Source: Halosimplex salinum (GTDB taxonomy: Archaea > Halobacteriota > Halobacteria > Halobacteriales > Haloarculaceae). Taken from it: a DNA stretch of 64,000 nucleotides. Where the stretch lies: contig NZ_QWGG01000005.1 in assembly GCF_003730195.1 (NCBI RefSeq), forward strand, positions 124,001 to 188,000, in the 5' to 3' direction. The translations under genes were made by a program, and so were the position numbers. The notes below the pieces were generated by a model that saw nothing but the letters and a program-made list of their open reading frames with translations, was not told the DNA's origin and did not search any database. Below, piece by piece: positions 1 through 64,000 of the stretch; positions within the stretch are counted from its first letter, which is position 1, and the number at the start of each line of letters is the position of its first letter.

Positions 1-902
1 TCGAACGCCCACGCGTGGAACTTCTTCGCGTTGGGCATCCGCTCACGAATCCCTGTCAGGTTCTCGAAGGCGATCACGTCGCAGTCGTGTTCGATGGCTT
101 CTGCGACGAGTTCTTTCGAGACGGTGTGTAAGAAGTGGTCGTAGCGACCCGTCTCCGTGCGTCCGACTGATTGGATAGTTTCGTGAGCGGCCCGCGTCCC
201 GCGCTGTTGGAGCGACCCACGTCGCTTCTCGAATTCACGATGCCAGTGGCTCAACTCCGAGCCGCTCCAGAACGTGCCCGTGGAAGTGACGGCGACGTTT
301 TCGATGCCGAGGTCAACGCCGAGGACTGTGCTGTGCCCGTCGTTGCCTTCAGAGGAGTCGGCAGTCTCGGACTCCACGTCCGCCTTTGTTCGGACGTGAA
401 GATAGAACTCGCCGTCTCGGTAGTGGAGTTCCCCGCCCGTCACTTCGTAGTCGTCGTTGAACAGATACTTCGAGTGGGGCGTCTCGCGGCTCTCGTCGGG
501 GAGGACGTACTCGGCGGTGATGCGTCCGTCGACGGTCGAGAGTGTGGCGTGGTCGTCGTCGAATGTTGCACACCGCCTGTCGTAGACGATCATTGGGGCG
601 GTGAAGTGGGGCTTTCCCGCGTAGTTACCTTGTTTCCATCGAGCGACGACGCTCTGGACAGCGTCGGCGGCCTTGTTTCGAGCGTTCTGGACGAGATTCG
701 CCTAGAGTCGCGTCTCGGCCCGCACGTCGTCGTAGGTTTCGCGTTGCAGTTCGGCTTTGCTCGTCGTCTTGTACTCGCCTTGCCACGCGTAGTCGACGAC
801 GTAGTTGGCAGCCCACAGAAACTCGGAGATGGTTTCGTGGAGGAGGTTGGCGTCGCTGTCGGCCACGTCGAGTTTGACGGGAACCGTGCGACGCACCTCC
901 AT
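1..902 (-). pseudogene. tnpB: IS1341-type (IS200/IS605 superfamily) TnpB, interrupted by an amber codon and cut by the window edge
   Basis: The frame starts MEVRRTVPVKLDV at 902 and reads a typical haloarchaeal TnpB. The RuvC-I aspartate lies in DLGIEN near 295-330 and the RuvC-II glutamate in FENLTG near 75-95. The frame runs off the left edge, so the zinc finger and C-terminus are not visible. A TAG stop sits at 702-704, after about 66 codons. Downstream sequence continues in the same frame (ANLVQNARN), so a single CAG-to-TAG change explains it. TnpB proteins are RNA-guided nucleases that support IS200/IS605 elements; this copy is presumably inactive unless the stop is bypassed or translation restarts internally. 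No tnpA is visible, as is usual for IS1341-type elements. Confidence 0.88.
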
Positions 903-1059
903 CCGTACTTCAGACGAAGTCCGATGTTTTTATACTAGTACCGGTTCGGTGGGGGAGTCGGCCAGCTATCGAGTGTGGTTGGTGTAGTACTGTGTCGGTT
1001 TCCTCTCGACTTGAGGTCGGGGGCTCCATCTTGAGTCACGCTGACCGTTCTCCGGCCGC

Positions 1060-2145
1060 TCACTCCGAGCGCCGACTTCGCTCCAGAACTTCCGCTCGCT
1101 GTGCGCGTAGCCGCGGCGACGGCGTCGCGTAGGCGTACTCGAACACGTCGCCCGGGCCGTCGTCGGGCGTCGCCTCCGCTGTCGCGACCGCCTCGTCCAG
1201 TTCCGCCTCGGCGGCCTCGCGCGCCTCGTCGACGAACGCCTCGTCGACGACGCCCTCCTCGCGCAGGTACGCCGCGTAGCGCTCCAGCGGGTCGGCGGTA
1301 CGCCACTCCGGCAGGTCCTCGTCGCCGCGGTACCGGTCGGGGTCGTCGCTCGTCGAGTGCGCGCCCTGCCGGTAGGTGAGGCTTTCGACGAGCACTGGTT
1401 CGCCGGCCCGCGCGGACTCGCGGGCCTCGCCGACGACCTCGTAGACTGCGAGCGGGTCGTTGCCGTCGACGCGGACGCCCTCGAAGCCGTAGGCGCGGGC
1501 CTTCTGTGCGATGGTGTCGCTGGCCGTCTGTCGCTCCGCGGGCATGCTGATCGCCCAGCCGTTGTTCTCACAGAAGAAGACGACCGGCGACGCGAACACG
1601 CCGGCGAAGTTGAGCGCCTCGTGGAAGTCCCCCTCGCTCGTGGCGCCGTCGCCGAAGTACGCGCAGACCGCTCGGTCGTCGTCGAAGTGGTCGGCAGCCA
1701 TCCCCGCGCCGACGGCGTGGGGGAGGTGCGTCGCGATGGGCGTCGCCTGCGTGAAGGTGGCGCTGCCGCGGTCCGGTGTTCCACCGTCGGTCGGACGGTC
1801 CGGGTCGGCGTCGGCGTCAGCGTCGGCGTCGGTGGGTTCGAACTCGGAGTGGCCGCGGCGAAAGCGGAGGACGTCGGCCGCGGGTCGGCCGCGTGCGAGT
1901 TGCATCGCGTTCGACCGGTAGGTCGGGAACAGCCAGTCGTCCTCGGCCAGCGCGTGGGCCGCGCCGACCTGTGACCCCTCCTGACCCTCGAACGGCGGGT
2001 AGCCGCTCATCCACCCTCGTCGCTGGAGCGCGACCGCCCGCCGGTCGAAGACGCGTGCGCGAACCACGTCTCGCAGGAGCGTGCGCGCGAGGTCCGGGTC
2101 GACGCTCGTCTCCGCCAGCGACCGCTCGCCGATGACGCGGTGCAT
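1060..2145 (-). CDS. 2-oxoacid (pyruvate/branched-chain) dehydrogenase E1 component, alpha subunit
   Basis: Thiamine-diphosphate-dependent E1 alpha subunit, which decarboxylates a 2-oxoacid in the acyl-CoA-forming dehydrogenase complex. The ThDP motif starts GDGATSEGDF and ends ENN about 30 residues later. The family signatures SGYPPFEGQEG and QGAHSTSDDP are also present. The ATG at 2145 (MHRVIGERS) fits family N-termini better than the in-frame upstream ATGs. An Asp-Ala repeat (DADADADADPD) from a GTCGGC-type hexanucleotide tract interrupts the region before the ThDP motif. No E1 beta, E2 or E3 gene is adjacent, so the partner subunits must be elsewhere or this is an orphan paralogue. The preferred 2-oxoacid cannot be told from sequence. 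Confidence 0.9.
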   Translation of the reverse strand: MHRVIGERSLAETSVDPDLARTLLRDVVRARVFDRRAVALQRRGWMSGYPPFEGQEGSQVGAAHALAEDDWLFPTYRSNAMQLARGRPAADVLRFRRGHSEFEPTDADADADADPDRPTDGGTPDRGSATFTQATPIATHLPHAVGAGMAADHFDDDRAVCAYFGDGATSEGDFHEALNFAGVFASPVVFFCENNGWAISMPAERQTASDTIAQKARAYGFEGVRVDGNDPLAVYEVVGEARESARAGEPVLVESLTYRQGAHSTSDDPDRYRGDEDLPEWRTADPLERYAAYLREEGVVDEAFVDEAREAAEAELDEAVATAEATPDDGPGDVFEYAYATPSPRLRAQRAEVLERSRRSE

Positions 2146-2380
2146 TGAGATGGTTTTGGTGTGGACGGGGCAAAGCCGTTGTGTCGACTCCGAGGGACTG
2201 GGCTCGTGACGACGAGTCGTAGCCCTCGAACGCGTCGGGGCCTTCACGCTGTTCGCCGTCACTATCGAGCGAACGGGAGCGCCGGTCGGCGTCCGATCGC
2301 ATCACACGGTGTCGTGCACGACGCTATCACGCTCGCCTCGCAGTCGACACCTCAAAGAGCGCGCCGTCCCAAGCGGGGGC

Positions 2381-2731
2381 ATGGTCACTGCCGTCGAGGC
2401 GCTCGAACTGGCCGTCATCCTGCTGGTCCACAGCGCCGTCGTCGCCCTGCTGACGCGCTTTTTCCGCGTCCGACTGACGACTCGCTGGGGCGGCTTCCTC
2501 TACGCCGCCGTCATCTCTCCGGTCGTCCTCGTCGTGCTGACGCTCGTACTCAGCGGCATCCTCCCGCTGGGTCCCGACCTCGGCTCGGCCGGCGTCGTCG
2601 TCACGCTCGTCATCCTCCTCCCGACGGTCACGGGCATCACATTCGACTACTTCTGGATGCCCGCCCCCGACGAGGTCGACCTCCCCGAGCGGTGGGACGA
2701 CGAACGGCCCAGTCGCTACGAGAACCGGTGA
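2381..2731 (+). CDS. Small integral membrane protein, function unknown
   Basis: A 116-residue protein with three hydrophobic segments (about residues 5-25, 35-58 and 66-88) and a short acidic, charged C-terminal tail ending RYENR. The ATG at 2381 places the first membrane helix near the N-terminus; an in-frame ATG at 2309 would add a basic stretch without hydrophobic character. It stands alone between two minus-strand genes. I recognise no catalytic motif; it resembles small haloarchaeal membrane proteins of unknown role. Confidence 0.7.
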   Translation: MVTAVEALELAVILLVHSAVVALLTRFFRVRLTTRWGGFLYAAVISPVVLVVLTLVLSGILPLGPDLGSAGVVVTLVILLPTVTGITFDYFWMPAPDEVDLPERWDDERPSRYENR

Positions 2732-2826
2732 GGCGCGAAATTCGCTGTCCTTCTGGACCCTCGTCGGTGTGCTCTCGACGAGGACCCCTCGCCGAAGTCG
2801 GCCCGAGTTAGCGGCCGCAAAGCCGT

Positions 2827-3267
2827 CTAACAGATGTCGTAACTGGCAAACGCTTTTCCACTGTCCGAGACGCCAGCACGGACACCGGCGTAGCACTCGT
2901 TCGTTTCGATGGTGACCCGCCGAGTCTCGTTCCGAACGGTCACGACGGTGGTGAACGCCTCGATTCCGTCGGGGTCCGCCTTGACGAGGTTGTAGACGGT
3001 CGGGTCGGTCCCCGGGCCGACCGTATGGGAGCCCTTGTAGACAGTTTCGTTGGTTGCTTCCCGGATCACTCGAACGTCTATCTCGACGATCTCATCCCAG
3101 GAGTTCACCAGCTGTACTGGTTTGTTCGGGTCCGGTTGACTCTCCATCTGTTCGACCGGCGGCGGTGTCGAGGTCTGCGTTCCAGCTGGACCGCCGGAGA
3201 GACAGCCGGCCGAGAGTACGAGGAGGGCAAGTAGTATCACGACACGTCGCGGCGGAGATCGTGTCAC
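2827..3267 (-). CDS. Secreted lipoprotein, function unknown
   Basis: A 146-residue protein read from a GTG at 3267. The N-terminus is basic (TRSPPRR), then has a short hydrophobic stretch and the lipobox LSAGC, so the cysteine is probably lipid-modified after export. A Thr/Pro-rich spacer follows, then a small domain (about residues 50-146) rich in beta-strand pattern and Asn-x-Thr, with two further cysteines (ETNECYAG and the C-terminal YDIC) that could form a disulfide. No ATG precedes the signal in frame, which is why GTG is chosen. It lies 65 bases downstream of tmk on the same strand and could be cotranscribed. Confidence 0.72.
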   Translation of the reverse strand: MTRSPPRRVVILLALLVLSAGCLSGGPAGTQTSTPPPVEQMESQPDPNKPVQLVNSWDEIVEIDVRVIREATNETVYKGSHTVGPGTDPTVYNLVKADPDGIEAFTTVVTVRNETRRVTIETNECYAGVRAGVSDSGKAFASYDIC

Positions 3268-3332
3268 GGGCCGAAAAGGAAGCAGACGAGGGAAGTACTT
3301 TGTGGCGGCGATGGCGTTTTCGGCGTTCGGAG

Positions 3333-3935
3333 CTACTCCAGCAACTCCAGCACCGCCGACTCCACGTCCGACAGCACCGCGTCCTGCGAGCGGGTCGCGT
3401 CGATCCGGACGAACCGCTCCGGGTCGTCGTCGATCAGTCGCTCGTAGTTCTCGCGGACGGCCCGGAGAAACTCGACCTGCTCCATCTTGTTGGTCGACCC
3501 CGCCCGGCGCGCACCGGTCTCGGGGTCCACGTCGAGGTAGAGAGTCGCGTCGGGGTCCCGGGTGAAGGGAGCGTGTATCTCTCGGACGTAGTCGAGCGGG
3601 TCCGCCACGTCGAGGTTCGGATGGTCGGCCAGCGTCGCGCCCTGATAGGCGTATCGCGAGCCCGAGTAGCGGTCGGAGACCACGAGTCGACCTTCGGCGA
3701 GCGCGGGGCGAATCGTCCGCGCGAGGTGGTCGGCGTGGTCGGCCGTGTAGAGGAACAGTTCGGCCACGGAGTCCGCGTCGGGATCGCCGATCGAGCGGTT
3801 CACCGCGTCGCCGTACCACGACTCCGTCGGCTCGCGCGTGAACACGGTGTCGTCGGGGAGAGCGTCGCTCTCGGCGAGATGGGCGGCGGCGGAGGACTTC
3901 CCGCTACCGTCCAGCCCTTCCAGCGTGACGAGCAT
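3333..3935 (-). CDS. tmk: Thymidylate kinase (dTMP kinase)
   Basis: Phosphorylates dTMP to dTDP in dTTP synthesis. The 200-residue protein has the P-loop GLDGSGKSS at residues 7-15, TREPT (the family's DR/REP-type motif), the [12 protein letters not shown] lid/substrate segment near the middle, and LYLDVDPE before the C-terminal helix. The start is set at the ATG at 3935 ([10 protein letters not shown]) rather than the in-frame ATG at 3959, because the first beta-strand should begin within a few residues of the N-terminus. Length is normal for the family. Confidence 0.94.
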
Positions 3936-4580
3936 ACCCGTGTGTCTCGGAGGTCTCACCTAAACGACTTCGGCTCTCGGTTGCCTCTTGCCTGTGAGAT
4001 ACGGATCGTGTCAATTCGCAACGTTTTTGATTCGTGCTAACGAATGCCAAGGCGAGGGCGCGACGAGGACACATCGGACGATCCGAGCGGGTGCGTCCAC
4101 GGGGATGGGCTCGCTCGGATTGGGGGCAAAATCGAAGGGCTCGTAAGAGGGCTACGAGATGAACGCCTCGAAGGAGAACCGAAGCGTGCCGCAACCGGTC
4201 CAGCCGGCTGGTCCGGCGTGAAGGCCAACTACCGGATGTTGGGTAATCAACGCTCGGGAACCCGGTCGCTGGCAACCGCTGGTGGAAGCCCAGCCAAAGC
4301 CCGGAAGGGCAACGCCGGGGAAACCGGCTACAGCCAGAAAACACCGGAACGGCCGTATGGCACGCGGAAAACGTCTCCCGTCCGGGTCCAGATCGGAACG
4401 CCCGACCCGTTCCGTGGTCCCGACCCGTTCTGCGGTCCCGACTTCACCGACAGCGCTCCGTCCCCGTACAGGGACGGTAGTCTATCTGAACGAGTGGCTC
4501 TCTCGCTCTCTGTCGAGTCCGGCGCGTCGTCCGTCGGGCGACTATCGAGGTTCTGTGGCGGTCTATCGCGGGACTACTGC
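3936..4580. other. Long intergenic region with several strong hairpins; possible structured RNA at about 4050-4350
   Basis: No convincing gene lies here. The segment from about 4070 to 4350 holds several stem-loops: ATCCGAGCG/CGCTCGGAT (about 4080-4120), CTCGTA/TACGAG (about 4139-4158), CCAGCCGGCTGG (about 4200-4213), GCTGG/CCAGC (about 4280-4296) and CCCGG/CCGGG (about 4300-4319). An AT-rich TTTTTGATTC at about 4024-4033 could serve as a promoter element for plus-strand transcription. A CCGTCCC/GGGACGG hairpin lies at 4458-4477. I do not see the conserved GAGGAAAGUCC core of RNase P RNA or the GGAAG..GCAGC tip of SRP RNA, so no class is assigned. Confidence 0.3.
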
Positions 4581-4790
4581 TCAGGGCTCGACGTCGACGG
4601 GGTCGAGTGTGCAGACGACGCCGTTCGCGTTGCCGACGGTGAACCACTCGTTGCCCTCCCCGTCTTCGATCGCGGTGTCGACGACGGGGTCGTCGCCGGT
4701 GCCTCGTTCGTGGCCGAGACGCTTCTCGGGCGGGACGACTTCGGGTTCGTGCGCGTTCGCGGTCGTTCTGGAGTTGTCTCTGTCACTCAT
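4581..4790 (-). CDS. Small acidic protein, function unknown
   Basis: A 69-residue acidic protein beginning MSDRDNSRTT at 4790 and ending LDPVDVEP. The first half is disordered and charged; the second half (about residues 46-69, EWFTVGNANGVVCTLDPVDV) looks like a short beta-hairpin. The frame could extend to an ATG at 4859, but the shorter start is preferred because the extension lacks structure. Acidic composition supports real haloarchaeal coding. No homologue family is recognised with certainty. Confidence 0.5.
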   Translation of the reverse strand: MSDRDNSRTTANAHEPEVVPPEKRLGHERGTGDDPVVDTAIEDGEGNEWFTVGNANGVVCTLDPVDVEP

Positions 4791-5062
4791 TGGTCTCTGG
4801 ACCGTGTCCGTTCGAGTGTCGCCTACGGACGGCACAGACGGCACTTCGATGTGGTTCAACCGAGGCGCCGTAGCCGGGTGAGGGTTCGCCCTATAGGATT
4901 AGGCCGTCTCCGAGAGTCACGAGAGCCGACCGCTCGGGTGAAATGCCGCATCGGCTCCGATGGACGCTGTCGGTCCCATCTCGGGTGCACGGACCCCGGT
5001 CTCCGGGACGGACCGGGTGTCCGTCCAAAACAGTCAAACCACCCGCCGCCGATGACCGGGCC

Positions 5063-6358
5063 ATGGACGAGCGGTTCTCACGACGGGCGTTCCTGGGCGC
5101 GGCGGGGGCGAGCGTGGCGACGGGGCTCGCCGGCTGTGCGGCCGCGCCCTCGCAGGGCGTCGACAGCCGGATCGACACGGACGACGGGCCGCTCGATACG
5201 TTCGCCGCGACGGAGTTCCGCGGCGGCATCCAGCGACAGGGGGTCTACCCGGACGCGACGATCCCGACCGACCCCGAGGTCGAGTGGACGCTCCGCGATA
5301 TCAACACCGGCGACCACACCGCGGCGAAGGCGAGTCCGGTCGAAGTGCCCGGCGGCGACGTCGTCGTCCCGGGGGACAACCGGGAGATCCGTCGAGTCAC
5401 CCCCGAGGGCGAGGTGGTCTGGACGGCGAGCGTCGCCGAGACCACGCGGGGCATCCACGGCACGCCCGCGGTGGCCAACGGCGCGGTGTACATCGGCGCG
5501 TACGACGGCGCGCTGTACGCCTTCGACCTCGAGACCGGCGAGGGGTACTGGCGGACGAAACTCGGCGACGCCATCGGGTCGAGCCCGGGGTATCACGACG
5601 GCACCGTGTACATCGCCGTCGAGTACTACGACCCCAGCGGCGCGATGTTCGCCGTCGACGCCGTCACCGGCGAGGTGGAGTGGGAGGACCAGCGCGTGAC
5701 CAACCACCCCCACTCGACGTGCGCGATCGACCGCGAGGCGGGCCGACTCGTCGTCGGCTCCAACGACGGCTACCTCTACGCGTGGACCTACCCCGACCTC
5801 GAGTTCGAGTGGAAGTTCGAGACCGGCGACGCGATCAAGGGGCCCATCGCGACCCACGACGGGAGCGCCCTGTTCGGGTCGTGGGACGAGACGGTGTACC
5901 GCGTCGCGCTCGAGGACGGGAGCGAGGAGTGGACGTTCGAACCCGACGACATGGTGATGTCGGGGCCCTCGATAGAGGCGGAGACCGGGACCGCCTACGT
6001 CGGGACGCACGACTCGCGGCTGTACGCGCTCGATCTCGCAGACGGCAGCGAACAGTGGAACTTCGACACCGGGGGCTCGCTCATCGGCTGTCCCACGGTC
6101 ACGAGCGAGCACGTCCTCGTCGGGTCGTACGACCACAGCTGTTATGCCGTCGAGAAGGCGACCGGCGAGGAAGTGTGGGAAGTCGAGGGCGTCGGCGTCG
6201 TGTCGAGCACGCCGCTGGTCGCCGACGGCGCCGTCTACTTCACCGACCGCGCCTCGAGCGAGTATCTCGACGGCGACGGCGAGAGCGACGGGACGGACTC
6301 GACTCCCAGCGGGCAGTCCGGCGGGCTGTACAAGGTCGTCTCGGCCGGCGGGAACTGA
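5063..6358 (+). CDS. Secreted PQQ-like beta-propeller lipoprotein
   Basis: A 431-residue exported protein. The N-terminus has the Tat motif RRAFLG followed by a hydrophobic stretch and the lipobox GLAGC, so it should be folded before export and anchored by lipid outside the membrane. The rest is a run of PQQ-enzyme-type blades with recurrent W, A/G-x-V/L-Y-(I/V)-G and LDxxTGExxW elements (for example YAFDLETGEGYW and YALDLADGSEQWNF), consistent with a seven- or eight-bladed propeller. Homologues are called PQQ-binding-like or BamB-like, but quinone binding and enzyme activity cannot be inferred. The start at 5063 places the twin arginines near residue 7. Confidence 0.85.
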   Translation: MDERFSRRAFLGAAGASVATGLAGCAAAPSQGVDSRIDTDDGPLDTFAATEFRGGIQRQGVYPDATIPTDPEVEWTLRDINTGDHTAAKASPVEVPGGDVVVPGDNREIRRVTPEGEVVWTASVAETTRGIHGTPAVANGAVYIGAYDGALYAFDLETGEGYWRTKLGDAIGSSPGYHDGTVYIAVEYYDPSGAMFAVDAVTGEVEWEDQRVTNHPHSTCAIDREAGRLVVGSNDGYLYAWTYPDLEFEWKFETGDAIKGPIATHDGSALFGSWDETVYRVALEDGSEEWTFEPDDMVMSGPSIEAETGTAYVGTHDSRLYALDLADGSEQWNFDTGGSLIGCPTVTSEHVLVGSYDHSCYAVEKATGEEVWEVEGVGVVSSTPLVADGAVYFTDRASSEYLDGDGESDGTDSTPSGQSGGLYKVVSAGGN

Positions 6359-6411
6359 CCGGGCGGGACCGGGGCAGCCTCTCTCGGCGGCTGTCCGCTC
6401 GTTCCGGCCGG

Positions 6412-7638
6412 TCACGGCCGCGGACGGAAGAGCGCGAGCTGTCGGAGGATCGTCCGGTCCTCCAGTCCGCCCGCGAGCGCGCCGGAGAGGACGCCGATAG
6501 TCGCGATGAACCCGCCGGTTCGAACGAGGTCGACGACGGTCACGACCGGGTCTTCGAGGCTCGGCCAGTTGGTCATCAGGTTCGGCGGGAAGACGACGAA
6601 CTCGATGACGAGCATTATCGTCCCGACGAGCGCGAACAGGCCGAGCATCCCGAACACGAGGATGCCGAGGATTGCGACGTTGAGCAGCGCGACGTGCTCG
6701 GTGACGACGCCGCGGCGCTCGCGCGGGACGTTGAGACTCAGCGAGAAGACGAGGTACACCGCCGCCAGCAGGACGCTCGCCGCGGCGAACGACACCGCAG
6801 TCACGTTGTCGAGGTTCATCCCCACGTCCCACGTCTCGGCGCTGAACACGAGGATCAGCGCCGGCGCGACCGCCGCCGTCGAGAGTTTCGGTAGCGAGAG
6901 CGGCAGCAGCGGCGCCCGACTCGTCAGCAGCGCCCGCCCGACCTGCCGCCAGTTCCGCGCCGTACTCGTCAGGTGGAAGCCGACCAGCCCGGCCACGCTC
7001 CGCGACTCGACCGACTCCTCCGGGATCCGACTCGCGACCCGCTCCAGATACCGACTCACGTCGGCGTCGAACGACGGGACGCCCGACCGGTCGGGGTCGA
7101 ACTCGTACGGCGCCATCACGCCACCGGACGGGTCGTGACTCGCTCCGAGGACGTGTCCGATCTGGTGGAGCAGGACGGTCGCGCCGTTGTGGTGGACGGC
7201 CGCGGCATCCAGCGACCGGCGGGGCTGGTCTCGGCCGCCGACCTGCAGTCGGTGGGTCGAGACGACGACGACGCGACTCAGCGGCGACGCCAGCCCGGCC
7301 ACGCGGCGGCGGTTCCGCGCGAGCAGCGGCGCGTCCGTCACGACCACCAGCAGGTCGTAGGGCCCTTCGACCATCCGCAGGGCCGCCTCGTCGAGGAACG
7401 CCGAGGGGCGGCGCGGGTCGCGGTCGGAGAGCGGCTCCGGTTCCTCCTCGTAGAACTGCCAGTCCGCCTCCGTCGCGGCTTCGAGTTCCGCGCTCGCCTC
7501 GTCGGCGACGGTCGCCGCGAACGACCCCAGCCTGTCGGCGTCGCACTCCGGCGACGGTGCGACGAGCAACCCCGCGTCGACGGTCAGGTCGCCCTCCGAC
7601 GACCCACGGGTCACTGCCGTCGCCGTCGCGTTTCCCAT
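6412..7638 (-). CDS. Metzincin-like membrane protein with HQxxHxxGxxH in place of HExxHxxGxxH
   Basis: A 408-residue protein with an N-terminal soluble domain and about four C-terminal hydrophobic segments. The soluble part contains HQIGHVLGASHD, which has the spacing of the metzincin zinc site, followed by GGVMAPYEF, which resembles the metzincin Met-turn. The general-base glutamate is replaced by glutamine (codon CAG, plus-strand positions about 7158-7166). If the fold assignment is right, zinc could still bind but ordinary peptide hydrolysis would be impaired. The C-terminal half carries alternating helices and GALAGGLEDRT-type loops. No neighbour indicates a substrate. Confidence 0.65.
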   Translation of the reverse strand: MGNATATAVTRGSSEGDLTVDAGLLVAPSPECDADRLGSFAATVADEASAELEAATEADWQFYEEEPEPLSDRDPRRPSAFLDEAALRMVEGPYDLLVVVTDAPLLARNRRRVAGLASPLSRVVVVSTHRLQVGGRDQPRRSLDAAAVHHNGATVLLHQIGHVLGASHDPSGGVMAPYEFDPDRSGVPSFDADVSRYLERVASRIPEESVESRSVAGLVGFHLTSTARNWRQVGRALLTSRAPLLPLSLPKLSTAAVAPALILVFSAETWDVGMNLDNVTAVSFAAASVLLAAVYLVFSLSLNVPRERRGVVTEHVALLNVAILGILVFGMLGLFALVGTIMLVIEFVVFPPNLMTNWPSLEDPVVTVVDLVRTGGFIATIGVLSGALAGGLEDRTILRQLALFRPRP

Positions 7639-7728
7639 ACCACGCGTTCGAGCGCCGGACGGAAAAGACCGCTCTCGGTCGTCGGCCCGGTCTCAGTCGT
7701 CGGCCCGGCCTCGGCGGCCGGCCCGGTC

Positions 7729-8217
7729 TCAGTCGTCGCCGTCGTCGCGTTCGTCGCCGTCGAGATCCAGATCCGCCAGGTACTCCCGGACGTACTCGTG
7801 CAGTCCGTCCTCGTCGCCGGTCACGAACCGGTAGTCGTCGTGTTGCTCGTCGAGTTCGACCGACTGGTCGGGGTCGGTCCGGCGGACGCGGAAGACGATA
7901 TTGACCGTGTGTCGTGAGTCGACGCCGTCGATGGCCGACGCCTCCCAGAAGTGCTCGTAGACGCCGACTCGCCCCTCGACGGTCACGTCGACGCCGAGTT
8001 CCTCCAGGGCGACGCGCCGGGCGGCGTCGTCCAGCCGTTCGCCCTTGTAGAGGCGACTCCCCGGCCAGAACCACTCGCCTTTCGCCGGCTCTTTCGTTCG
8101 ATGGGCGAGCAGGACCTCGCCGTCGCGCTCCAGCACGACCTCGACGCAGGTCTGGGGGACGCGATTCAGTACGGTCGCGAACTCCTCCTGGGGGATGAAC
8201 TCGTCGCGGACGTCCAT
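7729..8217 (-). CDS. Nudix hydrolase, GDP-mannose mannosyl hydrolase-like
   Basis: A 162-residue Nudix-fold protein. The strand VCVEVVLERDGEVLLAHR-type start is followed by WFWPGSRLYKGE and a helix ending RRVALEELGV. The usual REUXEE of the Nudix box is changed to RRxxLEE, as in the GDP-mannose hydrolase branch, which uses a modified metal site. This suggests a nucleotide-sugar substrate, but that is inferred from the family. The C-terminus is a very acidic tail (DLDGDERDDGDD). It is divergently oriented to a second Nudix gene at 8310. Confidence 0.82.
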   Translation of the reverse strand: MDVRDEFIPQEEFATVLNRVPQTCVEVVLERDGEVLLAHRTKEPAKGEWFWPGSRLYKGERLDDAARRVALEELGVDVTVEGRVGVYEHFWEASAIDGVDSRHTVNIVFRVRRTDPDQSVELDEQHDDYRFVTGDEDGLHEYVREYLADLDLDGDERDDGDD

Positions 8218-8309
8218 AGTCGTCGCTCGCGCCCCCGCGCCTTCGGGATTGCGAACGGGAAGAGGCGGGGAGCCGACACCGCTAACTCGGTGGCGCCGCC
8301 CCCTCCGAT

Positions 8310-8858
8310 ATGACTGACGAGCTAGCGTGGGAGACCCTCGACAGCCGAACGTCCTACACCTGTGAGGGGTTCGACGTCGTCACCGACACCGTGCGCTTCC
8401 CGAACGGCGAGGAGGCCGAGTTCGACTACCTCTCGGAGGGCGAGAGCGTCGTCGTCCTCCCGTTCACCGCCGAGGGGGACGTGGTCGTCATCGAGGAGTG
8501 GCGCCAGGCGGTCGGCCGCGTGAACCGCGCACTCCCTGCCGGGAGCATCGAATCTGACGACGCCGACCCCGTCGACTGCGTCGCGCGCGAACTCGAAGAG
8601 GAGGCGGGCTATCGACTCGGAACTGTGGAGCACCTCACGACCGTCGAACCCGCCAACGGCTTCGCCGACGCGGTCTTCCACTACTTCGTCGCCCGCGACT
8701 GCGAGCAGACGGGCGAGCAGGACCTCGACTACAACGAGGACATCCGCGTCGAGACGACGACGTTCGACGCGCTGGTCGAGGCCGCCCGCGAGGACGCCCT
8801 GCGCGACGGCCGGTCGATGCAGGGGGTGCTGTACTTCGCGCTGTTCGGGGAGGAGTAA
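8310..8858 (+). CDS. Nudix hydrolase, ADP-ribose pyrophosphatase-like
   Basis: A 182-residue protein with the ADP-ribose pyrophosphatase layout: an N-terminal beta domain (residues 1-45), then VVVLPFTAEGDVVVIEEWR and a Nudix box beginning GSIESDD and ending RELEEEAGY. The metal-binding glutamates of the REUXEE core are present. Family members hydrolyse ADP-ribose or related nucleoside diphosphate derivatives to AMP plus a phosphate ester; the exact substrate is inferred. The start at 8310 is the first ATG after the divergent promoter region. Confidence 0.87.
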   Translation: MTDELAWETLDSRTSYTCEGFDVVTDTVRFPNGEEAEFDYLSEGESVVVLPFTAEGDVVVIEEWRQAVGRVNRALPAGSIESDDADPVDCVARELEEEAGYRLGTVEHLTTVEPANGFADAVFHYFVARDCEQTGEQDLDYNEDIRVETTTFDALVEAAREDALRDGRSMQGVLYFALFGEE

Positions 8859-8901
8859 TCTGGTAGAAAAGTTAACCACGTTTCAGACGCTACTGTTAGA
8901 T

Positions 8902-9177
8902 ATGGCGACAGCGGTCAAGATGGACGAGGAGTCGAAGTCGATCCTGGAGGAGCTACAGGCCGAAATCAAACTGCGAACGGGGAAGAAAGTCACACAGCAG
9001 GAGATAATGGCGACCCTGCTGGAGGACGCCTACGAGTCGAAATCGGCGTTCGTCGACTCGTTCCGCGAGACGAAGGTTCCGCTCTCGGAGGCGGAGATCG
9101 AGCGGATGAACGAGGGCACCTTCGATTCCGGGACCGAGACCCGCGAGGAAGACATCGACGACATCCTCTACGGATGA
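8902..9177 (+). CDS. vapB: Antitoxin of a VapBC-type pair
   Basis: A 91-residue acidic protein. The N-terminus MATAVKMDEESKSILEELQ followed by GKKVTQQEIMATLLEDAY is typical of ribbon-helix-helix-like antitoxins paired with PIN toxins in haloarchaea. The C-terminal part (about residues 55-91, ending DIDDILYG) is probably the disordered segment that wraps the toxin. Its stop codon overlaps the start of the PIN gene (ATGA, 9174-9177), showing translational coupling. Autoregulation through promoter binding is usual for such pairs but not shown here. Confidence 0.82.
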   Translation: MATAVKMDEESKSILEELQAEIKLRTGKKVTQQEIMATLLEDAYESKSAFVDSFRETKVPLSEAEIERMNEGTFDSGTETREEDIDDILYG

Positions 9178-9608
9178 GTATCGTTGTCGACACCGGTGTT
9201 CTATACGCGGATCACGACGAGGGCGCGCCTCGGCACGAGACTGCCGACGCCGCGATGAACGCGATCTATCGCGGCAGACACGGGCAACCGTTCGTAAGCG
9301 ACTATATTTACGACGAGACGGTGACGCTGACGTTGAAGCGTAGCGGTCAATTCGACGCGGCAAAGTCGATTGGTCGGCGGATCCGCGGGGACGGGAAGTT
9401 CGCTGATGTGTTCTCGTTCGAACACGTGGACCCAGGGCTCTTCCAACGATCTGTCGACGTATTCGAACGATACGACGACCAGGAGCTGAGCTTTACAGAC
9501 GCTACGACGGTCGCCGTAGTCGAGGAGCGAGGTCTCGATTCCGTGCTGAGCTTCGACGACGACTTCGACGGCATCGTCGACCGGATTGATCCCGTGGATC
9601 TCGGATAG
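9174..9608 (+). CDS. vapC: PIN-domain ribonuclease toxin (VapC-like)
   Basis: A 144-residue PIN-domain protein. The first strand gives VVDTGVLYA (acidic residue D6), YDETVTLTL supplies the second acidic position near residue 49, and SFTDATTVAV plus LSFDDDFDGI supply the C-terminal acidic cluster that binds Mg or Mn. These toxins cleave RNA, often initiator tRNA or rRNA; the target here is unknown. It overlaps the antitoxin stop by four bases. The active-site residues look intact. Confidence 0.86.
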   Translation: MSIVVDTGVLYADHDEGAPRHETADAAMNAIYRGRHGQPFVSDYIYDETVTLTLKRSGQFDAAKSIGRRIRGDGKFADVFSFEHVDPGLFQRSVDVFERYDDQELSFTDATTVAVVEERGLDSVLSFDDDFDGIVDRIDPVDLG

Positions 9609-9653
9609 CAACCGAACACAACCCTTAGGCCCGCCGGCCGGATATCGCGGGCA

Positions 9654-11126
9654 ATGGCAGACGTCTTCGAGGTCGACCGCTACGACGCCGCCGGCCGTCT
9701 GGGCGAACTGGAGGTCCCGCGCGCCGGCGTCACGGTCGAGACGCCCGCGCTCCTCCCGGTGATCAACCCGCATCTCCAGACCGTCACGCCCGCGCAACTC
9801 GAATCCGACTTCGGCGCGGAGATACTCATCACCAACAGCTACGTCCTCTACGGCAGCGAGGACCTGCGTGACCCCGTCGAGGAGCAGGGTCTCCACGAGT
9901 TGCTCGACTTCTCGGGCGCGATCGTCACCGACTCCGGTTCCTTCCAGCTCGCCGAGTACGGCGAGATCGACGTGACCAACGAGGAGATCCTGAACTTCCA
10001 GCACGACATCGGCTCGGACATCGGCACGCCGGTCGATATCCCCACGCCGCCCGACGTGTCTCGCGAGCAGGCCGAGGACGAACTCGCGACGACGCAGGAG
10101 CGCCTCGGCGCGGCGGCCGAGGTCGACACCGGCGAGATGCTCGTCAACGCGCCCGTCCAGGGCTCGACCTACCCCGACCTGCGCGAGTCAGCGGGCGCCC
10201 ACGCCGCAGCGTCGGGACTCGACGTGTTCCCCGTCGGCGCGGTCGTCCCGATGATGAACGAGTATCGCTACGCCGACCTGGTGGACGTGGTCACCGCCGC
10301 CAAGCGCGGCCTCCCCGAGAGCGCGCCGGTCCACCTGTTCGGCGCCGGTCACCCCATGATGTTCGCCCTCGCCGTCGCGCTGGGCTGTGACCTGTTCGAC
10401 TCGGCGGCCTACGCCATCTACGCCCGCGACGACCGCTACATGACCGTCCGCACCACCGAACACCTCGAAGACCTGGAGTACTTCCCCTGTTCCTGTCCGG
10501 TCTGTACGAGCCACACGCCCGAGGACCTCCGCGGGTACGATTCCCAGGAGCGCGAGCGCCTGCTCGCCGAGCACAACCTCCACGTCTCCTTCGGCGAACT
10601 CAGGACGATCAAGCAGGCCATCCGCCGCGGGAGCCTGATGGAACTCGTCGAGGCGCGCGCCCGGAGCCACCCGGCGATGCTCGACGGCTACCGCGCTCTG
10701 CTCGACCACGCAGCACAGCTCGAACGCACCGACCCCGTCTCCAAGGACACCTTCTTCCACCTCTCCGGCGAGAGCGCCCAGCGCCCCGAAGTCCTGCGCC
10801 ACCACCAGCGCCTCGACCGCCTCGAACCGCGGGGCGACTCCGTCCTCCTGACCGAGGGCAACGACGCCGACGACTTCGACGAGTGCTGGAACGTCCAGCC
10901 GCCCTTTGGCCCGTTCCCGACGGAACTCGCCGACGGCTACCCGCTCACCGCGCAGATCCCCGAGCGACTCGACTCGCCCGCCTACGAGGCCGCCGCCGCG
11001 GGCGTCCGCCGGCTCGTCGAGGCCCACCCGGACACCGCGTTCACGCTCGCCCACGACCGCTGGCCCGACAGCGCGCTCAGCGAGGTCCCCGAACGCGTCG
11101 AACTGTGGGCCCTCGGCGACGAGTAG
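9654..11126 (+). CDS. tgtA: tRNA-guanine(15) transglycosylase (archaeosine synthesis)
   Basis: A 490-residue archaeal transglycosylase that exchanges guanine 15 in the tRNA D-loop for preQ0, the first step of archaeosine formation. The catalytic TIM barrel has VTDSGSFQL (family D-S-G-x-F-Q) near residues 90-98, the nucleophile region [15 protein letters not shown], and the zinc site [14 protein letters not shown] ending in a downstream histidine (AEHNLH). The C-terminal segment (from about residue 350) is the archaeal extension; the PUA domain is probably encoded separately, as in many haloarchaea. The start at 9654 follows a GC-rich leader after vapC. Confidence 0.93.
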
Positions 11127-11129
11127 ACC

Positions 11130-11520
11130 ATTCAACGATCCACGTGGCGCGCGCTGTCGTCTCGGAATCGCTTGCGATTCCGAGGGCCGTCAGAGCTTGC
11201 TCTGACGTTGGCGCGCTTTCATGCGCGCGACGTAGCCGTGCGAGGGATGAGCGACCGTAGGGAGCGAATCGGTTGGGGAGGTGTGTGGTGCGGTGCTGTG
11301 GAGTGTGGTCCTCGGTGGACTGAAAGGGCGAGACTCGCTCGCGACGTAGTGCAGTCGCCTACGCGACCACTATCCGAGCGAACGGAGTGAGCGAGGATAT
11401 GTCGCGTAGCGACCGCGAGCGGGTCGAGGGCTTTCGGGGCTCGGTACTGTCTGCTGTCGTAGTAACTCGTAGCGAGCGGGTCGTTGTATTCGCTTTCGAA
11501 CCGGCAATACCAGAACAGAC
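11130..11520. repeat. Dispersed intergenic repeat, copy A (inverted relative to copies B and C)
   Basis: This gene-free stretch between the convergent tgtA and sugar-permease genes matches, in reverse orientation, parts of 22341-22917 and 30584-30953. Shared blocks include the CGACAGCGCGCGCCAC end, the palindrome CTCGGAATCGC-tt-GCGATTCCGAG (11161-11184), GTCAGAGC-tt-GCTCTGAC (11189-11206), GGTTGGGGAGGTGTG, ACTGAAAGGGCGAG and the CGAGGGCTTTCG segment. It encodes no plausible protein. It may be a degenerate non-autonomous element or an RNA-level element. Confidence 0.75.
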
Positions 11521-13218
11521 TCACGCGGTCGAGAGGCCGACTGCGACGACCCCGGCGGCGACGAGCCAGGCGACGTACGTCGCACCGACGACGAGCGTTC
11601 CCTGTCCCCGACTCAGATCGTGCGTTTCGACGACGCCGGCGTACGTCACCCACCCGATCAGGAGCAGTACCGGAACGGACGCGAGGAGCGCGGAGACGAC
11701 CGGATTGGCGACGAAGAAGATGTCGAACCCGAGCAGGACGATGGGAATCGCGAACAGCGGTGCCGGAGCCATCCCGTAGCAGACGCTGGCGAGGGTGTCC
11801 TCGTAGTCGCCGGTGCTGTCGAGGACCTGCGTCGCCACCTCGACGGCGGCGGCCGCGAGGAGCGTCACCACCATCAGGAAGAGGTACACCTGCGCGACGG
11901 TCTCAGGCCAGCCGCCGAGGAGGAACAGTTTGAACTGCCCGACGTCGAGTCCGATCGCCGACGAGACAGCCGGGTTCCCCAGCACGCCAGCGACGAGGTT
12001 GGTCGCGACGGCGGCGACGCCGATGGTGAGCATGAGGAAGCCGAACGTGTCGTCGGTCGTCTTCTGTTCGGCCCGGGTGCGGAAGAACCCGCGCGGCGAC
12101 GCGAGCAGGTTCCGGAGCGGTTCCGCGTACCACGACACCAGCAGGTCGTAACTGAACCCCTTCAGGATGGCGTCGAGACCGATGGCGGCGATGATGAACC
12201 CGCCGGTGATCACGCCCTGCCAGCCGCTGACGTTCAGGCCGGCAAGGGCGAGGACGTTGTTCGCCGTCGCGAGCACGAGCGACCCGAAGAGGACGCCGAC
12301 CATCGACCCCTCGCCGCCGGTGAGCTTCGTCCCGCCGAGGACGACGGCGGCGATGACGACGAGCGCGAGGCCGTTCCCGCTCCCCGACGAGACGGAGCCG
12401 AAGCGGCCGAGGAAGGCGAGGCCGGCGAAGGCGGCCGTCAGCGAACAGAGGGCGAAACAGCCGAGTTTGACGATCTCGGGGTCGATGCCGGTCGTCTCGA
12501 CGGAGTCGATGTTGTCGCCGGTGGCGCGGGCGTGGAGGCCGAAGCGCGTGTAGTGCAGGATGTAGTGGAACACGCCCAGCAGGACGAAGATCCAGACGAT
12601 CAGGATCGAGAACTGTCCGAAGGTCTTCGTCTCGGCGTGGAGGAAGGGGATCTGGTACAGGATGGGGCCGCTCATGAACGGCAGGTCGGCGATGATGATC
12701 GGGCCGCCGAGCCACTTCAGGAGGCCGACGTTGCCCGCCGACGCAGTGGTGCCGCCGAGCAGGATCCGGTGGACGCCTCGCAACAGCGTCAGCGTGCCGA
12801 TGGTGACGATGAGCGACGGGAGTTCGAGTTTCGTCACGACGAGCCCCTGCGTGATCCCGAAGACGACCGAGAACGCGAGGACGACGAGGACCGCGAACAG
12901 GGGGTCGAAGCCGAACGCGTTCCCGCCGATGAGGATCGCGCCCATCCCGGCGGAGACGCCGTACATCGACCCGACCGAGAGGTCGAACTCGGCGGTCACC
13001 ATGAGGAGGGCGACCCCGTAGCCGATGATGGCGGTCGTGGCGGCCGACCGGAGGACCCGGGCCATGTTGTCGAGCAGGAGGAACCGGGAGGCGTCGATGT
13101 AGACGCCGACGAGGAAGATGGCGATGAGGCCGACGAGGACGCTCCCCTCCCGCCGGTCGAACACCGACGCGGCCGTCGAACTGACGCGCCGCCGGACGCC
13201 GGGTGATTCGGTCGCCAC
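11521..13218 (-). CDS. Ribose/sugar-type ABC transporter permease with C-terminal membrane extension
   Basis: A 565-residue integral membrane protein. Residues about 20-345 match the RbsC/BPD_transp_2 permease family: ATTAIIGYGVALLM, then EFDLSVGSMYG and VLGGTKLTGGEGS, the last being the usual GG(T/A)xLxGGxGS loop. Family permeases are about 320-350 residues; here about 220 more follow, with five or so additional hydrophobic segments and YEDTLASVCYGMAPAPL, which resembles Yip1-type membrane domains. It is the last gene of a minus-strand unit (binding protein 14150-15478, ATPase 13224-14078, permease), separated from the ATPase by five bases. It should move a pentose or other sugar inward. Confidence 0.88.
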   Translation of the reverse strand: MATESPGVRRRVSSTAASVFDRREGSVLVGLIAIFLVGVYIDASRFLLLDNMARVLRSAATTAIIGYGVALLMVTAEFDLSVGSMYGVSAGMGAILIGGNAFGFDPLFAVLVVLAFSVVFGITQGLVVTKLELPSLIVTIGTLTLLRGVHRILLGGTTASAGNVGLLKWLGGPIIIADLPFMSGPILYQIPFLHAETKTFGQFSILIVWIFVLLGVFHYILHYTRFGLHARATGDNIDSVETTGIDPEIVKLGCFALCSLTAAFAGLAFLGRFGSVSSGSGNGLALVVIAAVVLGGTKLTGGEGSMVGVLFGSLVLATANNVLALAGLNVSGWQGVITGGFIIAAIGLDAILKGFSYDLLVSWYAEPLRNLLASPRGFFRTRAEQKTTDDTFGFLMLTIGVAAVATNLVAGVLGNPAVSSAIGLDVGQFKLFLLGGWPETVAQVYLFLMVVTLLAAAAVEVATQVLDSTGDYEDTLASVCYGMAPAPLFAIPIVLLGFDIFFVANPVVSALLASVPVLLLIGWVTYAGVVETHDLSRGQGTLVVGATYVAWLVAAGVVAVGLSTA

Positions 13219-13223
13219 GGCGA

Positions 13224-14078
13224 TCAGCGCTCCCGCTCCCGGTGCATGCGCTCGACGATGTCCATGCGCTCGACGTCGTCGCGCCCGGTGTGGAGCACGT
13301 CGACGATCTCACCGTCGCGCATGACGGCGATCCGGTCGGCCACGTCGACGACCACGTCGATCTTGTGCGAGATGAGGATCACCGACTTCTCGCCGTCCGG
13401 GATCCCCCGCACGAGGTCGATGATCTTGTCCGTCCCGGTCGTCGAGACCTCCGAGGTCGGCTCGTCGAGGATGATGATCGGCGGGTCCCTGATGAGGGCG
13501 CGCGCGACCGCGACGGCCTGTTTCTGGCCGCCCGAGAGCTCGTTGACGGGCGAGCGCGGGTCGAAGTCGAACCCGATGTCGTTCAGCAGTGACCGGCTCT
13601 CGCTGACCATGGTCTCGCGGTCGACGCGGCGGAACAACCACCCGGCGGGGCCGGGCTCCAGGGGTTCCATCCCGAGGAAGATGTTGCTCGCGGCGCTGGC
13701 GTTCGGGCTGAGGTGCTGTTCCTGGTAGACGGTGGCGATGCCTGCGTCCATGGCGTCCTTCGAGGATGAGAAGTACTGCTCGACGAGGCGGCCGTCCTGC
13801 CGGAGGTAGATCTCGCCGCGCGTCGGCCGGAGGACGCCCGAGAGCATCTTGATGAGCGTCGTCTTGCCCGCGCCGTTGTCGCCGGCGATGGCGAGGACCT
13901 CGTCGGCGTTGACGTCGATGCTGACGTTCCTGACGGCCTCGATGGCGCCGAAGAACTTCGTGAGGTCTCGCGTCCGGAGGACGACGTCCTCGTCGACGGC
14001 GTCGCCGGTCGCGTCGGGCCGCTCTCGTCCTCCGGGCGCTCCCGTCTCCGATTCCGAGTCTGACTCTGTCTGTGACAT
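13224..14078 (-). CDS. Sugar ABC transporter ATP-binding protein
   Basis: A 284-residue ATPase of the ribose-type importer. It has Walker A GDNGAGKTT, the Q-loop YQEQHLS, signature NELSGGQKQA, Walker B IIILDEPTS and the switch histidine ISHKID. It is a single-domain version, whereas bacterial RbsA is usually a tandem duplication, so the functional enzyme probably dimerises. The ATG at 14078 (MSQTESDSES) gives an acidic N-terminal leader of about 35 residues; the frame is open further upstream but loses protein-like composition. It lies between the permease and the binding-protein gene. Confidence 0.9.
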   Translation of the reverse strand: MSQTESDSESETGAPGGRERPDATGDAVDEDVVLRTRDLTKFFGAIEAVRNVSIDVNADEVLAIAGDNGAGKTTLIKMLSGVLRPTRGEIYLRQDGRLVEQYFSSSKDAMDAGIATVYQEQHLSPNASAASNIFLGMEPLEPGPAGWLFRRVDRETMVSESRSLLNDIGFDFDPRSPVNELSGGQKQAVAVARALIRDPPIIILDEPTSEVSTTGTDKIIDLVRGIPDGEKSVILISHKIDVVVDVADRIAVMRDGEIVDVLHTGRDDVERMDIVERMHRERER

Positions 14079-14149
14079 GGCTTGCTCCGTGGAAGGCGCG
14101 AACGTGGGTGCGATCGTCCGGGCGACACCGGTCACTGCGGGCGACCCCG

Positions 14150-15478
14150 TCACTGCAGGAAGTCGTAGTTCTCCTCCTGCCACTGGAGGAGCCCGCCGTC
14201 GCCGGCCCACGACCGCCGCTCCAGCGCGAAGTCGACGTTGTCCTCGTCCCAGACCGACACGCCCCACTCGAGGTCTTTCATCTCGATGCCGCGTTCGAGA
14301 TACATCCACGCCAGCGGGACGTTCTGGAACCCCTGACTGTACGGGTCCTGCCCGACCGTGAAGTCGACGTTCCCCGCCTCGATCTGTTCGAGCAACGGTC
14401 GCAGGAGGTCGAACCCGCAGACGACCATCGGCCCGTCCAGTTCGCCGGACTCCAGTGCCTGGCCCGCGCCGACCGCGCCCCAGAACGCCGAACAGACGAC
14501 GCCGTCTACGTCGGCGCCCGAGATCGTGTCGATGATCTCCGTCTGCGCGTCGGCGATGTTCGCCGGCGGGTTGATGATCTGGTCGTTGTAGAGGCTCACC
14601 GACGGATCGCTCTGTGCGTCGAAGTACCGCTCTGCGGTCCCGAGGTCGGCCGCGTCCGCGTTGACTCGACGGGTGACCGACGGGTTGTCGGGCAGTTCGT
14701 TGGTGACCAGGACCGTGTACTCGTCCTTGTCGGGGATCTCCTGCTGGAGGCGGTCGTAGGCTTCGGCGGCCATCGCCGCGCCGCCGCGGGCGTCCCGGAT
14801 GCCCACGTGGGGAACGACCATCGGTTCGCCCCGGTATTCGAACCCGACGTCGTCCATCATGTAGTCGTAGTTCCAGTCCCGCGTGGCCGGCGTCGAGTGG
14901 CCGTTGACGACGGCCACGTCGTTGTCGAGCGCGGTCTGGATGGCCTCGTTGTACGCCTCGTTGTTGAGGACCGTCGTCACGAGTACGTCGCCGGCCTCCA
15001 TGTTCGAGACGTTCTGCTCGATGAGGCTCACCTGGTCCGGGATGCCGCCGTCCGCGGGCGGCCCGGTCACCTGTCCGTCCCACCCGAAGACGTTGAGCGC
15101 GTCGTGGAACCCGCAGGTCATCGGGATGAAGAAGGGGTTGTCGATGTTCTGGAGGACGAACACGGCCGTCCGCTCGTTCTGTCCCGACCCCTCGCGCGTC
15201 TTCGAGGGGTCCCAGCCTGGCGGTGCGACCGCCGGATGGCGCGAGAACTCGAAGTCGCCGCTCTGTGCCGCGCCGTCGCCACCGACGTTCCCGTCGCCGT
15301 CGCCGTCGCCGTCGCCGTCACCGTCGCCGTCGCCGTCACCGTCGCTCGTCTGACACCCGGCCAGCCCCAGGGCGGCGCTCGCCGCACCGATCTGCTTCAT
15401 TACGCTGCGCCGGCTGATGCTCGTCCCCACGTCGATCGAGACCGAACCGTCCGACTCCACACCATCTTGCGATCCCAT
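14150..15478 (-). CDS. Sugar-binding lipoprotein of the ribose-type ABC importer
   Basis: A 442-residue substrate-binding protein of the periplasmic-binding-protein type used for ribose, galactose or autoinducer-2. The N-terminus carries the Tat motif SRRSVMKQ and lipobox GLAGC, then a Gly-Asp repeat linker (GD)n at about residues 48-66 built from a CGTCGC/CGTCAC hexanucleotide tract. The mature protein has QNIDNPFFIPMTCGF, VLNNEAYNEAIQTALDNDV and a hinge region PMVVCGFDLL. It is the first gene of the importer unit. The ligand cannot be named from sequence. Its upstream region holds three 28-bp repeats. Confidence 0.9.
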   Translation of the reverse strand: MGSQDGVESDGSVSIDVGTSISRRSVMKQIGAASAALGLAGCQTSDGDGDGDGDGDGDGDGDGNVGGDGAAQSGDFEFSRHPAVAPPGWDPSKTREGSGQNERTAVFVLQNIDNPFFIPMTCGFHDALNVFGWDGQVTGPPADGGIPDQVSLIEQNVSNMEAGDVLVTTVLNNEAYNEAIQTALDNDVAVVNGHSTPATRDWNYDYMMDDVGFEYRGEPMVVPHVGIRDARGGAAMAAEAYDRLQQEIPDKDEYTVLVTNELPDNPSVTRRVNADAADLGTAERYFDAQSDPSVSLYNDQIINPPANIADAQTEIIDTISGADVDGVVCSAFWGAVGAGQALESGELDGPMVVCGFDLLRPLLEQIEAGNVDFTVGQDPYSQGFQNVPLAWMYLERGIEMKDLEWGVSVWDEDNVDFALERRSWAGDGGLLQWQEENYDFLQ

Positions 15479-15568
15479 ACCACGTCAAAACTCCACACGA
15501 ACTATAGTAAGACGGCCCCTACGACACTCGTAATTCTGACATTATCCGGGAGAGCCCGTCGTGACTGA

Positions 15569-15651
15569 TCGTATTGTCGGCCACTCGGGGGGTGCTCGTA
15601 TTGTCAATCACTCGGCGGAGTGATCGTATTATCGGTCACTCGGCGGGGTGG
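15569..15651. repeat. Three tandem ~28-bp repeats with internal dyads upstream of the sugar importer
   Basis: Three adjacent units (15569-15595, 15596-15623, 15624-15651) each begin TCGTATTRTC and end in CACTCGGCGGAGTG or a close variant, which is itself an inverted repeat (TCACTC-GGCG-GAGTGA in unit 2). They lie 90-175 bases upstream of the binding-protein start and downstream of the stop of the DUF393 gene. Possible roles are regulator-binding sites for the sugar operon or a stem-loop block separating two transcripts. Confidence 0.7.
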
Positions 15652-15692
15652 CCGTGACGACCGGTCGGTGGCGCGCCTCCGTCTGAGGGCGC

Positions 15693-16139
15693 TCAATCGT
15701 CCGACTTCGCGCCCATCGGGTCCATCTCGACGAACCGGTCTCGGATTTCGGGCGTGGGGATCATACACTGGGCTTTCTTGCCGAATATCGCGTAGCGGTG
15801 GCGCCCGACGGTATCGTAGACGGCGTCACGAAGGGGACGCGGGATCACCCGTAACACGCCGGCGAGCGACCACGGAGACTCGAGTCCGCTGGCCACGCGC
15901 AGCGCGGCCTCCGACTTCGTGTAGTAGTCGCCGCCGTCGATCAGGACGAACGTGTCGAAGTCGTAGTCGTCGAACCCGACGTCGTCCAGCAACTGCTCGG
16001 CGGCCTCGGACTGGAGGGGCGCGAACCGAAACGTTCCCTCGGGGTCGTGGTCGACGACGAACTGGATCGACCCGTTACAGAGGTTGCAGACGCCGTCGAA
16101 CAGCAGGATCGGCTTGTCTCGTGGGATCGATGCGACCAT
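15693..16139 (-). CDS. DCC-family thiol-disulfide oxidoreductase-like protein (DUF393)
   Basis: A 148-residue protein with the family's N-terminal signature FDGVCNLCNGSIQF (residues about 14-27), whose CxxC pair resembles a thioredoxin-type redox site. RFAPLQSEAAEQLL and the YYTKSEAALRVA segment are also typical. The family is widespread but its substrate is not established. It lies 62 bases downstream of a lipoprotein gene on the same strand. Confidence 0.85.
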   Translation of the reverse strand: MVASIPRDKPILLFDGVCNLCNGSIQFVVDHDPEGTFRFAPLQSEAAEQLLDDVGFDDYDFDTFVLIDGGDYYTKSEAALRVASGLESPWSLAGVLRVIPRPLRDAVYDTVGRHRYAIFGKKAQCMIPTPEIRDRFVEMDPMGAKSDD

Positions 16140-16201
16140 CGGGCGGATCTACGCCACCCACGTACTTGAAGGACAGTTCGGCGGTCGCCGACCCCGCAGA
16201 T

Positions 16202-16720
16202 CTACTCCGAAGGGCACTCCTCGCCGAAGGGACCCTCGTCGTTCTCCCGCAGTCGGGTGCCGGCCGACACCGTCTCCGTGGCGCCGCCGATCTCGCGCTC
16301 CCGGTTCGGACTGCCGAAGTCGACCTCCGCCCAGGCACAGCGGCCGCGACGCCAGCCGCCGTCGGGGAGCTGGGCGTCCAGGCCGAGCGAGGCGTCGACC
16401 ACGTCGGCCCGCAGACGGTAGGACCCGGGGTCGCCCGACCAGTCCCGTCTGATCCGGCTCGACGACGAACTGGCGACGCTCGTCGTCGTCTCGAACGCTT
16501 CGGACCCGTCGATCGAGAGCGTGACCGCGACCTCGATGGGCTCGCTCGTCCAGTTGTACAGTTCGAGGCCGGTGAGGACGATCGTGTCGCGCGACTCGCC
16601 GCCGAGGCCGAGACAGCCGCCGACCGCCATCGGCGCGGCGAGCGCGCCCATGGCGGCCCGGCGCGTCAGTCCGCGCCGGGATCGCTCCCCCGGCCCGACC
16701 GGCTGGTCGTCGTCGGTCAT
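16202..16720 (-). CDS. Tat-exported lipoprotein, function unknown
   Basis: A 172-residue protein starting MTDDDQPVGP at 16720. The Tat-like segment TRRAAMGALA and the lipobox VGGC predict export and lipid anchoring. The mature part (from about residue 40) has a beta-sandwich-like pattern with IVLTGLELYNWT, alternating hydrophobic strands, and two cysteines near the C-terminus (GRCAWAE and EECPSE). An upstream in-frame ATG at 16789 would add residues before the signal and is rejected. The family resembles small haloarchaeal secreted beta proteins of unknown role. Confidence 0.75.
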   Translation of the reverse strand: MTDDDQPVGPGERSRRGLTRRAAMGALAAPMAVGGCLGLGGESRDTIVLTGLELYNWTSEPIEVAVTLSIDGSEAFETTTSVASSSSSRIRRDWSGDPGSYRLRADVVDASLGLDAQLPDGGWRRGRCAWAEVDFGSPNREREIGGATETVSAGTRLRENDEGPFGEECPSE

Positions 16721-16879
16721 ACCGCCACTCCCCTCGTTCGAACGGACGCGGCGCTCCTCGGCACGCGCTGTCGCACCTGAACCCCACACATGTCACCGAG
16801 CGATCGGCCGGCGCGCTCCTAAGCGTTTCCCCACGCTCCGGGCCGTCAGCGACCTGTCGTCGGGTCCGTGTCCGGGCCA

Positions 16880-16913
16880 GCGTTTATACCGCGCGGCCGC
16901 GAGACACCGGTCG
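16880..16913 (+). promoter_or_regulatory. TATA-like promoter for the SRPBCC gene (leaderless)
   Basis: GCGTTTATACCGC at 16880-16892 has a TATA-like core centred about 27 bases before the ATG at 16914. With the usual archaeal spacing, transcription would begin at or within a few bases of the start codon, giving a leaderless mRNA, which is common in haloarchaea. Confidence 0.55.
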
Positions 16914-17324
16914 ATGCGCGAAGTCACGGTCGAGCGGTTCGTCGGTGCCACGCCCGCGGAGGTGCGGCGAGCGCTCGAACCTCCGGTCGTCGTCGAGTAC
17001 GAGGGAAGCTTCGACGTGCTCGACGTCGAGGAGCGCGAGGGGGCGACGGTCGTCACGGCCGGCGCCCGCGGCATCGGCGTCTCGCTCCGGTTCGAGGACC
17101 GCGAAGACGGCCTGCGCTACGAACAGGTCGGCGACGAGGGCCCGTTCGACGAGATGTGGACCGAACTCGCCTGGGAACCCGAGGACGAGGGGACGGTCGT
17201 CACCGCCCGCTCGGGAGTGAGTCTCGGACTCCCGCTCGCCGCGGTCTCCGACCGCGTGGCCGCCTGGAAGCGCCGCGGCGAACTCGACAGAGCGCTCGAA
17301 CGACTCGCCGCGGATCTCGAGTGA
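16914..17324 (+). CDS. SRPBCC (START/Bet v1-like) domain protein
   Basis: A 136-residue single-domain protein with the polyketide-cyclase/Bet v1-like pattern: MREVTVERFVGATPAEVRRAL, a central antiparallel sheet (TVVTAGARGIGVSLRFEDRE and WTELAWEPEDEGTVVTAR) and a long C-terminal helix (VSDRVAAWKRRGELDRALERL). Such domains bind hydrophobic ligands in a helix-grip cavity; no ligand can be predicted. The ATG at 16914 is favoured by the TATA-like element just upstream. Confidence 0.78.
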   Translation: MREVTVERFVGATPAEVRRALEPPVVVEYEGSFDVLDVEEREGATVVTAGARGIGVSLRFEDREDGLRYEQVGDEGPFDEMWTELAWEPEDEGTVVTARSGVSLGLPLAAVSDRVAAWKRRGELDRALERLAADLE

Positions 17325-17416
17325 CGTCCCCCGAACCGCGGCCGTCGGCGATCGTGCGAATGTGTCACACGACCGCATACGACTTTAGTCCCCGCCGGTC
17401 GCACGTGCTGACACCC

Positions 17417-17641
17417 ATGGGTGTACTGTCGACGATATCGGAGGTGCTCCGGGCCTCGTCCCAGAATCCCAGTCGCGGCGAGGACCCGACGCGAGAGTCC
17501 GAGGGTGCCTACTGGTGTCACGACTGCGAGGAGCGGATCCTCGTCCTCGCGGTCGACGGCGACGACCCGCCGACGTGCCCGTCCTGTGGAGAGGGGATGA
17601 CGTTCGAGCGGTCCGTCGGGACGACCGGGTGCGCCTGCTGA
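17417..17641 (+). CDS. Small zinc-ribbon protein
   Basis: A 74-residue protein. A short N-terminal helix (MGVLSTISEVLRAS) precedes a rubredoxin-like zinc ribbon: YWCHDCEERI and, about 28 residues later, PTCPSCGEG, so the metal is probably held by two CxxC knuckles. The C-terminus ends TTGCAC with two further cysteines. Neighbours give no functional clue. Small haloarchaeal zinc-finger proteins of this type are common and mostly uncharacterised, with some acting as regulators. Confidence 0.7.
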   Translation: MGVLSTISEVLRASSQNPSRGEDPTRESEGAYWCHDCEERILVLAVDGDDPPTCPSCGEGMTFERSVGTTGCAC

Positions 17642-17764
17642 CCGCCAGCGCGGACGCCACGACCGCTCGGCGGGAGTGAGAGCGGCGGCCGACGGTCCGG
17701 TCGGGGGTGTCGCTCCCGGCGGACCGCTCACAGATTTAAGTCGACCGGAGGTGAACGAACAATC

Positions 17765-18079
17765 ATGACAGACGACGGCCGGTCACTCGCCCGGCGTATC
17801 GAGGCGTTCCGGGAGTGGCTGCACGAGTGGTATCACGGGCTGTATCACGGGCTTATCGAGCACCCGGCCTTCGAGAAGATCGAGAAGGAGGCCGAGGACG
17901 TCGAGGACACGTTCCTGTTCGCGTGTTTCGCCGACGCCTTCGGCATCCCGAGCCCCGTCTCGTACTACACGGTCGAACTCCTGCCCTACCTCGCCGACGA
18001 GTTCGAAGGGTGGGAGCGGCGCATGTGGGACCGCGGGTCGCTCCTCGAACGCAAGGGCCAGCAGTACCACTTCCACTGA
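17765..18079 (+). CDS. Small conserved-looking haloarchaeal protein, function unknown
   Basis: A 104-residue, largely helical acidic protein with an aromatic and histidine-rich stretch LHEWYHGLYHGLIEHP (residues about 18-33) and FACFADAFGIPSPVSYYTVE in the middle. It ends QQYHFH directly before the ArsA-family ATPase gene (one base between its stop and the GTG start), so the two are probably cotranscribed and may act together. No transmembrane segment or known motif is visible. Confidence 0.7.
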   Translation: MTDDGRSLARRIEAFREWLHEWYHGLYHGLIEHPAFEKIEKEAEDVEDTFLFACFADAFGIPSPVSYYTVELLPYLADEFEGWERRMWDRGSLLERKGQQYHFH

Positions 18080-18080
18080 T

Positions 18081-19124
18081 GTGGGGGGAGTAGTCGTGGA
18101 CGAGTTCGTCTTCTTCGGCGGCAAGGGCGGCGTCGGCAAGACGACCGTCTCCAGCGCCTACGCGCTCAAGTGCGCGAACGCGGGGCTGAAGACCCTCGTC
18201 GTTTCGACGGACCCGGCCCACAGCACCTCGGACGTGTTCGGCCAGCAGTTCGGCGACGACCCGGCCGCAGTCGAGGGCCACGAGAACCTCTGGGCGATGG
18301 AGATCGACCCCGACGAGGAGGTCGAGCGTCACATGCGGGACATCCGCCGGCGCATGACCGAACAGGTCAGCGCCGCGATCGTCAACGAGATCGACCGCCA
18401 GATCGAACTCGCTCACCGGACGCCCGGCGCGTACGAGGCCGCGCTGTTCGACCGGTTTATACAGGTGATGCGCGAGGCGTCGCCAGACGCCTCGGAAAGT
18501 GCGAGCGGGGAGGAACGACCCGCGAGCAGCGAGGCCGGCGAGTACGACCGCGTCGTCTTCGACACCTCGCCGACCGGCGGCACCCTCCGCCTGCTCGCGC
18601 TCCCCGACTTCCTCGGCGATTGGATCGAGCGACTCGTCCAGAAGCGCACGAAGTCGCTCGACCTCTTCGAGAAGGCCGCCATCGGCGAGAAGGAGGCCCG
18701 GCGGAAGCTCGACGAGGACCCGCTGATCGCCCACCTGCAGGGTCGCAAGGAGAAATTCGAGTTCGCGGGCCGGGCCCTCCGCGAGCGGTCTGCGTTCTTC
18801 CTCGTGCTCAACCCGGACGACCTCTCGATCCGGGAGACCGAGCGCTCGGTCGCCGAGATGGGCAAACAGGGGCTCGGCGTCGAAGGCCTCGTCGTGAACA
18901 AGGTCACGCCGTCGCCGGACGACGACGACCGGGGACGCGGCGGCCGGTACCTCCGCGACCGTGTCGCGACCGAGCGCGAGCGGATCGGCCGGATCCGCGA
19001 CGGGTTCGACGAACCGGTCGTCGCCGAGATCGAGTCGCGCGTCCGCGAGGTACGGGGCGACCTGCTCGCCGACGTGGCCGATGAACTGGCGATCGACGTC
19101 GAGGCGGCCTCGGCGGAGGTGTGA
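18081..19124 (+). CDS. ArsA/Get3-family ATPase
   Basis: A 347-residue P-loop ATPase of the ArsA/TRC40 group. It has the deviant Walker A FGGKGGVGKTT, switch I STDPAHSTSDVFG, and switch II FDTSPTGGTLRLLALP. Family members either energise arsenite efflux or target tail-anchored membrane proteins; with no arsB or arsR nearby, the latter or a general chaperone role is more likely. A low-complexity insert (SPDASESASGEERPASSEAG) at about residues 133-152 separates the helical domain. The GTG at 18081 abuts the upstream gene; an alternative GTG at 18096 follows a GGGGGGAG sequence and is also plausible. Confidence 0.88.
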   Translation: MGGVVVDEFVFFGGKGGVGKTTVSSAYALKCANAGLKTLVVSTDPAHSTSDVFGQQFGDDPAAVEGHENLWAMEIDPDEEVERHMRDIRRRMTEQVSAAIVNEIDRQIELAHRTPGAYEAALFDRFIQVMREASPDASESASGEERPASSEAGEYDRVVFDTSPTGGTLRLLALPDFLGDWIERLVQKRTKSLDLFEKAAIGEKEARRKLDEDPLIAHLQGRKEKFEFAGRALRERSAFFLVLNPDDLSIRETERSVAEMGKQGLGVEGLVVNKVTPSPDDDDRGRGGRYLRDRVATERERIGRIRDGFDEPVVAEIESRVREVRGDLLADVADELAIDVEAASAEV

Positions 19125-19331
19125 GGGCGCGCGCGGGTCGCCCCACCTCGCTGTCACGCGCACCGACCACGGTAGCGACGTATTTGTCATCTCTTCAGTG
19201 ACACTTATCGGACGCGACTCGCGACTGCCGCCCCTCCTCCCCACGCATCCCGCGGACCGATGATGCCGTTCGCTCGCTCTCGGCCCAGTTTTCGTCGGTA
19301 ATTGTCGGGTATGTTGTATTATAATGTTCAG

Positions 19332-19377
19332 GTTTTATAGTGTTCTTTCGTGATGTACGGTGTGAGGTGACACACCA
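19332..19377 (+). promoter_or_regulatory. cstA promoter and leader hairpin carrying the Shine-Dalgarno sequence
   Basis: An AT-rich stretch with TTTTATAG at 19333-19340 is the likely TATA element. Directly before the ATG, GGTGTG (19359-19364) and CACACC (19371-19376) form a perfect 6-bp stem whose loop AGGTGA (19365-19370) holds the probable ribosome-binding sequence GAGGTGA. If the mRNA starts near 19361 the hairpin would sit at its very 5' end and could affect initiation. Confidence 0.5.
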
Positions 19378-21243
19378 ATGGTACAGGTGATGTGGCTCGC
19401 GATAGTGGCACTGGCAACGTTCTCGGTGGGGTATATCGGGTACTCCCGATACCTGGCGAGGTTCGTCGAGCTGGACGACGAACGGGAGACACCGGCACAC
19501 AAGTACGACGACGGCCAGGAGTACGTGCCGTCGAAGAAACCCGTCTTGCTCGGGCATCACTACTCGAGTATCGCCGGGGGCGCCCCGATCGCGGGGCCGA
19601 TCACGGCGGCCGCGGCGTTCGGGTGGTTGCCGGCGCTGATCTGGATCGCGGTCGGGAACCCGATATTCGGCGCGGTCCACGACTTCATGTCGCTGTCGTC
19701 GAGCGTGCGACACGAGGGGAAGTCGATCGGGTACATCATCGGGCAGTACGTGGGCGAGCGCGGGAAGAACATGCTGCTGTGGTTCGCGTACCTGACGATT
19801 ATCCTCGTCATCGCCGCGTTCGCCTACCTGATCGGCGCGGTGCTCGACGCGTTCCCGTGGGCCGCGACGGCGTCCGTGATCTACATCGCGCTCGCGATCG
19901 TGTTCGGCGTGTACCTCTACCAGCTCGACGGCCCGTTCCTGCCGGGCGCGGTGGCCTTCGTCGCCATGGTGTTCGGCGGCGTCTGGGTCGGGCTGGAGTA
20001 CCCGCTCGCGCTGTTCGCCACCGGGCGGCTCCCGGCGAACACGATCGTCCTCTTCGGGAGCGGCGGCGAGTTCCTGCCGCTGGCGGGCGCCACGAACCCG
20101 AACTTCGCCGGCTGGGTCCTCGTCACCGTCATCTACGCCTTCGCCGCGAGCGTCCTCCCGGTGTGGGTACTCCTCCAGCCGCGCGACTTCCTCACGTCGA
20201 GCCTGCTGTACACCGGCGTCGGCGGGATGATCCTCGCCGCGATCGTCGGCACGATCATCGGGTTCACCCCCGTCGACCTGAACATCGCCTCGGCCGGCAT
20301 CGAGGGCGTCGAGGTGTCGTCGCTGACGACGCAGATCCCGGCCTGGAACGGCTTCGTCCACAGCGATCTCGGGCCGCTGTTCCCGTTCCTGTTCGTCACC
20401 ATCGCGTGCGGGACGATCAGCGGCTTCCACTCGCTGGTCTCCTCGGGGACGACCGCGAAGCAACTCGACAAGGAGAGCGACGCCCGCCTCATCGGCTACG
20501 GCGGCATGCTCGGCGAGGGACTGCTGGGGATCACCGCGGTCCTCGCGGTGTCGCTCGTCGTCGGCGCGGGCAGTTCGCTGACCAACGCGCTGATCACCTT
20601 CCCCGCCGGTGGCGGCGCGCTGTTGACCGTCTTCGGTATCGGCGTCACCGCCGCCGCGACGTTCATCGGGCTGGTGTTCGTCAGCTTCCTGCTGACCAGC
20701 ACCGACACGGCGATGCGCCTCGGCCGCTACATGCTCGAGGAAGTCGTCGGCGCGCCGGAGACCAGCGTCGAGCGGACGGTGACTAATCGCTACGTCAACG
20801 CCGGCATCCTCTCGCTCGCCGGCTACATGCTGGTCGCCTCGGGCCAGTGGGCGAACATCTGGCCGCTGTTCGGCGGCGCCAACCAGGCCCTCGCCGCGCT
20901 GGCGCTGCTGGTCGCGACCGTCTGGCTGGCGAACTGGGACGACAACAAACAGCTGATCAGCACCGGCGTCCCGCTGGTGTTCATGCTCGCCGTGACCGTC
21001 GTCGCGCTGCTGACCATCGGCCTCTATCGCAACCCGACCGACATCATCGCCGGCAACTACGAGGGCACCGTCGGCGCCCTCTCGCTGGGGCTCCAGAGCG
21101 TCATCGCGCTGGTCCTCGTCGGGCTCATCGTCGGGATCGTCCGGCTCAGTTACCGGAACATCAGAGAGGCCCGCGACGGTCTCGACCGCGACGCCATCGT
21201 CGGATCCGGCGGTAGCGGCCCCGTCGAACCCGGTGACGACTAG
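19378..21243 (+). CDS. cstA: CstA-family carbon-starvation/peptide or pyruvate transporter
   Basis: A 621-residue polytopic membrane protein with about 16 hydrophobic segments. The N-terminus shows the CstA pattern: VGYIGYSRYL, KKPVLLGHHYSSIAGGAPIA, GPITAAAAFGW, GAVHDFMSLSSSVRHEGKSI and, later, TIACGTISGFHSLVSSGTT. Family members import pyruvate or peptides on carbon starvation in bacteria; the substrate in haloarchaea is inferred. Its TAG stop (21241-21243) overlaps the stop of the convergent gene at 21240, so the two transcription units must share a 3' boundary. Confidence 0.93.
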   Translation: MVQVMWLAIVALATFSVGYIGYSRYLARFVELDDERETPAHKYDDGQEYVPSKKPVLLGHHYSSIAGGAPIAGPITAAAAFGWLPALIWIAVGNPIFGAVHDFMSLSSSVRHEGKSIGYIIGQYVGERGKNMLLWFAYLTIILVIAAFAYLIGAVLDAFPWAATASVIYIALAIVFGVYLYQLDGPFLPGAVAFVAMVFGGVWVGLEYPLALFATGRLPANTIVLFGSGGEFLPLAGATNPNFAGWVLVTVIYAFAASVLPVWVLLQPRDFLTSSLLYTGVGGMILAAIVGTIIGFTPVDLNIASAGIEGVEVSSLTTQIPAWNGFVHSDLGPLFPFLFVTIACGTISGFHSLVSSGTTAKQLDKESDARLIGYGGMLGEGLLGITAVLAVSLVVGAGSSLTNALITFPAGGGALLTVFGIGVTAAATFIGLVFVSFLLTSTDTAMRLGRYMLEEVVGAPETSVERTVTNRYVNAGILSLAGYMLVASGQWANIWPLFGGANQALAALALLVATVWLANWDDNKQLISTGVPLVFMLAVTVVALLTIGLYRNPTDIIAGNYEGTVGALSLGLQSVIALVLVGLIVGIVRLSYRNIREARDGLDRDAIVGSGGSGPVEPGDD

Positions 21244-21905
21244 AAGAGTCTGTCGAGGAGTCCCGACGACTCGGACTCGTCGGGCGACTCCCACAGCGCG
21301 AACGCGCTGTCCAGGTCCGTCGCCCGACTCGTGACGATATCTTCTTCCTCGGGCGCGACGACGACCAGGTTCACCTCGTAGTGGCCGTAGTAACCGAACT
21401 TGAGCAGCGTTCGGTCCTTGAACCCGGAGACGAACTCGCGAACGTCGTCGCGGATACGCGGGACGACCAGCGCGAACGTGAAGTCCGTGCTGTAGTGTTC
21501 CTCGTCGGCATCGATCCACTCCTCGGCCAGGTCGTGCGCCAGCTCGACGTAGCGCTCCACGTCCGCGACGCTCGCACCGTCGCGCCGCGTCGCGAACAGG
21601 TGTTCCGTCGCCCCGTGGTTGGCGTAGTTCAGCGACGGGTGGAAGAAGTGCTTCTGACTCGTGATGTCCATCCGCCCGTACAGGACGAACCGCTCGCCCG
21701 CGACCGACCGGTCCCGTTCGAGGTCGAAGTTGTACATGAGCCGGTCGCTCACCCGGTCGACGTACTCGTCGTCCCACACCGGCACGTCCTCGGGTATCTC
21801 TCCCCCCGTCGACGTCGCCTCGTCCAGTTCGGCGGCGACCGCTTCGTCCGTCTCCGCCGTCTCGGGCTCGCCGTCGCCACCGTCGGCGGTCTCTCCGTCG
21901 CTCAT
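21240..21905 (-). CDS. Acidic soluble protein, function unknown, convergent with cstA
   Basis: A 221-residue acidic protein starting at 21905. The N-terminal 45 residues are low-complexity (Glu/Asp/Thr/Ala); the core (about residues 50-200) contains RLMYNFDLERD, HFFHPSLNYANHGATEHLFA and KDRTLLKFGYYGHYEVNLVV, suggesting an alpha/beta domain. No known family motif is recognised. It overlaps the cupin gene by four bases (ATGA), so both belong to one operon. It meets cstA tail to tail. Confidence 0.72.
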   Translation of the reverse strand: MSDGETADGGDGEPETAETDEAVAAELDEATSTGGEIPEDVPVWDDEYVDRVSDRLMYNFDLERDRSVAGERFVLYGRMDITSQKHFFHPSLNYANHGATEHLFATRRDGASVADVERYVELAHDLAEEWIDADEEHYSTDFTFALVVPRIRDDVREFVSGFKDRTLLKFGYYGHYEVNLVVVAPEEEDIVTSRATDLDSAFALWESPDESESSGLLDRLF

Positions 21906-22273
21906 GATTCCTCGTAGGGATGGACGTCGTCGACGGCCGGCGCGCCGATCGCCAGCACGACCGCTCGCCCGTCCGCGCTCTCGGCCACGTACGCGCGCTG
22001 TGGGCTGTCGGGCTCGACAGCGAGCGCCTCGTCGGCGCCGACCTCGTAGGTCCGCTCGGGCGTCTCGACGGACAGTGTCCCCGAGAGGACGTACAGCACC
22101 TCCTCCTGTTCGTCGTGGTAGTGATAGGCCAGCGGGACCGACTCGCCGGGTTCGACCTCGTAGCGGTTCACCGCCACGTTCTCCAGCCCCGCCGCCTCCG
22201 AGACCGACCGCCGGACGCTCGGCCGGTCCGGTGTCGGGTCGAGTTCCGACACGACCACGTGATGGTAACCCAT
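21902..22273 (-). CDS. Cupin-domain protein
   Basis: A 123-residue single cupin. The conserved motif 1 appears as YHYHDEQEEVLYVLSG (metal ligands H, H, E), followed by motif 2-like PDSPQRAYVAE. The second-motif histidine is replaced (DSPQRA), so metal binding may be partial. Cupins serve many roles, from sugar isomerases to small-molecule sensors. It is the first gene of a two-gene unit with 21240-21905. A TTTTTATCG element (complement of about 22297-22306) lies some 28 bases before the start, fitting leaderless transcription. Confidence 0.82.
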   Translation of the reverse strand: MGYHHVVVSELDPTPDRPSVRRSVSEAAGLENVAVNRYEVEPGESVPLAYHYHDEQEEVLYVLSGTLSVETPERTYEVGADEALAVEPDSPQRAYVAESADGRAVVLAIGAPAVDDVHPYEES

Positions 22274-22340
22274 GTCGCAGTCGAACGAGCGCGGGCGATA
22301 AAAACGTCCTCCTGGATTTCCGGTGGCGTTCTGGAGCGCA

Positions 22341-22917
22341 TGCTTCTTGAGCAGTAGTTGCAGACCCTAATTTCGCGAAGAGAAGTCGGTCTGAAAAGAC
22401 CGCAAGAGACAGCAAGCGACGAAAGCCCTCGGCGCGCTCACGGTCCCTGAGCGACATATCCTCCCTCCGGTCGGATAGGGGCCGCTCAGTCGACTGCGGG
22501 CTTCGCCCGCGAGCGCGCCTCGCCCTTTCAGTCCGCCGGAAGACTCACTCCGTTCGTCTTCCGAGCCCTGACTCGCTCCGCTCGTCAGGACGCCAGGACC
22601 GCTCCGCCACACACAGCACCGCAAAACAGCCTCACGCCTCCCCAACCGATTGTGGTGCTCGCTTCGCTGTCACCGAGAATCGAAGATTTTCGAGATCACG
22701 AGAGAGCTTCGCCCTCTCGGACGACGCTCCTCATCCACTGTCAGAGCAAGCTCTGACAAGCCTTCGTTCACTCCGTTCACGAAGACCTCGCGCGGCTTCG
22801 TCGCGGCACGGAGGCCGCCAACGTCAGAGCACGCTCTGACGGCCCTCGGAATCGCGAGCGATTCCGAGACGACAGCGCGCGTCACCGCAATCTGCTCACT
22901 AACCCACCTGTATTGAG
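22341..22917. repeat. Dispersed intergenic repeat, copy B (about 577 bp)
   Basis: Begins TGCTTCTTGAGCAGTAGTTG and closely matches 30584-30953 in the same orientation through GACCGCAAGAGACAGCAAGC, GACGAAAGCCCTCGG, ATATCCT..CGG, CTCGCCCTTTCAGTCCGCC, CACAGCACCG, CCTCCCCAACCGATT and the end GTATTGA. Extra palindromes GTCAGAGC..GCTCTGAC and GGAATCGC..GCGATTCC (about 22740-22870) make this copy longer. No convincing coding frame. The remaining 22918-23191 shows no gene or clear promoter that I can support. Confidence 0.8.
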
Positions 22918-23191
22918 TACACTGCTGGGATGAGAATGGTCCTATTCTTTCGACAGTTGTGACTCCGGATTAACCGTTCTGTTTGTGTGCAACGACGACC
23001 CCCCATGTCACATCCCACCGGACTGTCGGGGAGTAACCGCTACATGACTGGCGCTTCCGTCAGTGGTATGAGCGTCATCCTTTTGGATTACCCGCTACTG
23101 CGCCTTTGAGGGAGACTCCCAACGGTTCGTCAATCTATTTCCTGTAGTCATCATGCTGTTCGTGCAGTCTGAACCCGGAACCGCTGCCTGA

Positions 23192-24010
23192 CTATTTCAC
23201 CGGGTTCGTCAGGGGGAGCAGCCCCGATGAGATTATCCGGCGAAGGAGGACGACGATACCGTTGTCTAGGCCGTCGGCGAAGACCGCCTGCTCGTGTGAT
23301 TCGTCGTGGTCGGCGTCCGGGTAGAAGGAACTGACCAGCAATTTTGTGCGGTCAACCAACAGTAGGCGGCTGATGGCAACCTCGTCGTCGTTCGCGGGCC
23401 CGAGGAGCCAGTCCAGTTCGGTTTCGAACACCTTCACAGATGGCAGCTCGGTACCGAGCTTGGCGATGATCGCGTCCGTCTCGCCACCGATGATCACGTT
23501 GACACCGCGGTCAACCGCGTCGTGGAGCCGCTCGTACAACGCCTCTGTCAACAGTTCCTCCTCGACGACCAACAGGACGATCTCCGATTCGGCGTCCTCC
23601 AGTAGCGTGTGTGTCCGGGACTCGATGCCGTCGTGGCCGGACAGCGCCCATACCTCCTGCATTGGGTCGCTGTCGTCGTCCTCCGGTTGGATGTCGAACG
23701 CTTCGAGGTGTGACTGGAGGGTGTCGATCCGCGTGTCGTACTGCTGACGGAGGGTCGCGGTTGCCTCCTCGATGCTGACCGCGCGAAACTGCTGAGGGGA
23801 CCCGTGCTGTACTTCGACCAGCCCTCTCGACTCCAGCACTCGGACGGCGTCGTACACCCGGGTCCGCGGAACATCCGACATCTCGCTGATTGTCTTGGCG
23901 GTCCCCGCCGGGAGTTGGGTCAATGCCAGGAAACACCGCGCCTCGTACTCTTTGAGTCCGAGATCCTGCAACAGACTCACCGTCTCGGCTTTACGCTGCT
24001 CTGCTATCAT
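23192..24010 (-). CDS. TrmB-family transcriptional regulator
   Basis: A 272-residue regulator. The N-terminal winged helix is typical of the family (LGLKEYEARCFLALTQL, then TISEMSDVPRTRVYDAVRVL and RGLVEVQHGSPQQFRAV), followed by a coiled-coil linker (about residues 85-110) and a C-terminal domain (about 120-272) resembling the phospholipase D-like or sugar-binding regions of TrmB relatives. TrmB proteins sense sugars or other metabolites and control metabolic genes; the ligand here is unknown. It lies downstream of an Lrp/AsnC regulator across a 263-base AT-rich gap, so it probably has its own promoter. Confidence 0.88.
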   Translation of the reverse strand: MIAEQRKAETVSLLQDLGLKEYEARCFLALTQLPAGTAKTISEMSDVPRTRVYDAVRVLESRGLVEVQHGSPQQFRAVSIEEATATLRQQYDTRIDTLQSHLEAFDIQPEDDDSDPMQEVWALSGHDGIESRTHTLLEDAESEIVLLVVEEELLTEALYERLHDAVDRGVNVIIGGETDAIIAKLGTELPSVKVFETELDWLLGPANDDEVAISRLLLVDRTKLLVSSFYPDADHDESHEQAVFADGLDNGIVVLLRRIISSGLLPLTNPVK

Positions 24011-24273
24011 TAGGTTGCCCTGTCAAGTCCGACTGATTGAGAGGGGTCCCTACGAACGGGAACAGACAATGTATTGAAGGTATTGGGTACCGCTTCGGTT
24101 GATTCGGACATACCGTGGCAAGAATTCCTAAACGAATAAGCCCTTTTACCCATATAATTAATACATTTGGAAAATCCAACCCAAATCGGTTATCGGTGGG
24201 TATATTGAAATCCAGATGTGGGCTGAGAGTCTATAGACGCGGATTGATTTGAAAATTTCAAGCGATCTCCCGG
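24011..24273. promoter_or_regulatory. AT-rich intergenic region upstream of the TrmB gene
   Basis: This gap is markedly AT-richer than its surroundings, especially 24120-24260 (for example ATATAATTAATACATTTGG at 24154-24172). It contains several candidate TATA boxes for minus-strand transcription. No open frame with haloarchaeal composition is seen. It is probably the control region for the regulator at 23192-24010. Confidence 0.45.
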
Positions 24274-24795
24274 CTATCCTTGATCGTTTTCCGACCCGTC
24301 GCCGGTGTCGTCGTCCTGGCGCGCGTCGGGGCCCGACTGTGGATAGAAGTGATCCCATGACTGGACCTGCGTCTCGGAGATAATCTCGGAACTGTTGATC
24401 GTCATGCCCAAGCCCGCCAGTTCGTTGCGGATCTCTTCGATCTCCCTGACCGTGCCGGCGACGACCTCGACGTGGACATTCCGTTCGCCCCCAAGCAACT
24501 CGCGGGTGGTCACCACACCGCGAATGTCGAGGATCTGTTCGCTCAGCGAGTCCAGTTTATTCGGATTGACCGTGCAGACGAACATAACGTGGAGGGGGTA
24601 GCCCGCTTGCTCGTAGTTGATCTCGGGGTGGTAGCCCCGGATCACACCCTTCCTTTCGAGTTTGTCGAGGCGATTCCGGACTGTCGTGGAGGTCACATCC
24701 ACCTTCTCGGCGATCTCCGTATCGGTCTGGCGGGAGTCGAGTTGAAGTTGGTGCAAGATGCTCCGGTCCACGTCGTCAAGTGGGCTGTCGTCCAT
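24274..24795 (-). CDS. Lrp/AsnC-family transcriptional regulator
   Basis: A 173-residue regulator starting MDDSPLDDVDRSIL at 24795. The helix-turn-helix (residues about 8-60) includes QTDTEIAEKVDVTSTTVRNR, followed by GVIRGYHPEINYEQAGYPLH and the RAM ligand-binding domain with VRGVVTTRELLGGER-like strands. Family members bind amino acids and control metabolism or transport genes. The C-terminus is acidic and disordered (DARQDDDTGDGSENDQG). An in-frame ATG at 24894 is rejected because the family domain starts at MDD. Confidence 0.9.
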   Translation of the reverse strand: MDDSPLDDVDRSILHQLQLDSRQTDTEIAEKVDVTSTTVRNRLDKLERKGVIRGYHPEINYEQAGYPLHVMFVCTVNPNKLDSLSEQILDIRGVVTTRELLGGERNVHVEVVAGTVREIEEIRNELAGLGMTINSSEIISETQVQSWDHFYPQSGPDARQDDDTGDGSENDQG

Positions 24796-24890
24796 ACGGT
24801 ATCCTTGGACGGGGCGACTGAAAAGTCCGCATGGGCCCTTTACGAGCAGAGATTGAAGCAGTCCGTCTGATAATTCCGCATCTGAACCTA

Positions 24891-25178
24891 TCACTCGATT
24901 TCTAACTGGCCGCTTTCGCCACTTCCCTCACTCCCGTTCTCGTCCCATTCGAGTTCGAACTCGATACTGCGTTCAGTCATGTTGCCAGCCGGACCTTCGC
25001 GTTCAGCTTTGACCTCGAAGGTTGGCCGGGCAGGGGGGTTCAGTGTTACAGACTCGGAGCCAGATTTGAACGTGACCCCCTCTCCCTGTTCGAGCCTATC
25101 AGCGACGCGGCGAAGATACAATGCAATTTCTTCTCGGGGCTGGTCAGTTTCTGATTTGAACAGGACTTCTTCAGGCAT
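24891..25178 (-). CDS. Amphi-Trp domain protein
   Basis: A 95-residue acidic protein starting MPEEVLFKSE. The pattern VLFKSETDQPREEIALYLRRVADRLEQGEGVTFKSG matches the small amphi-Trp domain, an alpha/beta unit with a conserved aromatic near its C-terminal strand (FELEWDE). The function of the family is not established; it often occurs as single small proteins in haloarchaea. It is transcribed away from the pair at 25451-26358. Confidence 0.75.
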   Translation of the reverse strand: MPEEVLFKSETDQPREEIALYLRRVADRLEQGEGVTFKSGSESVTLNPPARPTFEVKAEREGPAGNMTERSIEFELEWDENGSEGSGESGQLEIE

Positions 25179-25224
25179 ACAGAAACAATACGCCGCCTGC
25201 GCCGATAAGTGAATCCCCTGTACT

Positions 25225-25400
25225 GAGCATTCGCGCGAACGCAGTGAGCGCGATTCACCGTCAGAGCAAGCTCTGACGAGTCCGCGGTCGTTCGCGGCGC
25301 TCACTCCCGCGGACACCGAAGCCGAGCGAAGCGAGGCTTCGGCCTTTTTCACCCATGTTCTTGTCGGAGGGGTCGCCGGCGGCGACCCCTCCGGGAAAAA
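25225..25400. repeat. Short fragment of the dispersed repeat plus two strong hairpins
   Basis: GTCAGAGC-aa-GCTCTGAC (about 25260-25277) with flanking CGAACGCAGTGAGCG matches the palindromic parts of copies A and B. It is followed by CCGAAGCC..GGCTTCGG and a TTTTT run (about 25316-25349), which looks like an intrinsic terminator reading plus-ward. A perfect 12-bp stem, GGAGGGGTCGCC/GGCGACCCCTCC (25366-25392), comes next, followed by AAAAA. No plus-strand gene ends here, so what they terminate is unclear. Confidence 0.6.
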
Positions 25401-25450
25401 GATGGCTGGCAAAGTTTAAACGCGCAGAGAGCCAACCGGATGACGAATCG

Positions 25451-25669
25451 ATGGCTCCGAAAGAGACAGAGACCTGCGGTCGTTGCAGTATGACAAGCGT
25501 CGTCGACGCGGCGAGCGACGGCGACGCGGACGACCGCGACCCGTTCGGCGGCGCGCGCATCGAGGTCCCCGAAGACGAGATGCGTACAGTCGCGAAACCC
25601 CAGATCCTGGTGGGGCGCGCGAAGCGAAAGATAGACGAGGTCGCGACGCTGCTCACCTACGGACGATAA
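25451..25669 (+). CDS. Small acidic protein, function unknown
   Basis: A 72-residue protein read from ATG at 25451 (MAPKETETCGRC); an in-frame ATG at 25355 would begin inside the upstream hairpins. TTTAAAC about 30 bases upstream is a plausible TATA element. A CxxC near residues 9-12 precedes an acidic stretch and a short helix ending LVGRAKRKIDEVATLLTYGR. Its TAA overlaps the next ATG by one base (TAATG), so the two genes are cotranslated. Confidence 0.62.
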   Translation: MAPKETETCGRCSMTSVVDAASDGDADDRDPFGGARIEVPEDEMRTVAKPQILVGRAKRKIDEVATLLTYGR

Positions 25670-26358
25670 TGGAAGAGAGCGTCTCAGGCTTCAAGACCCG
25701 TGGCGGGTGGGTCGACGCCGTCGAACACGGAGAGCGCATCGTCCGCGCGCTGAAGGACCTCAGCGACGACGAGTCTGTCCCGACGGCGCCGCTCGACGAG
25801 TTCGACGAGTGGCGACCGAAGAGCCACGAGCGCCTCGACGAGGACGTCAACGAGAAGACCGCCGACCAGGCCAGTGTCGAGGAAGGCGAGGGGGAGAAAG
25901 CCGGCAAGGGGCCGGACGAGGACCTGCAGACCGCCGGCGAGAAACTCACCGAGTCCTACGAGAATCTGGACGAGCCGGACGAGGCCGTCGACAAGTGGGG
26001 CGAGTCGCTGGACTACGTCGCCCGCGCGGCGGACTCGGCGGGCCGGAAGGCCGTCAGGAAGGTCGAGGACGCCGTCTACCGCAACGTGATGACCCAGATC
26101 GCGCCCTACTACTTCGACAACGAACTGATCAGCGCGAACCTCCAGCGGGTCAACGGCGACGACCGACCGGAGTACGTCTTCGAGATCAACGTCAACGACG
26201 ACGACCTGAAGATCATGGTCTCGAACAAACTCGCCGACTACGAGTCGGCGGTCGACCGCTGGCACGTCGATACCGAGAAGGCCACCGACGCCGCAGAGGC
26301 CGCCGAAGGCGTCGAAGCCCCCGACCCCGAAGCCGAGGCCGACGCCGAGACGACCTGA
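25669..26358 (+). CDS. Acidic helical protein, function unknown (DUF5828-like)
   Basis: A 229-residue protein with long charged helices. The segment SFGFKTRGGW-type start, HERLDEDVNEKTADQASV, and YYFDNELISANLQRV match what I recall of the haloarchaeal DUF5828 family; that name is from memory and moderately certain. The central domain (about residues 100-195) includes an alpha/beta unit VFEINVNDDDLKIMVSNKLADY. The C-terminus is an acidic tail. The ATG at 25669 overlaps the stop of the preceding gene. Confidence 0.7.
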   Translation: MEESVSGFKTRGGWVDAVEHGERIVRALKDLSDDESVPTAPLDEFDEWRPKSHERLDEDVNEKTADQASVEEGEGEKAGKGPDEDLQTAGEKLTESYENLDEPDEAVDKWGESLDYVARAADSAGRKAVRKVEDAVYRNVMTQIAPYYFDNELISANLQRVNGDDRPEYVFEINVNDDDLKIMVSNKLADYESAVDRWHVDTEKATDAAEAAEGVEAPDPEAEADAETT

Positions 26359-26481
26359 CGGGTCGATTTCCGGCCCGACTGGTTCGCGGAGTCCACGCTC
26401 GACGCCGGTAAGCGCCGCCGTCGGTCGGTTCGGCGGAGACACCGTCATGATTGAACCGTGCGATGGGCGAAGTGGGGTCGG

Positions 26482-27555
26482 CTACCTGGAACCGGCCTGC
26501 GAGACGTTTTCGACGTCGATGGTGAGCGTCGAACTGTGGAGTCGTCGGCGTTCCTCGTGGACGTGAGTGTAGAGGACGTACGCCTCTCTGGTGGGGTCGT
26601 AGCGGACTGTCGCGTCCTGGATGCCCCGTTCCGGCTGTGCCGTGTCGTTCCGGAACGGTCGGGCAACGGTTCCGACGTGCGTGAAGTTCGACGAAAGCGA
26701 CTCCGTCGCGAACAGTGAGACCGTGTAGTTCGGATGGACTCTCGTGTGGTCGGCGAATATCAGGTAGATGCCGTCTTGCTCGATAACATCGTAGTCGCCG
26801 GTCTTGAACCCGTTTTCAGACTCGTAGACAGGCTGTCCCTCGGTCCAGTTGCTGACCCCGTCCGACGAAGTGGCGTGCCCGATCGCGGAGCCCGAGAGGC
26901 CGGTGGTGTTCCCTGCCTCGTAGAACATGTGGAAAGTCTGGTCTTCGTAGTAAACGCCGGCGTCGTCGAGGTGTTCCGGAAGTCGGTACGCTGTCCAGTC
27001 CCCGGTCAGCGAGTCGCTGACGAAGACGGCTCCCTGTGCGTACGCGTACCAGCGGTCTTCGGCACGCAACATCGTGTCAATCGACGTCCCAGGCGGCTTC
27101 ACCTCGTAGAAGACATCGGTCCGGTTGGTCTCCCAGCCTCCCGACTGGGGGATCCGCTCCCCGTCGGTTTCGAGGAGGTGCGCGCAGTGGTACTGGGATA
27201 GGAGATAGGTCTTCTCGTCAGCACGCAGTAAGACGTTGTCGTGCGAGACGCCCGGGAGTACGGAACTGTTGCGTTTGCGCTCGGCCCGGAACTGGACGCG
27301 GACGCTCGATTCGTTCCCCGTCGACATCGTCTCCGACCCGCTAAGCGTCTGGATCGGGTCCGCCGTCGCCGGTTGCGACGAGTTCCATCCGACCTCGTTC
27401 GCCGGCGAGACGCACGCACGCTGTTGTTGCTGTGTGGTCTCCGGCGCGTCGGGCAGTACGACCAGCAGGCCCCCGCCACCGACCAGTCCGAGGAGGAGAC
27501 CGATCAGCAGTCCGTATTTGAGATACGACCGCAGGGCTCCGCGCGAATCTATCAC
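26482..27555 (-). CDS. Membrane-anchored glycosidase-like beta-propeller protein
   Basis: A 357-residue protein read from a GTG at 27555; no in-frame ATG lies near, and AGATATAGTAAATAT on the minus strand (about 27573-27587) gives a TATA box some 25 bases upstream. Residues about 12-33 form a single N-terminal transmembrane anchor. The extracellular part (about 95-350) repeats blade-like motifs such as WYAYAQGAVFVSDSLTGDW, TFHMFYEAGNT and DGIYLIFADHTR, resembling the five-bladed propellers of GH32/43/68-type enzymes. Catalytic acids cannot be assigned with confidence. It is divergent from the phosphate permease. Confidence 0.6.
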   Translation of the reverse strand: MIDSRGALRSYLKYGLLIGLLLGLVGGGGLLVVLPDAPETTQQQQRACVSPANEVGWNSSQPATADPIQTLSGSETMSTGNESSVRVQFRAERKRNSSVLPGVSHDNVLLRADEKTYLLSQYHCAHLLETDGERIPQSGGWETNRTDVFYEVKPPGTSIDTMLRAEDRWYAYAQGAVFVSDSLTGDWTAYRLPEHLDDAGVYYEDQTFHMFYEAGNTTGLSGSAIGHATSSDGVSNWTEGQPVYESENGFKTGDYDVIEQDGIYLIFADHTRVHPNYTVSLFATESLSSNFTHVGTVARPFRNDTAQPERGIQDATVRYDPTREAYVLYTHVHEERRRLHSSTLTIDVENVSQAGSR

Positions 27556-27735
27556 GTATCGACAAGTCTGGATATTTACTATATCTCTTTCGATCGCGGT
27601 GGTCGTCGGAGTCCAGAGGCTATAAGACGCCGTCTTCGACTGGATACGGGTGTATCGATACCACGGCAGTGCTGTCTTCTCACGAACCACCGCAGTCGGC
27701 AAGCTATTATACGAACCACCGTTAGCCGTGCGCAG

Positions 27736-28908
27736 ATGGCATCGTTGGCGATACTTGTGATCGCGGCCGGAGCGAGTCTGTTCATGGCGTGGGCGATCGG
27801 CGCGGGTTCGTCGGGGTCGACCCCCTTCGCCCCCGCCGTCGGCGCCAACGCGATCTCGGTGATGCGCGCGGGCTTCGTGGTCGGTATCCTCGGTCTCGCG
27901 GGCGCCGTGTTCCAGGGCGCCAACGTGACAGAAGCGGTCGGTGAGGAACTGATCCTCGGTGTGACGCTCTCGCCGACCGCCGCCGTCGTCGGCCTGCTGA
28001 CCGCGGCGATCCTGGTCGCGATCGGCGTCTTCGCCGGCTACCCGATCGCCACCGCGTTCACCGTGACCGGCGCCGTCGTCGGCGTCGGCCTCGCCCTCGG
28101 CGGGGATCCCGCGTGGTCCAAGTACCGGCAGATCGGCGCGCTGTGGCTCGCCGTCCCGTTCGTCGGCGGCGGTATCGCCTACGCCACCGCCCGCCTGCTC
28201 AGGAGCGAGCGCGTGTCCGAACGGCTCGCCGTCCCCGCGCTCGCCGGCGTGGTCGGCGTCATCCTCGCCAACGTCCAGTTCGTCTTCCTCGGCCCGCCCG
28301 GCGAGCAGGCGTCGCTCGTCTCCTCGGGCGTGACCGCGACCGGCGGCCCCCCGCTCGTCGTCCGCGCGCTCGTCTCGCTCGCGGTCGCCGCACTCGCCGC
28401 CCTCGTCCTCTGGTGGGACGTGCGCGCCGACAGCGCTCGCGGTCAGCGCCACTTCCTGCTCGTCCTCGGCGGCCTCGTCGCCTTCTCCGCCGGCGGGAGT
28501 CAGGTCGGCCTCGCGATCGGCCCGCTCGTCCCCCTGCTGGACCCGTTCGAACTCCCGATCATCGCGGTCCTCGTCGGCGGCGGCCTCGGGCTCCTGATCG
28601 GCTCGTGGACCGGCGCCCCGCGGATGATCAAGGCGATCTCGCAGGACTACTCCTCGCTCGGCCCCCGCCGCTCTATCGCCGCGCTCATCCCCTCCTTCGC
28701 TATCGCCCAGACCGCCGTCTTCTTCGGCATCCCGGTCTCCTTCAACGAGATCATCGTCTCCGCCATCGTCGGTAGCGGCTACGCCGCCGGCAACAGCGCG
28801 GTCAGCCGCGAGAAGATGCTCAAAACCGTGGCCGCCTGGGTCGGGTCGCTCGTGCTCGCGCTCGGTATCAGTTACGGCGTGTTCGTCGCCGTCGACGCCG
28901 TTCTGTGA
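27736..28908 (+). CDS. Inorganic phosphate transporter, PiT family
   Basis: A 390-residue membrane protein with about 10-11 helices. The PiT signature GANDxx is represented by FAPAVGANAISVMRA near residues 34-48 and by NAISxx repeats, with a second half containing QDYSSLGPRRSIAALIPS and GNSAVSREKM. These transporters take up phosphate with H+ or Na+. TATTATAC at about 27702-27710 lies about 27 bases before the ATG at 27736, so the mRNA is probably leaderless. No PhoU-like gene is adjacent. Confidence 0.88.
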   Translation: MASLAILVIAAGASLFMAWAIGAGSSGSTPFAPAVGANAISVMRAGFVVGILGLAGAVFQGANVTEAVGEELILGVTLSPTAAVVGLLTAAILVAIGVFAGYPIATAFTVTGAVVGVGLALGGDPAWSKYRQIGALWLAVPFVGGGIAYATARLLRSERVSERLAVPALAGVVGVILANVQFVFLGPPGEQASLVSSGVTATGGPPLVVRALVSLAVAALAALVLWWDVRADSARGQRHFLLVLGGLVAFSAGGSQVGLAIGPLVPLLDPFELPIIAVLVGGGLGLLIGSWTGAPRMIKAISQDYSSLGPRRSIAALIPSFAIAQTAVFFGIPVSFNEIIVSAIVGSGYAAGNSAVSREKMLKTVAAWVGSLVLALGISYGVFVAVDAVL

Positions 28909-29030
28909 CCGGGGACTAACCGACTCACTCCCGCGACGCGGAGCGAGGCTCCCGGTAGCACGTCAACATACGGCACACGGAGAAAACGAACGACCGCGGA
29001 GGCGCCTCGACCGGAGGCAGGAACGGGGGC

Positions 29031-29417
29031 TTACTCGTCGTCGCCGAGCAGGTCGGCGGGGTCCTCGTCGCCGCGCTCGGCGATCCGGGCGTTGATCTGG
29101 CGGGTCGCGTCGCCGACCTCGCGACCGCGGACCGTCACGCGCTTGCGCTCGCCGTCGCGGCTGGGGTCGTAGCCCGTGCCGCCCGTCAGCATGATCTGTT
29201 TGAGCTCCGTGCCGCGCACGTCGCCGCGCATCGGGCGACCGGTCTCGTCGGAGCCGCCGGTGATCTCCAGCGTGTAGCCCGACAGGCCGACGCTTCCCCC
29301 GTCGACCTCCTCACCGATCTCTCGACCGATGAATCGGTTCGCGTCCTGTCCGTCGATCTCGATCTGGTAGGTGTGGCCGTCCTCCGGGTCGGAGACGGCG
29401 ACCGTGAAATCTGCCAT
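29031..29417 (-). CDS. rps6e: Small ribosomal subunit protein S6e
   Basis: A 128-residue archaeal S6e. The N-terminus [19 protein letters not shown], the middle [16 protein letters not shown]-like loop (here [16 protein letters not shown]) and the ribosomal signature [13 protein letters not shown] are diagnostic. It is a structural protein of the 30S subunit. The haloarchaeal version has a short acidic tail ([12 protein letters not shown]). It is monocistronic here. Confidence 0.95.
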
Positions 29418-29549
29418 ATAAGTCCGAAATCAGCGCGGCTTCAAAAGCCCGTCGGAACGCCTCCTCGGAACGACCCCGCTCGGCGACGACGGTCGGCCGA
29501 ACCGGGCGAGTCAGCCCCCGCCACCGCTGTTCCGCGCACCCCTCGTTCG

Positions 29550-29993
29550 CTACGTCAGGTCGAGGGTGAACCCCGTCTTCGCCTCCCTGTCGAAGCCACA
29601 GGACTCGTAGAACTCGTGTTTCCACGCCTCGTCGGAGCCCGTCAGCAGCATCACCTTGTAGCAGTCCCGTGCGCTCGCCCGGTCGACGGCCGCTTCGACG
29701 CACTGCGTGCCGAAGCCCTCGCCCCGGTAGTCCTCGTGGGTCACGACGTTCTCGATCAGGGCGAACGGTCGGGCGCCCCGGGTCAGGTTCTTCGTCACCG
29801 AGAGGACGCAGGAGGCGACGAGGCGGCCGTCGTGCTCGACCACGACCACGTCGAGTTCGTCGTCGGCCACCATCTCGGCCCACAGGTCGTCCACGTCCTC
29901 GGGGCCGAGCTCCGGGTCGTCGGGGTTGAGCATCCGGTACAGCGCCAGGAGTTCGTCGAGTTCGCCCTCGCGGACGGATCTGGTCGTGGCCAT
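29550..29993 (-). CDS. GNAT-family N-acetyltransferase
   Basis: A 147-residue acyltransferase. It has the GNAT N-terminal helix pair (GELDELLALYRMLNPDDPEL), the central strand LIENVVTHEDYRGEGFGTQC containing the acetyl-CoA pyrophosphate loop R/QxxGxG/A (RGEGFG), and the C-terminal FYESCGFDR motif. The acceptor substrate is not identifiable. It is isolated between S6e and the dUTPase-like gene. Confidence 0.9.
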   Translation of the reverse strand: MATTRSVREGELDELLALYRMLNPDDPELGPEDVDDLWAEMVADDELDVVVVEHDGRLVASCVLSVTKNLTRGARPFALIENVVTHEDYRGEGFGTQCVEAAVDRASARDCYKVMLLTGSDEAWKHEFYESCGFDREAKTGFTLDLT

Positions 29994-30089
29994 GTCGCTC
30001 TCGGATCGGCCTGCGCGCGCCCCGCAGTTGAATGGCCGTGGTCCGCGGCTCGTCCGGGAGCGAGAGGGGAGCGGGCCGAGAGTGACCGT

Positions 30090-30548
30090 CTACGACCGCT
30101 CGACGCCCGTCACCGTCGAGACGCGAGCGTTCTCCTTCAACCGGATCCCGGCACCACCGACCGACAGCGGCACGCGGTCGAGCTCCGAAAGTTCGAGCGT
30201 CGGGTGGAACGCACCGCGCGCCCGGACGGCGTCGCGGGTCTGGACCGTCGCGACCACGTCCTCGGGGGCGGCCAGCGACTCGTTGTACTCGAGGAGGTAC
30301 TGGCCCGCGTCGAGGTGCCACCACTGGTAGTCGTCGCCCTCGTTCCGGTACTGTCGGTCGTGGGGTTCGAGGTCGGCCGCTTCGAGTTCGCCCCCGCCGA
30401 AGTCGACGCGACCCGGTTCGGCCACCTCGTAGACTTCGGTGACTGTGAGGTCGAGTCCTCGCCCCTCGGTCTGGGTCGGTTCGTGGACGATGCCGTCGAC
30501 GAACGCCGTCAGGTCTGTCACGTTCGAGGGCAGGGCCGCTCGCGGCAA
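30090..30548 (-). CDS. dUTPase/dCTP deaminase-like protein
   Basis: A 152-residue all-beta protein beginning MPRAALPSNVTDL. It shows the trimeric dUTPase/dCTP deaminase layout: GLDLTVTEVYEV, YLLEYNESLAAPEDVVATV and RGAFHPTLELSEL near the C-terminal third. The usual IDPG(F/Y) loop is replaced by the HPTLE region, so catalytic competence is uncertain; an alternative is a regulatory or nucleotide-binding relative. Family enzymes keep dUTP low or make dUMP. The gene abuts repeat copy C. Confidence 0.55.
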   Translation of the reverse strand: MPRAALPSNVTDLTAFVDGIVHEPTQTEGRGLDLTVTEVYEVAEPGRVDFGGGELEAADLEPHDRQYRNEGDDYQWWHLDAGQYLLEYNESLAAPEDVVATVQTRDAVRARGAFHPTLELSELDRVPLSVGGAGIRLKENARVSTVTGVERS

Positions 30549-30583
30549 AAGAGTGGGGCGGCTGGAACGGCGTTCAGTGTTCG

Positions 30584-30953
30584 TGCTTCTTGAGCAGTAG
30601 TTGCAGACTCTAATTTCGTGAAGGGAAGTCGGTCTGAAGAGACCGCAAGAGACAGCAAGCGACGAAAGCCCTCGGCCCGCTCGCGGTCGCTGAGCGGGAT
30701 ATCCTCGCTCCGCTCGGATAGTGCCCGCTCAACGACTCCGCTCCCTCCGGTCGCCGCGACCGAGCCTCGCCCTTTCAGTCCGCCAGGAACGCACCACACA
30801 GCACCGTACCTCACACCTCCCCAGCCGATTGCGCTACTCGCTTCGCTGCGTTGCTCATCCCTCGCACGGTGCTGTCGCGGCACGAGAGCCGCGACAGCGC
30901 GCGCCACCGCAATTGTTCACTCTGTGGGCTGTATTGAACGCTTCAGCGCGAAT
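30584..30953. repeat. Dispersed intergenic repeat, copy C (about 370 bp)
   Basis: Begins TGCTTCTTGAGCAGTAGTTG and runs to GGGCTGTATTGAACG. It is nearly colinear with copy B, differing mainly by missing the palindromic insert present there. Features include GAGCGGGATATCCTCGCTCC, CTCGCCCTTTCAGTCCGCC and GCTGTCGCGGC..GCCGCGACAGC. No gene is present between 30549 and 30977 apart from this element. Confidence 0.8.
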
Positions 30954-30977
30954 CGATACGGTGAGCGGCTTCGTCCG

Positions 30978-32036
30978 CTACTGCGGTTGCAGATCGCCGG
31001 CCTCGACCATCGCCTCCAGCGGGTTGTCGTCGATCTCGAGCGGGAAGTCGACGCGGCCGCGTCGGCGCGCAGACTCCCAGACGCCGAAGATGATCTCGGT
31101 GGTGTTGAGCGCGTTGCGGGCGCCGATCGACGGTTCCTCGCCGCTCTCCAGACAGTCGACGACGTGCGCGACGGCGTCGTCGATCGGGTCGGTCCAGGCC
31201 CCTTCCTCGACGGTCTCGGCGGTCCACTCGTCGCCGTCGGTCCGCCACCGCAGGTCCGCGTCCCCCTCCTCCGGGCCGACTTCGAGGACGCCGTCGCTCC
31301 CGACGAAGCGCATGTCGGCGGGGACGAGGGCGGACCCGACGCCGGTCGAGATGACGGCGTCGACGCCGTTCTCGTAGCGCCAGTGGGCGTGGGCCTGGTT
31401 CTCGTTGTGGGCGCCGAACCACTGGTTCGCCTCGCGGTAGTCGATCTGGCCGATCACCCACTCGGCCGGCACGTCACCGACGACGCCCGTCGCGAAGTCG
31501 ATCATGTGGGTGCCGCCGTCGTAGATGTTGCCCGGCGAGAGTTCGACGCGTTCGAGGTCGCCGATAGCGCCCGACTGCACCCGCTCGCGGGCTTCGACCC
31601 ACGTCGGCTTGAATCGGCGCATGTGGTTGAACGTGAGTTGAACGCCGCGGCGGTCGCACACCTGTGCCATCAGTCGCGAGTTGCCCCACGTGAGGTCCAT
31701 CGGCTTCTCGCAGTGGATGGCGTCGACGCTGGGCGCTCGCGCGCAGTCGATCACTACGTCGGCGTGGATATCCGGCCACACCGAGATCGAGACGATGTCG
31801 GGCTCGGCCTCTGCCAGCATCGTCTCGTAGTCCTCGAAGGTTTCCTCGACGTCGAAGCGGGCGGCGAACGCGTCGGCGCGCTCGGGTTCGAGGTCGGCGC
31901 AGGCGACCAACTCGCAGTCGTCGAGTCTCTCGTAGCCCTCCGCGTGGTAGTAGTTCATCGCGAAACCGTCCGGTCCGGGGTTCTTCAGGTCCGCCTCGTC
32001 GCCGGTCCCGATAAAGGCGATGTCGTGAGAAGTCAC
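30978..32036 (-). CDS. Gfo/Idh/MocA-family NAD(P)-dependent oxidoreductase
   Basis: A 352-residue oxidoreductase read from a GTG at 32036. The Rossmann start IAFIGTGDEADLKNPG is unusual in having an Asp/Glu-rich loop after GTG. The catalytic EKP motif (HCEKPMDL) and MRRFKPTWVEARE are as in the family, and HMIDF and GGTHMID mark the C-terminal domain. Such enzymes act on sugars, inositol or their derivatives. It shares a promoter region with the HTH/TumE-like pair, divergently, but has no clear functional link. Substrate not predictable. Confidence 0.87.
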   Translation of the reverse strand: MTSHDIAFIGTGDEADLKNPGPDGFAMNYYHAEGYERLDDCELVACADLEPERADAFAARFDVEETFEDYETMLAEAEPDIVSISVWPDIHADVVIDCARAPSVDAIHCEKPMDLTWGNSRLMAQVCDRRGVQLTFNHMRRFKPTWVEARERVQSGAIGDLERVELSPGNIYDGGTHMIDFATGVVGDVPAEWVIGQIDYREANQWFGAHNENQAHAHWRYENGVDAVISTGVGSALVPADMRFVGSDGVLEVGPEEGDADLRWRTDGDEWTAETVEEGAWTDPIDDAVAHVVDCLESGEEPSIGARNALNTTEIIFGVWESARRRGRVDFPLEIDDNPLEAMVEAGDLQPQ

Positions 32037-32111
32037 GATTCTCCCTCCCTCGCCCGGTGCGTTAGTCCTTGGGTTGGCGGAAGCGTGACTCGGGCCGTCC
32101 CGATTACAACG

Positions 32112-32137
32112 TATATCTGTGCTGCAAAACAGATATA
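32112..32137. promoter_or_regulatory. 9-8-9 inverted repeat, probable operator before the HTH gene
   Basis: TATATCTGT (32112-32120) and ACAGATATA (32129-32137) form a perfect 9-bp dyad with an 8-base spacer. It covers the GTATATC TATA-like element and ends at the HTH gene's probable start. This position is what an autoregulating antitoxin or TrmB-like repressor would occupy. It is also 76 bases upstream of the divergent oxidoreductase start. Confidence 0.6.
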
Positions 32138-32673
32138 TGGCCCGCACTCGAAATCGAGATATGAGCGAGCCATCGGCACGGGACCACTGGGGGGACGACC
32201 GGACGACGTTCCAGCGGGTCTACGACGTCATCGTCGGGACGACTGAGCCGGTGAGCGCGGCGGTGTTCGCCGAGCGGGCGGACTGCTCGGAGACCGCGGC
32301 CAGAGGCGCGCTCGAACAGTTGACGGAGATGGGGGTCGCGCGACGGCAGGCGGGGCGGCCGGCGACCTACCGGCGCAACGACTCCTACTTTCGGTGGAAA
32401 CGCGTCGAGTCGCTGGCCGACGAACACAGCCCCGCTGCGCTCCGGGATCGCGTCGACGACCTGATCGACCGCGATCGGGAGTTTCAGGACCGATACGGCG
32501 TGCCCGACCCCGACGCGGTCGGGACCGACGACCTCGCAGTCGACGACCACGACGAGTTGCACGACCGCTGGGACGACCTCCGTGAGTGGCGGACCGTTCG
32601 CCGCGACATCCGAGTGCTCCGCGACGCGGTCGATCGAGCGGAATCACGGACCGACGACGGCGCCGTCGCGTGA
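32137..32673 (+). CDS. Winged-helix DNA-binding protein, probable antitoxin/regulator of the TumE-like gene
   Basis: A 178-residue protein. Residues about 35-80 form a winged helix: VYDVIVGTTEPVSAAVFAERADC, then SETAARGALEQLTEMGV and a wing with RPATYRRNDSYFRW. The rest is an acidic helical region (about 90-178) with DLIDRDREFQDRYGVP. ATGs at 32137 and 32161 are both possible; the palindrome ending at 32137 slightly favours 32161 if it lies outside the gene. The downstream gene overlaps its stop (GTGA, 32670-32673), so the two are coupled. Haloarchaeal TA-like pairs often use such HTH partners. Confidence 0.72.
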   Translation: MARTRNRDMSEPSARDHWGDDRTTFQRVYDVIVGTTEPVSAAVFAERADCSETAARGALEQLTEMGVARRQAGRPATYRRNDSYFRWKRVESLADEHSPAALRDRVDDLIDRDREFQDRYGVPDPDAVGTDDLAVDDHDELHDRWDDLREWRTVRRDIRVLRDAVDRAESRTDDGAVA

Positions 32674-33098
32674 CGCCCGACGACTCCCCGGGCGGGCCGC
32701 TCGACGTCGCCACGCTGGAGGTGCTGGGGCGCCGCGCGCGTTCACACGACCTCGTGAGCGACTGGTCGTTCCGCCCGGACAGCATCTCGCCGCGTCGACT
32801 CGAACTGCGTCTCGACGCCGACCAGTATCCCGACGCGGTCGACGCCGTCCGGATCGACGTGAGCTGGTACGACGGCGGTGAGTACACGGTCCACTATCTC
32901 GAATCCCGGGACGACGGCTCCTGGCAGTGTCGCTGGGACCGCCATCCCAAGCCCGAGGCGCCGACCGCACACTTCCATCCGCCACCGGACGCTTCGCCCG
33001 TCGTCGGGGAGTCGTCGATCGACGACTCGCACCACCTCGGAGTGCTGTTCGACGTGCTCGACTGGGTCGCCGACCGCGTCTCCACGCTCCACGAGTAG
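32670..33098 (+). CDS. TumE-like (DUF6516-type) toxin candidate
   Basis: A 142-residue protein starting with GTG at 32670. The pattern of a central sheet (RIDVSWYDGGEYTVHYLES), CRWDRHPKPEAPTAHFHPPP, then a C-terminal helix GVLFDVLDWVADRVSTL recalls the TumE family: an aromatic-rich sheet, RWDxxPxxxxxxxHxH, and an acidic-hydrophobic helix ending the domain. That assignment is inference by motif; TumE proteins are proposed ribonuclease-like toxins. It overlaps the upstream HTH gene by four bases. If correct, the pair is a complete TA module near 32.1-33.1 kb. Confidence 0.6.
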   Translation: MTPDDSPGGPLDVATLEVLGRRARSHDLVSDWSFRPDSISPRRLELRLDADQYPDAVDAVRIDVSWYDGGEYTVHYLESRDDGSWQCRWDRHPKPEAPTAHFHPPPDASPVVGESSIDDSHHLGVLFDVLDWVADRVSTLHE

Positions 33099-33146
33099 TG
33101 AGCGGAACCGGCGGTTTCTCGGGCCGCCGTGTTTCAGGCCTCGAAC

Positions 33147-33420
33147 CCTCCTCACGGTTCGCTTCGCTCACCGCTCGGTATCCGAGGGCCTCACTGCGCT
33201 CGGCCCTCGCTTTCTTCCTCACGGCTCACCGCGTTCGCCGCTCGGTATCCGAGGGCCTCACTGCGCTCGGCCCTCGCTTTCTTCCTCACGGCTCACCGCG
33301 TTCGCCGCTCGGTATCCGAGGGCCTCACTGCGCTCGGCCCTCGCTTTCTTCCTCACGGCTCACCGCGTTCGCCGCTCGGTATCCGAGGGCCTCACTGCGT
33401 TCGGCCCTCGCTTTCCTCCC
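33147..33420. repeat. 67-bp tandem repeat array copying the aminopeptidase gene end
   Basis: CTCGGTATCCGAGGGCCTCA recurs at 33174, 33241, 33308 and 33375, an exact 67-base period, with partial units on both sides. The last unit contains the true end of the minus-strand aminopeptidase gene (codons EESEGRTQ-stop, ending 33392); the other units carry near-identical copies of those final codons read as EGRAQ-stop. The array is thus likely tandem duplication of that gene's 3' end. It is not CRISPR: units abut without variable spacers. Confidence 0.88.
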
Positions 33421-34495
33421 ACCGGAACACGCCGTCCCGCTGGATCACCTCGCCGTCGACCTCCAGTCGGGAGTCGCCGGTCATGTCGGTGATGAGGTCG
33501 ACGTGGACGGCCGAGTCGTTGCCGGACTCGCCCTCGGGCAGGCAGGCGTCGTAGGCGCGGCCGAGCGCGAGATGCACCGTCCCGGCCATCTTCTCGTCGA
33601 AGAGGATCCGCCCGGTCGGGCGGTCGATGCCGCGATTCATGCCGATCCCCAGCTCTCCGAGCACCCGGGACCCGCCGTCCGTCTGGATCACCTCGTCGAT
33701 CACGTCCTCGCCCTGCGCGGCCTCCCAGTCGACGACCACGCCGTCTTTGAAGGTGAGCTTCACGTCGCGCACGTCACGCCCGCGGATCGTCATCGGCACG
33801 TCGAAGGTGACGACGCCGGCGGTGTCGTAGGGCGCCGTGAACACCTCGCCCGAGGGCAGGTTGTGCGAGTCGTAGGCGACGCTCGCGGCGGAGTTGACCG
33901 CTGTGCGACCGTCGATAAAGAGGGTCAGGTCCGTCCCCTCGTTGACGATGCGGACCTCGTCACCGTCGTCGAGGATCTCCTTCAACTGGCCCATCTCCTC
34001 GGCGAGACGCTCCCAGTCGCGGAGCGTGGCGTCGTAGACGAAGTCGGCGTACTCCTCGTAGGCCATGCCCGCCTGCTGTGCGAGCGCACGAGTGGGGTGG
34101 ACCGTCGACACCCAGTCCGTGGCGAGCCGGGCCTCTCTGATGTCCTGCCGGGCGCGACCGTAGCGCTGCGTCCGCTCGCCGGGCACGTCGGCGGTCGCTG
34201 CCGTGTTTCGCCCGCCGCCCAGCGACAGCACGCTGTCGGCGTTTTCGTATAGCGATAACTCGTGTATGGGGTCCTCGTCGAACTCGCCGTCGTGTGCGCG
34301 GAGATAGGCGCGCTGGACCTCCTCGGAGCTGTACACGGTCGTCACGTTCGCGCCGTGCTCGCCCAGCGCCGCCGCGACGGCGACCGCCAGGTCGTGGGCG
34401 CCCTCGTCGACCGACACGACCACGTCGTCGCCCGCCTCGATGCGTGCGCTCCAGTCGACCAGCGTCTCTGCGTGCTCTCGTATGCGCTCGTCCAT
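33392..34495 (-). CDS. M29-family (thermophilic) aminopeptidase
   Basis: A 367-residue metallo-aminopeptidase, starting MDERIREHAETLVDW at 34495. Family segments include VVSVDEGAHDLAVAVA, NLPSGEVFTAPYD (metal-site Glu), GINRGIDRPTG-like GMNRGIDRPTG, LGELGIGMN and HVDLITDM with conserved His/Asp ligands. M29 enzymes remove N-terminal residues from peptides using two metal ions. The sequence AYDACLPEGESGNDSAVHVDL matches the family's C-terminal metal region. Its 3' end has been copied into a tandem array. Confidence 0.9.
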   Translation of the reverse strand: MDERIREHAETLVDWSARIEAGDDVVVSVDEGAHDLAVAVAAALGEHGANVTTVYSSEEVQRAYLRAHDGEFDEDPIHELSLYENADSVLSLGGGRNTAATADVPGERTQRYGRARQDIREARLATDWVSTVHPTRALAQQAGMAYEEYADFVYDATLRDWERLAEEMGQLKEILDDGDEVRIVNEGTDLTLFIDGRTAVNSAASVAYDSHNLPSGEVFTAPYDTAGVVTFDVPMTIRGRDVRDVKLTFKDGVVVDWEAAQGEDVIDEVIQTDGGSRVLGELGIGMNRGIDRPTGRILFDEKMAGTVHLALGRAYDACLPEGESGNDSAVHVDLITDMTGDSRLEVDGEVIQRDGVFRWEESEGRTQ

Positions 34496-34596
34496 GCCCG
34501 CAGGTCGGCCGCCACGGGCAAAACGATGGCGAGCGACGGACCGCCGTCGCCCCGGATCCTTCCTCATCTTTGGGGTAGAACTGCTCTCCGCACCTC

Positions 34597-34612
34597 TTTA
34601 GGGGGACCTAAA
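34597..34612. promoter_or_regulatory. DtxR/IdeR-like palindrome 1 upstream of the iron-uptake operon
   Basis: TTTAGG-GGGA-CCTAAA is a perfect 6-bp-arm palindrome. It lies 25 bases upstream of a second box and just before the CTTTATA promoter element. The arms match the TTAGG..CCTAA core of DtxR-family iron boxes. Confidence 0.7.
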
Positions 34613-34623
34613 TTTCGTAACGA

Positions 34624-34652
34624 CTTTATAGAGTTAGGTTAGCCTAAAACGT
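34624..34652 (+). promoter_or_regulatory. Promoter with overlapping DtxR/IdeR-like box 2
   Basis: CTTTATA at 34624-34630 is the likely TATA element. TTAGGTTAGCCTAA (34634-34647) matches the first 14 bases of the bacterial DtxR consensus (TTAGGTTAGCCTAACCTAA). It sits between TATA box and ATG, so a bound metal-dependent repressor would block transcription initiation. Haloarchaea use DtxR/Idr-type proteins for iron control; the regulator is not in this window. Confidence 0.78.
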
Positions 34653-35927
34653 ATGGGAGACGAGCCGGACATCGAGCAGACCAGGCGCGGATTCGTCCGG
34701 GCCGGGGTCGGACTCACGGCGGGTGGACTACTGGCCGGCTGTGTCGGCGGGAACGACTCGCCCGACACGGCCGGTGAGACGACGCCCGCGGAGACCGACG
34801 CCGCGTCCGCGAGTCCGACGGCAGCTGAGCCGTCCACCGGTGACACGACCGACGCGCCCGCGACGGAGTCGGCCACCCCGTCGACGGCCTACAGCGTCGA
34901 GATGGCGCCGATGGGCGAGGTCAGCTTCGACGAACCGCCCGAATCGATCTTCACCGTGATGAGCAGCCACGCCGACATGGCGCTGGCGCTGGGTCGCGGC
35001 GGCGACGTGAACGCCGTCTACGCCGTCGAGTACACGAACTCGCTGATGAACGCGTTCACGCCCCAGCTCGACGGGGTGAGCGTCGACTGGTCGGATCTCC
35101 TCGCTTCGTGGAACCCCCCGAAGGAAGCGGTCTACGAGCTCGACAGCGACATCCACCTCGCCGACCCGGCGAAGGTCCTCACGATGGGTGACTGGAACGA
35201 GGGCGACGTCGCGGAGATCGCCGAGCACGTCGGCCCGTGGTTCGGCAACTCCTTCAGCGCCGAACACGGCGAGCCGCCCGAGCCCTACGCCGACGACTAC
35301 GAGTACTACTCGCTCTGGGAGACGTTCGGCCACGTCGCGAGCGCGCTCCGGGAGGAGGCCCGCTACGAGGCGCTCGCCGAGGTCCGCGCCGACCTCCTCG
35401 CGACCATCGAATCGGGGCTCCCGCCGGAGTCCGAGCGGCCGTCCGTCGCGATGGTCCTCCCGTCCACCCGCGACGAGGGGATGTGGACCTACGACGTGAA
35501 CGGCGCGGGGTACCACGCCGCCCACACGCGCCCGCTCGGGGCCGTCGACGCTTTCGCCGACACCACCGTCGCGAACGGCGCGAAGATCGACTACGAGGCG
35601 CTCGCCGAAGCCGACCCCGACGTTCTCGTGGCGCTCGGCGGTGTCGTCGACGCCCACGACATGGCCGCGATCCGCGAGACGCTCGAAGACGACCCGGTCG
35701 CGAGCGGCGTCACCGCCGTCGACGAGGGCCGCGTCTACGCCCAGGGCACCCGCCACCAGGGCCCGCTCCTGAACCTCTTCCAGTTGGAGATGGGCGCCAA
35801 GCAGTGCTACCCCGAGCAGTTCGGCGAGTGGCCGACGTACGTCGAGGGCCCGTACCCCGACCTCTCCGCGGACGAACAGCTGTTCGACCACCAGCGCGTC
35901 GCCGCGATCATCACCGATTCACAATGA
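34653..35927 (+). CDS. Iron/siderophore ABC transporter substrate-binding lipoprotein 1
   Basis: A 424-residue Tat-exported lipoprotein (motif TRRGFVRAG, lipobox LLAGC) with a Thr/Ser/Pro-rich linker at about residues 34-80. The mature part follows the class III (FecB/BtuF-like) binding-protein pattern: ESIFTVMSSHADMALALG, ADPAKVLTMGDW, DYEYYSLWETFGHVASAL, and IDYEALAEADPDVLVALGG. These proteins bind Fe(III)-siderophores, haem or cobalamin and deliver them to a FecCD permease. It overlaps the next gene by four bases (ATGA). Iron boxes before the gene support iron as cargo. Confidence 0.87.
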   Translation: MGDEPDIEQTRRGFVRAGVGLTAGGLLAGCVGGNDSPDTAGETTPAETDAASASPTAAEPSTGDTTDAPATESATPSTAYSVEMAPMGEVSFDEPPESIFTVMSSHADMALALGRGGDVNAVYAVEYTNSLMNAFTPQLDGVSVDWSDLLASWNPPKEAVYELDSDIHLADPAKVLTMGDWNEGDVAEIAEHVGPWFGNSFSAEHGEPPEPYADDYEYYSLWETFGHVASALREEARYEALAEVRADLLATIESGLPPESERPSVAMVLPSTRDEGMWTYDVNGAGYHAAHTRPLGAVDAFADTTVANGAKIDYEALAEADPDVLVALGGVVDAHDMAAIRETLEDDPVASGVTAVDEGRVYAQGTRHQGPLLNLFQLEMGAKQCYPEQFGEWPTYVEGPYPDLSADEQLFDHQRVAAIITDSQ

Positions 35928-37135
35928 CTGACGACAGTCCCTCCGAGACGACACGAAGAGCCTACCTGACCACCAGCGCGGCGCTGTTCGGCGGCGGCCT
36001 GCTCGCCGGCTGTACGAGCGACTCCGGGTCGACCGATACCCCGGAATCGGCCGCCACCGACGCGCCGACCGAGACGCCGACGGACGCGCCGACAGACGCG
36101 GCCACCGACACTCCGGCCGGCACGCAGTCGACGCCCGACACGCCATACTCGGTATCGATGGAGCCGGTCGGCGAGGTGACCTTCGACTCGGTCCCCGAGA
36201 CGTGGGTCGCGAACAACGGTTCGTGGGCCGACATGGGCGTCGCACTCGGCCTCCAACCGCCGGAGGCCGTCTGGCTCACGGGCCGCTATCACACCCAGTA
36301 CTACGACGATATCCCCGGCGTGAGCGTCGACAAGAGCGACATGGTCTCGCTCTACCAGGGCGAGGTCGACAAGGAACTGTTCCACGAACTGGACGCCGAT
36401 ATCCACGTCGTCGACCCGAACTTCCTCATGAACCGCTTCAAGGGATGGGAGCAGTCCGACGTCGACGAGGTCGCCGAGAGCGCCGGCCCCTTCTTCGGCA
36501 ACAGCATCTTCTCGACGGGCTACGGGTGGCACGAGGACTACCAGTACTACTCGCTGTACGAGGCCTTCGAGAAGCTTGCCGCGGCGTTCCAGGAACGCGA
36601 GCGCTACGAGGCGTTCGAAGCCGTCCACGAGGAGTTCCAGAGCGAGGTCTCGTCGGTCGTCCCCGAGAACGAGAGCGACCGGCCCGCGGTCGCGATCATG
36701 TGGGCCGGCGGCGACGAACCCGAGGAGTTCTCGCCGTACCTGATCGGCGAGGGGACCAGCTTCAAGCAGTGGCGCGATCTGGGCGTCAGGGACGCGCTGG
36801 CCGAGACCGACGTGCAGGACTTCCACAGCGACCGCTCGCGGATCGACTTCGAGACGCTCCTGGAGATCGACCCCGAGATCGTCCTGTTCCGCGGACAGGA
36901 GGCGAAGACCCGCTCGGAGTTCGAGGACACCGTCGTCTCGCACCTCGAGGACCACCAGACCGCGAGCGCGCTCACCGCCGTCCAGAACGACGACGTCTAC
37001 CGCGGCGGCGGCCTCTACCAGGGCCCGATCACGAACATGGTCCTGACCGAGCGCGGCGCCAGCCAGGTGTACGGCGTCGACGTCGACCTGTTCGACCGCG
37101 AGCGCGTCGCGGAAATCGTGAACGGGGACCTGTAG
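35924..37135 (+). CDS. Iron/siderophore ABC transporter substrate-binding lipoprotein 2 (paralogue)
   Basis: A 403-residue paralogue of the preceding protein: Tat motif TRRAYLTTS, lipobox LLAGC, Thr/Pro/Asp linker, then SVSMEPVGEVTFD, DYQYYSLYEAFEKLAAAF, and IDFETLLEIDPEIVLFRGQ. Both share the YxYYSLxExFxxLAxAx core and the C-terminal YxGGxLxQGPITN-type block (here RGGGLYQGPITN). Having two binding proteins for one permease may widen the range of siderophores. Starts ATGA overlapping the upstream stop and ends directly before the FAD-protein gene with no gap. Confidence 0.86.
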   Translation: MTDDSPSETTRRAYLTTSAALFGGGLLAGCTSDSGSTDTPESAATDAPTETPTDAPTDAATDTPAGTQSTPDTPYSVSMEPVGEVTFDSVPETWVANNGSWADMGVALGLQPPEAVWLTGRYHTQYYDDIPGVSVDKSDMVSLYQGEVDKELFHELDADIHVVDPNFLMNRFKGWEQSDVDEVAESAGPFFGNSIFSTGYGWHEDYQYYSLYEAFEKLAAAFQERERYEAFEAVHEEFQSEVSSVVPENESDRPAVAIMWAGGDEPEEFSPYLIGEGTSFKQWRDLGVRDALAETDVQDFHSDRSRIDFETLLEIDPEIVLFRGQEAKTRSEFEDTVVSHLEDHQTASALTAVQNDDVYRGGGLYQGPITNMVLTERGASQVYGVDVDLFDRERVAEIVNGDL

Positions 37136-38095
37136 ATGGCCGGGCGGGCGAGCGAGAGCGGCGACCGCTCCGTCGACACCGACAGCACGGACCGCTACGA
37201 CGCCGTCGTCGTCGGCTGCGGTCCGGCGGGCGCGGCCGCCGGGGTCTTCCTCGCGCGCTACGGCCTCGACACAGCCGTCTTCGACCGCGGTTCAGCCTCG
37301 CTCGACCGCTGTGCGTTCCTCGGGAACTACCCGGGATTCCCCGCGGGCATCGACATCGAGACCTTCCAGACGTTGCTCCGCGAGCACGCGCGCGAGACCG
37401 GCTGTCTCCTCGTGGACGATCTGGTCGAGTCGGTCGAGCGGGCTCCAGTGGGCGACGAGGACGGAGACTCGACAGCCCCCTTCGCCGTCGAGACGCAGGA
37501 CGATCGCCGCGTCCTCGCCGACCGAGTCGTCGCGGCGACGCGCTACGACGGCGAGTATCTCCGCCCTCTCGGCGGCGACGCGATGTTCGAGACCCACGAA
37601 CACGGCGGCGAGGAACACGAACACTTCGACCCGGACTACTCCGATACGGACGGGCGGACGCCGGTCGACGGGCTCTACGTCGCCTCGCCCGCGGGCCAGC
37701 GAGACGTGCAGGCGGTCGTCGCCGCCGGTCGCGGTGCCCACGTCGCCCGGACGCTCCTCGAAGACCGCCGGGCCGAACGTGGCTATCCGACCGACCTCGC
37801 TCGCCACTACGACTGGGTTCGCCCCGACAGCGAGTTCGAAGGCGAGTGGGGCGACCGCGAGCGCTGGCGCGAGTGGTTCGACGAGCGCGTCCCGGACGAC
37901 CACGAGACGGGCGACGAGCGCCTCGCCGACCTCCGCGAGGAGTATATCGACGACGCCTTCGAGACGCATCGGTCGCCCGAGGAGGTCGCCGATTTGACCG
38001 ACCGCGCTCACCGGGAACTGCTCGAACACCTCGACGACGATCTCGTCCTCGAACGCGCCGCCGAGATCGAGGCGGACCGCGCCGACACCGAGTAG
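37136..38095 (+). CDS. Thioredoxin reductase-like FAD-dependent oxidoreductase in the iron operon
   Basis: A 319-residue flavoprotein. The FAD-binding dinucleotide fold starts YDAVVVGCGPAGAAAGVFLARYGLDTAVFDRG. The first half resembles thioredoxin-reductase-type enzymes (FLGNYPGFPAGID), but the CxxC active-site pair is not seen, and the C-terminal half is acidic and helical (about residues 215-319). A role in releasing iron by reducing Fe(III)-siderophore, as for some siderophore-interacting flavoproteins, is an inference from position. The ATG at 37136 follows the preceding TAG directly. Confidence 0.7.
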   Translation: MAGRASESGDRSVDTDSTDRYDAVVVGCGPAGAAAGVFLARYGLDTAVFDRGSASLDRCAFLGNYPGFPAGIDIETFQTLLREHARETGCLLVDDLVESVERAPVGDEDGDSTAPFAVETQDDRRVLADRVVAATRYDGEYLRPLGGDAMFETHEHGGEEHEHFDPDYSDTDGRTPVDGLYVASPAGQRDVQAVVAAGRGAHVARTLLEDRRAERGYPTDLARHYDWVRPDSEFEGEWGDRERWREWFDERVPDDHETGDERLADLREEYIDDAFETHRSPEEVADLTDRAHRELLEHLDDDLVLERAAEIEADRADTE

Positions 38096-38172
38096 CCGCG
38101 ACAGCCTCTCGAGTAGTCTGGGACCCTGAACCCCTCTCGCTTCGGTCTCGAACCGCAATTACTAAGACTGTG

Positions 38173-38188
38173 TTTAGGTAAACCTAAA
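38173..38188. promoter_or_regulatory. DtxR/IdeR-like palindrome 3 before the permease gene
   Basis: TTTAGGTAAACCTAAA is a perfect palindrome ending nine bases before the ATG at 38197. It indicates an internal iron-regulated promoter in the operon, so that the permease and ATPase can be transcribed separately. Confidence 0.75.
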
Positions 38189-38196
38189 ACGATCGA

Positions 38197-39360
38197 ATGG
38201 CAGAAGACGTCACGTCGGGCGCCGAGCGGGAAGCGGGCGAGAGCGCGCGCTTCGCCTGGATCGACGGGTCGCTCCTCTCGCTGTGTCTCGGGAGTCTGGC
38301 CCTCGTCGTGGCCGCGGGGCTCGTGCAGGTGAGCTTCGGGTCGTACTCGATGTCGGTCGGGGAGGCCTGGCGGTCGGTCGTCGACACGGCGGTCCTGCTC
38401 GACGAGCGGTGGCTGCTCAACTTCCTGCTCGGCGAGGAGCTGATGCGGACGGTCACCGGGTTCCAGGGCGAGCTCCCGGAACTGGCGACTGAGACGCTCA
38501 TCGTCTGGAACATCCGCCTACCACGGGTGTTCGTCGCGATGCTCGTCGGGATGAACCTCGCCGTCTCGGGCGCCATCTTCCAGGCGGTGACGCGGAACGA
38601 ACTGGCCAGTCCGTTCATCCTCGGCGTCTCGTCGGGGGCGGGCCTGCTCATCCTCCTCACGCTGGTCGTGTTCCCGGTGCTGGCCACCGCGCTGCCGCTC
38701 ATCGCCGCCGCGGGTGGGATGGGCGCGTTCGTCCTCGTCTACCTCATCGCCTGGAAGGGCGGGACCTCGCCAGTGCGACTGGTCCTCGCCGGCGTCATCG
38801 TCGGCACCGTCTTTCAGAGCCTGCAGACCGGGCTGTTCTTCTTCGCCGACGACATCGGCGTGGTCCAGTCCGCCATCGCATGGACGACCGGGTCGCTGAC
38901 GGGCACCGACTGGGAGCAGGTCCGCACCGCGCTCCCGTGGACCATCGTCGCGATGGGCCTCGCGCTCGTGGGCGCGCGGCAGTTGAACGTCCTCCTGCTG
39001 GGCGAACGCACCGCGTCGTCGCTCGGCATGAACGTCGAACGGATGCGGTTCGCGCTCTCGGCGGTGGGTGTGCTGGCCGCCGCCGCGAGCATCGCCGTCG
39101 CCGGAATCGTCGGCTTCGTCGGCCTCATCGTCCCGCACGTCGTCCGTAACGTCGTCGGGAGCGACTACAAGCGCCTCGTCGTCGGCTGTCTGTTCGCCGG
39201 TCCCGCCCTGCTGGTCGCCGCCGACGTGGGCGCCCGGCTCGCGATTCCGGTCCTGATGGGCGGGAGCGGACAGCTCCCCGTCGGCATCGTCACCGGCCTC
39301 GTCGGCGGGCCGTACTTCCTCTACCTGATGCGCAAACAGGAGCAACTCGGAGAGATATGA
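38197..39360 (+). CDS. FecCD-family ABC transporter permease
   Basis: A 387-residue integral membrane protein with about 10 helices. Typical FecCD segments are WNIRLPRVFVAMLVGMNLAVSGAIFQ, NELASPFILGVSSGAGL, RTASSLGMNVERMRF and VGFVGLIVPHVVRNVVGSDYK near the C-terminus (the coupling-helix region). It forms the membrane pore for siderophore or cobalamin import. It overlaps the ATPase gene by four bases (ATGA, 39357-39360). An iron box just upstream indicates metal control. Confidence 0.93.
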   Translation: MAEDVTSGAEREAGESARFAWIDGSLLSLCLGSLALVVAAGLVQVSFGSYSMSVGEAWRSVVDTAVLLDERWLLNFLLGEELMRTVTGFQGELPELATETLIVWNIRLPRVFVAMLVGMNLAVSGAIFQAVTRNELASPFILGVSSGAGLLILLTLVVFPVLATALPLIAAAGGMGAFVLVYLIAWKGGTSPVRLVLAGVIVGTVFQSLQTGLFFFADDIGVVQSAIAWTTGSLTGTDWEQVRTALPWTIVAMGLALVGARQLNVLLLGERTASSLGMNVERMRFALSAVGVLAAAASIAVAGIVGFVGLIVPHVVRNVVGSDYKRLVVGCLFAGPALLVAADVGARLAIPVLMGGSGQLPVGIVTGLVGGPYFLYLMRKQEQLGEI

Positions 39361-40292
39361 GCCAGAGCGACACCACCCCGATCGGGACGCACCGCGACGA
39401 CGACCACACCGACTGCGACGAGACGCCGGACGCGCAGACCGCGCTCTCGGCGCCCGCCGTCGCGGCCAGCGAACCCGTGGGCACCCCCTTCGACGCCGAA
39501 GACCTCGTCGTCGGCTACCCGACGAGCGAGGAGGCCGTCGTCGACGGGGAGTCCCTCGTCGCCGCGCCCGGCCAGGTGACCGCCCTCGTCGGCCCCAACG
39601 GGAGCGGCAAGAGCACGCTCCTCAAAGCGATGGCCGATCAGCTGGCGCCCGAGGCCGGGACGGTCCGGCTCGACGGCGCCGACGTGACCGAGATGGACTC
39701 GAAGGACCTCGCTCGCCGGCTCGGTCTGCTCTCCCAGGAGAACGTCGCGCCGGACAGCATCACCGTCGAGAAGCTCGTCGAACACGGTCGCTACCCGCAT
39801 CGCGGCTTCTTCGACGGGCTGACCGAGGGAGACCTCGACGCGATCGACCGGGCGATCGACCTCGCGGGGGTCGACCACCTGCGCGAGCGCGACGTGGGTA
39901 GTCTCAGCGGCGGCCAGAAACAGCTCGTCTGGATCGCCATGATCCTCGCACAGGAGACCGACGTGCTCCTGCTCGACGAGCCCACCACGTTCCTCGACAT
40001 GCACCACCAGCTCGAAGTGATGGAGATCGTCGAGACCCTGCGCGACGAGAGCGACAAGACCGTCGTGGTCGTCCTCCACGACCTCCAGCAGGCCGCGCGC
40101 CTCGCCGACCACGTGGTCGCGCTCAAGGACGGCGCCGTCCAGAGCCGCGGCCAGCCCGAGGACGTGGTCTCCGAGGAGATGCTCGCCGACGTGTTCGGCA
40201 TCGAGGCGACCGTCACCCAGTCCGACATCGGCCCGCAGATCACGCCGCTCCGCCCGCTCCACGACGACGCCGGCGCCGACCGCCACCGCTGA
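39357..40292 (+). CDS. Iron/siderophore ABC transporter ATP-binding protein
   Basis: A 311-residue FepC-type ATPase. After an acidic 40-residue leader come Walker A VGPNGSGKSTLLK, signature SLSGGQKQLVW, Walker B VLLLDEPTTFLDM and the H-loop VVLHDLQQ. It powers the FecCD permease with the two binding proteins upstream. It ends the unit that starts at 34653; a 258-base gene-free gap follows before folD. Confidence 0.93.
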   Translation: MSQSDTTPIGTHRDDDHTDCDETPDAQTALSAPAVAASEPVGTPFDAEDLVVGYPTSEEAVVDGESLVAAPGQVTALVGPNGSGKSTLLKAMADQLAPEAGTVRLDGADVTEMDSKDLARRLGLLSQENVAPDSITVEKLVEHGRYPHRGFFDGLTEGDLDAIDRAIDLAGVDHLRERDVGSLSGGQKQLVWIAMILAQETDVLLLDEPTTFLDMHHQLEVMEIVETLRDESDKTVVVVLHDLQQAARLADHVVALKDGAVQSRGQPEDVVSEEMLADVFGIEATVTQSDIGPQITPLRPLHDDAGADRHR

Positions 40293-40550
40293 ATCCGTAT
40301 TCGTCGCTCTCGCGCTCCCGAACGGCTGTTTTTCCGCTCTCCTGTCTCCTGACCGGTTCGACCGCGTCTGACGCTGTCAACGGCATGCCGATATATCGAA
40401 TCGCGGGAGCGCCGCCACGGACGACCCGTCTGAGCAGCGCCGATTCGGTGCGAGACGGCCGTCGTGACACGCTCGGGAGAGACGACACAGTGTCGACGCC
40501 GGATTCCCCGCATCGGAGTGCTTACCGCCCGGTGACCGCCGTTTCTCTCC

Positions 40551-41450
40551 ATGGCGACGACCCTCGACGGCGAGGCACTGGCCGCTCGACTCCGCGACGA
40601 CCTGCGCGAGTCCGTCGAACGACTCGCGGACGCGGGCGTCCGGCCCGGACTGGCGACCGTCCACATGGGCGACGACCCCGCCGCGGAGTCGTACGTCGAG
40701 ATGAAACAGCGCGACTGCGCCGAACTGGGTATCGACGGGACGCACGTCGACCTCGACCCCGACGAATCGGCCGCGACGCTCCACGACACCATCGCGGATC
40801 TCAATGTGGACCCGGCGGTCCACGGGATCTTGATCCAGGACGACGTGCCCGATCACGTCGACTGGCGGGCGGCGGTCCGCGAGATCGACCCCGAGAAGGA
40901 CGTCGACGGACTCCACCCCGAGAACGTCGGTCGGCTCGTCGCGGGCGACCCACGGTTCGTCCCGTGTACGCCCCTCGGGATCCAGCGACTCCTCGCCGAG
41001 TACGAGATCGACCTCGCGGGCGCGCACGTGGTCGTCGTCAATCGGTCGATGATCGTCGGCAAGCCGCTGGCGGCCTTGCTGACCCAGCGGGGCGAGGGCG
41101 GCGACGCCACGGTGACGGTCTGCCACAGTCGGACCGACGGCCTCGCCGAGAAGACCTGGAACGCCGACGTTCTCGTCGTCGCCGTGGACGACCCGGAGTT
41201 CCTCGACGGATCGATGGTCAGTGAGGGAACGACGGTAGTCGACGTCGGGATCGGCCGCGTCCCGGCGGACACCGAACGCGGCTACGAACTCGTCGGCGAC
41301 GTGGAGGCGGCGAGCGTGGAGCCGAAAGCAGACTACTTCGCGCCCGTTCCCGGCGGCGTCGGCCCGATGACGCGGGTGATGCTCCACCGCAACACCGTCG
41401 AAGCCGTTCGCATTCAGGCCGGCACGTCCGTCGGTGAGGAGCGGCAGTAA
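40551..41450 (+). CDS. folD: Bifunctional methylenetetrahydrofolate dehydrogenase/methenyl-THF cyclohydrolase
   Basis: A 299-residue FolD that interconverts methylene-, methenyl- and formyl-tetrahydrofolate. Conserved pieces include PGLATVHMGDDPAAESYVEMKQRDC (with Y and K of the cyclohydrolase site), HGILIQDDVPDHVDW, KDVDGLHPENVGRL and PCTPLGIQRLL, then the NADP-binding VVNRSMIVGKPLAALL and PVPGGVGPMTR. All hallmark motifs are intact. The C-terminus is slightly extended (QAGTSVGEERQ). No neighbour is in folate metabolism. Confidence 0.95.
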   Translation: MATTLDGEALAARLRDDLRESVERLADAGVRPGLATVHMGDDPAAESYVEMKQRDCAELGIDGTHVDLDPDESAATLHDTIADLNVDPAVHGILIQDDVPDHVDWRAAVREIDPEKDVDGLHPENVGRLVAGDPRFVPCTPLGIQRLLAEYEIDLAGAHVVVVNRSMIVGKPLAALLTQRGEGGDATVTVCHSRTDGLAEKTWNADVLVVAVDDPEFLDGSMVSEGTTVVDVGIGRVPADTERGYELVGDVEAASVEPKADYFAPVPGGVGPMTRVMLHRNTVEAVRIQAGTSVGEERQ

Positions 41451-41621
41451 ACCGCCACGCGCTATACGAAACCTGCCGTGGCGAGTGATACGCACCGCAT
41501 CGATCCGCTCGTGGTTCGGGGGTTCGCGTCCTCCTGTGCTGCGATTTCGGTCGTGACGCCGGGTTCGCCGCTCCCGCTTCGAACCACAACCCCTACTTGC
41601 GCGCCCGGCGAGCGAGCAGGT

Positions 41622-42536
41622 ATGCAACTGGGCGTCATCGGACTCGGACGGATGGGGCAGATCGTCGTCGACCGCACGCTCGACGCCGGGCACGAGGTCG
41701 TCGCCTTCGACCTCGACGAGGAAGCGGTCGCGACGGCCGCCGACGCGGGCGCGACGCCGGCCGACTCCGCCGTCGACCTCGTCGAACGACTCGGCGACGA
41801 GAAACGGGTCTGGCTGATGGTCCCGGCCGGCGGGGCGGTCGACGCCGCGCTCGACGACCTCGAACCACACCTCGACGAGGACGACGTCGTCGTCGACGGC
41901 GGCAACTCCTACTTCGAGGACTCCGTCCGCCGCGCGGAGTCGACCGAGGCCGCCTACCTCGATTGCGGCACCTCCGGCGGCCCCGCCGGCGCGGAGCTGG
42001 GCTTCTCGCTGATGGTCGGCGGCCCCGAGTGGGCCTACGAGGAACTGACGCCCGTCTTCGACGCCGTCGCGACCGGCCCGGACGGCCACGACCGCATGGG
42101 TCCCGCCGGGTCGGGCCACTACGTCAAGATGGTCCACAACGGCGTCGAGTACGCGCTCATGCAGACCTACGGCGAAGGGTTCGAACTGCTCGCGAACGGC
42201 CGGTACGACCTCGACCTCGAGTCCGTCGCGCGCACGTGGAACAACGGTGCGGTCATCCGCTCGTGGCTGCTCGAACTCTGCGAGGAGGCGTTCCGCGAGG
42301 AGGGCAACCACCTCGGGACCGTGGCCGACCGCGTCGAGGGCGGGTCGACGGGGACCTGGACCGTCCAGGAGGCGCTCGAACAGGAAGTGCCGGTGCCGCT
42401 CATCTATCAGGCGCTCGCCGAGCGCTTCGACTCCCGGTCGGCGGGAGGCGAGGGGCCCGGTCGGTTCTCCCGGCGGCTGGCGAACCGGCTCCGGTACGGG
42501 TTCGGTCGCCACGAAGTTCCGCGGCGCGAGGAGTAG
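41622..42536 (+). CDS. gnd: 6-phosphogluconate dehydrogenase (decarboxylating), short type
   Basis: A 304-residue enzyme of the short, bacterial/archaeal GndA type, oxidising 6-phosphogluconate to ribulose 5-phosphate in the oxidative pentose-phosphate route. Motifs: LGVIGLGRMGQIVVDR (NAD(P) site), VVVDGGNSYFED, DCGTSGGPAGAELGFSLMVGG and GSGHYVKMVHNGVEYALMQ, with catalytic Lys in the last. Haloarchaea use this pathway to make pentoses. The start at 41622 has the Rossmann GxGxxG starting at residue 7. A GC-rich gene-free stretch precedes it. Confidence 0.94.
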   Translation: MQLGVIGLGRMGQIVVDRTLDAGHEVVAFDLDEEAVATAADAGATPADSAVDLVERLGDEKRVWLMVPAGGAVDAALDDLEPHLDEDDVVVDGGNSYFEDSVRRAESTEAAYLDCGTSGGPAGAELGFSLMVGGPEWAYEELTPVFDAVATGPDGHDRMGPAGSGHYVKMVHNGVEYALMQTYGEGFELLANGRYDLDLESVARTWNNGAVIRSWLLELCEEAFREEGNHLGTVADRVEGGSTGTWTVQEALEQEVPVPLIYQALAERFDSRSAGGEGPGRFSRRLANRLRYGFGRHEVPRREE

Positions 42537-42632
42537 ATACTCACCGCGCGCGTAACACGTTCGGCGCGTCTCTCGGCCGCTGTCCGGGGTCGAAGCGTCA
42601 CCTAATTATACGGGCACTCCGAAGCGAGAGAT

Positions 42633-43214
42633 ATGGTCGACCTAACGAGTGTCGTGCTCGGGGCGGGGTTGACGCTCATCGTCGTCGCGATCCACTACGC
42701 GAAGGGGACCGGCTGGGAGCCGGCGGCGGACATCTCCCAGGACGTCCTCGAACAGCGAGCGGCGGCGGTGCCCGAGACCGACTTCCCCGAACCTATGAAC
42801 CGCTCCATCGGCGGCGGCGCAGCCGGCGCCATCCCGTCCGGTGAAGGCGGTGCAGAGCTCGAAGAGGGCGAAGAGAGCGAGGAGGAGGAGGGCTTCGACC
42901 CCGAGTCGATCCCCGAGGACGAGGTCGAGTACTACGAGGTCGAGTTCGCCAAGGAAGGCGAGACCATCGAGATCGCCAACAACGAGAACATCCTCGACGT
43001 CGGCGAAGAGGAGGGCTGGGACCTGCCGTACGCCTGCCGCCAGGGCCAGTGTGTCTCCTGTGCCGGGCAGATCCAGGACGGCCCCGCGCTCGACTACATC
43101 CAGCACGAACACAACGAGGCGCTGTTCGACGACGACATGGAGGACGGCTACTGCCTGACCTGCGTCGCCTATCCGGTTGACGACTTCACGCTCGAAACCG
43201 GCGAGCAGCCCTGA
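42633..43214 (+). CDS. Membrane-anchored [2Fe-2S] ferredoxin
   Basis: A 193-residue protein: an N-terminal transmembrane helix (about residues 5-22), an acidic linker with Glu-rich stretch (about 70-85) and a plant-type [2Fe-2S] ferredoxin domain (about 95-190). Cluster ligands are CRQGQCVSC (C-x5-C-x2-C) and, about 36 residues later, YCLTC. Haloarchaeal ferredoxins carry electrons for 2-oxoacid oxidoreductases and other enzymes. The anchor suggests membrane-associated electron transfer. The partner is not in the window. Confidence 0.9.
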   Translation: MVDLTSVVLGAGLTLIVVAIHYAKGTGWEPAADISQDVLEQRAAAVPETDFPEPMNRSIGGGAAGAIPSGEGGAELEEGEESEEEEGFDPESIPEDEVEYYEVEFAKEGETIEIANNENILDVGEEEGWDLPYACRQGQCVSCAGQIQDGPALDYIQHEHNEALFDDDMEDGYCLTCVAYPVDDFTLETGEQP

Positions 43215-43485
43215 ACGCCGCGGTCACGAGTGTTCCGCGTTCTCTCCGTCTCGCACCGATACCGAGCGACAGCGCCCATCTCGATCCGAGGGCCCGTCGC
43301 TTAGCGGACACAGTAGCTGGTTCCGGGCCGAGATGTCACGGGCTCAAACCGCTCGGGCTCGGTTTGCGACGGCCTCGTGGACGTCAGTGAGTGTGATATC
43401 GCCTCTCTGACCGCCGGATACCCCGAATACGTGTCGTTCGATCGGGAATAAATATCATATACGTTCGTTCTAGACACTGGGGGAG

Positions 43486-45000
43486 ATGAGTGACCAGATA
43501 GACGACGTGGTCGTCGTGGGGGGCGGGGATTCGGGGCTGTTGGCGGCGCTCGCTCTGAAGAAGATGAACACGGGGCTCGACGTTTCGGTGATCGACGACT
43601 TCGAGGAAGACGTCCCACAGGTCGGAAAGAGCACGTTTCTGGCGATCCAGCACATCCTGCACGAGGACCTGGGGATCGACGAACGGGCGTTCGTCTCGGC
43701 GGTCAAACCCGTCTGGAAGGCCTCGGTGTACTTCCGGGACTGGTGTGGCTATCCCCCCTTTCACTACCCGTTCGACCAGAACCGGAAGTTCCCGAACCCC
43801 AACGAGCGAGACACGAACGAGGGGTACCACTACTACTACGACGAACTCCACAACAGCACCGACCACCAGTCGAAGTGCGAGGAGATGGTGTCGCAGGGCA
43901 AATCGCCCTGGTACTTCTCGCCGCGAGAGGGGGGCACTCGCAAGTACGACAACGTCGCCTACCACCTCAACACCGAACGGTTCAACACGTTCCTGCGGGA
44001 CCTGTGTCTCGACCGGGACATCGGGCTGATCGACGACGAGGTGGTCACCGTCGACGTCGCGAACGACCGGATCCAGCGACTCCGGGGTCGGAACGGGGCG
44101 TACGAAGCGGACCTGTACGTCGACGCGACGGGTTTCTCCCGCGTGCTGAAACGCGAGCAGAGCGACGAGTTCCACGAGTTCGACCTCCCGCTCGACTCGG
44201 CGCTGAACGCGCGGTCGGACCTCTCGCTCGACGAGGTCGTCCCGGCGACGGTCATCGACACGGGCGACCACGGCTGGTTCTGGCAGATAGACACGTTCGA
44301 CAACCGCGATCGCGGGTACGTCTACGCCTCGGAGTACGTCTCGGAGGCGGCGGCTCGAGAGGAGTTCGTCGACCACTGCGACGGGATCGCGGCCGAGGAC
44401 GTGGTGAAATACGAGTTCACGTCCGGCTACCACGAGCGCGCGTGGGTCGAGAACTGCGTCGCCATCGGCAACGCGGAGGGGTTCGTCGAACCGCTCCAGT
44501 CGACGGGGCTCACGGCCAACGCCAAGGCGTCGGTCACGCTCGCGACGCTCCTGTCGGGGCACGGGCGGGTGGCGGACGACGCGGTCAGGGAGCGGTACAA
44601 CGGGTGGGTCTCACGGTCGTGGGAGGCGATCTACGACTTCATCAGTGTCCACTACGCCTACGCCGACGGCGGCACCGAGTTCTGGCGGGACGTTCAGGAC
44701 ATCGAACTCAGCCCGCGGACGGAGATGCTGATCGAGCACTTCGACCGCCACGGGTTCGACACGCACGTCGACCCGGCGATACACTCCGAACACGACGACC
44801 TGCTGTTCTTCCGGGCGCGCCACTTCTACGCGCTGATGCGGAACATGGGCGCCACCTCCGAGTTCTACGAGACGCACGACTTCGAACTGAGCGACGCGGT
44901 CCGGCGAGCAGTCGACCAGCACTACGGAGCGATCGAGGACGACGTGGCCGACCACTACGACCACCGCGAGTACTACCACGGCGTGCTGGGTCAACACTGA
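43486..45000 (+). CDS. Tryptophan halogenase-like FAD-dependent monooxygenase/halogenase
   Basis: A 504-residue flavoprotein of the tryptophan-halogenase family. GGGDSGLLAAL is the FAD fold, VGKSTFLAI corresponds to the usual GEAT-type segment, WKASVYFRDW carries a lysine at the position of the family's catalytic Lys, and GNAEGFVEPLQSTGL is the C-terminal FAD/tunnel motif. The usual WxWxIP appears as GWFWQID, so the halogenation signature is altered. Family members chlorinate or brominate aromatic substrates with reduced FAD; this one may be a divergent halogenase or another flavin enzyme. It has its own promoter (AATAAATATCATATA at about 43450-43464) and SD GGGGGAG. Confidence 0.75.
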   Translation: MSDQIDDVVVVGGGDSGLLAALALKKMNTGLDVSVIDDFEEDVPQVGKSTFLAIQHILHEDLGIDERAFVSAVKPVWKASVYFRDWCGYPPFHYPFDQNRKFPNPNERDTNEGYHYYYDELHNSTDHQSKCEEMVSQGKSPWYFSPREGGTRKYDNVAYHLNTERFNTFLRDLCLDRDIGLIDDEVVTVDVANDRIQRLRGRNGAYEADLYVDATGFSRVLKREQSDEFHEFDLPLDSALNARSDLSLDEVVPATVIDTGDHGWFWQIDTFDNRDRGYVYASEYVSEAAAREEFVDHCDGIAAEDVVKYEFTSGYHERAWVENCVAIGNAEGFVEPLQSTGLTANAKASVTLATLLSGHGRVADDAVRERYNGWVSRSWEAIYDFISVHYAYADGGTEFWRDVQDIELSPRTEMLIEHFDRHGFDTHVDPAIHSEHDDLLFFRARHFYALMRNMGATSEFYETHDFELSDAVRRAVDQHYGAIEDDVADHYDHREYYHGVLGQH

Positions 45001-45011
45001 GCTCGTCGGAG

Positions 45012-45467
45012 TCAGTCGTTGACGAGCGACTCCGTCCGACCGGTCAGCTCGTCGGGCTGGAGTCGGAAGAAGTCGAACGACACCATCCGTAACGGCTCCT
45101 CGAACACGTCGACCAGCGGGATGTCGACCCGCTCCATCCCTGCCAGCGTCTCGGTCGCGATCTTCTCCTCGTCCGCGTCCTCGAGCCGTCCGCGAGCGAC
45201 GACGCTACACCACCGGTCGTCCTCGCCTTCGGTCCCGTAGGCCACGAACGTCACCGGTCTGTCGGCGAGGTCCTCGGGGTCGTCGCCGGGACCGAGCGAG
45301 ATACGGAAGTAGAAGACGTCGTCCGTCTGGTCGTAGCCGTAGGACACCGGAACCGCGTCCGGGGGTTCGTCCCCTCGCGTCGAGAGGGAGAGGACTCCCG
45401 TTCCCCCCGTCCCCAGGAACCGGTCGCGCTCTTCGGGTTCCATCTCGATCTCCTCCGCATCGGTCAT
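45012..45467 (-). CDS. Pyridoxamine 5'-phosphate oxidase-like (FMN-binding split barrel) protein
   Basis: A 151-residue split-barrel protein. The pattern FLGTGGTGVLSLSTRGDEP, AVPVSYGYDQTDDVFYFR and WCSVVARGRLED is typical of the small PPOX/flavin-reductase-like family. Such proteins bind FMN or F420 and act as oxidases, reductases or ligand-binding proteins; the activity here cannot be told. Possible leaderless promoter CTTATTAGC (complement of about 45489-45497) lies about 25 bases before the start. Convergent with the halogenase-like gene. Confidence 0.82.
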   Translation of the reverse strand: MTDAEEIEMEPEERDRFLGTGGTGVLSLSTRGDEPPDAVPVSYGYDQTDDVFYFRISLGPGDDPEDLADRPVTFVAYGTEGEDDRWCSVVARGRLEDADEEKIATETLAGMERVDIPLVDVFEEPLRMVSFDFFRLQPDELTGRTESLVND

Positions 45468-45793
45468 GCGAACTGATACGCCCGTCGAGCTAATAAGCCC
45501 GCGGCCGGACCCCGACGCTCCGCTCGCAATACTCGATTCGGCGCGCGTCTCCGGGTTTTCGATTCACCCGTTCGAGTCGTCCGAGACGGCCTCTGCGGCG
45601 TGTTCTTCTGTGTCTCTCTTCTCGTCCGATCCCGAACTGCACTCGATTTTATATCGCGAAATGTAGTTTATGTGTCGTGGCAGGTGGGTGCCCCGGATGG
45701 CGAGATCAACCGGTCGAGGCACGGCAACCGGTGAATCGACGGCGCGGTCGGATGACACCAACCCTTTTGTGCCAGCTCGTCGGTCGGGGTACC

Positions 45794-47053
45794 ATGGCGA
45801 CGACCGCGGGTGACCTGACGGAACCCCACGTGCTCGCACACGCGAAGCGTCGGCTCTTTCCCGACGACGGGGCCGAGGCGGCCTACGCCGTGGTCGACAC
45901 GCAGTTCGCACAGGAGCGGTGGGTCGACCGGACGACCATCGACGAAGCGGTTCGCGAGGCGCTCGCCCCGTTCAATCACGTCCGCGTCGGCTCGGGGTAT
46001 CCCGATCTGGTCGGCGTGCGCCCGCTCGACGACGACCTGCTGAGTGTCGACCGGCTGGGCGGTGAGCCGCCGCTGATCGCCGTGGAAGCGAAGGGATACA
46101 CCGACGGCGGCGGTGTCGACGTCGAACGCGGCGTCGTCCAGGCTCACGACCGGCTCGACGAGGCGAACGTCGCCTTCCTCGCTGCGCCCGAACCGGCGAT
46201 CAGCCAGACCGACCGCTCGCTGGCGAGAGAGCTCAACGTGGGCGTTCTCGCCGTGGGGGCCGAGGGGGAGGTGACCGGCGTCGAGACGCCGCGCGTCGTC
46301 GGCAACCGGACCGAGGACGCGGCGACCACGATCCGGTTCCAGGCGAGCGCCCAGGGCGTCGCCGGGAAGAGCTTCGGACTCAACCACCCGAAGAACTACC
46401 TCGCCTACCCGCTCGCCGTCGCTCACGAGCGGGAGACCGAGGCCGTCCTCGCCGATCGCGTCGTCCGCGCGGTCGACGACGCCCGCACCGGCGCCGCGTT
46501 CCTGAATCTGATCTCGGTCGAGCCGGACCGGACCGAACTGACCCCGCTCGGGAAGGAGGTCGTCCGCTTCGCGCTCGCCGAATACGGGAGCGTCGACGCC
46601 GCGCTCACCGCGTTCGACGACTGGAAGCGCTCACGCAAGCGCTTCTGCGACATCGCACCCAGGTGGGGACTGCTCGCCCGGCGCGTCGTCTACGCGTACC
46701 CCGCGACCGAACTACTGGTGACAGAACTGCAGGCGCTCCACGACGGCGGGGAGCGGTCGCCGACGCTGAAACAGTTCGTCGAGTGGCTCCACGAACTCCA
46801 CCCGACCTTTACGGTCGAACTCTTCCTGCGGGGAGACGAGGCGGTCCGCGGGCGCGTGCTCACCGACGACGGGGAGTTGCGCGCGGGGGAGCTCCGCGAC
46901 GGCGCGGTGTATCACTCGCCGACCGTCTTCCAGCTGAAGGCGATGCTGTTCCACGCGGGGGTCCTCACCGAGCGGGGGAGCGAGCCGCACCGACTCGATC
47001 CCGTTTCGGACCGGTGGGCGCTCCGTAACGCCGTGGGACCGACGCGAGCCTGA
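45794..47053 (+). CDS. Putative PD-(D/E)XK nuclease-like protein
   Basis: A 419-residue protein starting MATTAGDLTEPHVLAH. Residues about 70-145 have the restriction-endonuclease-like pattern GSGYPDLVGVRP, an intervening loop, then LIAVEAKGYTDGG, i.e. PD-x(~33)-ExK, followed by a helix DVERGVVQAHDRL. The C-terminal part (about 220-419) is a helical domain with LTPLGKEVVRFAL and WGLLARRVVYAYPAT, which could be a winged-helix DNA-binding region. No restriction or CRISPR partner is adjacent. Whether it cuts DNA is an inference from motif. Confidence 0.6.
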   Translation: MATTAGDLTEPHVLAHAKRRLFPDDGAEAAYAVVDTQFAQERWVDRTTIDEAVREALAPFNHVRVGSGYPDLVGVRPLDDDLLSVDRLGGEPPLIAVEAKGYTDGGGVDVERGVVQAHDRLDEANVAFLAAPEPAISQTDRSLARELNVGVLAVGAEGEVTGVETPRVVGNRTEDAATTIRFQASAQGVAGKSFGLNHPKNYLAYPLAVAHERETEAVLADRVVRAVDDARTGAAFLNLISVEPDRTELTPLGKEVVRFALAEYGSVDAALTAFDDWKRSRKRFCDIAPRWGLLARRVVYAYPATELLVTELQALHDGGERSPTLKQFVEWLHELHPTFTVELFLRGDEAVRGRVLTDDGELRAGELRDGAVYHSPTVFQLKAMLFHAGVLTERGSEPHRLDPVSDRWALRNAVGPTRA

Positions 47054-47118
47054 GGGGACCCGTCATATGCCGGTCCGTCGTTTTTGTGACTCTGCGGCCT
47101 ACCGTCAGGGGGAGACAC

Positions 47119-47547
47119 ATGAACTTCGACGAGTTCACGGGGACTGTCCAGAACCGCCTCGAATTGCCCGGGACGGGGGAGACCGTTCGCGCGATACGGG
47201 CGACGCTGACGACGCTGGGGGAGCGCATCCAGGAAGGGGAGGCGACGGATCTCGCCGGGCCGCTGCCGATGGAGATCGACTACTACCTGACGGACGCGGT
47301 CGCGGAACACGGGCAACGCTTCGACTGGGACGAATTTCTCGACCGCGTCGCCGAGCGCGAGAGACAGCTCGCGCCCGACGACCGCGCCGACGTGGCCTAC
47401 CACGCCCGGACTGTCGTCGCGGTCGTCAGCGAAGCCACGCCCGAGGGACAGGTCGACCAGGTCCGCGCGCAACTCCCCGCCGACGAGGGCTGGGACAGCC
47501 TGTTCGAACTGGTCGACAGCCGCGAAGCCGCCAGCGACGGGGCGTGA
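47119..47547 (+). CDS. DUF2267-family protein
   Basis: A 142-residue protein: MNFDEFTGTVQNRLEL, TVRAIRATLTTLGERIQEGEA, DLAGPLPMEIDYYL, FDWDEFLDRVAERE and HARTVVAVVSEAT follow the DUF2267 pattern of repeated helix-turn units in which each half has a conserved LGxRL/I..E..L..LP core. The function of the family is unknown. The start at 47119 follows GGGGAG about 7-8 bases upstream. Confidence 0.85.
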   Translation: MNFDEFTGTVQNRLELPGTGETVRAIRATLTTLGERIQEGEATDLAGPLPMEIDYYLTDAVAEHGQRFDWDEFLDRVAERERQLAPDDRADVAYHARTVVAVVSEATPEGQVDQVRAQLPADEGWDSLFELVDSREAASDGA

Positions 47548-47640
47548 CACTCCCGGCCCCGGTCTGTCGGGGAGAGCGCCGTCCGCCGCCCGTCATACGG
47601 AGCGAAAAGCGCTAAGTGCCCGTCGTCCGAAGCCGATGAC

Positions 47641-47937
47641 ATGTGGCGCTCCTCGAAGCGGGGGCAGAGTCAGGTCACCTGTATCGCCTGCGGTGACGCC
47701 GTCTCGCGGTCCGACGCCCGGGAGTACGACAAGTTCGGCGACCGCTGGGACCGGCAGGGCAAGGAGTTCGAGTACCTCTGCAAGCCCTGCGACCGGGACC
47801 GCTGTCACCAGCCCCGCGGGGACCTCGAAGCCTTGCTGGAGGACGTCGAATCGCACAGCGACGGGACCGACCGGGCGACCTTTCTCGCGACGTACCTCGA
47901 ACTCGCCGAGCGGCACGACTCCGTCGAGGAGCGCTAG
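47641..47937 (+). CDS. Small zinc-binding protein, function unknown
   Basis: A 98-residue protein with a zinc-ribbon-like cysteine set: TCIACGDAV at residues 13-21 and LCKPCDRDRC about 25 residues later. The rest is a helical acidic segment (about 55-98, ending HDSVEER). The pattern looks like a haloarchaeal single-domain zinc finger. It lies upstream of the RNase gene on the same strand (77-base gap). Confidence 0.7.
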   Translation: MWRSSKRGQSQVTCIACGDAVSRSDAREYDKFGDRWDRQGKEFEYLCKPCDRDRCHQPRGDLEALLEDVESHSDGTDRATFLATYLELAERHDSVEER

Positions 47938-48014
47938 GGCGCCGACCGCTGGTCGTCGGCGTTCGCCGGCCTGACCACAGAAAGACTATCCGTACCGTCG
48001 TCATAGCCGAGCAC

Positions 48015-49436
48015 ATGACTACCGAGGACGAACAGGCCCAGGCCGGGACCGTCGAGGGTCAGGGCCCCGTCGAGATCGACGAGGAGATGGCCCGCCACCT
48101 GGCCAACAAGCGCGAGGAGTTGTTCGAGAAGTTCGAGATCCGCGACGAGTTCCCCGAGGAAGTGATGGCCGAGGCCGAGGCCCGGACCGAGGGCGTCCAG
48201 CAGGAGATCGCCGACGAGATCGACGAGCGCCGCGACCTGCGGGACATGACGACGTGGACGACCGACCCCATCGACGCGCAGGACTTCGACGACGCCATCT
48301 CGGTCGAAAAGCGCGACGACGAGTACGTCCTCTGGGTCCACATCGCCGACGTGACCCACTACGTCAATCCAGAGACGGCGATGTGGGAGGAGGCCGTCGA
48401 GCGGGGCAACACCGTCTATCTCCCGGACTACACGATCCACATGCTCCCGCCGATCCTGGCGGAGACGGTGTGTTCGCTGGTCCCCAACGAGGACCGACTG
48501 GCCCACACCGTCGAGATGCACCTCGACCCGGAGACGCTGTCCTACGAGACCATCGACATCTACAAGTCCGTCATCGAGTCGGACGCGCGGCTCACCTACT
48601 CCGAGTGCGAGGAGATCCTCGACGACCCCGAGAGCGCCGACGACCTGCTCGAAGACACGGACGTCGACCTGGCGGAGAAGACGGAACTCGTCTGGGAACT
48701 CGCAGACCAGATGCACGAACAGCGCAAGGAGGACGGGTCGCTCGTCCTGAACCCCGCCCGCGACCGCGCGCACACCATCATCGAGGAGTGCATGCTCAAG
48801 GCGAACAAGGCCGTCACGCACGAACTCATGTGGGACCGGGGCGTCGAGGCGATGTACCGCGTCCACCCCCAGCCCTCGCCGGACGAGTGGGACAAGGCGC
48901 TGCGCGAGATCCAGGACCTCGGCGGCGTCTCGATCCCGGGCGACAAGTGGGACGACCCGCGCAAGGCCGTCAACGCGACGCTCGAACAGGCGCCCGGTCG
49001 ACAGCTCTCGAAGATCCAGCGGGCCGTGATGTTCGTCATGCCCCGCGCCAAGTACATGAGCGACCCCTTCGGCGGCCACCACGCCCTGAACTTCGAGATC
49101 TACGGGCACTTCACCTCGCCCATCCGCCGCCTCTCGGACCTGATCAACCACTGGATCGTCGCCACCAACGACGTGCCGGAAGAGCTCGCGGCGCTCTGCA
49201 AGCACGCCTCGGACCAGCAGAAAGACGCCGAGCAGTGCGAACGGGAGTACAAGCAGTTCCTCGAAGAGGTCGGCCTCGACGCCCACGCCGTCAACAACCG
49301 CGGTATCGAGGTCGTCGACGAGGACGATGAGGAAGCGGACGCGGATGAGGCAGACGCGGACGAGGAGGAAGCGGACGCGGAAGAGGCGGACACGGACGGG
49401 GAGGAACCGGACGCGGACACAGCCGAACGCGAATAG
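48015..49436 (+). CDS. RNase II/R-family exoribonuclease (RNB domain)
   Basis: A 473-residue RNB-domain protein, 3'-5' exoribonuclease type. The catalytic core is visible as TDPIDAQDFDDAISVEKR (Asp residues that bind Mg), WVHIADVTHYVNPETAMWEEA, RGNTVYLPDYTIHMLPP and FGGHHALNFEIYGHFTSPIRRLSDL. It is shorter than bacterial RNase R (no cold-shock or S1 domains visible), as in haloarchaea. The C-terminal 45 residues are a Glu/Asp/Ala repeat (DADEADADEEEADAE), low complexity. It probably degrades RNA 3' ends. Confidence 0.9.
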   Translation: MTTEDEQAQAGTVEGQGPVEIDEEMARHLANKREELFEKFEIRDEFPEEVMAEAEARTEGVQQEIADEIDERRDLRDMTTWTTDPIDAQDFDDAISVEKRDDEYVLWVHIADVTHYVNPETAMWEEAVERGNTVYLPDYTIHMLPPILAETVCSLVPNEDRLAHTVEMHLDPETLSYETIDIYKSVIESDARLTYSECEEILDDPESADDLLEDTDVDLAEKTELVWELADQMHEQRKEDGSLVLNPARDRAHTIIEECMLKANKAVTHELMWDRGVEAMYRVHPQPSPDEWDKALREIQDLGGVSIPGDKWDDPRKAVNATLEQAPGRQLSKIQRAVMFVMPRAKYMSDPFGGHHALNFEIYGHFTSPIRRLSDLINHWIVATNDVPEELAALCKHASDQQKDAEQCEREYKQFLEEVGLDAHAVNNRGIEVVDEDDEEADADEADADEEEADAEEADTDGEEPDADTAERE

Positions 49437-49665
49437 CCGCGTCGCCCGACGGGATCGCAGCCTCTATTCTCGCTCACGCCGTCTCGATCGACGAGCGACT
49501 CGCTTCGACGCGTTCTCCCCGTGCTCGTATTTCCGTATTCGATGCGAATAATATAGAAATAATCGATAGCCCGTCACAGGGTGTTCGCCGTGTGTTTGGA
49601 GAAGTGAATCAGCATAACATTTTAGTGGAATTCTGCCGTACTCACGAACGAGAGGTGAAGGACAG
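49437..49665. promoter_or_regulatory. AT-rich intergenic region with possible promoter for the next membrane protein
   Basis: AATAATATAGAAATAATC at about 49547-49564 and ACATTTTAGTGG at about 49615-49626 are AT-rich candidates for promoter elements. No gene is seen. The next start codon is at 49666, after AGAGGTGAAGG (an SD-like GAGGTGA). Confidence 0.45.
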
Positions 49666-49902
49666 ATGGCCACCAGCGACAGGGCTCGACGCACTCTGGG
49701 GCACAGTACTGCCGACCGCCGTCTCTCCCGGTACGACCTCCTGTTACTGGTGATACCCGCGGCGTTCCTGTTCGCGCTCGTGGGGTCGACCGTGTCGTCG
49801 TTCCCGCTGTCGGCGTTCATGGCGGCCGCGTCGGTCGTCGGCGCGCTCGCCGTCGCCGACGGACTGTTCGTCAACCCGCCCGAACCAGGGCGCGGTCGGT
49901 AG
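49666..49902 (+). CDS. Small membrane protein, function unknown
   Basis: A 78-residue protein: basic N-terminus MATSDRARRTLGHST, then two hydrophobic helices (about 24-43 and 47-67) separated by a short SSFPLS loop, ending in FVNPPEPGRGR. No motif known. SD-like GAGGTGA nine bases upstream supports the start. Confidence 0.6.
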   Translation: MATSDRARRTLGHSTADRRLSRYDLLLLVIPAAFLFALVGSTVSSFPLSAFMAAASVVGALAVADGLFVNPPEPGRGR

Positions 49903-50149
49903 GCAGTGCCGATTCTCCGAGGCATCGTTCGCACGACCGGTCCGTCCGGCAGTTGCTTCGTACGCTTCGATCGGCCGGTAGGGTGTGTGTTCGCCGGACG
50001 CACCGGGGAGACCACACTAGTTTGGGGGGCTGTTTATTAAATATCTCCCGAACACACCTACACGGACGGCCGGCCGGCGTCGTGGCCAGCGACGGTCCCC
50101 GCGACGGGCGGCGCGCGGCCAGCACACACCGGCGGCCCAGTACCAAACA

Positions 50150-51130
50150 ATGCCAGGGAGCGACCAAATCGACACGAGCAAGCAGATACACCGGCGGACC
50201 GGGCGAACGTTCTACGTCGCGACGAAACTCCTGCCCGAGCGGGTTCGGGAGGCGACGTACGTCCTCTACGCGTTCTTCCGGATCGCCGACGAGGTCGTCG
50301 ACCGGCGGGACGACCCCGACCCGGACGCACAGCGACGGCGCCTCGAGGCCATGCGAGCGATCGCGCTGGGCGAATCGACCGACGGGGCCGACCTCTCGGC
50401 CGACGAGCGAGCGGTCCTGACCGCGTTCCGGTCGCTGGCCGAGCAGAAGGGCATCGGCGACAGCGAGGTCGAGGTGTTCGTCGACGCCATGATACAGGAC
50501 ATCGAGACCGCCCGCTACGAAGTCTACGATGACCTCGAAGCGTACATGCGCGGCTCGTCGGTCGCGGTCGCGAACATGATGATGGCCGCGATGGAGATGC
50601 CAGCGGACGACCGCGAACAGGCACAGCCCCACGCGGCGGCCCTCGCCGAGGCGTTCCAGCTCACCAACTTCCTGCGGGACGTGCGCGAGGACATCCGCGA
50701 CTACGGCCGCGTCTACGTGCCACGGGAGACCCTGGAGCGCTACGGCGTCACCGAGTCGGACCTGGCCGAGGCGAACGTCACGGACGGGTTCGTCTCGGCG
50801 ATGCGCCACGAACTCCAGCGCACCGAGCGGCTCTACCGCGAGGGCGTCGCGGGCATCCGTCTGCTCCCCGCGGACTGTCAGTTCGGCGTCCTGCTGGCGG
50901 CGGTGTTCTACGCCGAGCACCATCGACTGATCCGCGCCCGGGACTACGACGTGCTCACGGAGACCCCGGAACTGGGCCGCCTCCGCCGGGGCTACTTGCT
51001 CGTCCGCACGTGGATCCACTGGCGGCGCCATCGCGACCCCGAGGCGACGTTCTACGCGGTCAGCGCCGTCTCCCGCGGTGGCGAGGGCGAAGGCGTCGAA
51101 ACCGACGGCGTGACGGGCCACGCCGCGTAA
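50150..51130 (+). CDS. crtB: Phytoene synthase (squalene/phytoene synthase family)
   Basis: A 326-residue isoprenyl transferase that joins two geranylgeranyl diphosphates head to head to phytoene, the entry to C50 carotenoids (bacterioruberin) in haloarchaea. Motifs: YVLYAFFRIADEVVDRRDD (first Asp-rich motif DEVVD), MRGSSVAVANMMM, and TNFLRDVREDIRDYGRVYVP (second Asp-rich motif DVxxD). TTTATTAAATA at about 50029-50040 is a likely TATA box, leaving a leader of roughly 85 bases. It is solitary; other carotenoid genes are outside the window. Confidence 0.92.
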   Translation: MPGSDQIDTSKQIHRRTGRTFYVATKLLPERVREATYVLYAFFRIADEVVDRRDDPDPDAQRRRLEAMRAIALGESTDGADLSADERAVLTAFRSLAEQKGIGDSEVEVFVDAMIQDIETARYEVYDDLEAYMRGSSVAVANMMMAAMEMPADDREQAQPHAAALAEAFQLTNFLRDVREDIRDYGRVYVPRETLERYGVTESDLAEANVTDGFVSAMRHELQRTERLYREGVAGIRLLPADCQFGVLLAAVFYAEHHRLIRARDYDVLTETPELGRLRRGYLLVRTWIHWRRHRDPEATFYAVSAVSRGGEGEGVETDGVTGHAA

Positions 51131-51244
51131 ACTGACCACCTGGCACTGTCCGGCGATGGTACCGCCGGGGGCCGCTGTTCTCGGCGCGCAGACGTTGTCA
51201 CTCCCTGTTTTCGAGTCCGCTGCGAAAAATCGCGAGTCGCGACG

Positions 51245-51835
51245 TTATCGGCCGCGGTTCTCGTTGCTGGAGAGGCTCGGGCGCGTGCGCTCGGAGCCCT
51301 TGCCGCGCTTGTTGAGGCCGCGGTTGCGGCGACCGGCGCTGGTGAGGCCGCGGAGCGCGCGGTCGGTGTGCTGGGACTCGCAGATCCAGCCGAGGTCGTC
51401 GTCGTTCTGGATCGCGGGGTGCTCGGGGTCGACGAGGATCACTTCGAACCACTTCTGGCTCCCGTCCTGCCCGACCGGGTAGGAGTTGAGCACGCGGAGG
51501 TTCGGGTAGACGCGGGTGGTGCGCTCCTCGGCGACGCGCTGGAGGTTCTTCCGGCGGGTGATCCGGGTCACGCCCTGGCGCTTGGAGCGCCGACCGGCCG
51601 TGAATCGCTGCTTGCGAGCGCCGCCCTTGCGGATGCTCGCGCGGACCACGACGACGCCCTGCTTGGCCTTGTAGCCCAGCGAGCGCGCGCGGTCGAGGCG
51701 GGTGGGTCGCTCGATACGCTCGAGCGCGCCCTCGTCGCGCCAGTCCTGTTTTCGTTGCCACTGCAGTTCCGCCAGCTTGCCGTCGTCCGGGTCCTTCCAG
51801 GCGTCCCGGATGTAGGTGTAGAAGCTTTTTGCCAT
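51245..51835 (-). CDS. rpl15e: Large ribosomal subunit protein L15e
   Basis: A 196-residue archaeal/eukaryal L15e. N-terminal MAKSFYTYIRDAWKDP, middle RARSLGYKAKQGVVVVRASIRKGGARKQR and C-terminal GLTSAGRRNRGLNKRGKGSE are characteristic. It is a structural protein of the 50S subunit. Upstream on the minus strand, the leader carries a hairpin GAGGCCC-GCA-GGGCCTC (51872-51888). Confidence 0.96.
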   Translation of the reverse strand: MAKSFYTYIRDAWKDPDDGKLAELQWQRKQDWRDEGALERIERPTRLDRARSLGYKAKQGVVVVRASIRKGGARKQRFTAGRRSKRQGVTRITRRKNLQRVAEERTTRVYPNLRVLNSYPVGQDGSQKWFEVILVDPEHPAIQNDDDLGWICESQHTDRALRGLTSAGRRNRGLNKRGKGSERTRPSLSSNENRGR

Positions 51836-52082
51836 GGGTGTTCACCGCCGGGCGTTGCGTGGTTCAAGCGCGAGGCCCGCAGGGCCTCGTTCGAGGCGCG
51901 CGGGTGGTTCGACACTCACATCCCGACCTGCACAGGCAGGTGCCCGCTGGTGCCCGACCGTCCAGCGAGTTACGCCGATATTCCCGGGTCGCACTCATAA
52001 GCGATCCGAACTCGACTCGCCCGATCTGACAGGTGTTCGACCAAATATTATATTACGTCGATATTTAATTGCCTAAGACACG

Positions 52083-53153
52083 ATGGAGGAGGACGAACTC
52101 CTGGGTGGACTCGAAGACGCGGGGTTGACGACGTACCAGTCCGAGGCGTACCTGACGCTGCTCGACATGGGGGTGTCGCCAGCGGTGGACGTGGCTCGGA
52201 ACTGCTCGATCCCGGTGCCGCGCATATACGACGTCCTGAACGAACTGGAGCAGATGGGGTACGTGGAGACGCTCGACAGGGAGACGCTCCACGCGAGAGC
52301 ACGCGAACCGGCCGAGTTCGTCCAGGACCTCCACGAGCGCAGCGACCGCATCTCGGCGGTCGCGGACGAGATCGAGGACCGCTGGGAGGCGTCGCCGCTG
52401 GGGGACAGTAAGATGAACGTAACCAAGCGCGTGGAGACGGTCCTCGACCACGCCGAGGACCTCATCCGCGAGGCGGAGTCGTCCGTCGACCTCGCGCTGA
52501 CGGACGAGCAACTGGTCGCCTACGAGAGCGCGCTGGACGAGGCGATGGACGACGGCGTCGTCGTCCGCGCATCGGTCGTCCCGGCCGAAGGGATCGACCT
52601 CGCCGAGCACCCGGTCAGTGACGTGGTCACCGAGATACGCGAGCGTCCGATCCCGGGGCCGTTCTGCGCGCTCGTCGACCGGACGAAGGCGTGTCTGGCG
52701 CCGACGACGCGCATGTCGGACCCGTACGGCGTCGTCATCGACGACGACATCATGCCCTTCATCTTCCGGTGGTACTTCCAGACGTGTCTCTGGGCGGTGT
52801 GGGACACCGTCTCGTGCAACAGAGGGGGGTCGCCCGTGTACGTCTCGCTCGAGGAGTTCATCAGGGACATCTACCCGCTCTGGCGCGACGACGCCGTCGT
52901 CTCGGTGACCGTCAGGGGGACCGAGACCGAGTCCGGGACGGACCGGGAGGTCTCCGGCGTCCTCGTCGACGTCCAGTACTCCGCGGCGTCGGTGACGTCG
53001 AACCAGACGCCGTCGCTCGTCGACCTCTCCGGGCAGGCGGCGATCACGCTCTGGACCCCAGAGGGACGGTGTTCGGTCGGGAGCTGGGGCGCGCTCCTCG
53101 AGGACATCGAGGCCTGCCGCGTCACGGTCGACGCGATCGAGTGGCTCGACTGA
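52083..53153 (+). CDS. TrmB-family sugar-responsive transcriptional regulator upstream of the polysaccharide-hydrolase cluster
   Basis: A 356-residue TrmB regulator. The N-terminal winged helix reads LEDAGLTTYQSEAYLTLLDMG and NCSIPVPRIYDVLNELEQMGYVE, followed by a coiled coil (about 85-110) and a large C-terminal sensor domain (about 120-355), containing a PLD-like core and a beta-rich sugar-binding-type end (VLVDVQYSAASVTSNQTPSLVDLSG in part). Family members bind maltose, glucose or other sugars and repress or activate sugar genes. It is encoded directly before the cellulases and on the same strand, 401 bases upstream, so it is the best candidate for their control. TTTAATT upstream (about 52064-52070) gives a near-leaderless start. 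Confidence 0.9.
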   Translation: MEEDELLGGLEDAGLTTYQSEAYLTLLDMGVSPAVDVARNCSIPVPRIYDVLNELEQMGYVETLDRETLHARAREPAEFVQDLHERSDRISAVADEIEDRWEASPLGDSKMNVTKRVETVLDHAEDLIREAESSVDLALTDEQLVAYESALDEAMDDGVVVRASVVPAEGIDLAEHPVSDVVTEIRERPIPGPFCALVDRTKACLAPTTRMSDPYGVVIDDDIMPFIFRWYFQTCLWAVWDTVSCNRGGSPVYVSLEEFIRDIYPLWRDDAVVSVTVRGTETESGTDREVSGVLVDVQYSAASVTSNQTPSLVDLSGQAAITLWTPEGRCSVGSWGALLEDIEACRVTVDAIEWLD

Positions 53154-53554
53154 CGCCACCCGGCGACGACCACCGAGAACCCCGGGCGGCTCCGTCACAC
53201 TCGATGCGATCTAGTGTCACCAGAGAATATAGATTTTCCATGTAAATTACTTGTATTAACTCTCGTTTAAACGAACACGGGCTCCAGATCTCGGGAGACT
53301 CTCCCTTTCTCACTGTCAGATCTTCGCAACCCCGATCCGTTCACATCCCTTACTTGTTGGAAATATTACCATGACTTACCAGATTTATTAAGTACTGTCA
53401 GCTGTTTCGAAAAACGAATATTTAGCCTCTCTAGTGCAATAATTGGGCACTTTAGGGATGGCGTGAAATCATTACCTATCGAGCTAGAAAAATTTTTTAT
53501 ACCGGTCTTACGTTGTTGGTTCTACACACCACGCGGTGTGTATCGGAGGACGAC
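53154..53554. promoter_or_regulatory. AT-rich control region of the hydrolase cluster, with promoter, 5' hairpin and SD
   Basis: This gene-free region is AT-rich. TTTTTTATACC at about 53494-53502 is the likely TATA box; transcription would start near 53524. Exactly there lies a perfect 7-bp stem, ACACACC (53524-53530) loop ACGC then GGTGTGT (53535-53541), so the mRNA would begin with a stem-loop, followed by GGAGGA (53545-53550) four bases before the ATG. The region is long enough to bind a TrmB-type regulator; no clear palindrome for it was noticed. Confidence 0.62.
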
Positions 53555-55462
53555 ATGGCAAATAACGAGCAACCCCCTGATGGGGGAAGAGAGGCATCGC
53601 TATCCGACGAATCGAGCGCGGACGGCGGGGGACCGTCCAGACGAAACTTCCTGAAAGGCAGCGCAGCGGCCGGCGCCATCGCTCTCGGCGTCGGGGCAGG
53701 GGCCATCGGGAGCGCGTCGGCGGGGATCCCGACACCCCGGCTCCACCGCGACGGCAACCTGATCAAGGACCCCGACGGCAACACGGTCACGCTCCGCGGG
53801 GTCAACATCGCGGACCCGAAGCGGCTCAACCTCACCGCGTCGGCGCGTGGGAAAGACGCCGTCCAGACGATCGACATGCTCACCGACGCGAGCAACGGCT
53901 GGTACCCGCGGACGATCCGCGTCCCGGTACAGCCCGTCGACATCGGCGAGTACGAGCCCGGTTCCGGCCCGCCGGTACCGGCGTTCGACGAGGACCAGCT
54001 GCGGAGCTACCTCACGAACCACCTCGACGAGGTGGTCCAGCGGTGCGCCGAGCGCGGCGTCTACTGTATCATCGACTATCACCGCCACCGCGACGTCATG
54101 TGGGCCGAGGGCCAGAACGGTCCGGTCAACACGGAGCTCCAGGACGAGGTCGACATGTTCTGGGACGTCGTCGCGCCGCGGTACGCGGAGGACTCGCACG
54201 TCCTCTACGAGGTGTACAACGAGCCGACCGAGCCCGGCATGTGGGAGGACCCCACCACCACGCAGTGGGTCGCCGACATCTGGGACCTGTGGCTGGAGAT
54301 GGCCCAGCCGTGGGTCGACACCATCCGCGGCCACGCCGACAACCTCATCCTGATGGGCTCGCCCAGCTGGTCGCAGAGCCCGGAGGGCGCCCTCGTCGAG
54401 GAGTTCGACGGCGAGGACATCGCCTACACGTACCACATCTACCCCGGTCACAACTCCAGCCGGGCCCAGGACTGGGAGGACGCCTCGAACAACGGCGAGG
54501 GCGTCGCCGGCGTCTACGAGCAGGCGCCCCTGTTCGTCACGGAGTTCGGCTGGGAGGAGGGCGGCGGCCAGTACATCGGCGGCACCGACGAGTTCGGGAC
54601 CGCCTTCCTCGACTTCCTCGAGAAGAGCGAGGCGATCCACTGGACCGCCTGGTGTGCCGACCCGGTCTGGCGCCCGGTGATGTTCGACCGGCCGTTCGCC
54701 GAGAACGTGAACGACTCCATCGGCGACCCGTACAACGGCACGATCCCCGAGACCTGTGAGGACCTGCCGTGTGAGTGGTCGCTCACCACCGGCAGCGGCG
54801 GGATGGGCGACGACGTCAAGGACGCCCTCGAACAGTACCGCAACGACGGGATCCCCGGCGACGGGACGGTGCGTCCGCCGACGGACGAACCCACCGACGA
54901 ACCGACGGACGAACCGACCGACGAGCCAACCGACGAACCGACGGACGAACCCACCGACGAGCCGACGGACGAACCGACCGACGAGCCGACAGACGAACCG
55001 ACGGACGAGCCGACCGACGAACCGCCGGCGGACGCGATGGTCGTCGACGACTACGACGGCGACCCGGGCTGGTCGTCCCACCGGAACGATCTGGGTCAGT
55101 GGTGCGGGGCCGGCTCGTTCGAGAACGGCGGCGGCGAGGAACAGGGCGGCACGCTCGTCCTCGAGTACGACAACGGCGGCTGGTTCCAGGAGCAGATCAA
55201 CGAGGACGTCTCCGACTACTCGACGCTGGTGTTCACCATCAGCGGCGCGAACGGTGGCGAGGAGGACGAGGTGCTGTTCGACATGGGCGGTGTCCGTACC
55301 ATGCTCTCGAACGTCACCGACGACTCCATCGGCACGAGCACGTCCGAAGTGCGCGTCGACATGGAGGCGGCCGGGATCGACCGGTCGTCGCCGTCCGTGC
55401 GCTTCAACTTCTGGCAAGGGGGAGCCAGCACGCTCGAACTCGAGCAGATCCACCTCGAATAG
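53555..55462 (+). CDS. Secreted GH5 endoglucanase-type glycoside hydrolase with C-terminal module
   Basis: A 635-residue Tat-exported enzyme. The signal has SRRNFLKG (twin Arg at 29-30) and likely cleavage after GSASA (residue 56). The GH5 barrel (about 57-430) begins GIPTPRLHRDGNLIKDPDGN, with acid/base Glu in VYNEPTEPG (residue 223) and nucleophile Glu in FVTEFGW (residue 330). A (TDEP)n linker (about 443-490) leads to a C-terminal module (about 494-635) rich in Trp/Asn/Gly (DLGQWCGAGSFENGGG). GH5 enzymes cleave beta-1,4-glucans or mannans; the exact substrate is not known. SD and promoter precede it. Confidence 0.9.
   Translation: MANNEQPPDGGREASLSDESSADGGGPSRRNFLKGSAAAGAIALGVGAGAIGSASAGIPTPRLHRDGNLIKDPDGNTVTLRGVNIADPKRLNLTASARGKDAVQTIDMLTDASNGWYPRTIRVPVQPVDIGEYEPGSGPPVPAFDEDQLRSYLTNHLDEVVQRCAERGVYCIIDYHRHRDVMWAEGQNGPVNTELQDEVDMFWDVVAPRYAEDSHVLYEVYNEPTEPGMWEDPTTTQWVADIWDLWLEMAQPWVDTIRGHADNLILMGSPSWSQSPEGALVEEFDGEDIAYTYHIYPGHNSSRAQDWEDASNNGEGVAGVYEQAPLFVTEFGWEEGGGQYIGGTDEFGTAFLDFLEKSEAIHWTAWCADPVWRPVMFDRPFAENVNDSIGDPYNGTIPETCEDLPCEWSLTTGSGGMGDDVKDALEQYRNDGIPGDGTVRPPTDEPTDEPTDEPTDEPTDEPTDEPTDEPTDEPTDEPTDEPTDEPTDEPPADAMVVDDYDGDPGWSSHRNDLGQWCGAGSFENGGGEEQGGTLVLEYDNGGWFQEQINEDVSDYSTLVFTISGANGGEEDEVLFDMGGVRTMLSNVTDDSIGTSTSEVRVDMEAAGIDRSSPSVRFNFWQGGASTLELEQIHLE
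54886..55021 (+). repeat. (TDEP)n linker-coding tandem repeat in the first GH5 gene
   Basis: A 12-base unit coding for the tetrapeptide Thr-Asp-Glu-Pro, with silent third-base changes between copies, runs about a dozen times. It makes a flexible, acidic linker between catalytic and C-terminal modules. A shorter version (about nine copies) lies at about 56968-57075 in the next gene, and a Pro-Thr-Asp-Thr version at about 59140-59225. Confidence 0.9.
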
Positions 55463-55492
55463 CGACGCAACTACCCACACCCTACCACATCA

Positions 55493-57511
55493 ATGTCAAA
55501 GAAAGACACACACGGTACCGAACAGTCGACGAACGATTCGACGGGCGATAGCGGCTTCTCGCGACGGAGCGTCCTGAAGGCGACGGGCGCGGCGGCGGTC
55601 ACGGCCGGCTTCGCCAACAGCATCATGGGGTCGGTGGCGGCAGAGGGGATCGACACCCCGTGGCTCCACCGCGACGGCAACCTCGTCCGCGACCCGAGCG
55701 GTAACAAGGTGATCCTCCGCGGTGTCAACATCGCGGACCCGGCCCGTCTCGCGCGGAGCTGGCGCAGCAAGGACGCCATGGGCGTCTTCGAGAAGACGAT
55801 CAACACCGACGAGTCGAACGACGGCGGCTGGCACAGCCGGATCGTCCGCATTCCGACCCAGCCCCAGGACATCGCGGACGCGGGCTCGGGAAGCGTCGGC
55901 AGCATGCCCCACGGCGACGACTGGGGCCCGCTCCTGCCGGGGCAGTTCGACGAGTCGGACATGGAGACGTACTTCACCACGTACGTCGACCCGCTGATCG
56001 ACGCGGCCGAGGAGCACGGGCTGTACGTGATGCTCGACTACCATCGCCACTTCCCGATCTTCCACCAGCCCCAGAACGAAGCCGACATCGGCGAGTACCA
56101 GTGTGGCAACGAGTCGTTCGAGGACGACCTGGGCTTCTGTGGCGAGCGCGGTGTCCTCTGGAACAGCGAGGACCAGGCCTCCGAACTGGACGGGTACACC
56201 GAGGAGTACGCGGCGGAACTCGACCAGGAGCTCCACGACTACTGGAACTTCGTCGCGCCCCGCTACAGCGACCGTTCGCACGTCATCTACGACGTGTACA
56301 ACGAGCCGACCGGCCCCTACGCCGGCGACTGGGGGACGCCCACCCGTGAGCCCAACGCCGGAGAGGACGCCGGGCAGGACACCGACGTGACCGCACAGGA
56401 GGCCAAGCGCTACTGGGACATGTGGCTCGACCGCGCCCAGCCGTGGATCGACACGGTCCGCGAGCACGCCGACAACCTGCTCACCATCGGGTCGCCCCGG
56501 TGGAGCCAGTACACCTACTGGGCGGCCGAGGACGAGTTCCAGGGCGACAACATCTGTTACACCGGCCACGTCTACACCCACGACGACCTGCGCCCGCTCT
56601 CCGAGTACTACGGGACGCCCGCCGAGGAGGTCCCGGTGTTCTTCAGCGAGTTCGGCTGGGCAGAGGGCGGCGGCAAGGACAACTTCAGCTTCCTCGAGGG
56701 GACGGCCGACGAGTACGCCGACGACTTCGAGAGCTTCATCGACGAGTACCCGGTCCACCCGATCTGCTGGAACTTCGACCACACCTGGGAGCCCGCGTTC
56801 TTCAAGCACGAGGAGAGCCAGGACGGCGACTGGGAGATCCACGACTACCAGGACCGTCCCGGGCAGTGGTGGCAGGGCTACCTCGAAGAGCACCGCAACG
56901 ACGACCTGCCACAGGCGGACGGCTCGACCACGACGGCGCCGCCGACGACCACGACGTCGCGGCCGACCGACGAGCCGACTGACGAACCCACCGACGAACC
57001 GACGGACGAGCCGACCGACGAGCCGACGGACGAACCAACGGACGAGCCGACGGACGAACCCACCGACGAACCGCCGGCGGACGCGATGGTGGTGAACGAC
57101 TACGACGGCGACCCGGCGTGGTCGTCCCACCGGAACGACCTCGGGCAGTGGTGCGGGGCCGGTTCCTTCGAGAACGGCGGCGGCGAGGTCCAGAACGGTG
57201 CACTGGTTCTGGAGTACGACAACGGCGGCTGGTTCCAGGAGCAGATCAACCAGGACGTCTCCGACTACTCGACGCTGGTGTTCACCATCAGCGGCGCCAA
57301 CGGGGGCGAGGAGGACGAGGTGCTGTTCGACATGGGCGGTGTCCGTACCATGCTCTCGAACGTCACCGACGACTCCATCGGCACGAGCACGTCCGAAGTG
57401 CGCGTCGACATGGAGGCGGCCGGGATCGACCGGTCGTCGCCGTCCGTGCGCTTCAACTTCTGGCAGGGCGGCTCCAGCACGCTCGAACTCGAGCAGATCC
57501 ACCTGGAGTAG
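55493..57511 (+). CDS. Secreted GH5 glycoside hydrolase with C-terminal module (second)
   Basis: A 672-residue relative of the upstream enzyme, 30 bases after it. Tat signal SRRSVLKA (twin Arg 24-25); the mature domain starts GIDTPWLHRDGNLVRDPSGN. Acid/base Glu is in VYNEPTG (residue 271) and nucleophile Glu in FFSEFGW (residue 386). It has about 45 extra residues around NEADIGEYQCGNESFEDDLG and a charged stretch EPNAGEDAGQDTD before the core helix, so substrate preference may differ. Linker Thr/Pro-rich then (TDEP)n, followed by the C-terminal module (about 531-672). The last 161 bases of its module core match those of the first gene exactly. Confidence 0.9.
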   Translation: MSKKDTHGTEQSTNDSTGDSGFSRRSVLKATGAAAVTAGFANSIMGSVAAEGIDTPWLHRDGNLVRDPSGNKVILRGVNIADPARLARSWRSKDAMGVFEKTINTDESNDGGWHSRIVRIPTQPQDIADAGSGSVGSMPHGDDWGPLLPGQFDESDMETYFTTYVDPLIDAAEEHGLYVMLDYHRHFPIFHQPQNEADIGEYQCGNESFEDDLGFCGERGVLWNSEDQASELDGYTEEYAAELDQELHDYWNFVAPRYSDRSHVIYDVYNEPTGPYAGDWGTPTREPNAGEDAGQDTDVTAQEAKRYWDMWLDRAQPWIDTVREHADNLLTIGSPRWSQYTYWAAEDEFQGDNICYTGHVYTHDDLRPLSEYYGTPAEEVPVFFSEFGWAEGGGKDNFSFLEGTADEYADDFESFIDEYPVHPICWNFDHTWEPAFFKHEESQDGDWEIHDYQDRPGQWWQGYLEEHRNDDLPQADGSTTTAPPTTTTSRPTDEPTDEPTDEPTDEPTDEPTDEPTDEPTDEPTDEPPADAMVVNDYDGDPAWSSHRNDLGQWCGAGSFENGGGEVQNGALVLEYDNGGWFQEQINQDVSDYSTLVFTISGANGGEEDEVLFDMGGVRTMLSNVTDDSIGTSTSEVRVDMEAAGIDRSSPSVRFNFWQGGSSTLELEQIHLE

Positions 57512-57631
57512 GCGACACGAGCGACACCACCCGTCCACCCGGGCGACCCGGCCACACCGCTGGACCCCTTCGACCGGGGTCCCCGGCCGCTGAACCGAAC
57601 GGACTGTCCCACACATCGAGTCACACGAACC

Positions 57632-58069
57632 ATGTCACACGACGAGCGGACGGACGACCGCGACGGAACGGGCAGTGACCGTGCGTTCGACGCGCCCTCG
57701 CGGCGGGAGGACGCGGATCTCGCCGCCGTCCCCGCCGGTGGGGGCCCGGCAGGCGAACTGTCGACTGCCGTCCCCGCGCCGACGGGGTTGACGGTCGAGA
57801 GCGTGACCGAGGTCACGGTCACGGTCTCGTGGTCGACGGCCCGCGTCGCCTCCGACGCTCGCGTCGACCACTACGCCGTCTCGGTCGACGGGCGGACGCG
57901 GGCGGCAGCCGACCGGGGGAGGAACCGCGCCGCGGTCGCCAATCTGGCGCCCGGCACGACCTACACCATCGGCGTCGCGGCGGTCGACGCCGCAGGCAAC
58001 GAGTCCCGGCCGGCGACGACCGAGGTGACGACCGATCCCGTCGCAGTCCGGGAGACCGGCGCCGAGTAA
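57632..58069 (+). CDS. Small fibronectin type III domain protein, without recognisable signal
   Basis: A 145-residue protein between the GH5 and GH12-like genes. Residues about 50-135 are one FnIII domain: GLTVESVTEVTVTVSWSTAR, HYAVSVDGRTRAAADRG, LAPGTTYTIGVAAVDAAGNES. The N-terminal 45 residues are acidic and disordered with no Tat motif or hydrophobic signal, unlike all its neighbours. It may be a broken piece of a modular hydrolase, an intracellular protein, or secreted by a non-classical route. Similar FnIII domains occur in the enzyme at 59705-62692. Confidence 0.65.
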   Translation: MSHDERTDDRDGTGSDRAFDAPSRREDADLAAVPAGGGPAGELSTAVPAPTGLTVESVTEVTVTVSWSTARVASDARVDHYAVSVDGRTRAAADRGRNRAAVANLAPGTTYTIGVAAVDAAGNESRPATTEVTTDPVAVRETGAE

Positions 58070-58210
58070 TCCGCAGCGCGTCCCGCTCCCGTTCACCGGC
58101 TGTCGGGCGACACCGGGGGTAACTGACGCCCGACGGGCGACGTGAACGAGGGGCGCGAACAGGGGGAACGGACCGCACGCAACAGCGAACCAACGACGGA
58201 GCACACACGG

Positions 58211-59683
58211 ATGACATCACACGACGCGAACGGACGGACCGACGAATCGAACGAACAGAGAGCCGACGCGACCACGGGCGGCGACGGGTCCAGCCAGCGC
58301 GGCACGTCTAGACGGAGCGTCCTCAAGGCCGGCGCGGCGCTGGGTGCGGGCGGCCTCGCGCTCGGCCTGGGCAACCGGGCCACGGCGGCGAAGGTCGAGG
58401 AGATCTGCAACTCCGACTACGGCACCATCGAGGTGGCCGACGGGTTCTCGCTGATCGACAACCGCTGGGGCAACGACGCCGCCGACCAGTGCATCTGGCT
58501 GAACGAGGACGGCAGCTACGGCTACGACTTCGACGCCTCCGGGACCGACGGCGGGATCAACTACCCGGAGCTGCTCGTCGGTACCAAACCCTGGGGCTCG
58601 GACAGCGGCGTCGCCGAGTTCCCGATCCAGCGGCGGGACGTCGACGAGCTGGTGATCGACGTCGAGGCGGACTACGAGGAGTCCGGCGGCGAGTGGGACT
58701 GGGCCGAGGAGTGGTGGCTGATGGAGCAGCCGCCGAGCCAGGAGACCGGGACCCACCAGTACGAGATCATGTTGCTGCTCGACTGGAACGACCAGCACAG
58801 CCACGGACAGCTGGTGGAGGAGTCGATCTGGACCGACCAGTACGGCAACACCGTCGACCTCTGGGCGCGATACGACGGCGGCGGGACGGACGCGACGTTC
58901 TTCATCTTCCGCATCCAGGGCGGTCACGACGGCGGCAAGATCGACCTGTCGGAGATCGTCGACTACCTCACCGACGAACGCGGCGTCCGTGAGGACCTCT
59001 GGCTCTCCGGGATCGAACTCGGCAACGAGTACTGGGCCGGCTCGTCGGGCGAGACCACGTACAACACGTTCGACGTGACGATCAACGGCACGACGTACTC
59101 GAGCGGCAGCGACGGCGGCGGTAATCAGACGCCGACGCCGACCGACACGCCGACTAACACGCCGACCGACACGCCCACCGATACGCCGACCGATACGCCG
59201 ACGGACACGCCCACCGACACGCCCGACGACGGAGACGAGGGGAGTCCCGGCGATTCGATGGTGGTCAACGACTACGACGGCGACCCGGCGTGGTCCTCCC
59301 ACCGGAACGACCTCGGGCAGTGGTGCGGGGCCGGCTCCTTCGAGAACGGCGGCGGCGAAGTGCAGGACGGTGCGCTCGTCCTCGAGTACGACAACGGCGG
59401 CTGGTTCCAGGAGCAGATCAACCGGGACGTGAGCGACTACTCCGACCTCGTCTTCAGCGTCAGCGGCGCGAACGGCGGCGAGGAGGACGAGGTGCAGGTC
59501 AGTATGGGCGGGACGACGGCGATGCTGGCCGATCTGACGAGCGACTCGGTCGAGACGAGCACGTCGGACGTGCGTATCGACATGGAGGCGGCCGGGATCG
59601 ACCGGTCGTCGCCGTCGGTGCGGCTGAACTTCTGGCAGGGCGGCAGTAGCACGCTCGAGATCGACGAGATTCGGCTCGAATAG
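58211..59683 (+). CDS. Secreted GH12-like beta-glucanase with C-terminal module
   Basis: A 490-residue Tat-exported protein (SRRSVLKAGAAL). The mature domain (about 60-290) resembles GH12: FSLIDNRWGNDAADQCIWL, YPELLVGTKPWG, and a jelly-roll pattern. Candidate nucleophile is the Glu in YEIMLLLDW (residue 185) and acid/base the Glu in LSGIELGNEYW (residue 269); these positions are by motif and not proven. A (PTDT)n linker leads to a C-terminal module (about 349-490) related to those of the neighbouring GH5 enzymes. GH12 enzymes hydrolyse beta-1,4- or xyloglucans. The ATG at 58211 is chosen over one at 58142 because the Tat motif then lies at a normal distance. Confidence 0.75.
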   Translation: MTSHDANGRTDESNEQRADATTGGDGSSQRGTSRRSVLKAGAALGAGGLALGLGNRATAAKVEEICNSDYGTIEVADGFSLIDNRWGNDAADQCIWLNEDGSYGYDFDASGTDGGINYPELLVGTKPWGSDSGVAEFPIQRRDVDELVIDVEADYEESGGEWDWAEEWWLMEQPPSQETGTHQYEIMLLLDWNDQHSHGQLVEESIWTDQYGNTVDLWARYDGGGTDATFFIFRIQGGHDGGKIDLSEIVDYLTDERGVREDLWLSGIELGNEYWAGSSGETTYNTFDVTINGTTYSSGSDGGGNQTPTPTDTPTNTPTDTPTDTPTDTPTDTPTDTPDDGDEGSPGDSMVVNDYDGDPAWSSHRNDLGQWCGAGSFENGGGEVQDGALVLEYDNGGWFQEQINRDVSDYSDLVFSVSGANGGEEDEVQVSMGGTTAMLADLTSDSVETSTSDVRIDMEAAGIDRSSPSVRLNFWQGGSSTLEIDEIRLE

Positions 59684-59704
59684 AACCACACAGGAGGGAT
59701 TCAG

Positions 59705-62692
59705 GTGACACACAACGACTCGACGTCGACGGACGGAACGGGCGAAAGACAGCCGGAATCCGGTCGCGGGACCGGCGGCACGACCAGACGGACGGCGCTG
59801 AAGACCATCGGCGCGGCGGCGGCGGGGACCCTCGTCAGCGGACGGGCGAGCGCGGGCGTCCCGACGCCGCGACTCCACACCGACGGCAAGTGGATCCGCG
59901 ACCCGCAGGGCAACGAGGTCCAGCTCCGCGGGATGGCGACGGCCGACCCCGCCTTCTACCGGCGGACCCATCCCAAGTCCTTCGAGGAGGTGCTCCGGCG
60001 GGCGACCGACGAGTCCGAGGGCTGGCACCCGAACGTCGTCCGCCTGCCGTTCACGCAGGACAACGTCGACTACTACGGTATCGACACGATGATAGAGGAG
60101 TTCGTCCGACCGTCGGTCGACATCCTCGCCTCGCGGGACGTGTACGCGCTGGTGGACTTCCACCTCATCAGGCCGTACACGCAGGACGCGACGGACACCT
60201 ACAACGAGGAGAACGACGACAGCCTCGCGCCCATCGACGACGTGATGACGACGTTCTGGGAGGCGGTCGCACCGGAGTTCGCCGACGACGAGCACGTCAT
60301 CTTCGAGCTGTTCAACGAGCCGACCCAGCCGACGATGTACGGCGACGACGAGGGCGCCTGGCAGGCGTGGCGCGACGCGGCCCAGCCGTGGGTCGACCTC
60401 GTCCGCGAGCACGCGCCCGAGACGCCGCTCATCATCGGCTCGCCGCGGTGGACGTCGGTGACCCACATGGCGCCGGAGTACCCCTTCGACGGGGAGAACC
60501 TGATCTACGCCTCCCACATCTACCCCGACAACGGGGCGCCCTCGGAGTTCGACCAGTACTACGGCGAACCCGCGAACGACGTGCCGGTCGTCGTGACCGA
60601 GTTCGGCTGGGACCCCGAGGGCGGGCAGGTCGACAACGGGACCACCTCCGGGTGGGGCGAGCCGTTCAGCGAGTGGGCCGAGAGCTACGAGAACATGGGC
60701 TGGATCTCGTGGTGTTTCGACGACTCGTGGGCGCCGACGTTCTTCGACTCCCCGGGCGACGGCGCGGCCGAGCCGTGGACGCTGAAGACCGACGACGACC
60801 AGATGGGCGGCTACATCAAGTCGTGGCTCGACGAGCGGAAGGACGACAGCATCCCGGCCAGCACGATCGACGACTCGACGGCGCCGCCGACCCCGTCGAA
60901 CCTGACAGTGACGGCGGCGACGGAGATCAGCGTCGACGTCTCGTGGGACGCCGTGACGGACGAGGGCGACGCGGGACTCTCCCACTACGCGCTCTCGGTC
61001 GACGGCGAACCGAACCAGGAGGCGCTCCCCGGGGCGACGACGGCGACGGTGTCCGACCTCGACCCGGCGACGACCTACGAGATCGCGGTCACCGCGGTGG
61101 ACGACGCGGGCAACGAGTCCGACCCCGCGACGGTCGTCGCCGAGACGATCGCGACCGACGCCCAGCAGTCCGCCTACAACGGCCCGCACACGCTGCCCGG
61201 CCGGGTGCAGGCGGAGGACTTCGACGAGGGCGGCGAGGGGATCTCCTACCACGACACGACCCCCTCGAACCAGGGCGGCGCCTCGTACCGCGACACGGCC
61301 GTCGACATCGGCACGTCGGCGGAGTCGGGCTACAACGTCGGCTACATCGACACCGGCGAGTGGCTGGAGTACACCGTCCAGGTCGAGTCCGCGGGGTCGC
61401 GCACGGCCACCGTCAACGTCGCGGCCGGCGAGGGCGGCGGCGGTAGCCTCCGGATCGACGTCGACGGCGAGACGATCGCGACGCAGGACGTCTGGCAGAC
61501 CGGCGGCTGGTCGAACTGGCAGGAGATCCGCGTCGGCGACGTGAGCCTGCCCGAGGGCGAACACGTCCTCCGAGTCACCGCCGAATCGGGCGCCTGGAAC
61601 CTCGACTGGCTGCAGTTCGGCGAGGCGAGCGACGACGGCGACCAGCAGGCGCCGTCGGCCCCCTCGGACCTGTCGGTGTCGGGGACGACTCCCTCGTCGC
61701 TCGACCTGTCGTGGGACGCGGCCACCGACGAGGGCGGCAGCGGCCTCGACCACTACGTCGTGTACGTCGACGGGTCGCAGGACCAGACCGTGGCTACCGG
61801 CACGACGACGGCGACGGTCGCGGACCTCGCGGCCGACACCAGCTACGAGGTCGGCGTCTCGGCGGTCGACGGCGCGGGCAACGAGTCGGCGGTCGTCACC
61901 GTCACGGCACGGACCGACCAGATCGACGACGGCGACTCGATGGCGCCCGTGACGCCGTCGAACCTGTCGGTGACCGAGGCGACGACCGATTCGGTGACCG
62001 TCTCCTGGGACGCGGCCACCGACGAGGGCGGCAGCGGCCTCGACCACTACGTCGTGTACGTCGACGGATCGCAGGACCAGACGGTCGGCGCCGACACCAC
62101 GTCTGCGACAGTCGACGGCCTGTCCGCCGACACGAGCTACGACGTCGCGGTCTCGGCGGTCGACGGCGCGGGCAACGAGTCGTCGGCCGCGACCGTCACG
62201 GCGACGACCGACCAGTCCGACGACGGCGACGACTCCGGCGACGGGACACCGACCGAGGCGATGGTGGTGAACGACTACGACGGCGACCCGGCGTGGTCGT
62301 CCCACCGGAACGACCTCGGTCAGTGGTGCGGGGCCGGTTCCTTCGAGAACGGCGGCGGCGAAGTCGATGGCGGCGCACTGGTTCTGGAGTACGACAACGG
62401 CGGCTGGTTCCAGGAGCAGATCAACCAGTCGGTCGAGGCGTACTCCGACCTCGTCTTCCGTGTGAGCGGTGCGAACGGGGGCGAAGAGGACGAGGTACTG
62501 TTCGACATGGGCGGCGTCCGCACCGTGCTCTCGAACGTCACCGACGACTCGGTGGGGACGAGCGTGTCGGACGTGCGCGTCGACATGGAATCGGCGGGGA
62601 TCGACCGCTCTGCGGGGGACCTCTCGGTGCGGCTGAACTTCTGGCAGGGCGGTAGTAGCACACTCCGGATCGACGAGATCCAGCTCGAATAG
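59705..62692 (+). CDS. Large modular secreted GH5 glycoside hydrolase: GH5-FnIII-CBM6-FnIII-FnIII-C-terminal module
   Basis: A 995-residue protein starting with GTG at 59705, 21 bases after the previous stop. Tat signal TTRRTALKTIG, then GH5 barrel (about 50-385) with acid/base Glu in LFNEPTQ (residue 205) and nucleophile Glu in VTEFGWD (residue 299). FnIII 1 (about 393-480), a CBM6-type module (about 490-642, containing RVQAEDFDEGGEG and SWNLDWLQF-like GAWNLDWLQF), FnIII 2 (about 647-738), FnIII 3 (about 749-837) and the shared C-terminal module (about 852-995) follow. FnIII 2 and 3 share a nearly identical stretch of about 75 bases 294 bp apart, a recent internal duplication. It is the largest enzyme of the cluster. 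Confidence 0.92.
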   Translation: MTHNDSTSTDGTGERQPESGRGTGGTTRRTALKTIGAAAAGTLVSGRASAGVPTPRLHTDGKWIRDPQGNEVQLRGMATADPAFYRRTHPKSFEEVLRRATDESEGWHPNVVRLPFTQDNVDYYGIDTMIEEFVRPSVDILASRDVYALVDFHLIRPYTQDATDTYNEENDDSLAPIDDVMTTFWEAVAPEFADDEHVIFELFNEPTQPTMYGDDEGAWQAWRDAAQPWVDLVREHAPETPLIIGSPRWTSVTHMAPEYPFDGENLIYASHIYPDNGAPSEFDQYYGEPANDVPVVVTEFGWDPEGGQVDNGTTSGWGEPFSEWAESYENMGWISWCFDDSWAPTFFDSPGDGAAEPWTLKTDDDQMGGYIKSWLDERKDDSIPASTIDDSTAPPTPSNLTVTAATEISVDVSWDAVTDEGDAGLSHYALSVDGEPNQEALPGATTATVSDLDPATTYEIAVTAVDDAGNESDPATVVAETIATDAQQSAYNGPHTLPGRVQAEDFDEGGEGISYHDTTPSNQGGASYRDTAVDIGTSAESGYNVGYIDTGEWLEYTVQVESAGSRTATVNVAAGEGGGGSLRIDVDGETIATQDVWQTGGWSNWQEIRVGDVSLPEGEHVLRVTAESGAWNLDWLQFGEASDDGDQQAPSAPSDLSVSGTTPSSLDLSWDAATDEGGSGLDHYVVYVDGSQDQTVATGTTTATVADLAADTSYEVGVSAVDGAGNESAVVTVTARTDQIDDGDSMAPVTPSNLSVTEATTDSVTVSWDAATDEGGSGLDHYVVYVDGSQDQTVGADTTSATVDGLSADTSYDVAVSAVDGAGNESSAATVTATTDQSDDGDDSGDGTPTEAMVVNDYDGDPAWSSHRNDLGQWCGAGSFENGGGEVDGGALVLEYDNGGWFQEQINQSVEAYSDLVFRVSGANGGEEDEVLFDMGGVRTVLSNVTDDSVGTSVSDVRVDMESAGIDRSAGDLSVRLNFWQGGSSTLRIDEIQLE

Positions 62693-62730
62693 GACGGACG
62701 ACCGGACGCGAAAACGGCACACACGGAACG

Positions 62731-64000
62731 ATGACAGACGACACACACGACGACGCGGAATCGACAGCCGACCAGACAGCGGCCGACGGATCGACTGAGG
62801 AGTCGGCCGACCTCGACCCGGCGACGGCGGTCGAGACAGAGGTCCTGGACGCCGAGGACGTGCCCGAGGACGGCCTCGCCTCCATGGACCGCCGGGACTA
62901 CATGCAGGCGATGGCGGCCGCGGCGGCGATGGCGGGGCTCGGGAGCGCCGCGACCGGGAGCGCGGCCGCGGAGACGGCCGACACGTCGAAGACGGTCGAC
63001 GAGCGCATCGAGGAGCACCGCACGGGGGACCTCGAGGTCGTCGTCGAGAACTCGGACGGGAGCGCGGTCTCCGGCGCCGAGGTCTCGGTGGAGATGCGGG
63101 AGCACGACTTCGGCTTCGGGACGGCGGTCAACGCGAACACGCTGATAAACAGCTCCAGCGAGGGCGACAACTACCGCGAGTACATCCCGGAACTGTTCAA
63201 CAAGGCGGTGCTGGAGAACCGCCACAAGTGGGACTTCTGGGAGAACGAGCAGGGACTGGCCGACCAGGCGACCGAGTGGATACTGGACCAGGGCCTCGAC
63301 GTGCGCGGGCACGTCTGCATCTGGGGCCGCGAGGACGTGGCGGCGATCCCCTCGGACATCCAGACGGCCATCGACAACGGGGACGAGCAGACGATCCGCG
63401 AGCGGTCGATGCAGCACATCGAGGACATCATCACCCACTACGGCGAGGACATGACCGAGTGGGAGGTCGTCAACGAGGCGATGCACACCTACCAGCTACA
63501 ACTGGGTGTGTACGGCGACCAGATCGACACCGACGAGCCGTGGACCGGGGACGTCGTCCCGTGGACCTCGGACCTGCTCGCCGACTGGTACGACCAGGCC
63601 GAGGCCGTCATCGAGGAGAACGACCTCGACGTCGGCATCGCGGTCAACGACTTCAACCAGTTCCCCTACGACTACACCGACCAGCGCTACCGGACGGAGA
63701 TCCAGCACCTCAACGACAACGCCGTCCAGCTGGACACGGTCGGACTGCAGGCCCACGCGGCCGCGCGGACGGGCGAGTTCAACACGAACGACAACCCGGA
63801 CGGCCGGATCAGTGCCAGTCAGGTCGCCGAGGAGATCAACAAGTGGGCAGATCTGGGCGCCCGCGTCAAGATCACCGAGTTCGACATGTACAACGGCGAC
63901 GACTGGAACGGCCAGGAGGAGCGCGCCGACGTGATGGAGAACTACCTCAAGGGCGCGTTCTCGCACCCGGGCGTCGACGACTTCATCATGTGGGGCTTCT
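62731..64000 (+). CDS. Secreted GH10 endo-1,4-beta-xylanase (partial, runs off the window)
   Basis: At least 423 residues, cut at the right edge before the C-terminus. The Tat motif MDRRDYMQAMAA lies about 53 residues in, after an acidic leader. After an N-terminal beta segment (LEVVVENSDGSAVSGAEVSV), the GH10 barrel begins DFGFGTAVNANTLI; LENRHKWDFWE matches the family's KxEN/HW region, acid/base Glu is in WEVVNEAMH (residue 249) and nucleophile Glu in KITEFDM (residue 383). GH10 xylanases cut xylan backbones. It is the sixth gene of the cluster and extends the substrate range to hemicellulose. Confidence 0.92.
   Translation, partial: MTDDTHDDAESTADQTAADGSTEESADLDPATAVETEVLDAEDVPEDGLASMDRRDYMQAMAAAAAMAGLGSAATGSAAAETADTSKTVDERIEEHRTGDLEVVVENSDGSAVSGAEVSVEMREHDFGFGTAVNANTLINSSSEGDNYREYIPELFNKAVLENRHKWDFWENEQGLADQATEWILDQGLDVRGHVCIWGREDVAAIPSDIQTAIDNGDEQTIRERSMQHIEDIITHYGEDMTEWEVVNEAMHTYQLQLGVYGDQIDTDEPWTGDVVPWTSDLLADWYDQAEAVIEENDLDVGIAVNDFNQFPYDYTDQRYRTEIQHLNDNAVQLDTVGLQAHAAARTGEFNTNDNPDGRISASQVAEEINKWADLGARVKITEFDMYNGDDWNGQEERADVMENYLKGAFSHPGVDDFIMWGF

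Follow-up and report, generated by a model that had tools for sequence, protein, structure and literature searches.

A haloarchaeal member of the flavin-dependent halogenase family with glutamine at the position of the catalytic glutamate

The stretch of Halosimplex salinum DNA analyzed in this work (64,000 nucleotides; the window) encodes a protein of the flavin-dependent halogenase (FDH) family that retains the catalytic Lys of these enzymes but has Gln at the position of the catalytic Glu. The initial annotation of this DNA had noted an altered GEAT and WxWxIP in this one gene; these changes are real, and according to our alignments they and the Gln are a property of a whole haloarchaeal group and not a quirk of one genome. 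The Gln of E346Q, a crippling laboratory mutation of PrnA, is the natural and conserved state of the entire group. We infer a divergent haloarchaeal FDH-like enzyme, halogenase-type chemistry (formation of hypohalous acid) with its individual steps, and a class of substrate other than tryptophan, and we give this reading roughly even chances.

43486..45000, + strand: gene for the FDH-like flavoenzyme (ATG start, 504 amino acids plus stop; PF04820, modelled fold)

The ORF is real and conserved, and its membership in PF04820 and the FDH fold are certain, in agreement with the FAD fold and family that had been proposed for it. In a Pfam search the 504-residue protein matches PF04820 over positions 1-447 of the 458 in the profile (262.7 bits, E 8.2e-78; cut-off 21); PHROG 2928 ('tryptophan halogenase') is a further profile match, and none of the best 25 of 38 NCBIfam models exceeds its own cut-off. 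The AlphaFold2 model (pLDDT 88.3, pTM 0.90) has the variant-A FDH fold; it aligns with AbeH, PyrH, SttH, MibH and PrnA with Z about 37-40 over ~470 residues (for 8fov_A, Z 39.8, rmsd 2.5 and 474 aligned residues), and its identity to solved FDHs is 21-26% over the 452-480 residues aligned structurally. Halosimplex orthologues share 73-76% identity with the window protein (e.g., 75% for that in genome G161, of the same genus). Comparison of the window gene with four Halosimplex-type orthologues gives dN of 0.149-0.170, dS of 0.454-0.518 and dN/dS of about 0.31-0.36; thus, the gene is under purifying selection.

The motifs that characterize the FDHs are located in the protein as follows.

43519..43536, + strand: GxGxxG flavin site, residues 12-17 (GGGDSG), with Asp15 in place of the Thr, Ser or Ile of the comparators
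43624..43635, + strand: GKST in place of GExT, residues 47-50; Lys48 replaces the flavin-loop switch Glu (Glu46 of PyrH and AbeH)
43717..43719, + strand: Lys78, which aligns with the catalytic Lys (K79 in PrnA, K75 in AbeH), within WKASVYFRDW
44275..44295, + strand: WFWQIDT, residues 264-270; WxWxI is retained, Pro is replaced by Asp269, and strict WxWxIP is absent
44482..44508, + strand: FVEPLQSTG, residues 333-341; the tunnel motif Fx.Px.Sx.G is retained, with Gln338 at the catalytic-Glu position, followed by Ser339

As the initial annotation proposed, the Lys of WKASVYFRDW aligns with K79 of PrnA and GEAT has become GKST. Its description of WxWxIP as altered to WFWQID (residues 264-269) is accurate for the Pro, which is Asp; the signature part, WxWxI, is intact. 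In the excerpted text of PMC12871659, WxWxI is the FDH signature and is held to prevent monooxygenation. The Glu replaced by Lys48 corresponds to Glu46/Glu49, described in an excerpt of PMC11840605 as flipping on flavin-loop closure in AbeH/BorH. In support of this column assignment, a profile search scored the E46Q chain of PyrH (2wes) at 187.5 bits and the wild type at 186.3; the profile has Gln in the column in 3 of its 21 rows and Glu in none.

The segment GNAEGFVEPLQSTGL (residues 328-342) had been listed as a catalytic match; this does not hold, because the counterpart of E346, the catalytic Glu of PrnA, is Gln (residue 338), and strict PLES is absent. The claim of a halogenase had been staked on the catalytic Lys and Glu; with the Lys present and the Glu absent, only half of its strong form survives. 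We place Gln338 at the catalytic-Glu position because of the aligned ranges and the order of the scores for E346D with an Asp-containing query, the residue-level PrnA alignment not being printed. Residues 8-99 of a 101-residue piece with Asp put at position 338 aligned with residues 317-407 of the PrnA chain, and this piece scored 37.9 bits with PrnA E346D (2jkc) vs 36.1 bits with wild-type PrnA; with the native query the mutant was not ahead (118.0 vs 119.0 bits). Glu occupies the position in all nine printed PDB chains (MibH, AbeH, Th-Hal, Tar14, SttH, VirX1, 9lu2, 2pyx and BrvH). The catalytic Glu of AbeH is given as Glu352 in the cited part of PMC11840605; by chain count, with the offset fitted on Glu46 and Lys75, this is the Glu of FVEP (conserved here as E335) and not that of PLES. 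Despite this conflict we retain Q338 as the equivalent because the PrnA numbering and the halide site of RebH (T359/G360, as excerpted from PMC5945002) both point to PLES; Thr340-Gly341 is at the backbone position of that site.

Of 391 Halobacteria genomes searched at the protein level, 21 gave a match, which in one (G064) is only a short stretch at the flavin site; the remaining 20 (the carriers) contain 22 loci, that is, the gene is patchily distributed. The identical 22 loci score above 200 bits in a search of the same genomes with PF04820. Some PF04820 match at E 1e-8 or better occurs in 171 of the 391 genomes; the others listed have at most 56 bits and cover part of the profile (the first pass scored at most three candidates per genome in the protein search and at most four in the Pfam search). 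In the alignment of the 22 loci, Lys78, Asp269, Gln338 and WFWxIDT are invariant; of the 21 loci whose N-terminus is intact, 18 have GKST and 3 have GQGT. We also aligned 38 non-redundant rows, that is, the 22 loci, contig loci selected with the pattern GF[VI]EPLQ[SA]T and one plasmid copy, less duplicates; three pieces of a broken copy (L071), seven bacterial rows and seven near-identical duplicates (45 reduced to 38) were left out. Gln338 is present in 38/38 of these rows, a count biased by the pattern, so the 22 loci are the unbiased set. Among rows that contain the residue, Lys78 is conserved in 37/37, Asp15 in 35/35 and Lys48 in 33/37; W264, W266, I268, D269 and T270 are conserved in 38/38. 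The tunnel motif is more variable: its last Gly is Ala in 24 rows and Ser in 3, and its Ser is Ala in 3. In a midpoint-rooted tree of 28 rows, all 14 haloarchaeal sequences group together (100/100) on a long stem of 2.29, adjoined (96/92) by a bacterial pair, L066 and the NRPS-linked L109; twelve duplicate, broken or partial rows were left out of one tree and L054_1 out of the 28-row tree.

Several copies are disrupted or repeated. In genome G247 an IS66-type transposase gene interrupts the FDH-like gene (L036, 6751-10199), a natural disruption, and another IS66 copy lies immediately upstream. The metagenome-assembled genome (MAG) CSSed162cmA_432R1 contains six FDH-like copies or pieces (L053, two in L054, L058, L065 and L071); the broken copy L071 (7875-9058) is ~11 kb from the intact L058 on the same contig.

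The replaced residues distinguish the haloarchaeal proteins from their relatives. Among the plasmid and phage matches of the window protein we chose 11 comparators from bacteria and phages; in these, the Glu of PLE(S/A/G), the Glu of GE(A/S/G) and the catalytic Lys are each present in 11/11; strict WxWxIP is present in 6/11, and Asp replaces its Pro in none. The characterized variant-A FDHs (PrnA, RebH, PyrH, AbeH and Thal) share with the window protein the whole-length fold, GxGxxG, WxWxI, the catalytic Lys and Fx.Px.Sx.G; however, the window protein has Gln for their catalytic Glu, Lys for the Glu of GExT and Asp for the Pro of WxWxIP, and it has no Trp3 or Trp4 motif. BrvH, an FDH of group C in PMC8269204, resembles it in that the excerpted account reports no Trp4 motif and links no halogenated product or cluster to it, and BrvH does not accept free Trp according to an excerpt of PMC5945002; unlike the window protein, BrvH retains the catalytic Glu. 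A pattern that requires Gln retrieved seven more bacterial proteins, which have PLQST together with GEAT and WxWxIP; the Gln has thus arisen elsewhere too, the full combination being seen here only in haloarchaea. Streptomycete-type FDHs (L067-L070, L072 and L073) have GEAT and WIWTIP but PLQST; the L070 gene, the only one of those scanned, is beside genes for a LysE exporter and a LuxR-type regulator. A literature search identified no published haloarchaeal FDH among the matches listed, which does not prove absence from print; on halogenase, the excerpt of PMC8305020 has just one reference, on SAM-dependent enzymes.

The genome neighborhood of the window gene agrees with the earlier description of a gene that stands alone with its own promoter: 271 bp separate its ATG from the stop of the upstream [2Fe-2S] ferredoxin gene, and the downstream gene is convergent.

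43447..43461, + strand: candidate archaeal TATA-type promoter box (AATAAAT...), ~39 bp before the ATG, judged by eye
45012-45467, - strand: PF12900 split-barrel gene, convergent, 11 bp after the stop of the FDH-like gene

By eye, an AT-rich box is also upstream of the gene in three of four Halosimplex-type orthologues (L025, L046 and L047) and is weaker in the fourth (L045). The surroundings in the window encode tetrahydrofolate dehydrogenase/cyclohydrolase, 6-phosphogluconate dehydrogenase (41478-42536), DUF2267, RNB, squalene/phytoene synthase and L15e. We discarded the PF12900 gene as a partner, as it is not beside the FDH-like gene in the other loci compared, and the ferredoxin (42633-43214) as a redox partner, as its cluster (c13) occurs in 4 of 50 neighborhoods, all Halosimplex-type (the window, L047, and L025 and L045 with intervening genes). 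No neighbor is common to the whole group in the neighborhoods compared; near relatives show local synteny (c6 adjoins the gene in g18 and g20; c19/c20 flank it in g43 and g56). The neighbor lists are approximate, as the gene caller was trained on seven stretches, one of them in the wrong frame (41600-42533), and produced a false antisense gene at 40380-42512.

As had been noted for the window, no obvious biosynthetic cluster accompanies the gene, and none is shared across the group; we also agree with the initial annotation in assigning no substrate. NRPS condensation domains are found in none of the 20 carriers, and a LanM-type DUF4135 is found in one, which is not the window's genome; tailoring of a lanthipeptide or of an NRPS product was discarded on these counts. 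The window's genome lacks a PF01613 flavin reductase, which 13 of 14 control genomes have, Haloferax volcanii among them. It occurs in 7/20 carriers vs 56/116 Halobacteria sampled, and in those seven it is on another contig or at least 0.9 Mb from the FDH-like gene; thus, its presence does not appear to be coupled to that gene, and a dedicated PF01613 reductase is unlikely. The window's genome encodes two PF03358 FMN reductases that could supply reduced flavin.

The haloarchaeal cytoplasm contains molar chloride. In the chemistry that we favor, the enzyme would bind FADH2 from a general cellular flavin reductase, reaction with O2 would give the flavin hydroperoxide, and this would react with the cytoplasmic chloride to give hypohalous acid that would pass down the FDH tunnel to Lys78. 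A non-tryptophan, electron-rich substrate would then be halogenated or oxidized with no need for a general-base Glu; Gln338 would only orient the hypohalous acid or the substrate, and some members of the group may encounter the substrate while glycans are degraded.

We favor this FDH-type reading because Lys78 is present in 22/22 strong loci, WxWxI and Fx.Px.S are retained, the protein has the PF04820 profile and the fold, and the gene is under purifying selection. FDH chemistry with Gln is conceivable because, in the passages excerpted from PMC5727139, chlorination by PrnA E346Q is two orders of magnitude slower and not abolished, whereas K79A is dead; an excerpt of PMC9764358 describes K79 as not exchangeable, and K87A of the phenol FDH PltM is dead (PMC6424973, in excerpt). 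However, Gln may abolish halogenation because, according to the same excerpt of PMC9764358, the catalytic Glu also holds HOCl and takes a proton from the intermediate, and the flavin site may work differently because GExT (at its Glu), WxWxIP (at its Pro) and GGGT (at its Thr) have changed together. As judged from these residues, the retained Lys, WxWxI and tunnel motif would speak for halogenation, and the absence of the Glu base throughout the group and the remodelled flavin loop against it; the lack of PF01613 in the window's genome and in 13/20 carriers may also count against a halogenase.

The strongest alternative, a real possibility that we nevertheless hold to be somewhat unlikely, is a flavin oxygenase (hydroxylase or oxidase) that does not halogenate. 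In such a remodelled FDH scaffold, without the Glu base and with an altered flavin environment, the substrate would be oxygenated by the hydroperoxide itself, as in QhpG-type monooxygenases, which are distant relatives. The group-wide replacement of the catalytic Glu and of the Glu of GExT, together with the Asp residues in GGGD and WFWQID, is in accord with such an enzyme, as is the fact that neither a halogenated product nor a biosynthetic cluster is linked to the gene. QhpG is also the best NCBIfam match (51.1 bits), followed among these distant profile relatives by GoxB (34.9 bits) and LodB (26.2 bits), but the cut-offs of 240, 400 and 400 bits are far from reached and the window protein is not a recognized member of any of the three. 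The retention of WxWxI in 38/38 rows, the motif held to prevent monooxygenation in the excerpt cited above, of Lys78 in every row that contains it and of the tunnel Ser in 35/38 argues for the FDH-type reading. If the group halogenates, it shows an FDH that works without the Glu base; if it does not, WxWxI and the Lys are no proof of halogenation in genome annotation.

Other explanations are improbable. A catalytically dead or regulatory flavin-binding protein would fit the loss of the catalytic residue, and the copy split by IS66 and the MAG copy broken into several frames suggest that the gene is dispensable in places; however, the dN/dS and the invariance of the Lys and WxWxI across proteins that are 39-75% identical to that of the window point to a conserved active site. 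A halogenase of peptidyl tryptophan that acts, like the tryptophan 5-halogenase MibH, on a lanthipeptide has still less to commend it: MibH is the top solved relative by sequence (26%) and by Foldseek, though AbeH is first after structural re-ranking, and MibH itself has GEAT, WCWTIP and PLES, the window's genome has no lanthipeptide synthetase, and no lanthipeptide family is among the neighbor families listed (three sets in full and, for two more, the 25 commonest of 109 and of 146). We give almost no credence to a true, free-tryptophan 7-halogenase, the product name of haloarchaeal proteins on Halalkalicoccus and Haloarcula marina plasmids in the public records, which PF04820 membership would allow but which was rejected because of Gln338 and the absence, in a regular-expression search, of the substrate motifs excerpted from PMC8269204 (Trp4 of groups A and B, and the QxxQ/QxxxQ motifs of Trp3); the lack of NRPS condensation domains in all 20 carriers also speaks against it. 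Thus, 'tryptophan-halogenase-like', as the window protein had been called, is apt for its family and fold and unsupported as to tryptophan, and to label such proteins 'tryptophan 7-halogenase' is misleading whether or not they halogenate. For a third relative, encoded on a Halomontanus plasmid, the record gives no more than FAD-dependent oxidoreductase.

The neighborhoods of some members suggest a link to glycan degradation, which we regard as a lead only and as post hoc. On the Halomontanus rarus plasmid, a region of ~33 kb that includes the gene (its protein has GKST, WFWQIDT and PLQST) also contains a complete ABC transporter, two GH97 genes and eight sulfatase-like genes; the copy on the Haloarcula marina plasmid adjoins GH2, and farther out are gfo6, GH3, beta-galactosidase and a sugar ABC transporter. 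Genomes G138 and G282 have a GH42 gene 1 kb from the FDH-like gene, G161 has a GH3 gene at 3.4 kb, and the loci of one MAG include sulfatases, SBP_bac_5 and UxuA. GH2, GH3 or GH42 genes, families that were chosen after the neighbors had been seen, are within 5 kb in 4 of the 22 loci, with 0.42 expected (Poisson 0.0009, or 0.009 as three genera); when 18 weak matches are omitted, 0.37 are expected (Poisson 0.0006, three genera 0.006). All four loci come from one taxonomic family, with the GH gene and the FDH-like gene on opposite strands in each. Widening the distance to 10 kb weakens the three-genera value to 0.04, and no GH2/3/42 gene lies within 10 kb of any of the remaining 18 loci. The window copy is outside the four, the nearest counted GH2/3/42 gene being 91.5 kb away.

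At 52083-63999 on the + strand, the window itself encodes a TrmB sugar regulator and, after it, a cluster for plant polysaccharides: two GH5 genes with PT repeats, then GH12, a GH5 carrying CBM6/CBM35-type domains, and a GH10 that extends past the window; these genes start 7-18 kb downstream of the FDH-like gene, past housekeeping genes.

It is conceivable, though we think it doubtful, that haloarchaea have a branch of FDH-fold enzymes of their own in which the flavin site and the base were rebuilt (D15, K48, D269 and Q338) for a new reaction, with or without halogenation, in the degradation of sulfated or plant glycans. They would then parallel the 'tryptophan halogenase' genes that in some bacteria are neighbors of TonB receptor, SapC or glycosidase genes. 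The members in glycan loci are a concrete place to seek the substrate of orphan halogenase genes; our literature search found no report that joins tryptophan halogenase with TonB-dependent and polysaccharide utilization, SapC or glycoside hydrolase. Of ten annotated bacterial and phage comparators (flanks of 0.6-4 kb; L108 is without annotation), four have a TonB receptor beside the FDH gene: those of Sphingomonas and Pseudoalteromonas, with SapC, that of Hirschia, with a LacI regulator, and that of Croceicoccus, with an alpha-L-fucosidase. The other six are beside NRPS, LysE, nodD2, PrnB-like or phage genes; on an Azotobacter salinestris plasmid typed as conjugative (L117), the FDH gene is immediately followed by a PrnB-family gene, possibly a pyrrolnitrin-type locus.
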